A DNA stretch of 64,000 bases from Chrysoperla carnea (taxonomy: Eukaryota > Arthropoda > Insecta > Neuroptera > Chrysopidae): the NCBI RefSeq assembly GCF_905475395.1, contig NC_058339.1, forward strand, positions 57,669,172 through 57,733,171, in the 5' to 3' direction. A program made the position numbers and the translations under genes. Each line of letters begins with the position of its first letter. Positions within the stretch are counted from its first letter, which is position 1. Shown here piece by piece: positions 1 through 64,000 of the stretch. The notes beneath the pieces are model-generated. The model had not been told where the DNA came from. It ran no database searches and saw only the letters and a program-made list of their open reading frames with translations.

Positions 1-21
1 TATAATGTAATTTTATAATTT

Positions 22-380
22 TCGCTCTCACGGTAAAACGAAAAAATGTCTCAAACAAAAGTTGTATTTTTTTAAGGTAGAACAAACTTTTGTTCTATCT
101 CTAATGGCTTACAAGACCCAATTGACCTATGTTGCTCATTTACGAACTTTACGTCACTTTTTATGTCTTCAGCACGCTATAAAATATATTTCAGCTTGAT
201 ATCTCTTTTCATTTTGAGTTATCGTGCTTACGGAAAAACATTCAGACAAGCGGCAATGGATTAATTAGATAATTTTATAAACACCTATACCAAAATTATG
301 TAGCATCAATATTTTTAAGCATTACAAAGTTGGTACAAAGTTGGTTCAAATGAAAGTATTCGTCGTGAGGAATGCGAGTA
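22..380 (-). repeat. R1 interspersed repeat, copy 1
   Basis: Shares with the other R1 copies the blocks acaaaagtt, ttttgttctatctctaa, ttgctcatttacgaact, tgagttatcgtg and the aacacctataccaaaatt segment. R1 has no visible inverted termini or coding capacity and its class is unknown. Other copies are at 9947, 45636, 51324 and 62080, with fragments at 45243 and 55600. Confidence 0.7.
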
Positions 381-1180
381 CATATTTTTATTGTTTTCCA
401 ACTGAAACTATCTTCAAAACTAGTCAGATTAAAATTTTGGGGAAAATATAGATACCATTTCTACTTTATAGGAAATCAAAACAAAAATCGTATTCCTACT
501 TTAAACGTAACCTTTTATGGAGTAATTTTTTAATGTGAGTAAGTAAGAATGTCTCCAAATGTATCGTATAATATATCAAATAAAAGTGCTCGTTATTAGG
601 AATAAAAATATCAATCTAAGCAATTATGGGTGATGGTGGTGAAACTTTTCGAACCTAATTCGTAAATGTTCAGTTTGATGGTTTAAAAAGTTAGTTTAAC
701 CAACTCTTGAACCAGACATTCTTAGACCAAATTATTTTAAAGGTTATTCATCATACAATGTCTATATTTGGAAACCAATCATTTATAGAATCGGTATCAA
801 AAAATATATTTTATAATTGATATTTTCGTGAGTACATGCTAGACAAATAAAAGCAATTTTATAATAAAATCAAAAACAATTCAACGTATTTTCTGCATTC
901 CTAGAAGTAAAGTGCACTTTTATGTACATTATTTTTATTATTATGAAATAACCAGGAATTCAATTAATCATATATAAAAAAGATTCGTTATCTCCTGATC
1001 TCCATCACTGAAATCATATTTCTCCCGCATAATATATTTCTTATTCTTATTTCATTTTTATTGAAGTAAGTTTTAGGTCTCTTAGTTTTTGAAAACATAT
1101 AATATCTGCATAAAAGAGTTATAAGGAGGACTAGAACTCAAGGAAGAAATTTGAAAATTCTGAAAAAATTGGGACAAAAT

Positions 1181-1215
<35 letters not shown>

Positions 1216-1383
1216 ATTCCTAAAATTTCGGCATAAAAAGGGGATAAGTAGCAGGGTAGTTGACAACAGCCAATGACATATCTTTTACACTAGCCTTACC
1301 TAATTCTGTGTCACAAAAACTGAACTTTTTTATCCATTCTAGATGTCATAGCTATCCTTATATTTTTGCGTTTATTTTGACTA
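381..1383. other. AT-rich sequence, nothing recognised
   Basis: No exon, RNA or element is recognised. It includes a run of 30 A residues at 1185-1214, possibly an old retroposed tail. Confidence 0.5.
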
Positions 1384-1764
1384 TAATACGAAGGTATGGA
1401 AAAAAAGTTCGAAATAAAAATGTAGATATCAAAACATTCTATAAAATTATTTCTAATTACTTTTGACGTATTTGCAATAGAAATCGAGATATTTGCTATA
1501 AACAAATTTAATTTATAGCTCAGCCTCATAAAAAAAATCCCTTCTCGCTACCATGTATAGAACTGAAAAACGTGATTTCGGGGGGTTTTTCTGATTTTTA
1601 GGGGTGAAACTTTTTAGTATTTTATGCGACTGAGCTATAAATTAGATTTTATTATTGCAAATATCTCGGTTTCTATTGCAAATACGTCAAAAGTGATTAG
1701 AAATGATTTTATAGACCATTTCGATATCTACATTTTTTTTTTAATTTCCACACCCTCGTATAAT
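1384..1764. repeat. Fold-back repeat FB1
   Basis: Arms 1384-1530 and 1623-1764 are diverged reverse complements (shared blocks gacgtatttgcaatagaaa and atgtagatatc) around a spacer of about 92 bp. Open frames on both strands here are by-products. Confidence 0.7.
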
Positions 1765-2653
1765 TTGGAGATATTTTCAAAAAAGTGATTTTGGGGTTAG
1801 TTTTTAATGTTTTTCTACTCCCTAAATAGAATGCAATATTTTTCAACCATGTATATTTCAAATTTATGTCAAAACGAACTGTATATTTAAAAATGCAGGT
1901 TTCCGTTTTGATGCTAGTTTAAATCTTGGAAAAACATATTTAAATCAGGCACCAATAAAAACTTTTTCTTTCGCTGTTGATTTTGGTTAAATTGCATAAG
2001 TCTATATTTTTGGGGGAAATATGACTTAAATTATAGGAATTGTTTTCTACGTATAACAGTCACATGTTATTTTTATTTTTATGATTTGAAAACAACTTAA
2101 TTGAATTTCACTATACGAAAAAAAAACTACTAATAACATGTCAGCTAATCATTCGTATGGTGTAAGTAAATTGGGCACTAGATTTGCAAGCTATAAGCTT
2201 AGCTTCCCATGATACTGATACTCCTATTTTCACATACAATGAAAACATAAATATAAAGATAAACATTCTTCAATTTTTATTTCCCAATAATTTAATTGGT
2301 ATACTTAAACTATTTTATAGTTAATGAAGACAAGCGGAAACAAGCTTTGAAAACATAGTATTATCCGCGACAGAAAAGCTTGTTGTACCTAAGTATAAAA
2401 TATTCAAACATTTGATAGTCATGTGATAATATTAATGAGCAATATGATCTATAATCACACAAGCAGACATAAATTTTGTCGCAGAAATATGAGTCTTTTT
2501 TTCGAAAAGTTTTGGGCGGAATAAATCGGAATATGATCATAAAATTGCTTCAGCACGCCAAGTTTTCGAGGAATTCAACTCTAAATATGGAAAAAATTCT
2601 CATATATTCGAAATCGTGTAACATTGGAACGTAGTAATAATATACACGATGTC
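1765..2653. other. AT-rich sequence, nothing recognised
   Basis: No supported feature on either strand. Confidence 0.5.
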
Positions 2654-2915
2654 GATTTACATCTAGGCATATAAGTATAACGAGTATGACAGAGTACATG
2701 CGTTATGCAATGCATCTAAGTAAGAGGTATTGTAGGTGTTATATGAAACTGCAAAAGTGGCTTGTATCGTGGCTTTAAGCTATACGACAGTTCTTCTGTT
2801 GTGTGTCTGCAGAGAGTGGGGGTCAACATATTTATATAATACCTCTCACTTAGATGCATTGATTAACGCGTGTATTCTGTCATACTCGTGATAGTTGTAT
2901 GCCTAGATGTAAATC
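2654..2915. mobile_element. Palindromic MITE-like element FB2
   Basis: Terminal inverted repeats of about 85 bp (2654-2738 and 2835-2915) begin gatttacatctaggcata and share gagtatgacaga and atgcatctaagt. A target duplication is not clear. Confidence 0.7.
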
Positions 2916-2954
2916 AAACATTATCTTATCTTATATATTTAAACGAGCAATTCT

Positions 2955-2955
<1 letters not shown>

Positions 2956-2988
<33 letters not shown>
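2956..2988. repeat. (TA)n microsatellite
   Basis: About 16 uninterrupted ta units directly after FB2. Confidence 0.95.
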
Positions 2989-2989
<1 letters not shown>

Positions 2990-3249
2990 GATCTTGGAAA
3001 TGGCTCCAACGATTTTCATGAAAATGAGTATGTAGGGGTTTTTTGGGGCGATAAGTCGATCTAACAAGGTTTCATTTTAAAAAAACGTCGTTTTATTCGT
3101 ATTTCCATGAAAAACTGAAACATACATCGCAAAATATGACTCTTCCTGACATCTATTGGTGTATATCGTAGTTAATGAAATAAATACATTACCGGGACAT
3201 ATTTAAAACGGTCTTCTATTAGTGATAAAATTTGTGTCTTTTTAAGAAT

Positions 3250-3266
3250 ACCGAGCAAAGCTCGGT
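3250..3266. other. Hairpin resembling the 3' end of a Helitron-like repeat
   Basis: accgagcaaagctcggt forms a 7-bp stem with a 3-base loop, followed by catccagatatt. Similar hairpins end interspersed repeats in many arthropods. No CTRR terminus follows, so the class is uncertain. Confidence 0.4.
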
Positions 3267-4378
3267 CATCCAGATATTGTATATATAATCCTGTGCATGT
3301 ATAATAGTTATAAATATAATATATACTGAAATTCTAATACAAATCATATGATTAAAATCATATTGAAAAGGAAAAAGATAAGTGAATTAATAATATAAGA
3401 GAAGGGGTAAAGACCCAGAATTTTTATTTCCATATGGGATAAAAAAAGTGTAGAGTAATGGTCAAAATAAGGCAAAGAAAATTAATAAACTAGGCGTATT
3501 TACAAATTTTCATTGCCGAATTCGAATTCAACAATCCAAAAGCTATAAAAATGTTGCAAATTAAACTGCAACATAAGTTTCCATTTTCTCCAAAATTATA
3601 CAAGATAAAAGGGTGAAAATGTAGGTTGCTTCAAATACTTAGCCTATTAATTCTAATATCCAACCTGTCGGATAATATGTCTATTTTATTTGTCATAAAT
3701 GTTTTTGCTTTTTAAACTTATCTAATTTATAAAACAAGGTCTGGAATTCGGTTGAACTGGTCTATTTTAAAAAACTTTTGGTCTTTGTTTGGCTTGAGTT
3801 GGATTTATTGCCTCTTAATCGCTAACAAACTTATAAAAAAAAAAGAAAAGATTTTGGTATCATTTTGTTTATAGCAGATAAATTAATAAAACTCGTGTCC
3901 ATGTTACGTACGTATTCCATGCAATAAACCACCCACCACTTGATATAACAACGATAAATACACACTCCAAATCAAGCACTTTTTTTTTCGTATCAAACTA
4001 AAATTATTACCATGATTTTATTTCCGTTGATTATTAAACTATTGTAACCCTTCTTTATATATTGAATGCTTTTTTAGGAAGCTGTAGACAAATTCCAGGA
4101 CCTTATTTTATTCTTTTTCATTTATTAGTTCAAAGTGCTTATTGATATAATGGTGCTTTACCAGCAAAGGGAGACAATCGAAAAACAGAAGGAAAATTTT
4201 AAGTTATACTCCCGTATATAAAATATTACCAAATTTACACACAGGAGCGTTTTTTTTTTGAAAATGAATAAAAAAAATAGAAACAAACCGGCAAAAATTA
4301 ATAAAATTAAGGCCGCAGTAAGGCGTGAAAACTTAAGTAAAATGGAAATACTGACGGCTCTACATAATCTATATGTAA
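3267..4378. other. AT-rich sequence, nothing recognised
   Basis: No supported feature. Confidence 0.5.
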
Positions 4379-4867
4379 TCCTTACTTAATATTATAAGTG
4401 CGGAAATAGATCTGTCTGTCTGTGTGTGTTACGCATTCACGTCTAAACTACTGAACCGATTAAAATGAAATTTGGCACTGAAATAGTCTAGAAAGAAAGA
4501 AAGGACATAGGTTACTTTTAATGCAAAAAATAATAATAAAGGTTTCTGAAAATATTACCCCAAATGGGAAAAATATGGGATGCAAATTTTTGTTTGATGA
4601 AGTCGGCCAAAAAGCTTACGGCCCAGAAAATAACAATATAGAAGAAATACAGAAAATTACGGATTCATTACAAAATATGAAACCGAAATGAACATAATAA
4701 CGCAAAATAGATGTTCATTTCGAAAGGTGAAAGTACCAATTTAAGGAAATTCACGAAATTGTGAACAAAAGGAATATATGTGACGGCATATGAAGTGAAG
4801 GTTATAACACAATAACCTTTGTATTAAAAATTGAAGAAACCCAGCGAAGCTGGTAGTTCACAGCTAG
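4379..4867 (+). mobile_element. Non-autonomous Helitron, complete
   Basis: Starts TCCTTACTTAATATTATAAG after a host A and ends in CTAG before a host T, the Helitron insertion pattern. Ten bases before CTAG is the hairpin ccagcgaagctgg. The 5' part has the gtctgtctgtgtgtgttacg and actgaaccgatt blocks common in arthropod Helitrons. It has no Rep/helicase, so it is non-autonomous. Confidence 0.75.
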
Positions 4868-6032
4868 TTCATTTATATCTTTATTTTCGTCGAGCTCCAA
4901 AAAATTTACTTAAACATAAAATGAGCCTGTTAAAGCAGTCGTCCGGTGGAAGTTCAGGTGAAAGAGAGATGAAGAAGATGTTTTTAGAATAACTATTTTT
5001 TAGTAAAGTAGCGAAGTTTTCATGTGTACTTCACCTCAGATTATGTGGTTTACATAAGCTTAGTAGATTCAATTTAATACAGGAAATTCAAATTTTTCGT
5101 AATTTGAAAAAACAATTATGTTTATATGAACCGTTCTTTCTTCATATATATGTAATAAATAAGAGAGTTTATTAAATTAAGTCTAAAGTTTTTAACGCTT
5201 AGAGATATTTTTGGTCGAACCAAAACTTGCGCTTGGCCGTTATTTAAAAAATGTATATAAAAACAACGTCTTTCGTCTTTTTGCACGAAATATTTACGTA
5301 CCTATCTGACTCTGACTTAACTTAGATACAAAGTTTTCACGTTCAAAAAAACTAACTTATATAAAAACCATGTTAATTATTATACTTCCATTCTTTGTTT
5401 AAACGAAATTTTAAAAACGAAAATTTTGTTTAAATTTTTTTTGTCGCCGCAAGTTTACCTGCTAAGTTTCAGCTCGATTGGATCACGGGAATAGGGCTTA
5501 AATCGAGCCGACGTTTTTACGACACTGTGATCTAAAAGAAAGGGAGAAAAGGAAGCGAAAAATATAACAATTTTACTAAAGTTGATACGTTAGTCGCAAT
5601 TTTGTACTGGGAGAGATTAAAATGAATTTGCTTGGTGAAACGTATAGCGGGTGTTCAAGTATTGTTTAGTTCAAATTTAATTGAACTAAGAGTCCATGTA
5701 AGGTAAGTATGTAGTATATACCTACATTACATTATATTGCATAAAAATGTACTCAAATTCATCATGCAACCAATGTAATTTAATTTTGCGTTCATTATTT
5801 TCCCTGATTATGGTCGCTATACACATTTACTAAATATGAAAGTCGACTGTTTACAAGAATGAAGTATTTAGGTACAGATTGGTACGCTAAAAATAAAAAT
5901 AAAAAATATTTGTTCATTAGATAAAATTCTAGCAAATATATATTTTTGAATGATTAATTGGCTTGAATGAGTGGCTGATTTTCGCGAATGTCCGGATATA
6001 ATTCGTTAAAACAAAATTATCGTTTAAATATA
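4868..6032. other. AT-rich sequence with a possible repeat fragment
   Basis: Near 5460-5530 a less AT-rich stretch (aagtttcagctcgattgga) looks like an interspersed repeat fragment. Nothing else is recognised. Confidence 0.4.
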
Positions 6033-6097
6033 TCCCCTTCAGGACCCACAATAAAAATAATTTAGCTAAATATTTTTATTGTGGGTCCTGAAGGGGA
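6033..6097. repeat. Perfect 26-bp-stem hairpin FB3
   Basis: Twenty-six bases starting tccccttcaggacccacaat pair without mismatch with the downstream arm across a 13-base AT-rich loop containing the palindrome tagcta. Confidence 0.9.
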
Positions 6098-6872
6098 AAT
6101 ATTTTAACAAAATGAATAATACAGCCCACAGAAATGCTCATTTTGATTTGAATAAAATCGTGTAACAAATAAATCGAAGCAGTAATAGCTCGATGAATTT
6201 TCATCAAATCAGCCTGATGACACCTTACAATACCAACGTAATTCGACTCATGGCTTCAAATTTAATGTCAGTGCCTCTAAATCAATCATGCTGAAAGGTG
6301 GTTTTTCTTAAAATATACGTGGGCGATCCTTTCCACAACTTATATTGTCTTGACCATAGGCAACTGGTGTAAAGTATGTCTCTATTTTGGCCATCGGAGT
6401 AAGTAGAAAAGATACTCTTCTTTTGTTAAAATTGGATTAAAATATTGATGGACTAACCTGTATACCTAGGGTATGTGAACGTATATAGTATGTTGTATGC
6501 ATATAAACTATATTGTTGCTACTTCGTGTGGCTCCTGCCTTATCGGTTTGCATCGATAAATTCAACGTGCCAACACTAATACACATGTATAGAAAACTTG
6601 GTGACAAGAAGCTTCATGTGTGTGGTTTTGATATATCATTTATGGGAGCTCTTGCATGAGAAAATGCGTCGTGTTCTTTCGAGATAATTGAGTCGTAGCA
6701 ATGTTGTTTTTTTCACCACGTGTTAGAGTAAATATACACAGTGTACACTAAAACGTACGCATACCATTAAAAGAATGACTTGTTTATAAAAAAGTTGCCA
6801 AATTATCTAAAAATTATACTTAAAATATTTTGATTTTGCAATGCAAAATGATACTTTTGTTTTATTATTTTA
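6098..6872. other. AT-rich sequence, nothing recognised
   Basis: No supported feature. Confidence 0.5.
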
Positions 6873-7390
6873 CTAGCTCTCCCCGACAGAATTTGTCCTG
6901 TCTTAACTATGAATATTCAATTCGATATCGATACCTCTAGATAAACTTCGCTTCACTTTTTATTTATTTCTAACTACTTATTGATCAGAGATTATTAATC
7001 TTCATCAACCAGTAGCTCCACTTCTATGTTTATGCCCGCCCGCTAAGTCTGATAAGCCCACTCGCAAGCCCTCGGCTTGACTGCAGTCTTTGGAAGTGGA
7101 GCTCGCTGCGCTCCTACATAGCTCTAATAAATACCAATTCACAATACCTGAATAATAATAAATACTACCTCAAAACTATTCAAATACCTGTTCACAATTC
7201 AAGATAAATATGGTGGGAATAAATAGATAAGTAAGTACATAATAAGGTAATATAATGCATTATTTTTATGCGTTTCCACCATTTCTTACATTTGAGATCT
7301 TTTTCTTAAATTTTCTAATGTTCCGCTCAACTTTCTTTTACGCGTGATTTGATGGCCAGAGGAAATAGGGGTTCATTTTTTATATATAGA
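6873..7390 (-). mobile_element. Non-autonomous Helitron, complete
   Basis: On the minus strand it starts TCTATATATAAAAAATGAAC after A and ends ggggagagCTAG before T. A hairpin (gacag/ctgtc stem with an 8-base loop) stands just upstream of the end. Internal blocks resemble known arthropod Helitron 5' regions (catcaaatcacgcg). It is non-coding. Confidence 0.7.
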
Positions 7391-8676
7391 TAAGTAAATT
7401 TCCGGTATTTTTATATAGATATGTTATTTATTAATTTTCGGTGGGTAATGTTTATCTTAAAATCCAAAATCTATTTTTCAATAAACTAATATAAATAAAA
7501 GGGCAAAGTATGCGCTGTGCATTCCTCATGCAAGAGCTCGCTGAAGCAGTCAATTATAAATTTTTTAATAAGTAGTTAAAAAAATATCTTTTAATTTTTA
7601 TACATTTTTAATGAAAACGCTGTTCTATAATTCTGGGCCAGATATAATTCAAAAATTTGTTTTCGTAAATAAATTGATGCCAATTTTATAACGAAAAATA
7701 AGTATGGAATCACTATTACATTGTCAAAGAATGTTATAAAAAATACTTTTAAAGGGCTAGCGTTTATTGAACTAAAATGTAAAAAATTATTCTTCTTATG
7801 AGTCTTACCCACTTTTAAGCTCTATATATACCTGTCTCTTAATGTTTTTAAAATTTTTCATTGCAACTAAAATATAATATGATGGAAGCGATGCGAAAAG
7901 CAGGTCATACTTACCATAAAAATGCATCTATACGATTTATATAAATATGCATTCAAAATTTCAGCTCCTTCGGAAATCGGGAAGTGGGCGAAATGTTTAT
8001 AATTCCAGGACATGCAAGTGTCTAACCTTTAAATATTAAATATATAGTAAATTTAAAATGACCCCTACGATCATGATAAAACAATCATTTATCATCGGAT
8101 ATCTCCCTAAAATAATTTTTATACTGGTCAATTTTCTATACAATTCCCTTATATATTCCAATAAGTACTAATTAACATTTAATAAGTCTTCACCAAAAGG
8201 ATTCAGAGGTATAAGAGGGAATGAACATGATTGATGTAAGCTAAACGTTTCACTTCCTCCATCATGTTATTCTTAACATTAAGGGTAAGGTATATATGAC
8301 AAATAACATGTAAATGTTATGTTTAACCTACCTTTTTTATACGTGTACCTACATAACAAACTATATTATTTTTATCGATAACGTGCATGGGTCATTAACA
8401 TCATTATAATAATTTTTTTTTAAATTCTTTGTTAAAAAATGTTGTTTGTTTGTAATTGCATATTCATTACTAGTTTATTGACTATCCCTTCTCTAGTAGA
8501 TCTAGAGAGGGGAAATATGGAAAATTTTTAACATAAAAAGTAAAGACGATATGAACTACTAGTCCAATGAAACATTTAGGTACTCAAATTCTGAAACGAG
8601 TTGTTTCCAAACATAAATTTTAAGTATTATTAATTTTTTCGTTTCTTAATTTGAGAAACTTCATTGTATGTTGAAA
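7391..8676. other. AT-rich sequence, nothing recognised
   Basis: No supported feature. A 73-codon minus-strand frame at 7591-7812 has no domain or coding signature. Confidence 0.5.
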
Positions 8677-8960
8677 TCCTTTCGCTATATATTATAAATG
8701 TGAAAGTAAGAATGTTTGTTTATTTGTTTGTTTGATTGTTACGCTTTCACGCAAAAACCAGCGAATTGATTTAAATGAAACTGTACAACAATATAGCACA
8801 TACATTAGAATAACAAATAAGCTATAGTTTAAAAAGATATATTCTTAAAAAAATAGTAAAAAAAATGAAATTTGTCCTGACATTTTATTGCTCCATCTAT
8901 GATCATCAGTTTAAACTATAAATTAAAGATCTGCAAAAATTTATTGTTGTGAAAAAAATA
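8677..8960 (+). mobile_element. Helitron 5' fragment
   Basis: Starts TCCTTTCGCTATATATTATA after A and shares with the complete element at 61005-61487 the blocks aaatgtgaaagtaag, gtttgattgtt, cgctttcacg and aatgaaactgta. Its hairpin and CTAG end were not found; a fold-back repeat follows. Confidence 0.6.
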
Positions 8961-9412
8961 CGCTATGCTTCCGCTATTTATATGATTTCCAAATACATAG
9001 AAAAATGTTGAAAACAATGATAAAAAATATAATACTAAATACATATCGATTTTCTAGTTTTTTCTTAAACAATTTAAAAAATAATTAATTTGTGTTATTT
9101 GTCAAAATATTTCAATTAAAATAAAACTTTTTTTTGTTTTTGACAATCCTTAATAACTTATTAAACTTCTTTTATATCAATTCACCAATTAATTAATTCA
9201 AAAACAGTATAAGAAATTCTGAAAAAAAAAAAAAAAATTTTTCATAATTGTTATATTTTGACAAATAACACAAATGAATTATTTTTTAAATTGTTTACAA
9301 AGAAACTAGAAGATTGATATGTATTTAAAAATTATAGTTTTTATCATGGTTTTAAGAATTTTCTATGTATAAATTGTTTGTAAAATTGCATATAAATAGT
9401 GGTAGCATAGCG
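8961..9412. repeat. Fold-back repeat FB4
   Basis: Arms 8961-9115 and 9243-9412 are diverged reverse complements, sharing cgctatgct, aatttgtgttatttgtcaaa and acaatttaaaaaataatt. Confidence 0.7.
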
Positions 9413-9946
9413 GATATTCCTCAAAGTATAAAGATGAACTAATATCCGAAACATATGTCTTGTAAAAATAAAAAAGTTTTAAGGGGAAAAAGCTGAGATT
9501 ATTTATTTAAATATTTCAACATAAGTAAAGTTATAAATTTTTAAGTTGTAAAAATCGTGTAATATAATTAAACTTATTGTCGGCGTAGAAATTTTCACCT
9601 GAAAAATATAAAAATCGGTTAAATTTGACGAAAAATCGAAGTCGTATAAACGAAGGTCGATATCCTGGATCAATTTTAAATTTGACATGAAATTGATTAT
9701 TTAAATATTTTCGGCGGCACTACCATTAAAAATTTAAAATTATTTATTACTTAGATGATACTTACATCTTTCATTATTTAAGGTAATTTAGATCCAACAT
9801 TCAGCTTATTTGACAATTAAATGAGTTAAATATCCTGAAGAATCTCCAAAATAAAAGTTTTTCGTACAGGATTTTTGCAAATATTTAATTGCACATTAAA
9901 TTTTTTTTTGCAATATTACTAATACAGTCTGTGTATAACTACAAAC
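9413..9946. other. AT-rich sequence, nothing recognised
   Basis: No supported feature. Confidence 0.5.
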
Positions 9947-10425
9947 AAGTGAAAACAAACAATTGACTGAGTTAATTGTTGAAATACCATGTATAGACAG
10001 TGTTCATTACTCTATCAGATTACACATACATAACTAATATTCCCTTCTAATACATACTATAATATTTACGCCTAATTTGCGCCCTGACGCTTTTTTTTAT
10101 AAGGAATATTTTTTACATTTAAACTTTTGTTCTATCGCTAACGGTTTACAAGATGGGTCTTACGCACCCAAGACCCAATTGCCCTATGTTGCTCATTTAT
10201 GAACTCGACCTCACTTTTTACTTCCTGAGTACGTTCTAAAAATTTCAGTTATATATCTTCTTTCATTTTTGAGTTATCGCGTTCACAGACGGAAGGACAA
10301 CCGAAAGTGGACCAATTAAGTGATTTTATGAACACCTATACCAAATTTTTGTTGGTTGCATCAAAATCTTTAAGCGTTACAAACTTGGGACTAAACTTCG
10401 TATACCTTGTATATTAGGTACATAT
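9947..10425 (-). repeat. R1 interspersed repeat, copy 2
   Basis: A near full-length copy. It has the 3' block aagtgaaaacaaacaattga, the ttttgttctatcgctaacgg block, the tgagttatcgcg block and the 5' part ending ccttgtatat. Confidence 0.75.
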
Positions 10426-10563
10426 ACACATGATATATTAAAAATTCGAATCAACAACGAGATAAAATATACTTGTATGTCTGTAATTGAATTACGTTTG
10501 AATAATTTATATCTAAAGTATTTCGATTTGAATAACTAATAAATTGACTGTCATTTGTTTCAG

Positions 10564-10629
10564 GTTTATGGCTGTCACATGAATGTGATGGCATCATTTA
10601 CAGTATTACCCTATTGAGTTTACAATTAA
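10564..10629 (+). CDS. Candidate 66-bp internal exon of an unidentified gene
   Basis: A good acceptor (pyrimidine-rich, ...tttgtttcag) and a consensus donor (gtaagt) frame 66 bases. One frame is open throughout and reads LWLSHECDGIIYS followed by a hydrophobic run. If the upstream exon ends in G, the first codons read GLW, as in claudin/PMP22-like proteins, but this is speculative. No neighbouring exon was found. It could be chance. Confidence 0.25.
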
Positions 10630-11647
10630 GTAAGTATAACTATTTTTTATGTCTTGTTTTTTTTCTTAATAAAGCAATAATTACATGATTTCCATGATAA
10701 ATGGAGATTCGCACAAAACTGGACCAATCGCTCTTGAGCATTTTTTTGTGTGTTATTTTATTCAATGCAAAATTAACAGGATTAAAACAGGACTACAGGA
10801 ACTTTTTGCTAACAAAATTTCGTAACTCAAAACATTTTATGAACTCCGTTGCCCCTTAATTCTAACTTTAGGCATTAAAAAGAAATCTTGTATAAATTTT
10901 AACGTTTTCCTAAACTACCATCCCTAAATTGTTGAAACTTGTTCTATTGAATATATTTCAAGGAAAATATTTTTCAATACCTAATTCTACCACGAACGAA
11001 GAAAATGTTTTCATCACAACTTAACAAATAATAATTCAAAGCCAAAAATCGACTATTTGAATAAATCAATGACAAAAAATAAATTGTTTCTATTTATCTA
11101 TTTATTGATCTTGTCTCCTGAATAACTACTTCCTTGTTGAGTATTGTAATTTTGAAAAATTACTATGTTGAGATTCCATCGAAAATATAACTATTTCTTG
11201 GTTTCTAGAAAGAGACGCTTCTGTCTGCCGTCGTAAGAGCCTAGGTGCCGGCTAAGTACAAAATAACTTTTTTTTAAATAATTTGTCATAAATTTTAAAT
11301 TAGTTATTTATTTAATTTTTTTATTTGTTTGCTCATGTTTTAAAGTTTGTAAACAAATAATTATTCACTGTGTATTGTACACAGTTTTCTGGTACAGTAT
11401 AGATAAAAATTATATCTTATTTCACTGCGCATCAAGTTCATATACTCTTACTGCGCATCTAACCACTTAATAACCTTTGTGTTTAGGACGAGAATGTACG
11501 TATCTCGCATAACTCAAAAATTATTAGCCAAAGTACCTCGAAGTGTGTTGACGTTGTAGATTGGAACATCTGATGCATCTTCTCTGCGGAGGTCCATCGG
11601 AAGATTTGTAACATTCAAATCATGTCTCAATATGAGTGCACTTTTCC
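10630..11647. other. AT-rich sequence, nothing recognised
   Basis: No supported feature. The stretch after about 11480 is less AT-rich and may belong to the decayed transposon that follows. Confidence 0.45.
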
Positions 11648-11772
11648 GTTTACCATTGAACGAACTGCCGGTACTTTGCATGGTCCTCTGGTTAGAGATC
11701 TTGTGTAAGCTGAATTTTGTACGAATAATGGCGGAGATCTTTCACCAAAATTCGCTGCTTAGTGCTTCGTGA
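11648..11772 (-). pseudogene. Mariner-like transposase fragment
   Basis: One minus-strand frame reads RSTKQRILVKDLRHYSYKIQ followed by LTQDL, a stop codon, then PEDHAKYRQFVQW. This matches the boundary of the helix-turn-helix and DDE regions in insect mariner-like transposases (the YKIQLxQxLxPxDH pattern). A single internal stop replaces a conserved residue and neither the catalytic DDE region nor the N-terminus is recognisable. It is a dead fragment. The assignment rests on motif recognition. Confidence 0.6.
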
Positions 11773-12188
11773 AATTTGAAGTTGTTAAAACGATTCCGGA
11801 TTAATGTTTTGGAGTTTGAGGCGACATACTCGTTAACATCAAAAATTTTTTCAAAAGACCGACTGATACATCGACGCAAATAAGCTTTCATCAAATTTCT
11901 GATACTTGAAGCGCCCTTTTTTTATTGAAAATCCCGCGTTGGTTTCGAGCTGTCTCAGCGTAATTTTTCCCAATTTGTTTAGTGTGTTTTCACTATTCTA
12001 ACGCGTTAGTCTTTTGTGTAGTGTTCTGTTTTTAAAAATCGGAATAATCTTAGGTAACAGCTGTCAAATGTAAGAGTTGCCACTTGCACGAGTGCATTAT
12101 TTTTGAAACACTCTTTACTTTGAGTACAAAATGTGCAATTGTAAGCTTCTCTTGTGTATCGCAAATTAAAAAAATTTACAAAAAAATA
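11773..12188. other. Possibly decayed transposon flank
   Basis: A less AT-rich stretch upstream of the transposase fragment (to about 11930), then ordinary AT-rich sequence. No frame is convincing. Confidence 0.35.
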
Positions 12189-12440
12189 TTAACTTTGACT
12201 ATCCCCGGTTGGTAAAAGCCTACAAGGAAGTACTATGGAGTTCACATAAGAATTTTTCGATGTATTATTATAAAATATACCTATATATAGATGTATGAAG
12301 TTCTTGTACGTTGGTTCGGTTAGCCCATGTGGGCTGTTTTCATTATCATTAAAATGAAATTCCTTAACATAATTTAACAGTTCGTGATTTGATTCGATGC
12401 CAAACACCCGAAGGCCGTAAAGTAAACTACAGGCGTGCAT
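12189..12440 (-). CDS. Unidentified 83-codon frame, possible exon
   Basis: The first 20 residues contain LLYGLRVFGIESN, which resembles the strand-loop-strand of class I methyltransferases ending in the acidic ribose-binding residue, as in METTL25-like proteins. The downstream half (ENSPHGLTEP) looks less biased. Splice sites are weak and no partner exons were found. It may be a host exon or chance. Confidence 0.2.
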   Translation of the reverse strand: MHACSLLYGLRVFGIESNHELLNYVKEFHFNDNENSPHGLTEPTYKNFIHLYIGIFYNNTSKNSYVNSIVLPCRLLPTGDSQS

Positions 12441-12544
12441 ATTACATGCTTCGTGTATTGATAATAATAGAAATTAGATGTAATATTATTTGTTATCATC
12501 TTCCATTCCCTTCCATTCGTTTGTTGTTCACTCTTATTGTTTGT

Positions 12545-12566
12545 TAGTTGTTGTTGTTGTTGTTGT
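12545..12566. repeat. Short (GTT)n microsatellite
   Basis: Six to seven gtt units. Confidence 0.7.
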
Positions 12567-12901
12567 AAGTTTTCATATTATTTGATGGGGTATGATAGAT
12601 ATTTTGAAGACACAATTTAGTTACTTTATCTATTATTAACAACAATGGTTGATATAATTATGAAATTATTTATAAAAAAATCGAAACCTATTGATTGGAA
12701 TCTTAACTACCAATTCTACAAAAATTAACGATAATCGATATATTTTATTAGTTTTCCTCTTAGAATTAGTTCAAGCTGTCTGAATAGAATCCAGCACGCC
12801 ATAAAATATACTTTACTAAGGATCGCATCTTTTGAGAAGTCTTGGCTATATGGTGAAACGAGGACATAAAAATCATAAAACCTTCAAGTGTTTATCCAAT
12901 A

Positions 12902-13322
12902 CAGTGCAACCTCGATATAACGAGTCTGAAGGGAACCAGTAAATATTCGTTATATCAAGTAATTCGTTAAACTGAGGTTTGTTATATTGAGGTTAAGTTG
13001 GTCTAAAATTCGTTATAAAGAGGAAAAAAGTGTCGGAACCTCTCGCGACATGAATTACATACTATGGAGTATACTAACTGTCATATATTGGTGGGACTTT
13101 ATACGTTATATAAAGGTTTTGAATTGACGAATTTCGTTATATAGAGGTATTTAAATTTTTATGTAGTTGAAAATTCGTTATATAGAGGCTGTTCGCAAAA
13201 AATATTCGTAATGTAGAGGTATATTTTATATTGACTCCTATGGACAATTCAAGGGGATTGCGAAAAATTCGTTAAATCGAGGAATTCGTTATATTGAGGT
13301 TCGTTATATTAAGGTTGCACTG
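12902..13322. mobile_element. pogo/Tigger-like MITE (421 bp)
   Basis: Terminal inverted repeats CAGTGCAACCTCGATATAAC and its counterpart at 13300-13322, flanked by TA on both sides (12900-12901, 13323-13324). Several internal copies of ttcgttatatagaggt repeat the terminal motif. It has no coding capacity. The CAGTG...AACCTC start and TA duplication fit pogo-group Tc1/mariner elements. Confidence 0.8.
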
Positions 13323-13660
13323 TATAATGGAAAAACGGTGAAGATTTTTACAATTCTGTAATTTACATAGTGTGTAAATTGTGTAAATTGCCAGTCTTAA
13401 TCTGGGTAAGAGCAGGCGTTGACTCAATAGATGGGTATCATGAAACTATAGATAGCAAAGTATAACAACATTGTGCAAATGAATGAATGCCTTTTTTTAT
13501 ATTCAACTACTTGACTTCTTTCGTGATTTTCCCAATACAAAAATAATGTTATAAGATTCTTTTCTATTATTATTTATAATTAGAAACATTCCAAAGAAGG
13601 GAACTCATCTGAGGAAAGGAAGACAGTATCCCTACTTATACATCAACGCCCAACTTAAAT

Positions 13661-14030
13661 CACTAATGATAGTTGTTTGAAATTTTGAGAGAATATTTAT
13701 TTTATACTGTTGGTGTCATTTAACAAAGATTTTTTCGAAATTTATCCTCTAAAGGGGTTAAATAGGGAGTGTTGATTGAAGGGAAGGGAATTGAAGGCTA
13801 TAGCGCAGATAATTGTTATTTAATTAAATTGTTTAAACAATATTTTTGTAACTTAGGCCGATTACAGGCATTCTATAGGGGAAATAATTGTTTAATCGGT
13901 TGAGTATAGAACTCAAAAATTCACCCCTTTAGAAGATGAATGGAGGAGAAAAATTCTTTCGTACATGACACCTACAGTATACAATCAATAACCTCTCAAA
14001 ACTTCAAACTTCTGTATTCATTGATGCAAA
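13661..14030. repeat. Fold-back repeat FB5
   Basis: Arms about 13661-13771 and 13913-14030 are diverged reverse complements (tttgaaattttgagag, tatactgttggtgtcat, tctaaaggggt). Confidence 0.65.
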
Positions 14031-15579
14031 CTTGAGGTTAAAGCCGACTCTTAACCACTCAATTTGTTAAATTATTTTTTTTTATTTTTATTTTTATTTT
14101 TTTTCACAAAATCATCAACTTGACAAATTATTTGTCTTTAATTATTTGTCTTTACGCCATTGCGATCATAAAAAAACAACAATAATAATTGACATATTTT
14201 GACGTTTTTTATATACAAAATTTAATAAACAAACATAAAAAAATTTACTAAATTGTTCGATATACGCTTAAAGAAAGGCAGACTGTACATTCAACCCTAT
14301 TACACAATTTATAGTGTTTATTAGATGTTTATAACAATACAATTTCAATACCACAAATAAATGCATCCTTGACTGTTGACTGTTGTAATACATAACCGTA
14401 TGAAACTTAAAGCTAACTACTGTTAGATAATGAGCCTATAATGAAGCAAAATTTCAATGATTATTTTTGTCTACATTTTTTAGAGTTGAAAAAGATAAGT
14501 TGGGAAATAAAATTTGAACTTGAAGTGACGGCTAAACGCGGTATTTTTCGTTTTAGCAATTAAAATAGGCCTTTGGCCTACATTTGAAAAGTAAGATAGT
14601 AAATCAGATACATTAGTTTCAATTAAAAAAAAAATTATTATTAAAAAAAAAATGCTATTTACTTTATGTATTTTGCATTAAAAAAAAACAAAATAAATTT
14701 ACTTCTAAAACAGTGTAGAGTGTCATGGCGTCTTTACTGACATCAAACCGTGACATACAATCATTTTAGTATATGCAAGTTTACTAGTTTTTGCAAGTTT
14801 ACATATTTTTGTATTTGCAAGCTTACATCGCCTTTCGTATGGCGTGACGTAGTACCTTCAAGTTACATCTTATTGGCGTTTGCTGTCACGTGACTGGATG
14901 TATAATTTTAACGAATTTATTTAAAAAAAAATGATAATAATCCTTGTCAATCATTAGAAGCTTTTGTCAAACCGATTTATTCTTAGCGGACAAAAGCCTA
15001 TTGTCCAGCGAAGTGGGTGAGTCGCTGCTAGAATAATATACAGTTTAGTTAGTTTATAGTTACTAGTGTGAACGTGAACAGTCATATATATTAGCTATTT
15101 GATATAAACTATTATATATGATTACATGGTTTCTATTCTGTTTCACTATTTATTGTCTTTACTATCGTTGTATTTCATTATAATGTTATTCAATTAAATG
15201 ATCTATCTATATTATCGATAAAATATAAAATAATAGATAGCTATGACTATGAGAAATGTTTTTATTGGCTATTTATTATTGGCTAGATTATTGACTATTA
15301 TTTTATTGGCTAGATATTAAATTATAATTTTATATTTATACTTCTTACTTTTTGTTTTATATTTAAGCTAAAATGTTCGTAAACCCACTATTTTACAGTC
15401 TGTCTGTAATAAAATTTTGAGTAGATCTTAATACTTATTTGCCCGTCTATTCAAAAATGTAGGTATTCGCTATCAAAGTTAGGTTTACTAGACTGAAACC
15501 GACATCTTTAAAATCATAATTTAAAAACTTTTACAGATTTGGTTCAAAAACAACTTAAAATTACTTTAATTCTTGTACC
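14031..15579. other. AT-rich sequence with a possible Helitron end
   Basis: At 15005-15031, ccagcgaagtggg followed by CTAG resembles a decayed Helitron 3' end, but it is followed by A and not T. Nothing else is recognised. Confidence 0.35.
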
Positions 15580-15639
15580 AAAAAAAAAAGGTTTTTATTC
15601 AACTTGTTAAAAAAAATTTTAGGTTTCATCTCTTCACTC

Positions 15640-15970
15640 TTAACCACCGCAACTTTGAAATTTCAAATAGCACCCTGCGATACCTACCATGCCGTGCGAT
15701 ACCTACCGTACCTACTGTACCGTGTGGTACCTCATTTGAAAGGGCATAAAAATCTCCTGAACCAAGAAAAAACAATGAAACCGATCGATTCGTTCATAAG
15801 ATACGACACCACAGAAGATGGAAGGTATGAATTTCATCTTCTAACAAAACGAAAAATTCAAAATGGACTCATCGCATCCGTTTAAGAGCTGCGATTCCAC
15901 AGAGCGACACACAGATATACAGATACGTTAATCTTGTAGCACTACCCTTTTTAGTCGGCGGTTAATAGAA
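15640..15970 (-). repeat. R4 interspersed repeat, copy 1
   Basis: On the minus strand it begins with a gactaaaaagggtagtgctacaag-like start (bases gactaaaaagggtagtgcta), then tctgtgtgtcgctctgtgga and ctcttaaacggatg. This is the common arthropod repeat also seen at 38020 and 39330. A 93-codon frame on the other strand lies inside it and is probably meaningless. Confidence 0.55.
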
Positions 15971-17054
15971 TGAAATATTAAATTGAAATTATTTAAAATT
16001 ACTTTAAATAAATTTAGAGTTATTTGAGATACATTCTACATTCATACAGACGTAGCAACAAAATTGATTCAGGAATGCTCAAAATGGATATTAGAAAGTC
16101 TACATCGAATTTTCTGCGTTTTCATACGTAGAATTTACTTTGAACACGAAAGTGTTTACCGATAACCATTCTCTGTAACAGGGTTCAATATTTGATATTT
16201 ATTACGTGTAATTCGACTATTTAATTAGTTTCCAACGAATTGTTTCTCTATATATTTCTAAATATTATATATTATTTCCCTAGCCTGTTTTCTGTCACAT
16301 CGCATGATCTTCCTTTTTCTTTTATCAAATTCCATCATCTACCCTTCATTTTATACCTTTTCTTGCTGGCTACTAATGACGAAGAATAGACTTCCGGTCT
16401 AAAAAAGTACCGATTAAGAAAAAACAGACTCGAGAAATAGTATTAAGATTTAATTTCATTCAATATGCAACTTGTATATCATATCTGTAATAATATTGCC
16501 TATAAATAAAAAGTAAATTTTTCTATCCTGTTTTTAGCTACGGGTATTGCTTAGCAGAATTCTTCACGGGTTGAGCTTGTATTCTTCCATTTTCACTCGA
16601 GCAAATGATGACCCGTATTTAATTCATTACAATATATGTATATGTATAAAGTGTACTTATCAATAAAATACATAACGAAGAATTTATGTTAAATAAAGCA
16701 TAACTCTCGTAACCTATCGTAACGTATGTGTGAGGTGTTTGAATTCAAAGTGAATTCTGTAATATGTTTCTCTAGTTTCATGATTTACAATTATATATAA
16801 GTTTATTGCATTTATTCAAAGCTCTATTCAAGTGGGTATGCTATTACCAAAATACACAATCCTAATTACGTACGAGTTGTATTGTAATAGCAGTTTGTAC
16901 AACTAGTGTAGCTAGTGAGGTTTTAATAATGAGTTGTACAGAGATACATGATCTGGTTCCTATATTACGTTAAAAAGTGAATGAAAATCATCAATCTACA
17001 AACTGAAGGCGAATAAAATGGTTTTGACGAGAACCGAACCCCCTTTTTTTCTCT
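15971..17054. other. AT-rich sequence, nothing recognised
   Basis: No supported feature. Confidence 0.5.
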
Positions 17055-17356
17055 TAACGCTTATATATCGAAAACAGTGAGTCAAAAAGTGTTTAGAATT
17101 TTTCAAAATAAAAAGTCATCTAGTTTTTTCATCAATTTTTTGACCAGATTTGTATTTTATTTTTTTAACACTTTTATATCGAAAACAGTGAGGTTTCATA
17201 AAAATTGTACAAAAAATACTAAGAATCGTCCAAAATACAATATCTAATTGCTTTCAAATGTAATTTTTGACCGGAACCCAAATATAATCTTTCCACAATA
17301 ACGAGTTTTCGGACGCATTTAATTTTTTCAAATGCTTATATTTCGAAAACGGTGAG
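17055..17356. repeat. Three degenerate direct repeats (R5)
   Basis: The core cttatatatcgaaaacagtg recurs at 17055-17082, 17166-17191 and 17331-17356 (periods 111 and 165 bp), each followed by diverged sequence. Confidence 0.6.
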
Positions 17357-19829
17357 ACAAGATTAAAAATGTCAAGTATGAAAAATTGCTGGGAGTCAAG
17401 TAGAGTTAAATGTTAAATGTAGAGTAAAGAGAATGAGGTATCCGGAAGAAAAGTACTTCTGTTACACCCTATGGATTCAAGTCGAAAAAGCACAAGTTCG
17501 CATGTATATGACTTTGTTAAGTACACTCGGGCAAACATTTTCCACCGACTCCCATATAAGTCTACTGACGAGGAGTCAATTCCTCAGGTAGACTGTTTTT
17601 TCGGTTTTATTTCCTCGATTATAACTCATCTTGTTTCTCTCATTAAATCATAGATCCACGTATGTCACCGATAAAAAATTGACAATATTGACAGATGAAA
17701 AAAAGTGACTATATATGGTTTGTTTATACGAAAAGATACTTATCCGAGGCATCTTTAATGGCAAATACGGTGCGTGTTTTCCTTTTCAAGAGGACAAAAA
17801 TGTCAGTGAAATATTGTAGCAAAAAAAAAAAAAAAATTATTTTACAATACAATTTTCAAGAATTATCTGGACGATTATTGATGTCGATTGAAAACTTTCG
17901 AGAATTAACGGCGATTTATAGCGGGGAATAATTATAATTACGATATATACTAATTATAATGGTGAGGCTAGTGATTAGAAGTTAGGTAAATATTATTATA
18001 TTGGTCAACAATAATTATCTTTTTTTTTACATAAATGAACTGATTTTCAGTTAAAATTAATAAAGATTAGAGAATAAATTCTGATATCAAACAAAAAAAT
18101 ATAAAAATTATAAAATTTATTATGATAGATAAACAAATACCACTCCCACTCATTGTATACTTTCACCGCCTTTCTACCTTCCCATACTCTTCATTTTATT
18201 ATATTTGCATGAAATATTTATTGATAATACATAAATATATTGTCTCCTACACCTATTATACCTATATATAGAGGGTAGCCTAGGAACCTATAGTGTTGTA
18301 TTATAGAGTACCTTTGTGTTTGTGCATGTGTGTACAGAATGTTTCATAACAATTCACATGTCGAAAGGCATTAGAGCAATTGGGTAGATGATTGATACCG
18401 AATTTCCCGTATTCCCATAAAAATTTAAAAGTAGACTGGAGGCTATAAAAGAATTTGAAAGTTATTCGAAGATTGCTACCTGTTTCCTGCAAAACATATT
18501 TTTATATGTAGGTAGTCTTTATTGCGATCTTCAACAATGACGTTACTCATGAAGTATCTTCCTCTTTGTTTAATTAGGAATTTTAAACGTTTATATTTTT
18601 TAAAACAATCTTCTAAAGATTTTTAAAAATCAACTTCACTTTTCTGCCCGTGCAGTGATAATTTTCACGTGAAGTGAAAAACTTCATCATCCTAATTATG
18701 AAGTTATGCAAATGAAGCGATGTGTGGGTTGTATTGTAATATACCGCTTTGTTTGGACCGGAATAGTTTTGAGAGCGTTTTTTTTTAATATACCGCTGAA
18801 ATATGGATCCTAAAAAAAAAAAAAACGATACACTAAACCAAGAGTCGACGGTCTACTAGAATTGCATGTGAGCGGCTAAAAAGGATTGGGGAGCTATTGG
18901 ATCTAACCAGGGATTCAGGATAGTCGATCTCATTTAAGTAGGAAGTGGCTTTAATTTTAACAAATTATTCCACATTAAAATCCATACTAAAATACTATTT
19001 CTTCTCTTTTCGAACCTTTTTTCACTTTTCAGATAGGTAAATTCGGATCCGGAAATTAAAATAGAATTGAATTTCTCTAGTCTAGTCATTTGTACTAAAT
19101 TCTAAAAATAGAAATTATAATATATTATAGAAAACTATTTTGCAGTTACATTAGAACCGTATTTTTACCTCACCCTGTAAATTTGTGTGTATTTGTGTGT
19201 ATAAAATTTCAAACATATATTTACATAAATAGATAAATATTAATTAGATTTATTACATTCATATTAGTTTTGCATATATAATTTTTGATAGTTTTATGTT
19301 TACTGATTTTAAATGTTGATAATACCTGTGTATTATCGACTCCAAAATAGGATTGCCAACTATTTAAGTCAAAAATGACATAAAAATTATCCATGTAGAT
19401 AATAGAAATTGTTCCGCTTTGTCCTTAAAGGTGTGTACCATTGTCTACGCACTTGATTTTTATACCCCTCAATTACGTTGTAGTTTTCCATGTATAATTT
19501 TACTTCGTCCGTTTAACTAATCACACATAAGTGGAATTCAATTTCTGACCCTTTAAGCCGTATGAACTGTTGATCATGACAACTTCGGACCTTAGCCAAT
19601 TAATTTGGAATTCGTTTATTTGCTTCTAAAAGTTGTTTTTCTAGATTTTCATTTATAACACTAAAATGTGTTCTACCTGTATACAGGATGCCTACTGAAG
19701 TTGGCTACAAATGGAAAACTTTTTTATTATAAGATTTACGAAAAAATGTTATTCATTTTAAAAGTCTCTGCTTTCGAAAATTTTAACATTCAGCTATTCA
19801 CTCTTGACATCGAATATACTGAGTATCCA
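17357..19829. other. AT-rich sequence, nothing firmly recognised
   Basis: Two short frames (17471-17653, 17695-17931) show no domain. Around 18300-18480 and 19420-19700 the sequence is less AT-rich and may be old repeat, but no family could be named. Confidence 0.4.
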
Positions 19830-20000
19830 CTAATTGAAAAAGTTCGACAAGTTAATGGTCGTTTAAATTTAGACCATTTAGAACAGATAAGGGAAACAGT
19901 TCAAGAAATCGCTCCCGAGATATGTCGGAATGTATAAAAAAATTTTTGTAAAAGAACAATTACATGTATGGAACACGAATGTGGATACGTAAAAATAGGC
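19830..20000 (+). pseudogene. Mariner-like transposase C-terminal fragment
   Basis: The frame reads NLDHLEQIRETVQEIAPEIC then RNV, a stop, KNFCKRTITCMEHECGYVK. This has the spacing of the C-terminal helix of insect mariner-like transposases (I..I...V....P......NF..R...C....G). The upstream DDE region is not recognisable and a stop codon interrupts the match. It is on the opposite strand to the fragment at 11648, so the two are probably separate insertions. Confidence 0.45.
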
Positions 20001-20404
20001 AAAAATAAACTGAGGATAACTGTTTTGCTTACGTTCGAAAATTATTTATTACCGAGATAAAGAAGGAGGTTTAAAAGGATTTGAAGAAATGATACTTTCA
20101 ATTTAGTTTGCTTAGTCCGTTATATATTAATAATTTAATACATGACATGTTTCGTCAAATATAGAGATTTTCAAAACTGTTGCTAAACATGTTGCTTTGT
20201 TTTTTGTTGTTGTTTTTTTTTTGGTATCCTAATATTCTATTATCAGTTTCTAAAGGAACTATAAATAGATCTGATAAATAGATGAACGGCAACTACCCAG
20301 TGATAGTTACCTAATCGAGTTTATAGTATGTAAACTATCATTAAAACTATTTACGTAAAACTAAATCTTAAATCTAGAACACTTTGTCTATTTAGTCTAT
20401 TTAC

Positions 20405-20900
20405 TCACTTTTCACTATTGTCTACAAGATTGATTACTTCGACATTGGGAAGCTTTTCAAGGCGAATCAAGCAACTTTCACTGAACCGCGTAATTTCTTC
20501 ACACACTGTGGGAACTTCAAGACTACGGTGAATGTCGTCATTACGCACGTACCAGAGAGATTCACTAATTGTTCGTAACACTTTTGACTGAAACCGTTGA
20601 ATAATTTCGATGTTACTGTTGCTCGCAGTTCTCCATACTTGAATCCCATAAGTTCACACAGGTTTTAAAATTGTTTTTACACTAGCACTTTATTGTCTCA
20701 TGATAACTTAGATTTATGGCCTAACAGCCAGTAAAGTTTCGAAAATTTTAAATTTAATTGTTTTCTCTTAGACCAGATGTGTTGGCGCCAAGTTAGCCTT
20801 CTGTCTAAGTGAATTCCCAGGTATTTCACTTCGTTTCCCAAGTTGCTTTGTTAAATAAACATTTTTGTCCCAATATTGCAATAGTAAATTATTTTAGGAC
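20405..20900 (-). pseudogene. jockey-like LINE reverse transcriptase, C-terminal fragment
   Basis: On the minus strand: NEVKYLGIHLDRRLTWRQHI, then KFSKLYWLLGHKSKLS, a stop, and after a frameshift the TYGIQVWRTASNSNIEIIQR block and WYVRNDDIHRSLEVPTV, ending at a TGA at 20405-20407. This is the typical end of the reverse transcriptase domain of jockey-clade LINEs in insects. At least two stop codons and one single-base deletion break it. The catalytic FADD region would lie further upstream and was not recognised. It is dead. Confidence 0.8.
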
Positions 20901-22294
20901 ATATTTTGGTATGAACTTAATTTTGAGCTAGAAAGCATGCCTTTAAATAGTGCCGTGCAGTTTCGAATCACCCTCTTGGAGTATAAAACAATGAAAAATA
21001 TCCGTGTAACAAGAGAAGGATCAACATATTTGACAGTGATTACATAACATAACATTACATATTATTTCGCAGTCTACATTTAAAATAATCATTATTACAA
21101 ATGATATACATTCCTTAGGCTAGATTTATTTTTAGGAACAAAAGCTACTGAATATATTTTTGTAGGTCTGAGGTACGGTGGTGTGCCTCTCGTTCAATCA
21201 AGCTGGAAAATGTTTTTATTTTTATATATTTTTTTAAAAATAAATTTTAATCTTGTATTTAGCCCAAACTCCATGGAATATAAACTATAATATAAAGTGT
21301 ATAAAATAAACAAAGTATGAGATATTATGTAAATGTATGATATTACACCCTTCGTTATATAAGACCAATTCTATTGTATGTATACAGGTTGTGAAACAAC
21401 ATGTGATTTTTCACATAGTGAAAACTCTTTCAATCAAGCTTTTTACATTTTAAAGCTAGAGATTCCTATGGTATACAAACCACAATATTCGTTATTTTAT
21501 TCTGTTAATATAAAGATCAATGAATAACAAACGGAAAAATCATCTCACACAAGAACGGTCACGGAAGTTATCCAAGAGTCAGAGAATTGAAAATAATTTA
21601 TTTTTGATTGTCAAATTGTTATTCAATTCAATGCAATGGTCTCCTTATTAAAATGACAAAAACAAATAATTGCAAGCTTTCCTTACCCTTGAAGGAGGTT
21701 ACTCACTAGAAAATTTTGAAAAAGGAAACAAATTGTTTATTAAAGCATAAATTAAGTACACACGACTATCTAGAAGTGTATTTATCAATGACTTTATTCA
21801 CCGACAGCCATCAGAAATTATATTTATTTATACTTATATATATTTTTTGAATAAATCAATTACCACAAAATGTTAACCAAATTTTTCAATTTGATAATGC
21901 AACGAAAGTGTACGTAATTAATTTGAAAGTGTTTCAAACATTCTCAGGAATATTTCACCATTTAATGAATTTACATAGGCCTAGCCGATTTGTTTCATAT
22001 ACTGTTTCATAGGTATTTTTGCAGTCTAAATATCAACGGAAATGCGAGGATTGTTTGATTGTTAAACCACAAATAAAGTATTTTTACCAGCCCCTTCCAG
22101 CAGATACCAGCATCGCAAGTGATCACAATGTAAATTTTATGGATAAATTACACCTCTATCCTGACTTGGGACAGAAAGTGTGCTTTGTTAAATGATTAAT
22201 ACATACTTGGAATTTCGTAAGTGGCTTTCTTTAGGCGAGTCTAGCAAACTTCTCTTTACGACTTTTTTCGAATATGCTGCATGCGGAAGGAATG
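20901..22294. other. AT-rich sequence, nothing recognised
   Basis: No supported feature. It could include the unrecognisable upstream part of the decayed LINE. Confidence 0.45.
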
Positions 22295-22558
22295 TGCTGC
22301 ATGTGGCATGGAATTTGTCAGACACTATAGCCACTTGATAATATCATTATAAGTATAAAAAAATTATATAATTATTAAACAACTCAGCAAAAGTGAACCA
22401 TGTATGTATTCAAAAACAAAAATATTTCAGTAAGGCATGTTCGAGGTGGTAGACAAGCTCATCAATGCAGTATTTTTGTCGGATAAAATTTTATTATTTA
22501 ATAATTATTAATGTTATCAAGTGGTCATAGTATCCGAAAAATTCCTTGCTGCTTTTTT
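22295..22558. repeat. Fold-back repeat FB6
   Basis: Arms 22295-22385 and 22480-22558 are diverged reverse complements (ggaattt, actatagccacttgataa, ataattattaa). Confidence 0.65.
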
Positions 22559-22867
22559 TCAGGCATATAGGCTAAATATGATGTTACCATGATCATTTGA
22601 AAACGCAGCCCTTTCGAAAGAAGTCATAGAGAGAGAAGCTAAGTGAACTCGTCAATTGGATGCCATTCACTAAGTTCCAAATATGTATTTGTCATTTAAC
22701 AAAGTTTTAAGTTACTAGTCTTAATTTGATCAATGAGAAATAAATGATTTTGAAATAAAGTTCGAAACTTAAAACCCGACTACGAAAAAACCATGCTCCA
22801 TAAAGTATGAACAAGAAAATGTTCTCATCTGAAATTGTAATGATAACCTACATTGTAATTACCGTTG
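22559..22867. other. Host sequence left of the palindromic element
   Basis: At 22798-22835, agtatgaacaagaaaatgtt and ctcatct resemble, in inverted orientation, 37104-37140 on the other side of the insertion. Nothing else is recognised. Confidence 0.4.
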
Positions 22868-22873
22868 GAGGAC
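22868..22873. other. Target site duplication, left copy
   Basis: The bases gaggac directly precede the left tip of the palindromic element and recur directly after its right tip. Six bases is the usual Polinton/Maverick target duplication. The right copy is 37080-37085. Confidence 0.85.
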
Positions 22874-23217
22874 AGTAGATAAGCTATACCAGTCCGGGCC
22901 CACTTTTGCTCATTTTTACATGTTATTTCTTATGGGAAATTCTAAGGTCCATTTTGCACTTTTTTGTTCCTTTTTATGTAATGCTGGTTGCCTAACCTTA
23001 ACGCATACTTATTATTTATGTATGTATATTGTATTCAATTACAACCCATCTGAACCACACTTGTTAACACACTTACATCATACTCTTTACTTACCATTAT
23101 TTGTAATTTAGCATACGTAGCGTACGTTGGTATAATTGTCAACATAACTTCTTCATGTATTAACAGCGAATATTAATAATATTATATGGATTGCTTAAAA
23201 AAATTTTACTTACTACT

Positions 23218-23290
23218 ATAAGATTTGAACGCGGGCCCTCATGAGCTGAAGTCTACTATGCTAACCACTCAACCACAAGACCTTGTTACA
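23218..23290 (-). ncRNA. tRNA-like block with pol III A and B boxes (left)
   Basis: Mirror of 36663-36735, with the A box at 23265-23275 and B box at 23221-23232, both on the minus strand. Confidence 0.45.
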
Positions 23291-23412
23291 ACATAGACAA
23301 AAAAAGTTAATAACTTAAAAACGTTTTTACAAAAATAATTTAAAATATTATATTCATGAAGGTCAAATATTATTTAAAGTGTTTTGTAAAAAGAAACTCA
23401 ATTACATTATTT

Positions 23413-23642
23413 AGATTTTTATTTTATTAGTAAACAATATTGATATACAGTATAATAATATTAATATATACTAAATTATAAATAGATAGCTAATTTACAA
23501 GGTAATAATAATTCAATGGTTAATTATGCATTTTTTAATTTATTGGTAGATTTTTATTTTATTGGTAAACAATTGATATACAATACAATAATATTAATAC
23601 TAAATTATAAATAGATAATTAATTTATAAGATAACAATTCTA
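23413..23642. repeat. Diverged direct duplication in the 3' region of left PolB, with poly(A) signals
   Basis: Mirror of 36311-36540, with AATAAA on the minus strand at 23558-23563 and 23423-23428. Confidence 0.55.
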
Positions 23643-24035
23643 TTGCTAAAAGAAAACTCTAATTAATTTGTTTAATTATATGTAAATAATTTAATATATA
23701 AGTTTCTGCAAGTCCTATGACAAATTTTAAAACATACGATTTTTTTTTTATAAATGAGCATATATTCAATTTGTTTTAGAGGTTATAAAAATTAATTTTA
23801 CGTTACACACACACACAATCACACCTCAATGAGATGACATTTTAAAAATCAACAAAAAAAACATTTTAACATAATATTAAATAGGTAATAATTAATTAAT
23901 TAATTAAAGTTTACACTGATTTTTTAACAATATTGAGATTATTGAGATAACTTATGAATTCAAGAATTTCACTATAAATGATATTAGCATCGATCTCTTC
24001 AATGAATAAGTGATATTGTCATGCTTACGAATTAA

Positions 24036-27000
24036 CTATACATTTTTTTTCTTTTTGATGCAAGGTTCATCTATATATTCAGCTTTTCGTTTATAGGTTG
24101 TAGTATTCAAAGAATAGTGACCCCAGGGTAGTGTATCATAGGAACCAGGTATAATATATCGCTTATCATCATAAGGGCTTAGAGCAATTTTTGTCTGAGT
24201 TTGGGTGTAAAGCTTAAGTTTATCAGATTTTATGAGGTTTTGATCAACTGATATCTCTTTAAATTCCTCCAAACATTCAACATAATCTTCAAATGTTATT
24301 TTCGTACTAAGAACTGACCTTTTAACTCCCTTAGCTTTTTTTGTTAACCCAAGATTATTTGGTTCTTGTTTAATATTCCCATGATTAAATATAGCATCAT
24401 CAAGTGATTTTGATTGTTTTTCTAGAGGGGTTGCTATTTTTAATGTATATAATTTTGATCGTAATCCTACAAAATGAGTCATAGGAGTTCCATTGTTTTC
24501 ATCCTTCATCATACCAAGCACTTTCTTATTAACGCAAGGTATATTATAAACATTAGAAGGATGGTAATCACTGGTATCAAAATACTTGTGACAATCTCTT
24601 TTTATCATTTCATAGGGATCATGGTTTTTAATTTCGTAAATAACCGAGTCAGTATCTGTATAGATAGCGGTAGAATCATCACCCAGCTGTGGAATCATAT
24701 AGCCATAATGAAAATCATAAATTGTAGTTTTAGCTAAATCTAAGATTGCCATACCAATATACAAAGGCTTATTGAAGAATATCTCCATCTTTTTCAACTC
24801 AATAGCCACCAAGTTTGAATTGAAAATTGTACAAGAATGAAATTGGGGTTTAGATATATAAGCTTCTGCCCCATATCGACCCTCCCATTTTGTAACAAGC
24901 TTTACATTAGAATGTTTCCTAATATTTTCCATTGTTTTTCCAAAGACGGCATTGTTCATTAATTTATACAAATTTTTCTCAAAATCATTATTAGCATTCT
25001 TTCGTAGTTTGGTATTTAAATCAATATATGATTGAAGCCAAGGCGACTGTTTAAATTTTAAAACTTTATGAATTTTTTCTAATTTTAGCCCATTGTTTAA
25101 TGCCTGCTTCAATGTTCTATAATGAATTACATATCGCTCTTTATCATGAAGAGTACCCATCAATTTACTCTGTTTAGAATTAGGTGCTGTTCTATGTTCA
25201 GGGCAAAAAGGTAAATCCTTATGTTTATCATGAAGTTCTTCAGGATATTTGAGATCCACTTCTAAGAAATATCCATTATCAGCGTCATCTAAAATCATCG
25301 AAACATCAATATCTGTATCACACCACTCAAAACCACTGTAAGGAAGACACTGACTCATCGCCCATCCATATTGATTGTTAATGTCTGTATAAAGTAAATA
25401 CACTTCAGGCTTGGATGGATCAAATCCTGGAATGTATTTATTATTCGCTGTGGAACGTCGTTTCATACATTGACTCAAACCACCGCGAATTCCTCGTTCG
25501 ACAAACATCATCATATCTATATCAGTCAACAATTCGAGCTCAATATTTGTATACTTCAACATACAGTCAAACGTAAATCCCGGAAGTGTATAGTAATTTC
25601 CCGGGTCAATGTTGTACGTAGACAGACAGGTTGCTCTAAACGTTTCGAAAATATCCGTAAGTAGCATTATATCCGTTTCCATATAGAGATCTACATAATC
25701 ACCTAAATTTGAACAATTAAATGCTGACCAAACGTTTTGCGCATGATGATACATTTGTCTAGAACACTGTTTCTCCTCCAATCGATTATAGAATGCTTCT
25801 ATGTTCGGTAGTTGAGTGTAATTAAATTTATCAAAAGAATCAATAAAATCATATGGCATTACACCTTTCTTTTTCAACAATTGAAACTGATTTTCTGAAA
25901 CGTTAGAAAAACGCTTCTTCATGTTAGGAAATTCCGACAAGTATGAAGCTAGCTTATCAAGGGAAGAAGCTAAAAATCTGAATGAATCTATGAATCGAAA
26001 TTTTATAGATGAATCTTCAATGTTTTTGGTGAAAGAAATATATTTTTCTTTGGTAACAGGTAAAAGTTCAACGCGCCCTCCAATCTTTGTCGCAACATCT
26101 TCAACTATCAGCATCCCATCATAATTTGACATATTATGGAACACTACAGGAACAACATGGCTATCTTGATAATTAATATTACATGATTCGTGGGCAGGGC
26201 CTCTGTAATTGGTACCATCTTTATATCCACCAGTTTTCGACGCAAGATGAAAATGGTCTCTAACTTTCTTTTCCTCATCCACAAATGGTTTATTACATAT
26301 ATGACAATGTGTAGATTTCTGAAAATCTTCCTCTTCAATAGTAGTTAATGGATCCATCTCATACGAGCACAATAAAATTGTTTCCACTTCTTCAGATATT
26401 TGTTTTAACTCCCTTATAAACCAATCCATACAATCCACTCCACGATATGAACGATAATATGATAATGAATCATCATAAGCACATTTAAAATAATACCCAA
26501 CAACAGCAGGTATATGTTTTTGATACCGAATTTTATCATCCAGAGGTTCCAATACAGATTCGATATCCCCGTAAATGATAAAAGGGGTTTTCTCTTTATT
26601 TTTAAAATTTTTGAATTTTAAAATATTTTCTCCTTCCTTAGGCATTCTTATCGCACAATCATTCATTTTCTTACAGTTTTCATAATGGCTGTTCAATTTT
26701 TCTTCTGAGTAGAAATAGTGTAAGCATCGCTCACAGAAAAACTTTTTATGACCATCTTTATTCAGCTGGGAGGAAACCAAACGTGATAGATTTTTAACCC
26801 AAACGTAATGATAACGAATGGGTAATAAATTATTATCATTATCATCAACATCTTCATCATACTGATCTTGAATCAGTAATAAATTCACATGATTAATCAA
26901 TTTATTTTTTGTTAAGTAGCATGGCACAACATTAAAATTTTTCAAGTGTTTCTTCAGTACATAAACATTTATCGATATTTCATTTTGATTTTCAAAGTTA

Positions 27001-27884
27001 GGTATCTGTTTTAGTGTCATTGGAAACTGTACACCTTTCAACTTCAACACTTTTGAATAATGTGGATATTTTGAAATACGCTGGGGATGCTTCTCAACTG
27101 GATACAATGCTGACGTCACAGCCCACGCAAAGCATGCATTATCATCATTCTTTACGTTTATACAAGCTTCTAGTCGTTTGATTTGGGTAGGTAGTTCAAT
27201 ATATGACGATCCAAGTAATGGTGTATATTTATTTATATTAACACCAAGGTTAATAATGTTTACTAGAGCCCAACCGCTATCGCGTTCCTGGAATTCTTCC
27301 AAATCACGTGTTATCGGACCAACAACATTCTTCCCAAACCATTCATTCACATCAGTATTCTGATATATTGGATTATTTGAAGTAGTGAAGTATTTGTGTT
27401 CAGTTATCATTTTGTTTGCAGATACAATTTGAAATTCTCCACAGAAAATAACGTTAACTTTTATAGCTTCATGAATTTTCAGAACGTTACTTATTCTTCG
27501 TCGAAAAAGTGCTTCACAATCCTTCAAAAATGCTTTAGGATCTTTATGTTTCAGATTACTAATAATACCAGTTCTAAGCCGACTCTCAAATGCAGATAGG
27601 GAATCATCCCATCGTACTCTCTTTGCAGCCGTCTCTTTTCGACTTTGAACACCTGCTCCGTGCTTTAACATACACTTAAGATTGCAACGATAACTTTTTA
27701 CAAGAGCCAAGTTTGCTAACAAATTCTGCTTTTTACCAACAGATTTTGCAGCTTTCAATTTTTTACATATCCGTCGAACAGCAATATTGCAATTTTTCAA
27801 TCCATCTCCAATATTCAATTTATTAGCAGTCATGGTGTCGATAGATTTTATTTTCTCCAACAAAGTAGACATTGAGTACGTCAT
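24036..27884 (-). CDS. Protein-primed family B DNA polymerase (Polinton-type pPolB), left copy
   Basis: A 1,282-residue protein identical to the copy at 32069-35917, read toward the left tip. It would replicate the linear element from a terminal protein in the nucleus or cytoplasm. Residues counted from the ATG: Cys2-His-Cys finger C384/C387/H400/C404; exonuclease motifs ExoI D440/E442, ExoII N584/D589 and ExoIII Y734/D738; an endonuclease VII-like zinc insertion C527/C530/H544/H546/C568 between ExoI and ExoII; polymerase motif A D834; motif B K974 to G982; motif C YTDTDS with D1077/D1079; KxY K1144/Y1146; and a basic C-terminus. All expected catalytic residues are present, so the enzyme looks intact. 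The start is the ATG at 27884; a GTG two codons upstream is not a plausible eukaryotic start. The promoter and a 5'UTR intron lie at 27901-28539. Confidence 0.92.
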   Translation of the reverse strand: MTYSMSTLLEKIKSIDTMTANKLNIGDGLKNCNIAVRRICKKLKAAKSVGKKQNLLANLALVKSYRCNLKCMLKHGAGVQSRKETAAKRVRWDDSLSAFESRLRTGIISNLKHKDPKAFLKDCEALFRRRISNVLKIHEAIKVNVIFCGEFQIVSANKMITEHKYFTTSNNPIYQNTDVNEWFGKNVVGPITRDLEEFQERDSGWALVNIINLGVNINKYTPLLGSSYIELPTQIKRLEACINVKNDDNACFAWAVTSALYPVEKHPQRISKYPHYSKVLKLKGVQFPMTLKQIPNFENQNEISINVYVLKKHLKNFNVVPCYLTKNKLINHVNLLLIQDQYDEDVDDNDNNLLPIRYHYVWVKNLSRLVSSQLNKDGHKKFFCERCLHYFYSEEKLNSHYENCKKMNDCAIRMPKEGENILKFKNFKNKEKTPFIIYGDIESVLEPLDDKIRYQKHIPAVVGYYFKCAYDDSLSYYRSYRGVDCMDWFIRELKQISEEVETILLCSYEMDPLTTIEEEDFQKSTHCHICNKPFVDEEKKVRDHFHLASKTGGYKDGTNYRGPAHESCNINYQDSHVVPVVFHNMSNYDGMLIVEDVATKIGGRVELLPVTKEKYISFTKNIEDSSIKFRFIDSFRFLASSLDKLASYLSEFPNMKKRFSNVSENQFQLLKKKGVMPYDFIDSFDKFNYTQLPNIEAFYNRLEEKQCSRQMYHHAQNVWSAFNCSNLGDYVDLYMETDIMLLTDIFETFRATCLSTYNIDPGNYYTLPGFTFDCMLKYTNIELELLTDIDMMMFVERGIRGGLSQCMKRRSTANNKYIPGFDPSKPEVYLLYTDINNQYGWAMSQCLPYSGFEWCDTDIDVSMILDDADNGYFLEVDLKYPEELHDKHKDLPFCPEHRTAPNSKQSKLMGTLHDKERYVIHYRTLKQALNNGLKLEKIHKVLKFKQSPWLQSYIDLNTKLRKNANNDFEKNLYKLMNNAVFGKTMENIRKHSNVKLVTKWEGRYGAEAYISKPQFHSCTIFNSNLVAIELKKMEIFFNKPLYIGMAILDLAKTTIYDFHYGYMIPQLGDDSTAIYTDTDSVIYEIKNHDPYEMIKRDCHKYFDTSDYHPSNVYNIPCVNKKVLGMMKDENNGTPMTHFVGLRSKLYTLKIATPLEKQSKSLDDAIFNHGNIKQEPNNLGLTKKAKGVKRSVLSTKITFEDYVECLEEFKEISVDQNLIKSDKLKLYTQTQTKIALSPYDDKRYIIPGSYDTLPWGHYSLNTTTYKRKAEYIDEPCIKKKKNV

Positions 27885-27900
27885 TTTCACTGTATGAAAT

Positions 27901-28506
27901 CTAGAAATGATATAAGAAAAAATAGGTTTTAATCGTATAATATATAATCAATAATTATAGTTCAAATACATGAAGATAAACGAACTTTTACAAATATTAC
28001 TGATATTATCACATAGAAAAAATAAAATTTTATATATATGTGTACAGTAATGCTGAACCTAAAACATAATTTTGTAATAGTTTAGATTTTCATATAAACC
28101 AAACATTCTCAATATCTATGTTTTATATACCTAAATCATATAGATAACTGCCCGTTTTGTAAGCGGGTCTTACAGATATCATGATTTGATACAATCACCC
28201 ATATAGAGATACTTCATTAATACACAGATAGAAAACGTTGATTTTAATAGTATACAATCTAATCCAAACAAAAAATATATTATAGTTTTCACTTCGCTTT
28301 ATCATTACAAAGTAATAGATAGATGACGTGTTCGTGTTATGAAACTTACCTTACAACAACAATAATCAACAGTTATATATTTTTTAAGACACACAAACTT
28401 TACAACAATGTTCACGATATGTAACACACTTTTATTATAATAATTTTTAAGGCACTTTTATTATGATTATTAATAACTTGTTCACTTTCACTGTAAATAT
28501 TCAACT
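27901..28506 (-). other. Predicted leader exon and 5'UTR intron of left PolB
   Basis: Mirror of 31447-32052: exon 28350-28506 without any ATG, then intron 27901-28349 with the same donor and acceptor, ending 16 bases before the ATG at 27884. Confidence 0.55.
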
Positions 28507-28539
28507 GAGTCAGGTCAAGGTAATAACGCTGCTTATATA
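28504..28539 (-). promoter_or_regulatory. Core promoter of left PolB (TATA plus TCAGT initiator)
   Basis: Mirror of the right promoter: TATATAA on the minus strand at 28533-28539 and TCAGT at 28504-28508, with the likely start at 28506. Confidence 0.7.
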
Positions 28540-28653
28540 CGTTTTTCAAAATTGAAATATTTGAACATGTTTTGACATGTAAAAAATTGTTCTAGAACAT
28601 TATTTTATAGTTTAACAATTTGAAAAATAGATTATTCATCATCTTGTTACAAG

Positions 28654-28985
28654 TTCAAACTTGTTTGAAATAATTTTACATGTATCAAAACACGTGACCG
28701 GATGTTAATATTTTTTTATGATTAAGCAATGTAATATGACACTTGAAATTTACATAATAAAAATACATGTTCAAACTTGTTTGAATGGACTTTGATCTTA
28801 AAATAATTTTACACGTGTCAGCTATTCTCAAGAATATGTTGAAATAGATTTGACCTTGAAAAATATGATATCATCATCCTGTTACAAGTTCAAACTTGTT
28901 TGAATAAAAATACATGTTCAAACTTGTTTGAACATGTTTAAACTTGTTTGAATCGCATTAGATCTTAAAATAATTTTACACGTGT
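28654..28985 (-). promoter_or_regulatory. Iteron array upstream of left PolB
   Basis: Mirror of 30968-31299, with the same TTCAAACTTGTTTGAA-type palindromes and CACGTG boxes. One base differs between arms within it (28684 versus 31269). Confidence 0.6.
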
Positions 28986-29048
28986 TATGAGATTAGAATA
29001 AAGGTTTTATTTAATAAAAATCTTTATTTTTTTTTTATACAACACAAA

Positions 29049-29120
29049 TATGTTCGCAAAAACGGTCCACTATGACAGATTTTTTATTGTTACAAGTATG
29101 TTCATAAAAACGGTCCACTA
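29049..29120. repeat. 48-bp-period direct duplication at integrase remnant 3' end, left
   Basis: Two copies of a segment containing cggtccacta are spaced 48 bp apart. The first overlaps the last codons and stop of the integrase remnant. The mirror is 30833-30904. Confidence 0.6.
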
Positions 29121-29329
29121 TAAAATAAGACTTTTTTATCAATATATGAATCGTGTAAAGAGTCGAACACTAACCACCTGACTTTAACGTTGGATTCACG
29201 TTTAGCTAAGACCTTTTCCACTAAATAAATGTTTGGATGGTGAACTTTTTGTAATTCTTCGGCATAGAAACCACCCTTTATATCTTCGTTGCTGTTATCC
29301 TTCAATAAATATACAGGTCTCTTTCTAAA
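29102..29329 (-). pseudogene. Polinton integrase C-terminus (chromodomain remnant), left copy
   Basis: The exact mirror of 30624-30851: the same chromodomain-like peptide and stop codon, with the same abrupt junction to 16-bp repeats on the 5' side. Both copies are broken at the same place, so the truncation predates, or occurred together with, the inverted duplication. Confidence 0.72.
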
Positions 29330-29584
29330 CAGGTCTGTATCTAAACAGGTCTGTATCTAAACAGGTCAGTATCTAAACAGATCTGTATCTAAACAGGTCT
29401 CTTTCTAAACAGGTCTCTTTCTAAACAGGTCTGTTTCTAAACAGGTCTGTATCTAAACAGGTCTGTATCTAAACAGGTCTCTTTCTATACAGGTCTGTTT
29501 CTAAACAGGTCTCTTTCTAAACAGGTCTGTATCTAAACAGGTCTCTTTCTAAACAGGTCTCTTTCTAAACAGGTCTCTTTCTAA
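29313..29584. repeat. 16-bp tandem repeat array, left
   Basis: Seventeen units of the aacaggtctctttcta type, with interspersed gtat, gttt and cttt variants. The order of variants matches the right array unit for unit, except for one base in the eighth unit from the centre (29464). Confidence 0.85.
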
Positions 29585-29767
29585 CAGATCAGTATTAAAC
29601 AGGTCTGTTTAGTACTGGTTTGACCTGTTTAATTATATTAATTGATAAATTAAGAAGGCTACATTCTACAAACATCGGAAGAGAAATACTATCTATAATC
29701 CAATACTTGAGGAAAACAAATATAATTAAATAACAAGTTTATAATAACTTTATCAAAAATTAAAAAG

Positions 29768-29939
29768 CTGGAGTAAAATCGGTGAAAACCGGAGTAAAAC
29801 CGGAGTAAAATCGGCGAAAGTCGGAGTAAAATCGGTGAAAACCGGAGTAAAATCGGCGAAAGTCGGAGTAAAATCGGTGAAAACCGGAGTAAAACCGGAG
29901 TAAAATCGGCGAAAGTCGGAGCAAAATCGGAATAAAATT
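29768..29939. repeat. 42-bp tandem repeat array at the palindrome centre, left
   Basis: Repeats of gagtaaaatcggtgaaaacc and gagtaaaatcggcgaaagtc modules that together form a 42-bp unit, 172 bp in all. An open frame across it is a by-product of the repeat and encodes no recognisable protein. Confidence 0.85.
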
Positions 29940-29971
29940 GATAAAATGAATACATGTATGTAGATCTAATG
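29940..29971. other. Asymmetric 32-base loop at the palindrome centre
   Basis: The unpaired bases between the two arms, containing the small palindrome tacatgta. Such a short unique spacer is what a fold-back of single-stranded DNA onto itself would leave. Confidence 0.8.
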
Positions 29972-30185
29972 AATTTTATTCCGATTTTGCTCCGACTTTC
30001 GCCGATTTTACTCCGGTTTTACTCCGGTTTTCACTGATTTTACTCCGACTTTCGCCGATTTTACTCCGGTTTTCACCGATTTTACTCCGACTTTCGCCGA
30101 TTTTACTCCGGTTTTCACCGATTTTACTCCGACTTTCGCCGATTTTACTCCGGTTTTACTCCGGTTTTCACCGATTTTACTCCAG
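29972..30185. repeat. 42-bp tandem repeat array at the palindrome centre, right
   Basis: 214 bp of the same repeat in inverted orientation, exactly one 42-bp unit longer than the left array. One unit has cactgatt where the others have caccgatt. Confidence 0.85.
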
Positions 30186-30368
30186 CTTTTTAATTTTTGA
30201 TAAAGTTATTATAAACTTGTTATTTAATTATATTTGTTTTCCTCAAGTATTGGATTATAGATAGTATTTCTCTTCCGATGTTTGTAGAATGTAGCCTTCT
30301 TAATTTATCAATTAATATAATTAAACAGGTCAAACCAGTACTAAACAGACCTGTTTAATACTGATCTG

Positions 30369-30640
30369 TTAGAAAGAGACCTGTTTAGAAAGAGACCTGT
30401 TTAGAAAGAGACCTGTTTAGATACAGACCTGTTTAGAAAGAGACCTGTTTAGAAACAGACCTGTATAGAAAGAGACCTGTTTAGATACTGACCTGTTTAG
30501 ATACAGACCTGTTTAGAAACAGACCTGTTTAGAAAGAGACCTGTTTAGAAAGAGACCTGTTTAGATACAGATCTGTTTAGATACTGACCTGTTTAGATAC
30601 AGACCTGTTTAGATACAGACCTGTTTAGAAAGAGACCTGT
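30369..30640. repeat. 16-bp tandem repeat array, right
   Basis: Seventeen units of tagaaagagacctgtt and variants, in mirror order to the left array. It abuts the broken 5' edge of the integrase remnant. Confidence 0.85.
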
Positions 30641-30851
30641 ATATTTATTGAAGGATAACAGCAACGAAGATATAAAGGGTGGTTTCTATGCCGAAGAATT
30701 ACAAAAAGTTCACCATCCAAACATTTATTTAGTGGAAAAGGTCTTAGCTAAACGTGAATCCAACGTTAAAGTCAGGTGGTTAGTGTTCGACTCTTTACAC
30801 GATTCATATATTGATAAAAAAGTCTTATTTTATAGTGGACCGTTTTTATGA
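30624..30851 (+). pseudogene. Polinton integrase C-terminus (chromodomain remnant), right copy
   Basis: An open stretch ending in TGA at 30849-30851 encodes about 70 residues that read as the end of a Polinton-type integrase. A VYLLKD segment is followed by GGFYAEELQKV, as in the linker before the chromodomain, then a chromodomain-like block with YLVEKVL, KVRW and FDSLHDSYI. The catalytic DDE core is absent: upstream the frame runs straight into the 16-bp tandem repeats. There is no ATG; TTG or other codons would be needed. Poly(A) signals follow at 30925-30930 and 30942-30947. It lies upstream of PolB on the same strand, so the parent element probably had integrase then PolB in tandem. Identification rests on motif recognition, not a search. 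Confidence 0.72.
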
Positions 30852-30904
30852 ACATACTTGTAACAATAAAAAATCTGTCATAGTGGACCGTTTTTGCGAA
30901 CATA
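30833..30904. repeat. 48-bp-period direct duplication at integrase remnant 3' end, right
   Basis: tagtggaccgttttt occurs at 30833 and 30881, each followed by gaacata. It covers the end of the integrase remnant and its downstream sequence. Confidence 0.6.
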
Positions 30905-30967
30905 TTTGTGTTGTATAAAAAAAAAATAAAGATTTTTATTAAATAAAACCTTTATTCTAATCTCATA

Positions 30968-31299
30968 ACACGTGTAAAATTATTTTAAGATCTAATGCGA
31001 TTCAAACAAGTTTAAACATGTTCAAACAAGTTTGAACATGTATTTTTATTCAAACAAGTTTGAACTTGTAACAGGATGATGATATCATATTTTTCAAGGT
31101 CAAATCTATTTCAACATATTCTTGAGAATAGCTGACACGTGTAAAATTATTTTAAGATCAAAGTCCATTCAAACAAGTTTGAACATGTATTTTTATTATG
31201 TAAATTTCAAGTGTCATATTACATTGCTTAATCATAAAAAAATATTAACATCCGGTCACGTGTTTTGACACATGTAAAATTATTTCAAACAAGTTTGAA
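30968..31299 (+). promoter_or_regulatory. Iteron array upstream of right PolB
   Basis: The near-palindrome TTCAAACAAGTTTGAA occurs at 31021, 31049, 31168 and 31284, with a variant at 31001. Two copies of acacgtgtaaaattatttt (30968 and 31135) and a third diverged one near 31269 make the array look like two to three degenerate units of about 130-165 bp. CACGTG is an E-box. It lies 115-450 bases upstream of the TATA box. A role as enhancer, silencer or replication site is inference. The mirror is 28654-28985. Confidence 0.6.
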
Positions 31300-31413
31300 C
31301 TTGTAACAAGATGATGAATAATCTATTTTTCAAATTGTTAAACTATAAAATAATGTTCTAGAACAATTTTTTACATGTCAAAACATGTTCAAATATTTCA
31401 ATTTTGAAAAACG

Positions 31414-31449
31414 TATATAAGCAGCGTTATTACCTTGACCTGACTCAGT
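31414..31449 (+). promoter_or_regulatory. Core promoter of right PolB (TATA plus TCAGT initiator)
   Basis: TATATAA at 31414-31420 is followed by the arthropod initiator TCAGT at 31445-31449, placing the A at 31447 about 31-33 bases downstream of the TATA box, the standard spacing for RNA polymerase II. Transcription would start near 31447 toward the polymerase. Confidence 0.7.
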
Positions 31450-31603
31450 TGAATATTTACAGTGAAAGTGAACAAGTTATTAATAATCATAATAAAAGTG
31501 CCTTAAAAATTATTATAATAAAAGTGTGTTACATATCGTGAACATTGTTGTAAAGTTTGTGTGTCTTAAAAAATATATAACTGTTGATTATTGTTGTTGT
31601 AAG
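31447..31603 (+). other. Predicted non-coding leader exon of right PolB
   Basis: It runs from the initiator to a strong splice donor (aag|gtaagt). The 157 bases contain no ATG at all, unlike the intron after it, which supports a genuine 5'UTR exon. The mirror is 28350-28506. Confidence 0.55.
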
Positions 31604-32052
31604 GTAAGTTTCATAACACGAACACGTCATCTATCTATTACTTTGTAATGATAAAGCGAAGTGAAAACTATAATATATTTTTTGTTTGGATTAGATTGTA
31701 TACTATTAAAATCAACGTTTTCTATCTGTGTATTAATGAAGTATCTCTATATGGGTGATTGTATCAAATCATGATATCTGTAAGACCCGCTTACAAAACG
31801 GGCAGTTATCTATATGATTTAGGTATATAAAACATAGATATTGAGAATGTTTGGTTTATATGAAAATCTAAACTATTACAAAATTATGTTTTAGGTTCAG
31901 CATTACTGTACACATATATATAAAATTTTATTTTTTCTATGTGATAATATCAGTAATATTTGTAAAAGTTCGTTTATCTTCATGTATTTGAACTATAATT
32001 ATTGATTATATATTATACGATTAAAACCTATTTTTTCTTATATCATTTCTAG
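31604..32052 (+). other. Predicted 5'UTR intron of right PolB (449 bp)
   Basis: The donor gtaagt at 31604 and an acceptor at 32051-32052, preceded by a pyrimidine-rich tract (ttttttcttatatcatttctag), frame a 449-bp intron. Splicing leaves 16 bases before the PolB ATG. The mirror is 27901-28349 on the minus strand. Confidence 0.55.
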
Positions 32053-32068
32053 ATTTCATACAGTGAAA

Positions 32069-35000
32069 ATGACGTACTCAATGTCTACTTTGTTGGAGAA
32101 AATAAAATCTATCGACACCATGACTGCTAATAAATTGAATATTGGAGATGGATTGAAAAATTGCAATATTGCTGTTCGACGGATATGTAAAAAATTGAAA
32201 GCTGCAAAATCTGTTGGTAAAAAGCAGAATTTGTTAGCAAACTTGGCTCTTGTAAAAAGTTATCGTTGCAATCTTAAGTGTATGTTAAAGCACGGAGCAG
32301 GTGTTCAAAGTCGAAAAGAGACGGCTGCAAAGAGAGTACGATGGGATGATTCCCTATCTGCATTTGAGAGTCGGCTTAGAACTGGTATTATTAGTAATCT
32401 GAAACATAAAGATCCTAAAGCATTTTTGAAGGATTGTGAAGCACTTTTTCGACGAAGAATAAGTAACGTTCTGAAAATTCATGAAGCTATAAAAGTTAAC
32501 GTTATTTTCTGTGGAGAATTTCAAATTGTATCTGCAAACAAAATGATAACTGAACACAAATACTTCACTACTTCAAATAATCCAATATATCAGAATACTG
32601 ATGTGAATGAATGGTTTGGGAAGAATGTTGTTGGTCCGATAACACGTGATTTGGAAGAATTCCAGGAACGCGATAGCGGTTGGGCTCTAGTAAACATTAT
32701 TAACCTTGGTGTTAATATAAATAAATATACACCATTACTTGGATCGTCATATATTGAACTACCTACCCAAATCAAACGACTAGAAGCTTGTATAAACGTA
32801 AAGAATGATGATAATGCATGCTTTGCGTGGGCTGTGACGTCAGCATTGTATCCAGTTGAGAAGCATCCCCAGCGTATTTCAAAATATCCACATTATTCAA
32901 AAGTGTTGAAGTTGAAAGGTGTACAGTTTCCAATGACACTAAAACAGATACCTAACTTTGAAAATCAAAATGAAATATCGATAAATGTTTATGTACTGAA
33001 GAAACACTTGAAAAATTTTAATGTTGTGCCATGCTACTTAACAAAAAATAAATTGATTAATCATGTGAATTTATTACTGATTCAAGATCAGTATGATGAA
33101 GATGTTGATGATAATGATAATAATTTATTACCCATTCGTTATCATTACGTTTGGGTTAAAAATCTATCACGTTTGGTTTCCTCCCAGCTGAATAAAGATG
33201 GTCATAAAAAGTTTTTCTGTGAGCGATGCTTACACTATTTCTACTCAGAAGAAAAATTGAACAGCCATTATGAAAACTGTAAGAAAATGAATGATTGTGC
33301 GATAAGAATGCCTAAGGAAGGAGAAAATATTTTAAAATTCAAAAATTTTAAAAATAAAGAGAAAACCCCTTTTATCATTTACGGGGATATCGAATCTGTA
33401 TTGGAACCTCTGGATGATAAAATTCGGTATCAAAAACATATACCTGCTGTTGTTGGGTATTATTTTAAATGTGCTTATGATGATTCATTATCATATTATC
33501 GTTCATATCGTGGAGTGGATTGTATGGATTGGTTTATAAGGGAGTTAAAACAAATATCTGAAGAAGTGGAAACAATTTTATTGTGCTCGTATGAGATGGA
33601 TCCATTAACTACTATTGAAGAGGAAGATTTTCAGAAATCTACACATTGTCATATATGTAATAAACCATTTGTGGATGAGGAAAAGAAAGTTAGAGACCAT
33701 TTTCATCTTGCGTCGAAAACTGGTGGATATAAAGATGGTACCAATTACAGAGGCCCTGCCCACGAATCATGTAATATTAATTATCAAGATAGCCATGTTG
33801 TTCCTGTAGTGTTCCATAATATGTCAAATTATGATGGGATGCTGATAGTTGAAGATGTTGCGACAAAGATTGGAGGGCGCGTTGAACTTTTACCTGTTAC
33901 CAAAGAAAAATATATTTCTTTCACCAAAAACATTGAAGATTCATCTATAAAATTTCGATTCATAGATTCATTCAGATTTTTAGCTTCTTCCCTTGATAAG
34001 CTAGCTTCATACTTGTCGGAATTTCCTAACATGAAGAAGCGTTTTTCTAACGTTTCAGAAAATCAGTTTCAATTGTTGAAAAAGAAAGGTGTAATGCCAT
34101 ATGATTTTATTGATTCTTTTGATAAATTTAATTACACTCAACTACCGAACATAGAAGCATTCTATAATCGATTGGAGGAGAAACAGTGTTCTAGACAAAT
34201 GTATCATCATGCGCAAAACGTTTGGTCAGCATTTAATTGTTCAAATTTAGGTGATTATGTAGATCTCTATATGGAAACGGATATAATGCTACTTACGGAT
34301 ATTTTCGAAACGTTTAGAGCAACCTGTCTGTCTACGTACAACATTGACCCGGGAAATTACTATACACTTCCGGGATTTACGTTTGACTGTATGTTGAAGT
34401 ATACAAATATTGAGCTCGAATTGTTGACTGATATAGATATGATGATGTTTGTCGAACGAGGAATTCGCGGTGGTTTGAGTCAATGTATGAAACGACGTTC
34501 CACAGCGAATAATAAATACATTCCAGGATTTGATCCATCCAAGCCTGAAGTGTATTTACTTTATACAGACATTAACAATCAATATGGATGGGCGATGAGT
34601 CAGTGTCTTCCTTACAGTGGTTTTGAGTGGTGTGATACAGATATTGATGTTTCGATGATTTTAGATGACGCTGATAATGGATATTTCTTAGAAGTGGATC
34701 TCAAATATCCTGAAGAACTTCATGATAAACATAAGGATTTACCTTTTTGCCCTGAACATAGAACAGCACCTAATTCTAAACAGAGTAAATTGATGGGTAC
34801 TCTTCATGATAAAGAGCGATATGTAATTCATTATAGAACATTGAAGCAGGCATTAAACAATGGGCTAAAATTAGAAAAAATTCATAAAGTTTTAAAATTT
34901 AAACAGTCGCCTTGGCTTCAATCATATATTGATTTAAATACCAAACTACGAAAGAATGCTAATAATGATTTTGAGAAAAATTTGTATAAATTAATGAACA

Positions 35001-35917
35001 ATGCCGTCTTTGGAAAAACAATGGAAAATATTAGGAAACATTCTAATGTAAAGCTTGTTACAAAATGGGAGGGTCGATATGGGGCAGAAGCTTATATATC
35101 TAAACCCCAATTTCATTCTTGTACAATTTTCAATTCAAACTTGGTGGCTATTGAGTTGAAAAAGATGGAGATATTCTTCAATAAGCCTTTGTATATTGGT
35201 ATGGCAATCTTAGATTTAGCTAAAACTACAATTTATGATTTTCATTATGGCTATATGATTCCACAGCTGGGTGATGATTCTACCGCTATCTATACAGATA
35301 CTGACTCGGTTATTTACGAAATTAAAAACCATGATCCCTATGAAATGATAAAAAGAGATTGTCACAAGTATTTTGATACCAGTGATTACCATCCTTCTAA
35401 TGTTTATAATATACCTTGCGTTAATAAGAAAGTGCTTGGTATGATGAAGGATGAAAACAATGGAACTCCTATGACTCATTTTGTAGGATTACGATCAAAA
35501 TTATATACATTAAAAATAGCAACCCCTCTAGAAAAACAATCAAAATCACTTGATGATGCTATATTTAATCATGGGAATATTAAACAAGAACCAAATAATC
35601 TTGGGTTAACAAAAAAAGCTAAGGGAGTTAAAAGGTCAGTTCTTAGTACGAAAATAACATTTGAAGATTATGTTGAATGTTTGGAGGAATTTAAAGAGAT
35701 ATCAGTTGATCAAAACCTCATAAAATCTGATAAACTTAAGCTTTACACCCAAACTCAGACAAAAATTGCTCTAAGCCCTTATGATGATAAGCGATATATT
35801 ATACCTGGTTCCTATGATACACTACCCTGGGGTCACTATTCTTTGAATACTACAACCTATAAACGAAAAGCTGAATATATAGATGAACCTTGCATCAAAA
35901 AGAAAAAAAATGTATAG
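32069..35917 (+). CDS. Protein-primed family B DNA polymerase (Polinton-type pPolB), right copy
   Basis: A 1,282-aa protein with an uninterrupted frame ending in TAG. Domain order: N-terminal region typical of arthropod Polinton PolBs, with a conserved Cys in a DNxCFAW setting (C251) and a His before VNLLL (H332); zinc finger 384-404; DnaQ-like 3'-5' exonuclease (ExoI YGDIES near 438-443, ExoII FHNMSNYD near 582-589, ExoIII YMETD near 734-738), interrupted by an endonuclease VII-like Cys/His module at 527-571; palm and fingers with motif A DINNQYG at 834, motif B KLMNNAVFGKT at 974, and motif C YTDTDS at 1075; KxY at 1144-1146; and a C-terminal TLPWGHY block followed by a lysine-rich, possibly nuclear-localising tail. 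The ATG has A at -3. No stop or frameshift interrupts either copy, so function was retained recently. Protein priming is inferred from family membership; no terminal protein gene is recognised here. Confidence 0.92.
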   Translation: MTYSMSTLLEKIKSIDTMTANKLNIGDGLKNCNIAVRRICKKLKAAKSVGKKQNLLANLALVKSYRCNLKCMLKHGAGVQSRKETAAKRVRWDDSLSAFESRLRTGIISNLKHKDPKAFLKDCEALFRRRISNVLKIHEAIKVNVIFCGEFQIVSANKMITEHKYFTTSNNPIYQNTDVNEWFGKNVVGPITRDLEEFQERDSGWALVNIINLGVNINKYTPLLGSSYIELPTQIKRLEACINVKNDDNACFAWAVTSALYPVEKHPQRISKYPHYSKVLKLKGVQFPMTLKQIPNFENQNEISINVYVLKKHLKNFNVVPCYLTKNKLINHVNLLLIQDQYDEDVDDNDNNLLPIRYHYVWVKNLSRLVSSQLNKDGHKKFFCERCLHYFYSEEKLNSHYENCKKMNDCAIRMPKEGENILKFKNFKNKEKTPFIIYGDIESVLEPLDDKIRYQKHIPAVVGYYFKCAYDDSLSYYRSYRGVDCMDWFIRELKQISEEVETILLCSYEMDPLTTIEEEDFQKSTHCHICNKPFVDEEKKVRDHFHLASKTGGYKDGTNYRGPAHESCNINYQDSHVVPVVFHNMSNYDGMLIVEDVATKIGGRVELLPVTKEKYISFTKNIEDSSIKFRFIDSFRFLASSLDKLASYLSEFPNMKKRFSNVSENQFQLLKKKGVMPYDFIDSFDKFNYTQLPNIEAFYNRLEEKQCSRQMYHHAQNVWSAFNCSNLGDYVDLYMETDIMLLTDIFETFRATCLSTYNIDPGNYYTLPGFTFDCMLKYTNIELELLTDIDMMMFVERGIRGGLSQCMKRRSTANNKYIPGFDPSKPEVYLLYTDINNQYGWAMSQCLPYSGFEWCDTDIDVSMILDDADNGYFLEVDLKYPEELHDKHKDLPFCPEHRTAPNSKQSKLMGTLHDKERYVIHYRTLKQALNNGLKLEKIHKVLKFKQSPWLQSYIDLNTKLRKNANNDFEKNLYKLMNNAVFGKTMENIRKHSNVKLVTKWEGRYGAEAYISKPQFHSCTIFNSNLVAIELKKMEIFFNKPLYIGMAILDLAKTTIYDFHYGYMIPQLGDDSTAIYTDTDSVIYEIKNHDPYEMIKRDCHKYFDTSDYHPSNVYNIPCVNKKVLGMMKDENNGTPMTHFVGLRSKLYTLKIATPLEKQSKSLDDAIFNHGNIKQEPNNLGLTKKAKGVKRSVLSTKITFEDYVECLEEFKEISVDQNLIKSDKLKLYTQTQTKIALSPYDDKRYIIPGSYDTLPWGHYSLNTTTYKRKAEYIDEPCIKKKKNV

Positions 35918-36310
35918 TTAATTCGTAAGCATGACAATATCACTTATTCATTGAAGAGATCGATGCTAATATCATTTATAGTGAAATTCTTGAATTCATA
36001 AGTTATCTCAATAATCTCAATATTGTTAAAAAATCAGTGTAAACTTTAATTAATTAATTAATTATTACCTATTTAATATTATGTTAAAATGTTTTTTTTG
36101 TTGATTTTTAAAATGTCATCTCATTGAGGTGTGATTGTGTGTGTGTGTAACGTAAAATTAATTTTTATAACCTCTAAAACAAATTGAATATATGCTCATT
36201 TATAAAAAAAAAATCGTATGTTTTAAAATTTGTCATAGGACTTGCAGAAACTTATATATTAAATTATTTACATATAATTAAACAAATTAATTAGAGTTTT
36301 CTTTTAGCAA

Positions 36311-36540
36311 TAGAATTGTTATCTTATAAATTAATTATCTATTTATAATTTAGTATTAATATTATTGTATTGTATATCAATTGTTTACCAATAAAATAAA
36401 AATCTACCAATAAATTAAAAAATGCATAATTAACCATTGAATTATTATTACCTTGTAAATTAGCTATCTATTTATAATTTAGTATATATTAATATTATTA
36501 TACTGTATATCAATATTGTTTACTAATAAAATAAAAATCT
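36311..36540. repeat. Diverged direct duplication in the 3' region of right PolB, with poly(A) signals
   Basis: About 95 bp at 36311-36405 recur at 36437-36540 (tatctatttataatttag ... aataaaataaaaatct). Each copy contains AATAAA, at 36390-36395 and 36525-36530, the likely polyadenylation signals for PolB, giving a 3'UTR of roughly 500-640 bases. The mirror is 23413-23642. Confidence 0.55.
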
Positions 36541-36662
36541 AAATAATGTAATTGAGTTTCTTTTTACAAAACACTTTAAATAATATTTGACCTTCATGAA
36601 TATAATATTTTAAATTATTTTTGTAAAAACGTTTTTAAGTTATTAACTTTTTTTGTCTATGT

Positions 36663-36735
36663 TGTAACAAGGTCTTGTGGTTGAGTGGTTAGCATAGTAG
36701 ACTTCAGCTCATGAGGGCCCGCGTTCAAATCTTAT
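36663..36735 (+). ncRNA. tRNA-like block with pol III A and B boxes (right)
   Basis: TGGTTGAGTGG at 36678-36688 fits the pol III A box, and gcgttcaaatct at 36721-36732 is a B box with about two mismatches; their spacing is tRNA-like. The anticodon and T stems pair poorly, so this is a degenerate tRNA or the head of a tRNA-derived SINE, not a working tRNA gene. It sits about 350 bases from the tip. Confidence 0.45.
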
Positions 36736-37079
36736 AGTAGTAAGTAAAATTTTTTTAAGCAATCCATATAATATTATTAATATTCGCTGTTAATACATGA
36801 AGAAGTTATGTTGACAATTATACCAACGTACGCTACGTATGCTAAATTACAAATAATGGTAAGTAAAGAGTATGATGTAAGTGTGTTAACAAGTGTGGTT
36901 CAGATGGGTTGTAATTGAATACAATATACATACATAAATAATAAGTATGCGTTAAGGTTAGGCAACCAGCATTACATAAAAAGGAACAAAAAAGTGCAAA
37001 ATGGACCTTAGAATTTCCCATAAGAAATAACATGTAAAAATGAGCAAAAGTGGGCCCGGACTGGTATAGCTTATCTACT
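36736..37079. other. Outer terminal segment of right arm
   Basis: No gene is seen. It ends with a more GC-rich tip containing the GGGCCC palindrome about 30 bases from the end. The mirror is 22874-23217. A short open frame here has no recognisable features. Confidence 0.6.
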
Positions 37080-37085
37080 GAGGAC
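37080..37085. other. Target site duplication, right copy
   Basis: The bases gaggac directly follow the right tip of the element and match the six bases before the left tip. Beyond them the left and right host flanks differ, so this is a true insertion footprint and not a continuation of the palindrome. Confidence 0.85.
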
Positions 37086-37515
37086 GTCTAAGTTTAAAAA
37101 GTTTCCGGATGAGAATTTTTTCTTGTTTCATACTCTTTTCGGGGTGATTTGGGGTGTGGAGAGTTTTGCTTTTTATAACTTTATTTTATTGTTAATTATA
37201 CAAGCTAATATCCTACTTTCAATCTTTGGTGTCTTTTTAGTTTAGTCTCTCGATTTAATTTGAGCTGTGAAAGGTATGATTGTGAAATGGTATAGCTCTT
37301 GTCCATTAGATCATACAACCGTACACACTACACATCTCTGGTTTATGGTCCTATATTATTATATTATGTTGCTATACACCCAACCTAAACCCAATATCGT
37401 GATACAATCAATATTTATATTCACAATGTGAGCATATATTATCTAAACAGTTATGTGATCCAGAATATATCTCTTTTATTGTGCATGTATGTACCTATAT
37501 AGATACTAGACCTAG
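37086..37515. other. Host sequence right of the palindromic element
   Basis: Contains the inverted partner (37104-37140) of the left-flank motif at 22798-22835. No gene is recognised. Confidence 0.4.
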
Positions 37516-37831
37516 TGCCCGTCAGCATATGGTAGAAAATTCATGTAAGTGAGGTGTTCTCTTTCACACGTCTCGTATCGTTTTTATTCGGCGGATCTGG
37601 TTCAGCTTGAAAATTGCAAAAAATTAAAATTGTCAAATTTGTCAGATAACCTTACTTCTCTTTGGTTCAGTGTCCCGTAAAACGATTTTTGCATTTGCTA
37701 AGCAATTATCATACGATTAGAATAGCAACATTGCCTGCGCCATTAAAAGATTTTCGATCCACGTAATTGAGAATGCCACACATACAAGGCTAAGTTACAT
37801 ACAAATTTGTAAAGGTGTATGCTGATGGGCA
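37516..37831. mobile_element. Possible MITE (316 bp)
   Basis: Near-identical 14-bp inverted ends tgcccgtcagcata (37516-37529) and tatgctgatgggca (37818-37831). A target duplication is not convincing, so the class is not assigned. Confidence 0.45.
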
Positions 37832-38019
37832 CCCAGATTATAAATTCACAAAACACATTATGCGTCTTAAATTATGAATATTTTTCAAAATCATCAACAA
37901 ATATTTTAAATAAAACTATTAAAAATCAAGGGTTTTGCTCATTTCGAGGAGTGCATATCATAAACGTGTTTAGAATGTTCTGTTGCAATGCTGAAGTCTT
38001 TGTGTCTATTTTTAGCCCC

Positions 38020-38240
38020 TGAAATAAAAAAGGGGTGTTATAAGTTTGACCGTTATGTGTGTGCGTCTGCCTGTCTGTCTGTCTATCCTAGCCCCTTAAC
38101 GAATGAACCAATTTTTATTATTATTTTTGTATTGTTTGAAAGATAATTTAATGGAGAGTGTTCTTAGATATGTTTCAAGTGCGAGTTTAGGGTTTCCGTA
38201 TCAGAAAAACTTGTCGTTAGTTTTTTAAATTTTGTAAATT
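38020..38240 (+). repeat. R4 interspersed repeat, copy 2
   Basis: Begins aaaaaaggggtgttataagt, then the tgcctgtctgtctgtc tract and ccccttaacgaatgaaccaa, matching copies at 15640 and 39330. Confidence 0.6.
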
Positions 38241-39329
38241 TTTCCTTGTTTGTGGTTTGTTTATTTGTCATGTTTCGTTAACACTATCAATCTTCTCAAT
38301 CCAATTTCGGGTTACAATCATGTCAAAAAGACCTTCCCGAAACTATTCCTATTTCGGAGGTGTATAGTTTTTACCTGGAAAAATGGTAGGAAATACAATA
38401 TCTCTAGGTTTGAATAAAAGATCCAAGCAACCCTCATGCGCGGGTTTTTTCCGCGTGTCTCCCAGATTATTAGTTAATTATTATTTTGCAATCCTTGGCA
38501 GATAATTTCGAAACTAGGGTGTCTAGAATCCACTCTCTTATAATAAGTAAGAAATCAAACTCTTAATAAATCTACTTTTAAAAACAAACAAAACTTTTTA
38601 ATAGTTATAAAACTGTACTTTTTTGTGTTGTTTTTATTATTTAATAGAGAAGATGAATTTTATTGTACCATATAGTAGTTTTAACTATGTAATATAATAT
38701 AATATAATATTATGAAGAAGTAGTGGAGGTCGTTTGATCTGTTATCTGCTTAAAAACAATCAGGGCATATAAACTTCTTATAAGGTGTTTCAGTATAACG
38801 TTCCGGAAACTTAAAATAAAAATAACATTTCACCTGAAAGGGTGACGATTATTATCAAACTTTTGAAACACTTATGCCACGATCTTTTATATCGACTGAT
38901 GTTTAAAATAATTTAAAAGTCTTTTTTGTTTATCACTCAAAACATTATGTTTGTATTATATTCTAAACGACCACTAATTCGATGTTTCCGAAAGACTCAA
39001 ACTATCAAATCCAGTCCACGATATTGTATTCTCAAGAAAATCACCATTTACATTTTTAAAAGGCCACAAAAGTCTTTGAATTTTATTAGTCACTCATCTT
39101 TTGCCTTTTCTAGTGTTTTCAAAGAAGAAGAAATTCAATTTTTGTCATAGAATAATTCATCGGTTACAGTGTGCAGCGGTAAGCGTAAAAGTAACTATGA
39201 CTTACTTATTTCCAAAGTATTGTTATCCTATTAAGAATATTGGATTAAAACAGGATACAATTTGCTTAAATTTAGAAATACTAATATTTTCTTCGAGACT
39301 TAATTTTCTTAAATGCTTGTTACATCACC
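38241..39329. other. AT-rich sequence, nothing recognised
   Basis: No supported feature. A short tandem of taata units lies near 38695-38711. Confidence 0.5.
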
Positions 39330-39470
39330 AACCCTCCGGCTAAAAAGAATGTTGTTTTGAGTTAAACATCTGTGTCTGTATCTATGGCATTGTAGCTCAT
39401 TAAGGGGTGAACCGATATTAATTTTTAATTGTTTGAAATTATGCTTCAAGTAGAAGTTCGAGTTCCCTAT
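39330..39470 (+). repeat. R4 interspersed repeat, copy 3 (fragment)
   Basis: ggctaaaaagaatgttgttt, catctgtgtctgtatctatg and taaggggtgaaccgat match the other R4 copies. Confidence 0.55.
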
Positions 39471-39581
39471 TCGATAACAACTAGAAAAGGGATGATGATA
39501 TTCAAACGGCTGAGCAGTTTCTTGAAACATAGCTTAGAACGCTTTCGATCCAATTGTCTTACAAACAAAACAAAAATCAAT

Positions 39582-39640
39582 ATTGATTCAGGAGCAAGGA
39601 GCCGCAATTGATTCAGGAGGTTTAGGAGCAAGGAGCCGCA
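39582..39640. repeat. Short direct duplication
   Basis: attgattcaggagcaaggag plus ccgca is followed directly by a second copy with a 9-base insertion (gaggtttag). Confidence 0.8.
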
Positions 39641-41439
39641 AACAAATCAAACCTGATTTTGAGATGGGAGTTTCTTAAAATTTTTAACTTATGTGTCAAA
39701 TTTACAAAATTGTCCATTTCTCTGCTCCATACTGTATTTTTATTTTTCATTGTTGTTTAACCAGCTTTTTTTGCTTTTGTCCTTGAGCTTATTTAATGCA
39801 GATTAGGACTTCGCGCCGTGACATTATAGTGACGAAGTTGCGTATAGTTTTCACATTTTATACCTACTTTATGACTAGAAGACTGGCTTGCGACTTTAGT
39901 CTGAGAATGACAAAAATTTGATTGTCTGTAACATGCGGTCATTTTATAAATAGTAAAGTATATATCATTATTAGATGATATGAAATGAAATGCTGGATAT
40001 ATTTTTGTTAAAATGGAATGAGAAAGAATTTGCCTATGTTCTGTTTCTTCTAAAATTTGCAATAATAAAGTTTTGCCAATTGTATAGTTAAAATAAGTAA
40101 GTATACTTACTATATACTACTATTAAATCTATTTATTCAGTCATTTATCATTTATGCTCATCTAGGAAGTTTCTAGTATATACTATATTCTATATTATAT
40201 AAAAACAAGCCGTGTTGCGTACTATTTTTATCAGATCAATATCTTTCTGATAGATTATGATTAGAATTAACATTTAAATGGCTCTGAAAAATTTTCCTAA
40301 AGAAATTCAAGAATATGTTTTTTTAGCTGTGCAATAAATCAAACATAGAAAACCACTCAAAAGATACGATATTACTTTTTTTGTGAGTTTTCTGAAACCT
40401 GTATTACTTTGGAGGGATGAGCAACCAAAGGATAGTTTTCAAATATTTTTACTTAATCACAAAAAACATGATTAGTCTATGAATTGGTTAAACTATTTAG
40501 TGAACTTACATGCTTCTAGAAACAATCATGACACGAGAAATTTCGGTTTTTATTTTACATATCTTGTTTTTCTCACGCTCTTTGGGCTGACTGACAAAAA
40601 GTCAAACTTTCAAATTTTAATCCCTTATTAGATTGTTGTCGCATTGCAATATTTTTTCATTATCACCTGAATTTCGAGATTAATATTATAAACTTTCTGT
40701 AGTAAGTTATATATACTTCGTTCATTTATTTACCAATCAAATTATTGCCAACAAGAATAGATATGCAAAATAAATAAAAAAATACAAATTCGGTCTTATT
40801 TTTTTTACGGAATAGTAAATATTATTTACTTTACCACACAGTGCCAAACGGAATTCAGTTTAGTTGAGAAAGCTGAAGAAGACTAATTTCACCCGATTTC
40901 ATTCCAAACTACTAAACTGTAATGCTATTGATAAAAATTTTCTCCAAAATTCGGGTATATTCCCGTTTAAAATGTCATTAACTTACCAAATTTTATTGTA
41001 TAGCCCACATTGATTTTCATAAAAAGTTTGTCTTTGGAGGATTCCTTTTCAACAACCTTATATTTTTAATGATCTGCTGACTTTATGTTTGACTTGAGGA
41101 TACCTTGAGCACTGGGGATGAATAGAAGCCACTTTGCCGTTTTTTGAAAATCAGCCCCTAAAAGAATGAATCCAGCTGAAACGTTTTTATTAAAAAATTG
41201 CATTTCTGATAGTACAGGAGATGGTATAAGATCGACTTTCATCCATTTGATAACCAGATGCGATATATTTTGTATGAAATTTTGTTGATTTATAAACACA
41301 CCTGTGATAGCTTGTCTATAGAAAAGTGTTCATGGCTATTTTAATTATATTTATTTTAATCAATTTTTTTTCATAACGGCAATACCAATTGCCTATTTAT
41401 TAATTTTTTAAATAAACTTCGTATGGGTTATTTCACTAA
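39641..41439. other. AT-rich sequence, nothing recognised
   Basis: Several short frames show no domain or splice context. Confidence 0.5.
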
Positions 41440-42209
41440 AAAACAATTTATTATTTATTAACTTATGGTCATGGCTTATTAATGATATTTGACATCTAAG
41501 AAACACATTACACCAGGTTTTAGCGAAAAATAAGGGGGTTATTCCATTTTCCTTAATTAGCCGATTTTTCTAACATCTTTTGTTGTACTAATTGTAGTAC
41601 TAATTCATTATGGACAACAATACAACACGTAAGTCCAAATAACTTATCCATGAGTACAAATAACCTATCCTTAGCAGTTAGCTACGCTTTCAAACATTTA
41701 CCGCTAATTTCATAAATATATTACCTCATGGATTTAATAGTACAGTAAAAGATGTTTCAAAAACCAGGTAATAAATGAAAATGAAAGAAACCGCTCGCAT
41801 TTTGCTGAACCTTCAAGGAATGTGTTTCTTAGGTATCAAATATCATTAGTAATTCACGAGCTGGTGGTGAAAATGTTTCTATTCGTTAATAAATAATAAA
41901 TTCTTAATTCAATAAAACGATCAATGTTAAAGTTCACTTAAGATATTAGTAAGTAGGCAACTTGTTTGACGTAAATGTTAAGTGTTTGTCTCATAATCAA
42001 AAACTCAGATACATGTATAACGTATACGTAATTCAAGTTGCCTATTTTGTAAGTCAACTTTAACATTGAATTAACAATTTATTGGTCATTAACAAATATA
42101 AACATTTGCATCACTAACTCATGCCTTACTAATGATATTTTACACCTAAGAAACACATTCCATGAGGTTTTAGCATAATGCGAGCGGTTTCTTTCATTTT
42201 CTTTCATTT
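41440..42209. repeat. Fold-back repeat FB7 with a third partial copy
   Basis: Arms 41776-41964 and 42034-42209 are reverse complements sharing gaaagaaaccgctcgcatt and ggaatgtgtttcttaggt. A third, diverged copy at 41440-41540 lies in the orientation of the right arm. Confidence 0.7.
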
Positions 42210-43350
42210 GTATCATCTTTATCTGGACTATAAGTGTGATGAAAATGTAGACAGACATCTGTTGTTTAAGAATCTGTTGTTTGAAATAATGCTTAAGAAA
42301 TTTACATGGCATGTTAACAAAAATTATTCAAAGGAAAAAAAAGTACAGGTTGCAAGAAAATTTATTCATAGAATGGTTGTTAGTAAATATTTTTGTGATT
42401 AAAGAAAATATTTAATTGTTATCAAATGATATTAACAGCCTTGCTACAGTTGTGAATTTTCTCATACATTCCTGAGGAAACTTCCTAAAGTGTGCAAAAG
42501 AAATTCATAAGCTCTTTCAGTGGAAGTCACATTGAAATAAGATTCGCTGTTATTGAGATAAACATATCTAGATATCAGAATATATATATTCCAGTAAGCT
42601 GGTTGCAAAATAAGTACTTAACTCAGATTAAAATTAAAGGACAGATTTAAATCCCACAATTTTTTCTACGAGTCTTCAAACCTCAAAATATACGTAGGTG
42701 TACAAGCTCTTTGAGCTTTCGCCACATTTTATAATTTGATCACCCTGTTTTCTTTTTGTCTTATGTTTGAGAAAAAAACCAACCTTCGTAAATCTACATT
42801 CGTTTGTATTTCACAAAATTAGTTTTTATTTTATTTTTTTTATACAAAATTCGTTTTTAAATAAATTGGAGACATCTGAAAAAACAAACAGAATAAATAA
42901 TGAAATATAACTTCATTTTTTATTTTATTTTCCGTAAAATAAAATCACATTAAGGAATAATTCCCTTATCAAAAACAAATTAAAATTAATAAAAAATATA
43001 TATTTCATTTGAGTAAATGTGTACATACGACATACCTACCTTCTTGTTGTAGGTCGAGTACCACTCCGGTGGCTGGTGGGTTGTAGGCTACATAATGGTA
43101 AAAGCGATCAAAAAAGTTTCAAAAGATAGTTAAGAAGTAGGCAATATTAATGCAAATTGGCGAAATGTTTTAGAAGGAAAATGATACGATTATTCGTTTC
43201 TGAAATTTATGGAAGATAAGAAAACGGCCACGGTTATTTCGAAAATGAGCTTCCAAAATGACACTCTGACCGAAATTCCCCATGGGAGTGATAATAAAAA
43301 ATACTATACGACATACTATTCCATATTATTATTCTATATTATTTTTTTGG
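42210..43350. other. AT-rich sequence, nothing recognised
   Basis: No supported feature. The 43050-43080 stretch accactccggtggctggtg has an inverted, imperfect partner at 44785-44810. Confidence 0.45.
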
Positions 43351-43680
43351 GGGCGTTTCCATGGTAACGATACACTACTTTAATTATAGAATTGTATAGA
43401 TGCATATATAATTAAATGGATTTTTAATTAAAAATTTAAATAAATAATTATGATAATTAACATTTGAAAAATATTATTTGTGCAATTTGATTTCTTATTT
43501 TGACAATTTTTAATGCATTAAGTTTAATTAATTAGTGTTTTTCAATAATTTTAATTTGAATCTTTTCTATAACATAGAATGCAAATTAGTCAACAGCCTC
43601 CTTTAACGCCAAAATTTTTCACTGGAAGCGCTAGCATCGATTTTATTGTCCCTACCATGACTACGCACACAACGAATATA
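43351..43680. repeat. R6 dispersed repeat, copy 1, with X-box-like motif
   Basis: It matches 52885-53265 in inverted orientation along about 330 bases (gtccctaccatgactac, aatgcattaagtttaattaa, tgcaaattagtca). At its edge is GTTTCCATGGTAAC (43355-43368), fitting the RFX-factor X-box pattern. Confidence 0.7.
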
Positions 43681-45242
43681 TGGAAAATACTAGATAAAAA
43701 AGGAGATGCTCCAGGTAAAAACTAAATATGATACAAAATAAAACGAAAAATTGGATTGGAATCCAAGTTTTGGGCAATATATGTCAGATATTGAATGAAC
43801 AGTGAATGAAATGCACAGTGCCAAATATCTAGGAGAAATAATCACCAGGCATTCAGTTTTCGAGATACGTGCTCGTAGATATTCTGGATTATGATATTTT
43901 TGAATACAAAGGCAAGTAGAGGACATATTTCGAAAAACAGACATCATTCTGGTCCGTACGTACTATATTTTTATTTATCTTTAAAATGTTTTTAAAATAG
44001 ATTTTAATAGAAATCATTCTTAAGAAGTATGGAAATTTAGTAGATCTATTGGGGGTGCAGTTTTCGAGATACATACTCGTCAAGATTCTAGATTCTGGAT
44101 TTTGAGTTTGTTTTGCCTAGAATTTTTATCAAAATTGAGAAAAATTCGTAGCGCAGGGGCTGCGTTACCTTAACGAATTCCTTCAAAGATTGAAAAAATA
44201 AAACATTTTTCTTAAAATCGAATATTGCATTTTTAGTTTTTCAAAATATTTATTTCAAAAACTAAGTGTCTTGAGAAAAATCATAAAAGTACTTTTTTGC
44301 TTAAAACTGATCAAAATACAAAAATTTTTTTATTTTGAAAAAATTCAAAATTTTGTTCTTTGCACACCCCCCATCTCCTGTTGATCTGTCGATTTTTCGC
44401 ATTAACGAACTTGACCTAACAAATACCAAAACCCTTCTTGATACCAAATTTTATTCAAATTGGACTTAAATTGCGACCGCTAGACAGTTTACAGACATAT
44501 AAACGTACATACATATAAGTAAATGTATATATAAGTTTTAACGATGGTAATTGAAGAAATTTTTTCAAAATTCCACCATCAGTACAAATGCAATAACTCC
44601 GGCAATTCGCTAATATAAAAATTATTTCTTGATATTTTGAATTAATTTAAGAGGCTGAAGAAAATTTTAAACGATGTTTTTGTTGGATGCTAAAGTCTTG
44701 TCACGCGACCGTTCCAATGCTCAACAATCTCCATATAGTCTTGAACTGATACTACCACGGTTGTTATTTCCATTTTGAGCACCAGCGTCACCAGCCACCG
44801 AAGTGTAGTACCTACTTATACGAGCAGTAAGCAGCACAATATTCTTTGATCTTATGTTTACTGTTTTTATTTATTATTTTTATTTTATTTCTGTCCATTA
44901 ACGAGTAAAACATTTTTCTTTTAATTCTTTTGAAAATAAAGTAATTACTATACATGTAACATCAGTGTAGCACCGTGAACCATGGTATAGTTTATGTGTA
45001 CATTCTGCCACTTCTATGTGTGTTTTTAGCAGCTCAATATCCACACATATTCTTTCTCCTCACTTTGCTTTTACTCGAAACGACAACCTGCATGTCATGA
45101 TACATTAAGTGTATGTAATGTAGTTAAATTTACTGAATGATTGCAAAAAATCGGTTAGCGTGATGATTTTTATCCTAAGTGATTGATTTGTATGGTTTTT
45201 GACTTCGATGGATATTTTTTCGCTTCTTTTTAAAACAATTTA
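43681..45242. other. Repeat-like AT-rich region
   Basis: cagttttcgagatacgtgct at 43855 recurs, diverged, at 44060 (period about 205 bp). 44100-44530 (cgtagcgcaggggctgcgtt ... cattaacgaacttgacct) resembles interspersed repeat. No gene is recognised. Confidence 0.45.
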
Positions 45243-45320
45243 TTTAAAAACAAGTGAAAACAAACAGTTGCCTAAGTTAATTGCTGAAATACCATGTATA
45301 GACAGTGTTGATTACGCATT
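45243..45320 (-). repeat. R1 fragment (3' end)
   Basis: aagtgaaaacaaacagttgc ... ataccatgtatagacagtgt matches the 3' end of R1 in inverted orientation to the copy at 45636. Confidence 0.65.
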
Positions 45321-45635
45321 CGTTTGTATTTTTACGTTATGTAAGTAAAGAATGATAAACCAGTAAACACGTACCTACATAATGTATGTAACGTATAAAT
45401 TTAAAATATAAACCTATAGTTTGGTGAATCCGAATTCCTACGAACGCTGAGTTAACGAAGTTTGTGTACGTATCAAAAAAATATTTTTGGAATATTTTAT
45501 CACATATGAAAACAGGAAGTTGAAGTTATAAGTAAAAAATTCAAACAAAATGTCGAATTAAATCTTAGACGCTTTATAGATGTAAGTTTCGAAAGCTTAG
45601 GATTGTAATGATACATACTGTTATAAATAAAGGAT

Positions 45636-46045
45636 ATAAGTTTTATACCATGTATGTATGAAATATATCAAGGTATACTAGTTTACTAGTTTAGTCCCAA
45701 GTTTGTAACGCTTAAAAATATTGATGTCACGAACAATATTGGTTTAGATGTTCATAAAATCACCTAATTGGTTCATTTTCGTTTGTTCGTCCGTCTGTCG
45801 ACACGATAACTCAAAAAGGAAAAGAGATAGCCAGCGGATATTATTATTATAGCGTGTTTAGGACGTAAAAAGTGAGGCCGAGTTCGTGTATGAGCAACAT
45901 AGGTTAACGTCTTGGGTTTATAGGATACATCTTGTAAACCGTTAAAGATAGAACAAAAGTTTAAAAAATGTTCCTTATAAAAAATAAACAACTTTTGTTT
46001 GAAACATTTTCTCGTAAACATCGTTGTTTACCCGTGAGGGTTTAG
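45636..46045 (+). repeat. R1 interspersed repeat, copy 3
   Basis: tttgtaacgcttaaaaatat, cacgataactcaaaaagga, taaaccgttaaagatagaac and caacttttgtttgaaacatt are all in R1 order. The 3' end is lacking. Confidence 0.75.
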
Positions 46046-47407
46046 GTCTCTGTATCTGAAATAACTAGACAAGAAATAAAGATCTGCAAACATTTGAAAC
46101 ATAGTTAAAATCGCTATCTATCAAATTACCATTAAAAAAATCAAAATGGGTTTATCTGTTTATTTTATTAATTTTTCAATTATCTTGTATATAGTACACG
46201 CGTCACATCAGATGATTAAAATGATAATGATACAAATCTCTTACTACTTCGTTTGTTAATAATAATAGTGTTAGAAAAGCGTCGACGTGACTCTCTTTTG
46301 AGTGCAGGATCCTAGATACGTTTGTGTTGTTGTATGTATTAAATAGTTTCTATTGTGTTCTAGTAAGGAAATAAAAAGTGTTAAATTGACACAAAATTAT
46401 GGGGTTAATTATTATCTTAATTATTATTAATTCAGCACACTTTGTATCGTTAATACTCGACGCATCCAATACGATTGATAAAAACGTTTCTGATAGGTGA
46501 TTGCGTTTAACCACAAACTCTACAAAATTGGCGATAAGTAAAATCTTTCAGGAGAATAAATATGATTAGGTAATTCCTACTGATGATAATTTTATTGTGA
46601 TTGAAATACGTTCATAAAATACAAACAAATTGGTCTAGGTATTATAATTTGCAATCCATTAATCAAGTTGAAATTAGTGCAAATAATCACAGGAACCGAA
46701 AGACTATATACATAAATGCAAACATTTTTCTGTCTCTGAATCTTAATTTCAATTATGTGCGGAGGGTGTTATTTCTGTTACGAACTGTACGTTAAATCTA
46801 CAAAGAAATATTTTTAAAGATATTGTATATATTATAATCTTGGATATTACCATTAAAAATGTAAAATCTAAAGTTACCACTACATTCCTTTTAATTATTG
46901 CAACATATTATAATTATATAGAGTGGATTTATTCACATAAAGTTTTGTCTAATTTTGGCAAACTTTTATTATGTGAAATATACATATATACAAGCTGTTA
47001 CTATAAAAACCAGCCATTTTATTAATATAATTGTATTAATAAGAGTAAAACGATATTGTGTAAGAGTTAATTATTCAAGCAATGGGAAATTAAAAAAATA
47101 TCTTGTAGTCGATTAATAGCCAGGCCAAAAAAATTCGTTTAATTTAGTAAAGCTGATCATTTGAGGATTGGTCATGGTAGTTGTGGACACACACATACTG
47201 CGGCCAGTCAAGTGAACGATAGAACAGGGGTCAGATATATCCTGTCGAAACGGTTAAGTTTTACGTGGTACCAAAATGAATTTACTAAAGCTGAAAATTG
47301 TTATACAGATTGCATATTGCATATAAATAACAGTAATGATTGTCAGTCAGTTAGGTGTTAGAACTGGGTTGGGCAGTCAGCCCTTATTTATTGACAATTG
47401 ATACATT
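46046..47407. other. AT-rich sequence, nothing recognised
   Basis: Short frames at 46601, 46840 and 47161 show no domain. Confidence 0.5.
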
Positions 47408-47545
47408 AGATTCATTTATGATTTCCGTGGTATTTAAATAAATTTATTAAAGCAGAAATTTGTTTTACAACAATATACAAGCTGTATAACAATTTTTAGC
47501 TTTAATAAATTCATTTAAATGCCAGAGATATCATAAATGAATCTT
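47408..47545. repeat. Fold-back repeat FB8
   Basis: Arms 47408-47453 and 47499-47545 (attcatttatgat, aaatttattaaagc) form a 46-bp imperfect stem with a 45-base loop. Confidence 0.7.
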
Positions 47546-48789
47546 ATCTATTAATAGAATTATCTGAAACTATGTCCATAGTAAGATATTAACTTTAAGA
47601 AAGATTAAATTTCTCTTAAATACATAATTGCAATTTCATGATAAGTGGCTAGGCTTGTCGGTGACGGCGAATATAACTAAAATCATAATAATAATCTTCT
47701 ATTGATATAATATTTAAGTTTCAATCCACCAAGTTAATAATAGTTATTGAATGATGTCGAATATGTAGAAAACTGAATGGTCCATAAAACAGAATGCTCT
47801 TGCAATTCATTTGTTAAATTTCACCACGATACGATACTAGTTACAATTAATTACAACAGTTGGTTCCCGCAGGTAAGAATCATAAAGCAGATTCGTTTGT
47901 CGCTATCCACTAGAGACGTTACATAAACAATAAACATTGAGGTTAGTTGACGAACGGAGAAATGAATTACATATGACGAAGTGAGAAAGTTAGTTGTTTA
48001 CCAAATTACCAAATTTCTAAGACAAAAATAAAGTGTCATGAACTATCAATGTTCCGCTCAAGCTTTTTTTCAGTTATTTTGAGCGGCCTACAATATGAAA
48101 TCAGAAATTCATTATGTTAACACCCTTGAAAATTTTTCTATAATTGTAGCTTCTGCATAAACTTGAAGAATAATATCGAGATTAATATTTCAAGAAAAGC
48201 ATGTGTAACATTTTTCTGAACACTTTATATGTTAAAAGAAAAATTACGTGTAGTGTGTGTTGGGATGAAATCTTATCGTCTAGAGTAGTCTAGCCATTCA
48301 TGTCGTGCTGTGTACTATAAATGCTACGATGCTTATTCTTTGCAGTGTCAGCAATTTACTATTATAATAATCATCACTCTCTGATTCCAGGAGGTGTGTA
48401 AGTTACGGTCTATCACCAGTTTTCGATAAATGTTATTGAAATTGAAACTTTTCACTTTGTGCATACTTTGAACCTGTTTATCTAATGTCGTATTTGTGTT
48501 GGAGTAAAAACAAAACAAATAATGCCACTGGAGAAATCTGCGTAAATATATTTACAAACACCCCAGATGAAACAAAGGGGAAAAAAAAACTTGTGAGAGT
48601 ACTTGTGGTACTCCAAGACAGAGAGGGTAAAATGAACTCAGAACTGTTTCTAAGAAATTATCTCCCTGCAGCTATATTTTATATGCAACGTCTCAGGAAC
48701 TATTAAAACTCACATTAGGACTCAAATTCGGAGCGCAGCTGGAGGTAGTTGTAAGTAAGAAAATTATTTATGTCTTTATGTGTTTTTAA
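47546..48789. other. AT-rich sequence, nothing firmly recognised
   Basis: A good donor-like cag|gtaagaatc at 47868-47879 and a 73-codon frame at 48485-48706 are not supported by any partner exon or domain. Confidence 0.4.
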
Positions 48790-48870
48790 CCCGTCAATCA
48801 TTCGATAATCTTTAGGCGCCTGATGAGCGATTCACCGCAATTTCTGCGCATGCATTAAATATTTCACGGG
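48790..48870. mobile_element. Tiny TTAA-flanked MITE (81 bp), piggyBac-like
   Basis: TTAA on both sides (48786-48789, 48871-48874) with ends CCCGTCAA and its inverted near-match TTCACGGG. The TTAA duplication and CCC/GGG termini fit the piggyBac superfamily, but the inverted repeat is only 5-8 bases, so chance is possible. Confidence 0.4.
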
Positions 48871-48874
48871 TTAA

Positions 48875-51323
48875 GTATTCTTTAAATTTGTAAATTACAA
48901 CTTCATAATTTTATATTTATTTTTGAATGCTAATTCAAAATAGTACACTTCTTCGATTTTTTCAAGTAAATTTAAAATATCTTGAGCAGATTTGTTTTTT
49001 TTTTTTCAAATTTGACTAGAATTACAAAAGTTCCAATGATAGTTAAGTAATCTACAATTAAACAATTACATAATGACAAAATGATTAATTTTAGTTAAAT
49101 TATAGAAATTTATTATATATTCATCAATATATAATAACACACTACTGTAAATATTTATTCAATTGAATGAATGTTACAGGCTATGTTCAAAATAACAATG
49201 CTTTCAAAATTATATTATAAATAAATGAATACAAAGCGTACTTATTTATCGACATTTATTAAACTTATTATTTAAATGTATTAATATAATTATTAATTAT
49301 TATCACAAATATTTTTGTCAAAAATATATTGAAATTTAATTATTTATACAAATAAATTCGTGAACAGCTCCTAGCGGACTGAATAATAAACATTCGCCTC
49401 GTTAAAGAGAAGATCACAATTTCTGAAGGGCTCGAAAAAAATATATTTAAAAAATCTGTAGATTGGTTGAAAAAATTTGAAATTTCATAATTCATAAATA
49501 GATAGAAATTATTTGAAGACAAAAAGACCCTTATTAAACAACAAAACTAACTTTGTCCTGTAAATATATGAATTGTAGAAAATCGATTATGGTCTGTGAT
49601 ATTCTCGTACACACAATCCTTTGAATAACGACCCTATTGGTTTGGCTGTTTCTACAACCAGTTGTAAATGAGTAACAGCACTCATGCCATCACACACATA
49701 TTTATAGCCATGTATGCATGCGAGCAAAGAACGACGAGTCAATAGATTTATCTGTGAGTTGTGGAACGAGACGATGTTTAACTAACATCTCACTTAACCG
49801 ACATCTAATTGATTTCAATCGTCGTAAATGTGTAGTAATTCATTCACATTTAAATACTATGGTGGTCAGGGTTGAGAAATTATGTTTATAAAGGTAATAA
49901 ATTTCTCATTACGAAACTAAATAGCGGAGTGAGATGGAGTCAATTAAACTGATTGACTACGTTTTATTCTTGCCTTGGGAGAATCTTAAAAAGAATTAAT
50001 TAAATTCGATGGACAAGGAGAAACATTTCACTTATACAAATTATTTGAAAACCTTGAGTGCGTATCCGTCGAAACATAAATTTTGTTGCAGCAATATTTT
50101 TATGTTTAAGACTGTTGTCTTGCTACAATATAGACAAAAAGCTTTGGATTATATGCGCAGTTAGAGTATCAGAGCCTGTAATGAATTATGGTAAAATTTT
50201 TTTAGATACTATACCACTCAACTGTTTCTCATTTCATATACTGTTATGAGTTGTTTAAAATTCTGCGCCTCACCATCAGAAGACTGTTTACTATGGCTGT
50301 TTCTGTTCAACAATATAATGCTTTGTATTTATACCTCCTAGTTTTTTAAAATTGCTGGGCAGTTTTTATTTGATTAAAAAATTTGTTAAAAACAGAACCC
50401 TTGCTATATACGCTATCCCAGTTGATGATCCGAATTTTAATTAAGTTTTTCTCGAGTTGGAGATCAAATTTTTATGGTAATTGTATTATAATAACATCTT
50501 TAATAATTATAAAATATTTAAATTTTTCTGACACCATGCCCATATCAAGGCAATGTCTTAAAATGTAATACTAATTTACGTATATAATTTAGAACAGCAA
50601 CTGGAACAATTTATGAGCATTGGGAGATTGAATTAATTTTTGTTTTCAAAGTATATGTTTATGTTCAAATGCCTTCAGTAACTTTCATTCAATGCAATTA
50701 ACAAGGCAGTAAACACGAATGAAAAAAATGAAAACAATTTCTGTAGTCACGACAAATACAGATTTAAGTGCTGTTGTTTTAAAAGGCTTTGAAACTGTTC
50801 AGAGATTTTGACTTTTTTTTGAAAACTTTTATTAATTAGTGACTCACCAAAAAAATTAATTATAAGTAAATGAATGAAAATTATTTACAAAACGTATAGT
50901 AGTTGAAAGCCAATATTAGTCATATTTAATACTAATCATCAAAGGGTTTGGAGGTATTGAACGCAGATATTGAAGGACTCAATTTGTAGAGCGAAAATGG
51001 CAGAGTAAGCAAGATGTTTTTGGTTGAGTCCCCACTCGGATATAGTTCTACTCTTGATGTGAGTCAATTTGAATTATTTGTTCAACCCTGGCAGCATTTT
51101 ACTTTTATATTATTCCACTCTATACATAATAATGTATACTTTCCATATTATTTGTATAAAACCAATGAATTTTATTTGATTACATCAGCGAATATCTGTA
51201 TTCGACCTTAATAATGTGTAATAATACCATAATTTTTTTTTAAAAATAGTTTTAAATAATTTTTTATAGATAGTTTTTATACTCGCTTTATTTTAAAATA
51301 GTTTATATATGTGTGAATTTTTA
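48875..51323. other. AT-rich sequence, nothing recognised
   Basis: No supported feature on either strand. Confidence 0.5.
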
Positions 51324-51805
51324 TACCATGTATATATGTAATATATATCATAGTATATTAAGTTTAGTGCCATGTTTGTAACGCTTAAAAATATTGATGT
51401 TACGAACAAAATTTTTATATAGGTGTTCATAAAATCATCTAATTAGTCCATTTCCGGTTGTCTGTCTGTCTGTCTGTCAACATGATAACTCAAAAACGAA
51501 AAGAGATGTCAACAATTTTTATAGCGGGCTTAGGACGTAAAATGTGAGGTCGAGTTCGTAAATGATCAACATCTTGTAAACTGTTAGAGATAGAACAAAA
51601 GTTTAAATGTAAAAAATGTTCCTTATAAAAACTAAACAACTTTTGTTTGAACCATTTTTTTCGTAAACATCACTATTTACCCGTGGAAATATCAGTTATA
51701 TATGTGTGACATGTATGTGTGAGTAATGTGACAGAGTAATCAACACTGTCTATACATGGTATTTCAACCATTAACTCAGTCAATTGTTTGTTTTCACTTG
51801 TTTGT
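51324..51805 (+). repeat. R1 interspersed repeat, copy 4
   Basis: Near full length: starts ataccatgtatatatgtaat, contains tctgtctgtctgtctgtcaa and gataactcaaaaacg, and ends tcaattgtttgttttcacttg. Confidence 0.8.
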
Positions 51806-52884
51806 AATATAGGTAAAAGCAAGAAAGTGTGTTTATTTAAATAAAATCCTTATAAAATATTAACGTTTATCCCTTCGCAGTCAATGTTCAGACAAAAATT
51901 TAAAAAGTTTTTAAAGTCTTCAGATTTAAAGGCTTTATATATGTGTCTCAGCGATTCATCCAACCTCACTAAATCTAATAAGTGATTAGTGATTTATACA
52001 TAATGGTCAACAAATTGACGTTACATTTGATTGGGATGCAAAAATTTGAAGTTATTCTAAAACTATCAAAGAAATGTCAAGTCAAATTTCATAACTGTAA
52101 AATTTTGTATTTTCGCCCAGAAGATATTGCTTAAATGGTTCTTGAATTAAAAGTAAACGTTGATTGGTTGTGTTTTTGTTATAAATCTTAAATTTTGGCT
52201 CGCAACATACCTATGTACTAAGACTCTTTTGGTAAACCAAAAATATTTAACTCAGCATTTTCTAAAATTTTAATACCCAAATCCAACCGACTTAGAAATT
52301 TTTACGACTTTACTGAATGTATACACGCTACGAGGTGAATATTATAATTACATTTTTTTCCAAAGTAGCCGAAATGTGAAGGTGTGTTGCGCAGAAAATT
52401 AAAAGTTGTTATTCGTTCGTGACAGGTTTCGTTCTTTTTGGAGAAAACATATTCTAAGTCAGAAAATTTTGATAATCTATGTAGTATCTTCTTTAAGAAA
52501 CCTTTTCCTTCTGTTCATAGTAGGCTTTCAAATATATGAAACGGAAATATGTAGAATGCCGTGTCTGCATATACGTGTGTATGTGTATGGAATGGAGCAT
52601 TTGGAGAAGAACATTGAAAATGCATACTCTTCAAAGCAGGTGGGAGTTTTCCTTTCACATAAACAGCAACATAATATAAACAGGAACTATCATAAATATG
52701 AAACAACTTTAGCATAATCAATGAAATTGTGAGAGTTGTCTATGTGAATAAGTACGATAAATATGCAGGATGTTCAAAAAGTTTGTGAAAAAGTTTGTGT
52801 AAAACTCTCAATTTTAGACAATAAAGACTGAGAAAAAATGAAAAACATGTTACAAATACTGGTCCAAAACGGTAGATATAACGA
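51806..52884. other. AT-rich sequence, nothing recognised
   Basis: A 103-codon frame at 52406-52717 overlaps an antisense frame of equal quality and shows no domain. Confidence 0.5.
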
Positions 52885-53265
52885 TGTTTCCTATTCGTTG
52901 TGTGTGTAGTCATGGTAGGGACAATAAAAACGATGCCAGCGCTTCCAGCGCAATTTTGGCGATAAAGGAGGCTTTTATGACTAATTTGCAATTCTTTACA
53001 TGTTAATGTTATAGAAAATGTCAAATTAAAATTAAAAACACAAATTAATTAAACTTAATGCATTAAAACTTGTGAAAATAAGAAATCAAATTTCACAAAT
53101 ATTATTTTTCAAATATAAATTATCATAATTATTTATTTAAATTTGTGAGACAATAATATTAAATTTTCAATGTCAGTCATAAATGCAATCCATACAATTA
53201 ATTATATATGCATTCATATAAATTCTATAATTAAAATAGTATATCGTTACCATAGAAACGCGTCC
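52885..53265. repeat. R6 dispersed repeat, copy 2, with X-box-like motif
   Basis: Inverted copy of 43351-43680. It carries GTTACCATAGAAAC at 53246-53259, again an X-box-type half-palindrome at the same position in the repeat. Confidence 0.7.
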
Positions 53266-53314
53266 AATAAAACTCACGCACGGTTCGAATACCATGTAAC
53301 TCTCGGTCCGTTAT

Positions 53315-54119
53315 GAGTTTCAGCGTCGAATTTTACAAAGAAAACATTATAAATTTTAATATTAAGACTTACGTTACTCTTTTTTTTTTTTTAAGTTGGA
53401 TCACAATCTCGTTGCGACAGTTAACGATTATCCAAACAAATAAGTTAAACACTAAAAGTATATTGCGTGCATACAAGCAGTTCAAATTTTCGGACCTACT
53501 CTAAATTTACGAAAATAATAAGTGTAAAAAAAGATTTAGCCAAAAATTGTAGGATTTCACTCGTACAATCTAATGGTGATCTTGGATTTGACCTTAACTT
53601 TCACCTTGAAGATTACTTCAAGGTCAAGTCGAATTTTACTGTTATTAAAAAATCGATGCGAACAGCGGCCTGCAAACGTTTGGTTGTTAAAAATATTTAA
53701 TTCTTTTTGTATTTTATTGAAAAGTTATGATAACTATTCTGTAAAATATTTAATTCTAATACTTCCTCTTTAGTGAATTCATTTAATCATAACAGTGACC
53801 TTCATGGTCATGGTTAAGGTAAAATCCAAGGCCTGCTTTTCATTGCTCGAGTGAAATCTTACAACTTTTGCATTAGTCATTCTTTACAATCATTATTTTC
53901 TTAAAATAAGAGAGATTCTCCACAAATTGATACACACCGTGTATATAAGCTTATAATTTGTGATACATATGGTTATACTTTAATGACTGTATGCCAATGA
54001 CTGTTTGGATAACCTTTGACAGACGCAACGCGATTGTAATACGACTTAAAAAAAGAGTAACGTAAGAGTGAATATTAAAATTTATAATGTTTTCTTGGTA
54101 AAACTCGACGTTGAAACAC
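53315..54119. mobile_element. Long-inverted-repeat element FB9 (805 bp)
   Basis: Outer arms 53315-53440 and 53995-54119 are about 80% reverse complements (gaaaacattataaattttaa, ttacgttactcttttt, gttatccaaac). Inner arms near 53555-53640 and 53795-53880 also pair (atttcactcg, ttggattt.accttaac). A fold-back or MITE-like element with no recognisable protein. Confidence 0.75.
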
Positions 54120-55599
54120 AAATGGGAAAAATTCGTGCAGGATGATTTATTAGAGAAATTATTATTAGTTAAAATAGCGTCTTATCTATCGTTTTGTAGT
54201 GAGATTGTTTTTCGTGGTTCCAACATTTTTGACATGTTTGCCTCCTTGAACATAACCAGATAGATAAAGATTGACCAATCATCTACTTTGAATCAATCAT
54301 CGTCCATTTGCCTATATAATATCAACTTTGGGGGTGTATATATCGCCTATGGAAGTAGCTGGGTGAACGATTTTAGGTATAAAGATGTAACATTTTCATG
54401 GCTACCTCTCTGTCCAAATTTCGCAATGCACTTTGGTTGCAAAACTTTATCGAAACTATTGCATTATTATATTTTTATTATTTGTTGCTTATATTTTCAT
54501 GTATACTTTTTCGACCTATGACATGTGTTGTCTAAAATGCTCTCAAGTTTCTTTCTAATATTATTCTGATACAACCATTTTCTAGCGTTCCAACTAAAAT
54601 TACCTTAATTTAAAGAGGTAAAATATAATTAAAATATTGAATGCTTGTTTATATATCTTGTTTATTCTTATTTAATAAATTACGCTTTTTCAAGTGAATT
54701 CACAAACCGTATAGACTAAAGTTCAATAAAATAATTTCATATCAACAGTAGTCAACTTTTAAAAGAAAGAAAAAGGCAAAAGAAGAATTAAAACAAATGC
54801 TGGTAATATATCGTATCAGAAATGTATGATAAAAATATATCTTACTGACAAAATAAAATATGTAACCATTTTCGGGGAAAATTCTGGCACAAATAAAAAT
54901 TTCTCTTATATTTTATCATTTTTTTTTTTTTTAAGTTTGAGAAACTGATGAATTAGTATCACACATGAAGAAATATTTCAACAAATTTGTTAAACCAGTT
55001 TTTTATTGTTTTTTTTTCTTTCTCGTTTTCTACATGTATTCCCTGGCAAATAACCAACACTAACTAACGTCGAAAACAGTAGCATCAGAAAGCAGAGTTT
55101 ATATAGTAGTAGTTTACAAAGAATACAAGAGTCTGGAAAATAAAATTGAGAAAGTGTAGTACCAGGAATGAAAACATACTGATATCGATAAAAACTTGTG
55201 ATCCACTGAACAAGATATGGTTAAGTGTCCATGGTTCGAAATCGTACCATTGATCACACTCATATGTTTTCGGGCTAACCACTGCCTATTTTACCTGAAG
55301 GTGGTCATTTTCAACATGTGATCTTGAAAGAGTAATGATATAATGTAAGTGATTAAAACATTAAAAACTCTAAAAGATTCTATTACCGAAATCCTCTTAG
55401 CTGAACGTTCAGTAACAGCGTTCAGTGATATTTTTATTGATTGGATTTTTATGAAAAGTTTCCATATTTTCGCAAGTATTTTCTGGATTTTCTTTAATAT
55501 TTCACAAAATTACTAATTAAAGTTGAATATATTCAAAGTTTTTTCCTAAGCTACGCCCTAACGTGTACACAGTGATGTTTCCGTATAACGATTTAAACA
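54120..55599. other. AT-rich sequence, nothing recognised
   Basis: No supported feature. Confidence 0.5.
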
Positions 55600-55680
55600 A
55601 AAGTAGTTAATTTTTTTTATAAGGAATAACTTTTACATTTAAATTCTTTGTTCTATCTCTAAAGGATTAAAAGATGGATA
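55600..55680 (-). repeat. R1 fragment
   Basis: aacaaaagtagtt, ttttataaggaataactttt and ttgttctatctctaaagg match the 3' third of R1. Confidence 0.6.
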
Positions 55681-58600
55681 CTTTTTTATTTGATTGAATG
55701 AGCAAAAAAATTATATCATAAAATTGACATATCTCGGCCAATTTTAGCTAGAAAAAAATGTGTATTAATTTGATACCAAGTTTTTTTATAATTTGTAAAA
55801 AACTGATGAAAACCCGCGAACTACCCTCCGAAAAAGGGGATTAGGTGCTCCCCTGAGAAGCCGGCTGTTTTTACGAAGTTTTTACAACCTAATAAACAAT
55901 TGTGGAAAATTTCAAAGATGCATGAATTTTTTCTTTTGAGATATTTAGTTTCATTGTGCAATATGCTATAGGGATATAATCGGATTTTGGGTGTAGCTTT
56001 GCTAATGTGTCAGTGGTACAGTACGTTATTTGATCCAGGTCACATGATGATGCGTCTTTTCAGCTCTTACCTACTCAATTTTATACGTTTTATTTCAAAC
56101 TAAAATATGGCAAAAAAAAAAAAAATGCTCACCGTGATTATAAACAGTGATTTAGGTGGATGTAGTGATTTAATACACAAAACACAAAACTTTAAAAAAA
56201 ATATTATTTCTATTTTACTTGTAAAAAATGGACTTGGTTGATCAAAAGTTTGCCTAGCATTGAGTATACCTTTGTCTCTTATAGAACTCAATATCTCCCG
56301 AGAAATTCATCAAAGAATCATCCAGAATTACATCCGCGGTGCATCAAATTACCCTATATGTAAAAATTACTGTTTTATCGTTTTATCCATATTAAATATT
56401 GTTTACCACTATATCTTATGTTCCAAAGAAAATACGATAAATATTTTTGTTCGTATAATTATTTCTAATTATAATAGCTAAATATATTAATATATGTAGC
56501 TAAATATAATATGCTAAACATAAAAGCCTACTTTGTCTTATGTTGCGTGTTCTTCCATATCTTTGAAGCTATACGATCAGCGAAGTAAATATTTAACAAG
56601 GGCGTAGATCTTCCTTCAGAAGGTAGATGTTTTTAATCCTGGACTATTCTGCCGGAACAGGCACTTCCAATCTACCCAAAAAATTGACGATAAGTAGGTA
56701 TTGTTTTTACTATTCAGAATAATTATTATAGTTTACGTACATTTTAAAGCAAAAACCAAAAAGAATTATTCCTTAAGAAATAAATAGTACGTCTTAGCTA
56801 TAATTGCAAACATTAAAAGTCGTAGGAAAAAAAATTTGGCTGAATTACGTCAGATACAACTTTTGCAAGAAACTTTTTATTGTAAATATGTTTTTAAATT
56901 ATGAAAAATTGATTTTTAGGTAGGTATATGAAACATCATCAATACTTTGCAGGTATCTATAAAGTAGTTTATGGTGAGGCACTTAAACGCACTTTTGCAA
57001 AATAAATGTTAATCTAACTAACGTCTAGACTATTATGAGGATATATACATCTGGTTGATGATGTTTCTTTGATAAAAAAACATATTATATTCGAAATTGT
57101 GTAGGGGAAAAATAAAAACAGGTGTAGAATTTAAAAAAGGCTTTTTAAGTATATATTGGATATTAGATAGATGGTAAGATATCTATAATATGTGCTGTCA
57201 CCATATGTGCTAGTTAGATAATAATAGGATCCAATTTTTCTGTTACTAAGAATGGCTTTTTTATAGCGGTTATTTTGAAATATAAGCATTATGATCCACA
57301 TTCCAGGTTTAAAATACTTAGGATTACATATTTGGTCTTAAATATTAGGTATCAATTAAAAAATAAATAAGGTTGGAATGACATATACATAATTTTTAAA
57401 TGTTTCGAACTATTTTCAGTGTTCAAAATGTATGGAACCTGCTTTTGATTTTGAAAACTTAGGGCTTAGATAAAATGACGAAGTAAAAGTTATTTGGTCA
57501 TAACAGAAAGCCTTTTTAATAACGTTGTATTTAAAGTTGATCTTTCAGAAAAAAAAATCAATTTATTATTTAACGTAGTTCCAGCATGGTATTTGCAGTT
57601 TCTATGTTAAAGCAATGGTACAATTTTTTTTTCGACAGAATTTAACGAAAAATTAAATTTAAGAATTTAATAATGCTTACTATTAATTCCCAAAGTTTCA
57701 GAAATTTTGACCGTTTAAAATGGGAAATAATTATGCCAACGTCTCAATTTCGATCAATTTACGTCAAAATTAATATCTCGAAAGTGAAAATTAATTTCTA
57801 AATTTTTTTTTTAGAATTGTATTGTATAAACATTTTTTTCTACTTTTTCTTCAATATATAATAATATCATAAAAAATAGTTGGAGAGACCGGACATTTTA
57901 CATGCTTTAAATGGGACATGACCCTCAAAATCGCGAACTTTGTCTTTAAATATCTCGCGATCTAAACGGTCAAAAATTATGAAATTTTAGGAATTCATAA
58001 ATAAAGCTTTTATAAACCCGAGAAAAAAAATTCGGCCAAATCTGTCGAAAAGTGATTTCATGCTGGTACTACCTTAAAAAAAAAATTTATTTAATGTACC
58101 ATGCTTTTATAACGGATTAAAAAGTATAAAATAATAATTAGCTATATAAAAATACTAGTAACATTGGAAGCGAAAAAAATGGGGCGTATGCAGCAGACAC
58201 AAGTTAGTTTGAAATTAATTACAAAATTCCACCTAAACACACGAAAAGCGAGTTAATAAAAAAAGACTTATTTATTTTGGTTGGAGATTTTTTTGAACCC
58301 GAATAGATAGAGTGAAAATTTCTATGTGTAATTATTCTTTGCGAAAACGCACGGTTTATTATTTTATAAAGTAAAACTAAGCAATTTCTTACGCCGAATA
58401 TATTCGGTTTAAAAAAAAAAAATTTAAATAAAACTATTATTTTTTGTATAAAGAATAACTAAGCTAATAATAGTCTTTATAACAGAAGTGACAGATTTGG
58501 CTTCTTCCTATAGGTACTGAATATCTAGATAATCACAGCTTGTTTGTTATGTGTTTAATGTGTTAATATAACAAAAGCTATTAAAATAAAGAATTTATAA

Positions 58601-61004
58601 TGTTTCTCTATTTCCTTTTCAAATTTAGGTTATTTTTATATTGCCCACAAGGCCAACGTCAAGTTACTGTCACATTTTCTCCCAGATCCAAGAAAAATAG
58701 ACCGAAAAAATTTTTATAATCTGTTCCATTATTGAACGCAAGGGCCAAAAACTTCAGAACCCAACCAGCTCATCAATAGTCGACAACAACTCAACTTAAT
58801 CCACTCGTAATTTTTTTCGACTCTTTTTTCTGGGTCTATTTTTTTCAATATATTTGGTAAGTGTGTAATTGTGTTCCTTGACTTTAAATATTTTTAAAAA
58901 TAGATATCAAAATACAGACATTATTTACTTTACTTATATTTGATAATGTTCGCTGTGAGGGGCGATAAATCCATGATAAGCGATAGAGAAAGGTTTAATA
59001 AACGAAGGTATCTAACTATAAAAAAGTGGAAGCCTTAAACATGATAAAAATTTTTCTCTAGTAAGTAACACTTTGGTGCGTTTATTCACCATAGTATGCC
59101 AACAATTTTTATGATAAGCTGCTCTACTAACTAGGAAAATAGTAACAACGATATCAAATATAGAAATTCCAATAATGGAATTTTCATTTTAAGAGGGTAT
59201 GACTATTTTACATCAGAGGACAAAGATAACGTATTATTTATTTGACATTCAACAACAACCGACATCGTATCGATGTATGTTTGTATTACTTACTACCTCT
59301 ATGGAACAAATTTGTTGTAAGCATGACACTAACGTGTTGATGTGTGTCAATGAATTCAACAGCATAAAAGTAATATATTCTATAGACAAATGCAAGGAAG
59401 AAGAGGCTCAACAAACAAAGTGGTAGGTTGTGTAAGTGCCACAATATTCTTATATATAATATACAAACGTTGACAGAATGCTTCAGTAAGTTCAGTTTTC
59501 AATTTCATTTGCTCCGTGTAGAAATCAAATCAAAGTGGCACTGCGAAAGAGATTTTATATGTATGTGCACTGATATCTATTCACTCTCTGGCTCAGCGCC
59601 ACTTTGGTTTGACAGAACTGTATAGTCCAAGTGAATTGAAAATTTGTTATTAGTTCAATTTTCTTTAAATTATAAAAAGAGCAGTGTCTCAACACACGGT
59701 TGTAAGTTTTTAATTTTTAAGATTTTCGGAACCCCTATTCTCATTTCATATAGTCCGACCGTAAAGGAGCAGTTTCTCAAGGTACGGTACGGTAGTAAAC
59801 CAATAAAAAAAAATCCACTAAATTACTGCTAAATAAAAAATTTAAAAAAAATTTTTAAAATATATTACGTGTATATTTTAATTATTACAATAAAAAAAAC
59901 TTTAAAAAAAATTGTAGACTTTCACGAGGGACATCATATTCTGAAATCAGATTGGACGCAGTTCTTCGGGTTGCTTTAATAGTCAATTTTGATTCTAGGC
60001 GGTGAGAGATAGATTAATACTTTGAAATAGATTGCTAGTTGATTCTGCTAAAAAACTAACAATTTTTTATAAAACATTTTTTCGAAAAACGTTGACTTTT
60101 CGAGGAAATGCGACTTAAAAATATGGCATTTAATCGAAAGAAAATACGCTTAAAGTTTATCGACAATTGTAGGTCAAAGTCATGGCGAATGTCCTCGATT
60201 TCCCTTTAAAACTTTTGGCTAAAGCATTTTTCCGTGGCTAACTACATTTAAGTCTGTTAAGGTTGCCAGTCTAACTGATTAAGTGGGGGATATTGGTTAA
60301 TTTAAATTGGTCACTGAGAATTAGTAAAACTGATGATTTTCTTTCCATTATTTTTGAGTAAAGTGTTCTTCAAGAATAAATTACTTTGATCATTCACAAA
60401 TTTCAGTTAGCGGCACATATGTGAAAATTTCTTTTACATTCTGTAAGCTATTTGATCGCATTTGATATTTGTGACGAAGCAAAAAACAAAACATAAAACC
60501 GTATACGTGTACATGAAAAAAAAATTGGTATAAAATAAAACACAAAATGAAATTCCTCAGTGACAAAAATTTAAATGAATTCATTCAACCATTTATACAT
60601 ACATATATATACTGTTATTGAAGTGAACTGACATTATTTTCGTAAATATGCATAAATTTTTCGAGGAATAATCGATTTTATTGTATTCCCTTATTTTTTT
60701 TTTAAATCTCTAATTTAACTATTGGAGAATTTATTGCAAATTGAAAAACAATGACTTCTGCTACCGCCATTTTGTAGATTTTTTCAACTTTTGTATTGTA
60801 CTCAAGTCAATTTCGAGTATGGTTCCGCAGATATTTGTAAAAAACCTCTGCAAGGATAACCTTGGATTTCGGTCTAATACATATTTTTGACCTACTGAAC
60901 TTGGATCCGCAAACCGTTTGTAGTTATGAATCTCAATATTTGATTAGTCGGCTGGTCTATTAGCATCATATTGTGTGTGTTACTTTCGTTAAATATATTA
61001 ACTA
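55681..61004. other. AT-rich sequence with a weak fold-back
   Basis: Segments 57570-57790 and 57895-58085 share inverted blocks (agttccagcatg, tttcgacaga, ttttgaccgttt) and may be a very old fold-back. No gene, RNA or intact element is recognised elsewhere in this stretch. Confidence 0.4.
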
Positions 61005-61487
61005 CTAGATTGATACCCGCCCGCTTCACTGGGCTTAAAAGTAAAAACCATCGCTTTATAGCCTCCACCCTTTCTTGATATACACAGTTTTCAATTTTTT
61101 TTAAATGTAAAATAGTCATAATTCATTGAGTATGTCAGAAAAGTTGGCCATAATTTGTTTGACATTTACTTTTTTGAATTTTTAAAGAATTCTTTCATTC
61201 ATGGTTCAAAATGATGATAATAGATCCGCTCCCTCTATAATCATCATTTTGAACCATAAATTAAAGATTTCTGTAAAAATTTAAAAAATGGTAAATGTCA
61301 AATTAAATTAAATTTTTTTATTTTTCTTAAATATATCTTTATAAATTATATTTCATGTGCTATTCTGCTATATCAGCTATATTGCAGTACAGTTTCATTA
61401 AAAACATTTCGCTAGTTTTAGCGTGAAAGCGTAAAAAACAAACAATCAAACAAACATGCTTACTTTCACATTTATAATATATAGGGA
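61005..61487 (-). mobile_element. Non-autonomous Helitron, complete
   Basis: On the minus strand it starts TCCCTATATATTATAAATGT after A and ends gggcgggtatcaatCTAG before T, with a hairpin around cccagtgaagcggg near the end. Inside, ttcaaaatgatgat and its complement form a fold-back at 61200-61260. It shares its 5' half with 8677-8960. Confidence 0.75.
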
Positions 61488-62079
61488 TTTTATAACGAAA
61501 CCTTCTTAATTAAAAATATATAATGATTTATGGAAAAATTATTAAAAATAAAAAAAACATATGTAGTTTATTTCTTAGTGATGTGCTGCGTACGGCTAAC
61601 ATGCCTACTCAGGCTAACATGCTTGAACATTTTAATCTAAAATTTTAGCCAACTGATGAATTAAATACAAAGAAATAATTCTCGATATATAATAAATAAG
61701 TTTTAGTTCTATATTATTAGTCAATAACTAGTCGTATATGGAAAAAGATTACATTTAGTAAAAAAAAATATTTCACTAGAATTTACTATAAGAAAATCAC
61801 TTTATATGTATGTAGAAAATAAAACCATGTGTGCTTAAAACGAAAAGTAACTCTCTTGGGGTTTTTACGAAAATGTTCGATTAATACTTTCTTAGAAGCT
61901 TGGTCATATTTCGTTATATATGTAAAGATAACACATTTTTTTTTCTTTTCTGATATTTGAAAAAATTGTACGTATTTACGAATCGTAAAAAATATTCTTT
62001 AATATTATTTATATTAAGTATTAAAATTATGAATCAATGAATTAAGAAATCTGTGGGTTTCTTATCATCTATGTTTATA
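61488..62079. other. AT-rich sequence, nothing recognised
   Basis: No supported feature. Confidence 0.5.
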
Positions 62080-62612
62080 ATACCATGTATATATGAAATA
62101 TACATATTATGTTAAGTTTAGTCCCAAGTTTTTATACCATTTATATATGAAATATACATAGTATATTAAGTTTAGTTCCAAGTTTGTAACGCTTAAAAAT
62201 ATTGATGCTTAGTCCATTTTCGGTTGTCCGTCTGTCCGACCGTCCGCCTGTCCGCCTGTCAACACGATAACTCAAAAATAAAAAAAGATATCAAGCTGAA
62301 AATTTTACAGCGCACTCAAGACGTATAAAGTGAGGTCGAGTTCGTAAATGAGCAACATAGGTCAATGGGGTCTTGGATCCGTAGGACACATCTTGTAAAC
62401 CGTTAGAGATAGAACAAAAGTTTAAATTTAAAAAATGTTCCTTATAAAAAAACAAACAACTTTTGTTTGAAACATTTTTTTTTGTAAAGAATGTATTAAT
62501 ATGGGATTATCAGTTATGTATGTGTGACATGTATAGGTATATGTGTAATGTGAAAGAGTAATCAACACTGTCTGTCAACTGTCAGTCAATTGTTTGTTTT
62601 CACTTGTTTTTT
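62080..62612 (+). repeat. R1 interspersed repeat, copy 5
   Basis: Near full length. The first about 55 bases are duplicated in tandem (tataccatgtatatatgaaa, then tataccatttatatatgaaa), and the copy ends gtcaattgtttgttttcact. Confidence 0.8.
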
Positions 62613-62628
62613 AATTAAAAATAAATAA

Positions 62629-62709
62629 AATCAAAACCTACATCCGAAAGTGATAATGAAATCAACACAAATGCAATGGCTGTGCCTTCTTACTTCCAAG
62701 CTCATTTCA
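62629..62709 (+). CDS. Possible short coding stretch, unidentified
   Basis: One frame reads KPTSESDNEINTNAMAVPSY and continues FQAHFNHQ with non-AT-biased codons, ending near a cag|gtgc. No acceptor or partner exon is visible and no family is recognised. It may be chance. Confidence 0.15.
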
Positions 62710-63978
62710 ACCATCAGGTGCACCAGCCAAAAACCAAGAAATTTTACTGTTTTAAGAAAAAAACTATTGAAATAAAAGTTTCAAGAAAATTTTAACATAA
62801 TTGATTTTATCAATATTAAACTACCAAACAATACTATCAAAAATGCAAAATACGTGTAAATAAACGTTTTTACCATTTTTTTAATGAAAAAATGAATATT
62901 TTAGGTAAAGAAAAGTCAATACTTAAGTATATTTCATATGAACGGTTTTTATATACATATTTTCCAAATTATAGTTTATGAAATACGGTATGTCTAAATT
63001 TTTTTAGAAATCCCTTCTGTTTATTTCAAAACATACTGTTCTATCTCACTTCTAGAGGTATAACATGCACTTTGTCGTCCTCAATATTTTAAAACTAGGT
63101 ATATTTCACCGCAAGTATTTCTATTCCGGGCACTGGTATGCCTAAAAGCTAACACCAACAAATTCAAAACTTTAAAAAACAAAATTTACTCTCATTGTCA
63201 CTAATAGAAAGTTAATTTTGACTCCCAAGAACAGAAATAAAAATTATAAAAATCGAATTGAAAATATTAATAATCAATGAAATCTATAAAGATTTATACT
63301 TACTTGATTTTCAAATCGCAGTTTATAGTCCCTAGGATTTTTTAAGCAGATCGACCTTTTTATTGTCTTATTTTTCTGGGATATTTAAAATTATCAAAAA
63401 ATATAGGTTATGTTTACTTCTTCTAACATTTAGAAGTGTATTAATGTCTAAAATCACGTAAATAATTTGTTTTTAAACAATATTTGCTTTGTAAATTTCA
63501 TTCTTTGTACTTTTCGATCTGTAAAATTGGGATTTGAAACAAAATAAGACTTCATCATCATTCCCTCGCTTAATTTACACTTTTATTTATTAACTTTTGG
63601 TAATTAAGAAAATATTGACTACACAATAATGGTTAAGTTCAAACGTCCAGCTAATAAAATTTAGAACAAAAAAATGAACCAAATTTAAATTAGATGAATT
63701 TTTCTTATTTCAAAAAATTTGATCTTTTTCTAAAATGAAACGAGGATTTGTAAAATGGATTCACAAAAACATTAGTTCAATCTTCCTGAATTTCTAAGAA
63801 TATTTAAAACATTCTGTATATGAAATCAGCAAAGGCAATCCTCTGACTGACTCCCTAAGCTGCCTTACTTCTCACATGTCTGGCATTTAAAATCCTATGT
63901 TTCAAGTAGTATGTAGGTCCCATGTGTGTCCAATTTGACAGCATTGGTTAGTAGTTGAACGAAGTATCAGAGTAATGT
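62710..63978. other. AT-rich sequence, nothing recognised
   Basis: No supported feature. Confidence 0.5.
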
Positions 63979-64000
63979 ATATATATATATATATATATAT
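63979..64000. repeat. (TA)n microsatellite at window end
   Basis: About 11 ta units, cut by the end of the window. Confidence 0.95.

Follow-up and report, generated by a model that had tools for sequence, protein, structure and literature searches.

A palindromic Polinton-type element with an intact polymerase gene in each arm in Chrysoperla carnea, possibly a snap-back derivative

An inverted-repeat comparison of the window, which is the whole 64-kb stretch of DNA that was analysed, revealed a single long inverted repeat of 14,206 bp at one locus, 22874–37079 (Table 1). The arms pair over 7,031 nt (22873–29903 with 30050–37080), where the outermost base of the pairing is a chance C/G pair lying in the flanks on each side. 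Across 7,066 aligned positions without gaps, 2 substitutions separate the arms, at 28684/31269 and 29464/30489; the arms also differ by one 42-bp tandem-repeat unit and are identical over the outer 5,810 bp. The longest exact inverted repeats in the shuffled element were 14–20 nt (20 mononucleotide shuffles), the longest ungapped inverted repeat within either flank by itself was 144 nt at 85%, and gapped inverted matches between dispersed repeats of the window reached up to 536 columns at 73%. No copies of the arms were observed elsewhere in the 64-kb window at E 1e-3. The sequence-only reading, which had described a 14.2-kb inverted repeat with AG...CT tips between 6-bp repeats, is confirmed: in the assembled sequence this is a single element, the coordinates are exact, and the arms are near-perfect mirror images.

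Table 1. Positions in the window of the element, its borders, and its internal features
Feature	Position	Strand	Remarks
Target duplication GAGGAC, left copy	22868..22873	+	6-bp
Palindromic element	22874..37079	.	tips 5'-AGTAGA...TCTACT-3'
Left arm, to loop	22874..29939	.	7,066 bp
tRNA-like A-box/B-box pair, then T run	23222..23275	-	348 bp from left tip
Left PolB gene	24036..27890	-	DNA_pol_B_2; 1284 aa from GTG, 1282 aa from first ATG; stop toward tip
84-codon stop-free stretch, left arm	29102..29356	-	upstream of PolB; runs out into 16-bp array
16-bp tandem array, left arm	29313..29610	.	~19 copies
21/42-bp tandem array beside loop, left	29770..29938	.	
Asymmetric loop	29940..29971	.	32 nt; bounded by 9-bp AATAAAATT / AATTTTATT
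Right arm, to loop	29972..37079	.	7,108 bp, one 42-bp unit longer
21/42-bp tandem array beside loop, right	29973..30183	.	one 42-bp unit longer
16-bp tandem array, right arm	30343..30640	.	~19 copies
84-codon stop-free stretch, right arm	30597..30851	+	same as left-arm stretch
Right PolB gene	32063..35917	+	identical to left PolB at 3,855 nt
tRNA-like A-box/B-box pair, then T run	36678..36731	+	348 bp from right tip
Target duplication GAGGAC, right copy	37080..37085	+	6-bp

The geometric spacer between the paired arms is 146 nt because of the extra 42-bp unit; the real loop is 32 nt (29940–29971), and the 9-bp inverted microhomology AATAAAATT / AATTTTATT borders it where the arms meet. One terminus is duplicated head to head around this short asymmetric loop, an arrangement expected of a snap-back derivative of a linear replicon.

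The copies of GAGGAC that had been reported on both sides directly abut the two tips. Among 12 end trims tested, a 6-bp direct repeat appeared only at trim 0, while one of the remaining trims gave a 4-bp direct repeat and the others none of at least 4 bp; the chance of a 6-bp direct repeat at a fixed offset is ~6e-4. The inverted repeat does not continue into the host flanks (32.5% identity over 200 bp when compared as an inverted repeat). A 6-bp target site duplication is a mark of Polintons/Mavericks, and the AGTAGA...TCTACT tips, which are of the AG type seen in Polinton terminal inverted repeats (TIRs), agree at 5 of the 6 positions with the end motif of vertebrate Mavericks, (AGT)2//(ACT)2, as given in the accessible part of the source (PMC8097293). 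The surrounding genome is AT-rich, and none of the 8 flanking ORFs gave a Pfam match at its cutoff that would mark a host gene (one row, E 0.079).

Each arm carries one intact PolB gene of 1,284 codons; both genes face outward, as had been claimed, and are identical at 3,855/3,855 nt. The protein belongs to the family-B polymerases (PF03175 at 1e-25). Exonuclease and polymerase motifs were located by eye, together with a putative OTU-type Cys/His pair like that described for polinton pPolB. These motifs suggest that one arm may carry a terminal origin and a whole protein-primed replicase. According to the part of a preprint available to us (PMC11071308), polinton polymerases contain the terminal protein and then the OTU protease within the polymerase chain; by analogy, the element may lack nothing for replication and may need no further replication gene.

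Sequence searches of the PDB returned nothing for the whole PolB at 1e-3 and nothing for two PolB pieces at E up to 10. AlphaFold2 models of PolB built without an alignment were too poor (pLDDT 35.0 and 32.1) to reveal terminal-protein or TPR domains or to serve for fold searches, and the weak domain rows zf-MYST (0.019), CdhC (0.057), and phrog_19012 (0.33) were given no weight. Polymerase queries or patterns found no relatives among viral contigs, a viral collection from which near relatives are perhaps absent, and further searches of viral or prokaryotic collections (genome contigs, and phages by tblastn) likewise returned none, near relatives perhaps being absent there too.

The PolB pair represents the only complete ORFs of at least 120 aa in the window, as called by a procedure that misses intron-split genes. 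In total, 33 stop-to-stop stretches of at least 60 aa, the polymerases included, overlap the element or its edges; the domain scan of the small ORFs covered the 84-codon tail upstream of PolB and one array ORF. No capsid, ATPase, or protease gene was found among ORFs of at least 120 aa. The claim that the element has no other replication, capsid, or packaging gene holds at this ORF length, but the pPolB chain itself may include a terminal protein and a protease. The accessible part of PMC4028283 records nine Polintons that likewise lack capsid, protease, and ATPase genes.

No RVE-family integrase gene was detected among ORFs of at least 120 aa either, the only non-PolB candidate being the 84-codon tail. 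This tail, which we take to resemble the chromodomain-like end of a Polinton integrase, matched no Pfam and no NCBIfam entry, and its best PDB rows were at chance level (E 0.46; 0.5 and 0.51, SAWADEE domain). A 76-aa tail query likewise found no relatives among viral contigs, a collection that may lack near relatives. The longest stop-free stretch in 27891–29310 is 68 codons, a length equalled in 172/500 mononucleotide shuffles; therefore, the length of the tail is not unusual. The integrase sequence mentioned earlier comes down to this tail next to the polymerase, and the tail belongs to no family that we could find.

The tRNA-like stretches near the tips were rejected as tRNA genes. Searches for tRNA genes did not call them, ARAGORN made no call at thresholds of 95% and 80% and gave tRNA calls only at 70%, and the fold was no better than that of shuffled sequences (z-score 0.07). 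The A-box/B-box pattern that picks them out had been loosened after the site was seen.

We know of no PolB in Foldback or Galileo elements. These elements resemble the present one in having long, internally repetitive TIRs, but use a P-element-type transposase, according to the text available to us (PMC3573991). The similarities to Polintons/Mavericks are the 6-bp target duplication, the AGT-type tips, the viral/organellar-type family-B polymerase, and a size within the published range. Conversely, the TIRs here constitute the whole element (~7 kb), compared to 46–1,447 bp in intact vertebrate Mavericks as far as the accessible text reports (PMC8097293), there are two polymerase genes, and we could find no intact gene for an integrase, capsid, ATPase, or protease. 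In the same source, vertebrate Mavericks usually have their polymerase module facing inward, with exceptions in orientation in two toad/frog species, and carry the integrase in the other module (PMC8097293). Here, the polymerase points outward and has the supposed integrase tail next to it on the same strand, which counts against a snap-back origin.

The account that we favor, and to which we give an even chance, is that the element derives from a Polinton by snap-back (copy-back), replicated as a linear palindrome, and was inserted by an integrase acting in trans. The 6-bp duplication at the tips, the non-inverted flanks, the near-identical arms, the 32-nt loop with its 9-bp microhomology, and the PolB motifs all point in this direction, and the 6-bp duplication, the AGTAGA...TCTACT tips, and the polymerase family support the Polinton parentage and the head-to-head duplication of one end proposed earlier. 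During replication of a Polinton by protein-primed strand displacement, the growing strand would have come off its template near the centre, at the 9-bp inverted microhomology, and turned back to serve as its own template as far as the tip. The product would be a linear molecule with an identical end, and therefore the same origin, on both sides, each half carrying a full putative pPolB (terminal protein, OTU protease, exonuclease, and polymerase). We infer that, after such fold-back replication, the palindromic molecule would replicate from both tips, and that a Polinton integrase supplied in trans would insert it, leaving the 6-bp duplication; our searches found no source for this integrase. 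The insertion is presumably young, or else replication or gene conversion has prevented its arms from diverging.

AAV, a parvovirus, is primed by its own hairpin. Snapback AAV genomes carrying part of the rep gene provide a precedent: according to the accessible part of PMC8235507, they have one end and part of a replication gene in two head-to-head copies with a loop between them. Unlike the present integrated element with its target duplication, they are packaged and free. A literature search limited to titles and abstract openings, with subscription journals mostly outside its reach, brought up no palindromic or snap-back Polinton. A deletion derivative of the kalilo linear plasmid reportedly forms hairpin and duplex DNA, and yeast pGKL1 is said to have a hairpin plasmid derivative; as far as these partial accounts go, both are protein-primed linear replicons reduced to a hairpin/duplex form, as proposed here. 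These derivatives are extrachromosomal and occur in fungi, whereas the present element is a chromosomal insertion with a target duplication.

An origin in place would predict the same anatomy, and this weighs against the snap-back account. A break would have destroyed the middle and right of a resident Polinton, whose right TIR would then have invaded the left TIR, copied ~7 kb inward, and been end-joined to the left half. The outcome would again be this palindrome with a short asymmetric junction, still flanked by the 6-bp duplication, and no integrase would be required in trans. The earlier statement that the element was integrated as a unit fits the duplication and the palindrome but is unproven, because such repair between TIRs leaves both alike. 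We nevertheless consider in-place repair unlikely: copying must have ended within 32 nt of the break point of the left half, and the right tip contains no older unconverted stretch, the outer 5,810 bp being identical, although a young element would show none. The least probable account is an assembly or library artefact, in which one Polinton end, folded back into a chimera, became linked to the opposite flank via the authentic TIR of shorter length, with loss of the true middle. Long inverted repeats are difficult to assemble, but fold-back reads should have made the host flank palindromic as well, which it is not, and the 2 substitutions and the 42-bp unit that distinguish the arms are not what simple copying of one molecule would give.

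We also judge it improbable, though slightly less so than an artefact, that the family is normally palindromic, either as a self-sufficient element with two PolB genes or as a Polinton with PolB in long TIRs, using a borrowed integrase. The polymerase is intact and identical in both arms, a full replicase would be present in one chain if the layout of polinton pPolB holds, and the nine Polintons recorded as lacking capsid, protease, and ATPase genes (PMC4028283) agree with such a family. In contrast, the short TIRs of intact vertebrate Mavericks in the available text (PMC8097293) argue against it, and what may be a truncated integrase tail, next to an expanded array, hints that a larger parent was broken. 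It is equally improbable that the element represents a self-sufficient class, namely, a palindromic linear replicon with an origin at each end, whose sole gene, present twice, encodes a polymerase with a built-in terminal protein and protease, and which spreads as a satellite borrowing its integrase from full Polintons.

Polintons are thought to replicate as free linear DNA by protein priming. To our knowledge, direct evidence for such DNA is scarce. In addition, Maverick particles have not been observed so far, according to the accessible part of PMC8097293. If the element is a snap-back product, it would be a chromosomal fossil of the free, strand-displacing form of a Polinton, fixed with a target duplication. 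A snap-back origin would also suggest that the integrase accepts any molecule whose two ends are good, regardless of what they enclose, and, if this is true, Polintons, like viruses, would therefore throw off satellites.

The inverted repeat at 22874-37079 measures 14,206 bp and is bounded on both sides by GAGGAC, as the sequence-only reading had described. GAGGAC directly adjoins each of the element ends, AGTAGATAAGC...GCTTATCTACT, and a 6-bp direct repeat was obtained at trim 0 only among the 12 end trims tested. When the 200 bp beyond the tips were compared as inverted copies, the flanks were 32.5% identical and showed no mirror relation, indicating that the symmetry ends at the element tips. 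Exact inverted repeats in 20 mononucleotide shuffles did not exceed 20 nt, the longest ungapped inverted repeat inside either flank alone was 144 nt (85%), and dispersed repeats gave gapped inverted matches of up to 536 columns (73%). The dispersed repeat in the table has at least four copies, pairwise 72-78% alike. The window is AT-rich (GC 24-33% per 2 kb) and contains only two complete ORFs of at least 120 aa. An animal host is a guess based on this composition and on the type of element.

Features of the palindromic element and its surroundings
Feature	Position	Remark
Target duplication, GAGGAC	22868-22873, 37080-37085	
Arms	22874-29939, 29972-37079	left, right
PolB (family-B DNA polymerase gene)	24036-27890 (-), 32063-35917 (+)	one per arm
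HNH/endonuclease-VII-like stretch (presumed), CxxC...DHxH...YRG..H..CN	PolB residues 528-571; 33644-33775 in right copy	within exonuclease region
84-codon stop-free stretch	29102-29356 (-), 30597-30851 (+)	
tRNA-like A-box/B-box pair, then T run	23222-23275 (-), 36678-36731 (+)	348 bp from each tip
16-bp tandem arrays	29313-29610, 30343-30640	one each side of axis
21/42-bp tandem arrays	29770-29938, 29973-30183	one each side of axis
Arm difference 1	28684/31269	unique sequence
Arm difference 2	29464/30489	within 16-bp array
Dispersed repeat, ~0.4-0.5 kb	9940-10447, 45638-46036, 51316-51803, 62129-62609	both orientations

Ungapped pairing covered 7,031 nt per arm and left a 146-nt spacer, which a gapped alignment of the centre resolved mostly into one additional 42-bp unit of the right-hand tandem array; the true loop is the 32 nt at 29940-29971, flanked by AATAAAATT / AATTTTATT. 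Outside the 42-bp unit, 2 substitutions separate the arms over 7,066 aligned positions, and their outermost 5,810 bp do not differ at all. At face value (7,030 positions; assumed rate 2.9e-9 per site per generation), this divergence corresponds to ~49,000 generations, an age that is only a guess and shifts with gene conversion or sequence errors. Tandem arrays flank the axis, as they do in Foldback-type elements, and may represent a weak point at which the strand turned back on itself.

The A-box/B-box pattern, loosened after the site had been seen and run with no chance control, matched twice in the window, once per arm. Candidate identities of the stretch are a pol III unit of tRNA origin and a piece of a SINE; a tRNA gene was unsupported by tRNA finders and folding.

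Each arm carries one PolB ORF (1,284 codons from GTG, 1,282 from the first ATG). The claim of two identical, outward-facing genes held: the copies are identical over 3,855 nt, with the stop toward the tip. PolB matched DNA_pol_B_2 (1e-25, residues 581-1060), and we located by eye what we take to be the exonuclease motifs (DIE from 442, NMSNYD, YMETD) and the polymerase motifs (YTDINNQY, KLMNNAVFGK, YTDTDS, KLY). No relatives of the polymerase were found in the viral contigs, genome contigs or phage records searched. The stretch that we presume to be HNH/endonuclease-VII-like is overlapped by a weak match (E 0.0022, residues 518-577) to phrog_4581, annotated as a terminase small subunit. NDDNACFAWAV at 248-258 and HVNLLL at 334, likewise located by eye, match the catalytic Cys and His of the polinton OTU-like protease, for which they are candidates. 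A preprint models polinton pPolB as a terminal protein followed by an OTU protease and then by the exonuclease and polymerase regions; insertions of homing-endonuclease domains occur at varied positions (PMC11071308). The terminal-protein and OTU domains of the present PolB are putative assignments, and the HNH-like stretch is a possible relic of such an insertion.

Between PolB and the centre, an 84-codon stop-free stretch on the strand of PolB extends into the 16-bp array. Its sequence is reminiscent of the chromodomain-like end seen in integrases of Polintons, but its length is no greater than chance, and it had no significant match in Pfam, NCBIfam or PDB and no relative in the viral contigs searched. 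Were this stretch a remnant of integrase, the integrase gene of the parent would have stood upstream of its polymerase gene, and the arm would start at the cut point of that integrase gene. In vertebrate Mavericks, integrase and polymerase lie in separate modules (PMC8097293), whereas the supposed integrase tail here lies upstream of PolB.

The palindrome shares its ends, 6-bp duplication, size and polymerase family with intact vertebrate Mavericks. These have 6-bp duplications, lengths of 12.7-24.6 kb, TIRs of 46-1,447 bp and ends that are mostly (AGT)2//(ACT)2 or (AG)3//(CT)3 (PMC8097293). Neither an integrase nor a virion gene turned up in the element, and we therefore class it as derived from Polintons and not as a Polinton itself. 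Virion-gene loss by itself has precedent, since PMC4028283 records nine Polintons that lack the capsid, protease and ATPase genes. Among the titles and abstract openings listed by the literature searches, none describes an element that is palindromic over its full length and carries two copies of a polymerase gene.

Repair in place would leave identical marks in a single copy such as this, and we consider it a less probable but plausible origin. The unmirrored host flank and the slight inequality of the arms make a misassembly less likely.

The origin that we propose is a fold-back during replication. Protein-primed linear replicons are copied by strand displacement from each end, and a growing strand that folded back on a short inverted homology would give a palindromic molecule with the same end twice; its insertion by a Polinton integrase would produce the 6-bp duplication. 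A kalilo plasmid derivative reportedly forms hairpin and duplex DNA. Snapback genomes occur in AAV populations, and some of them carry part of rep together with the P5 promoter (PMC8235507). What would set the present molecule apart is that the remaining arm would retain both the tip, that is, the origin, and a complete polymerase; such a molecule could therefore replicate without the help of its parent, and would need help for integration only.
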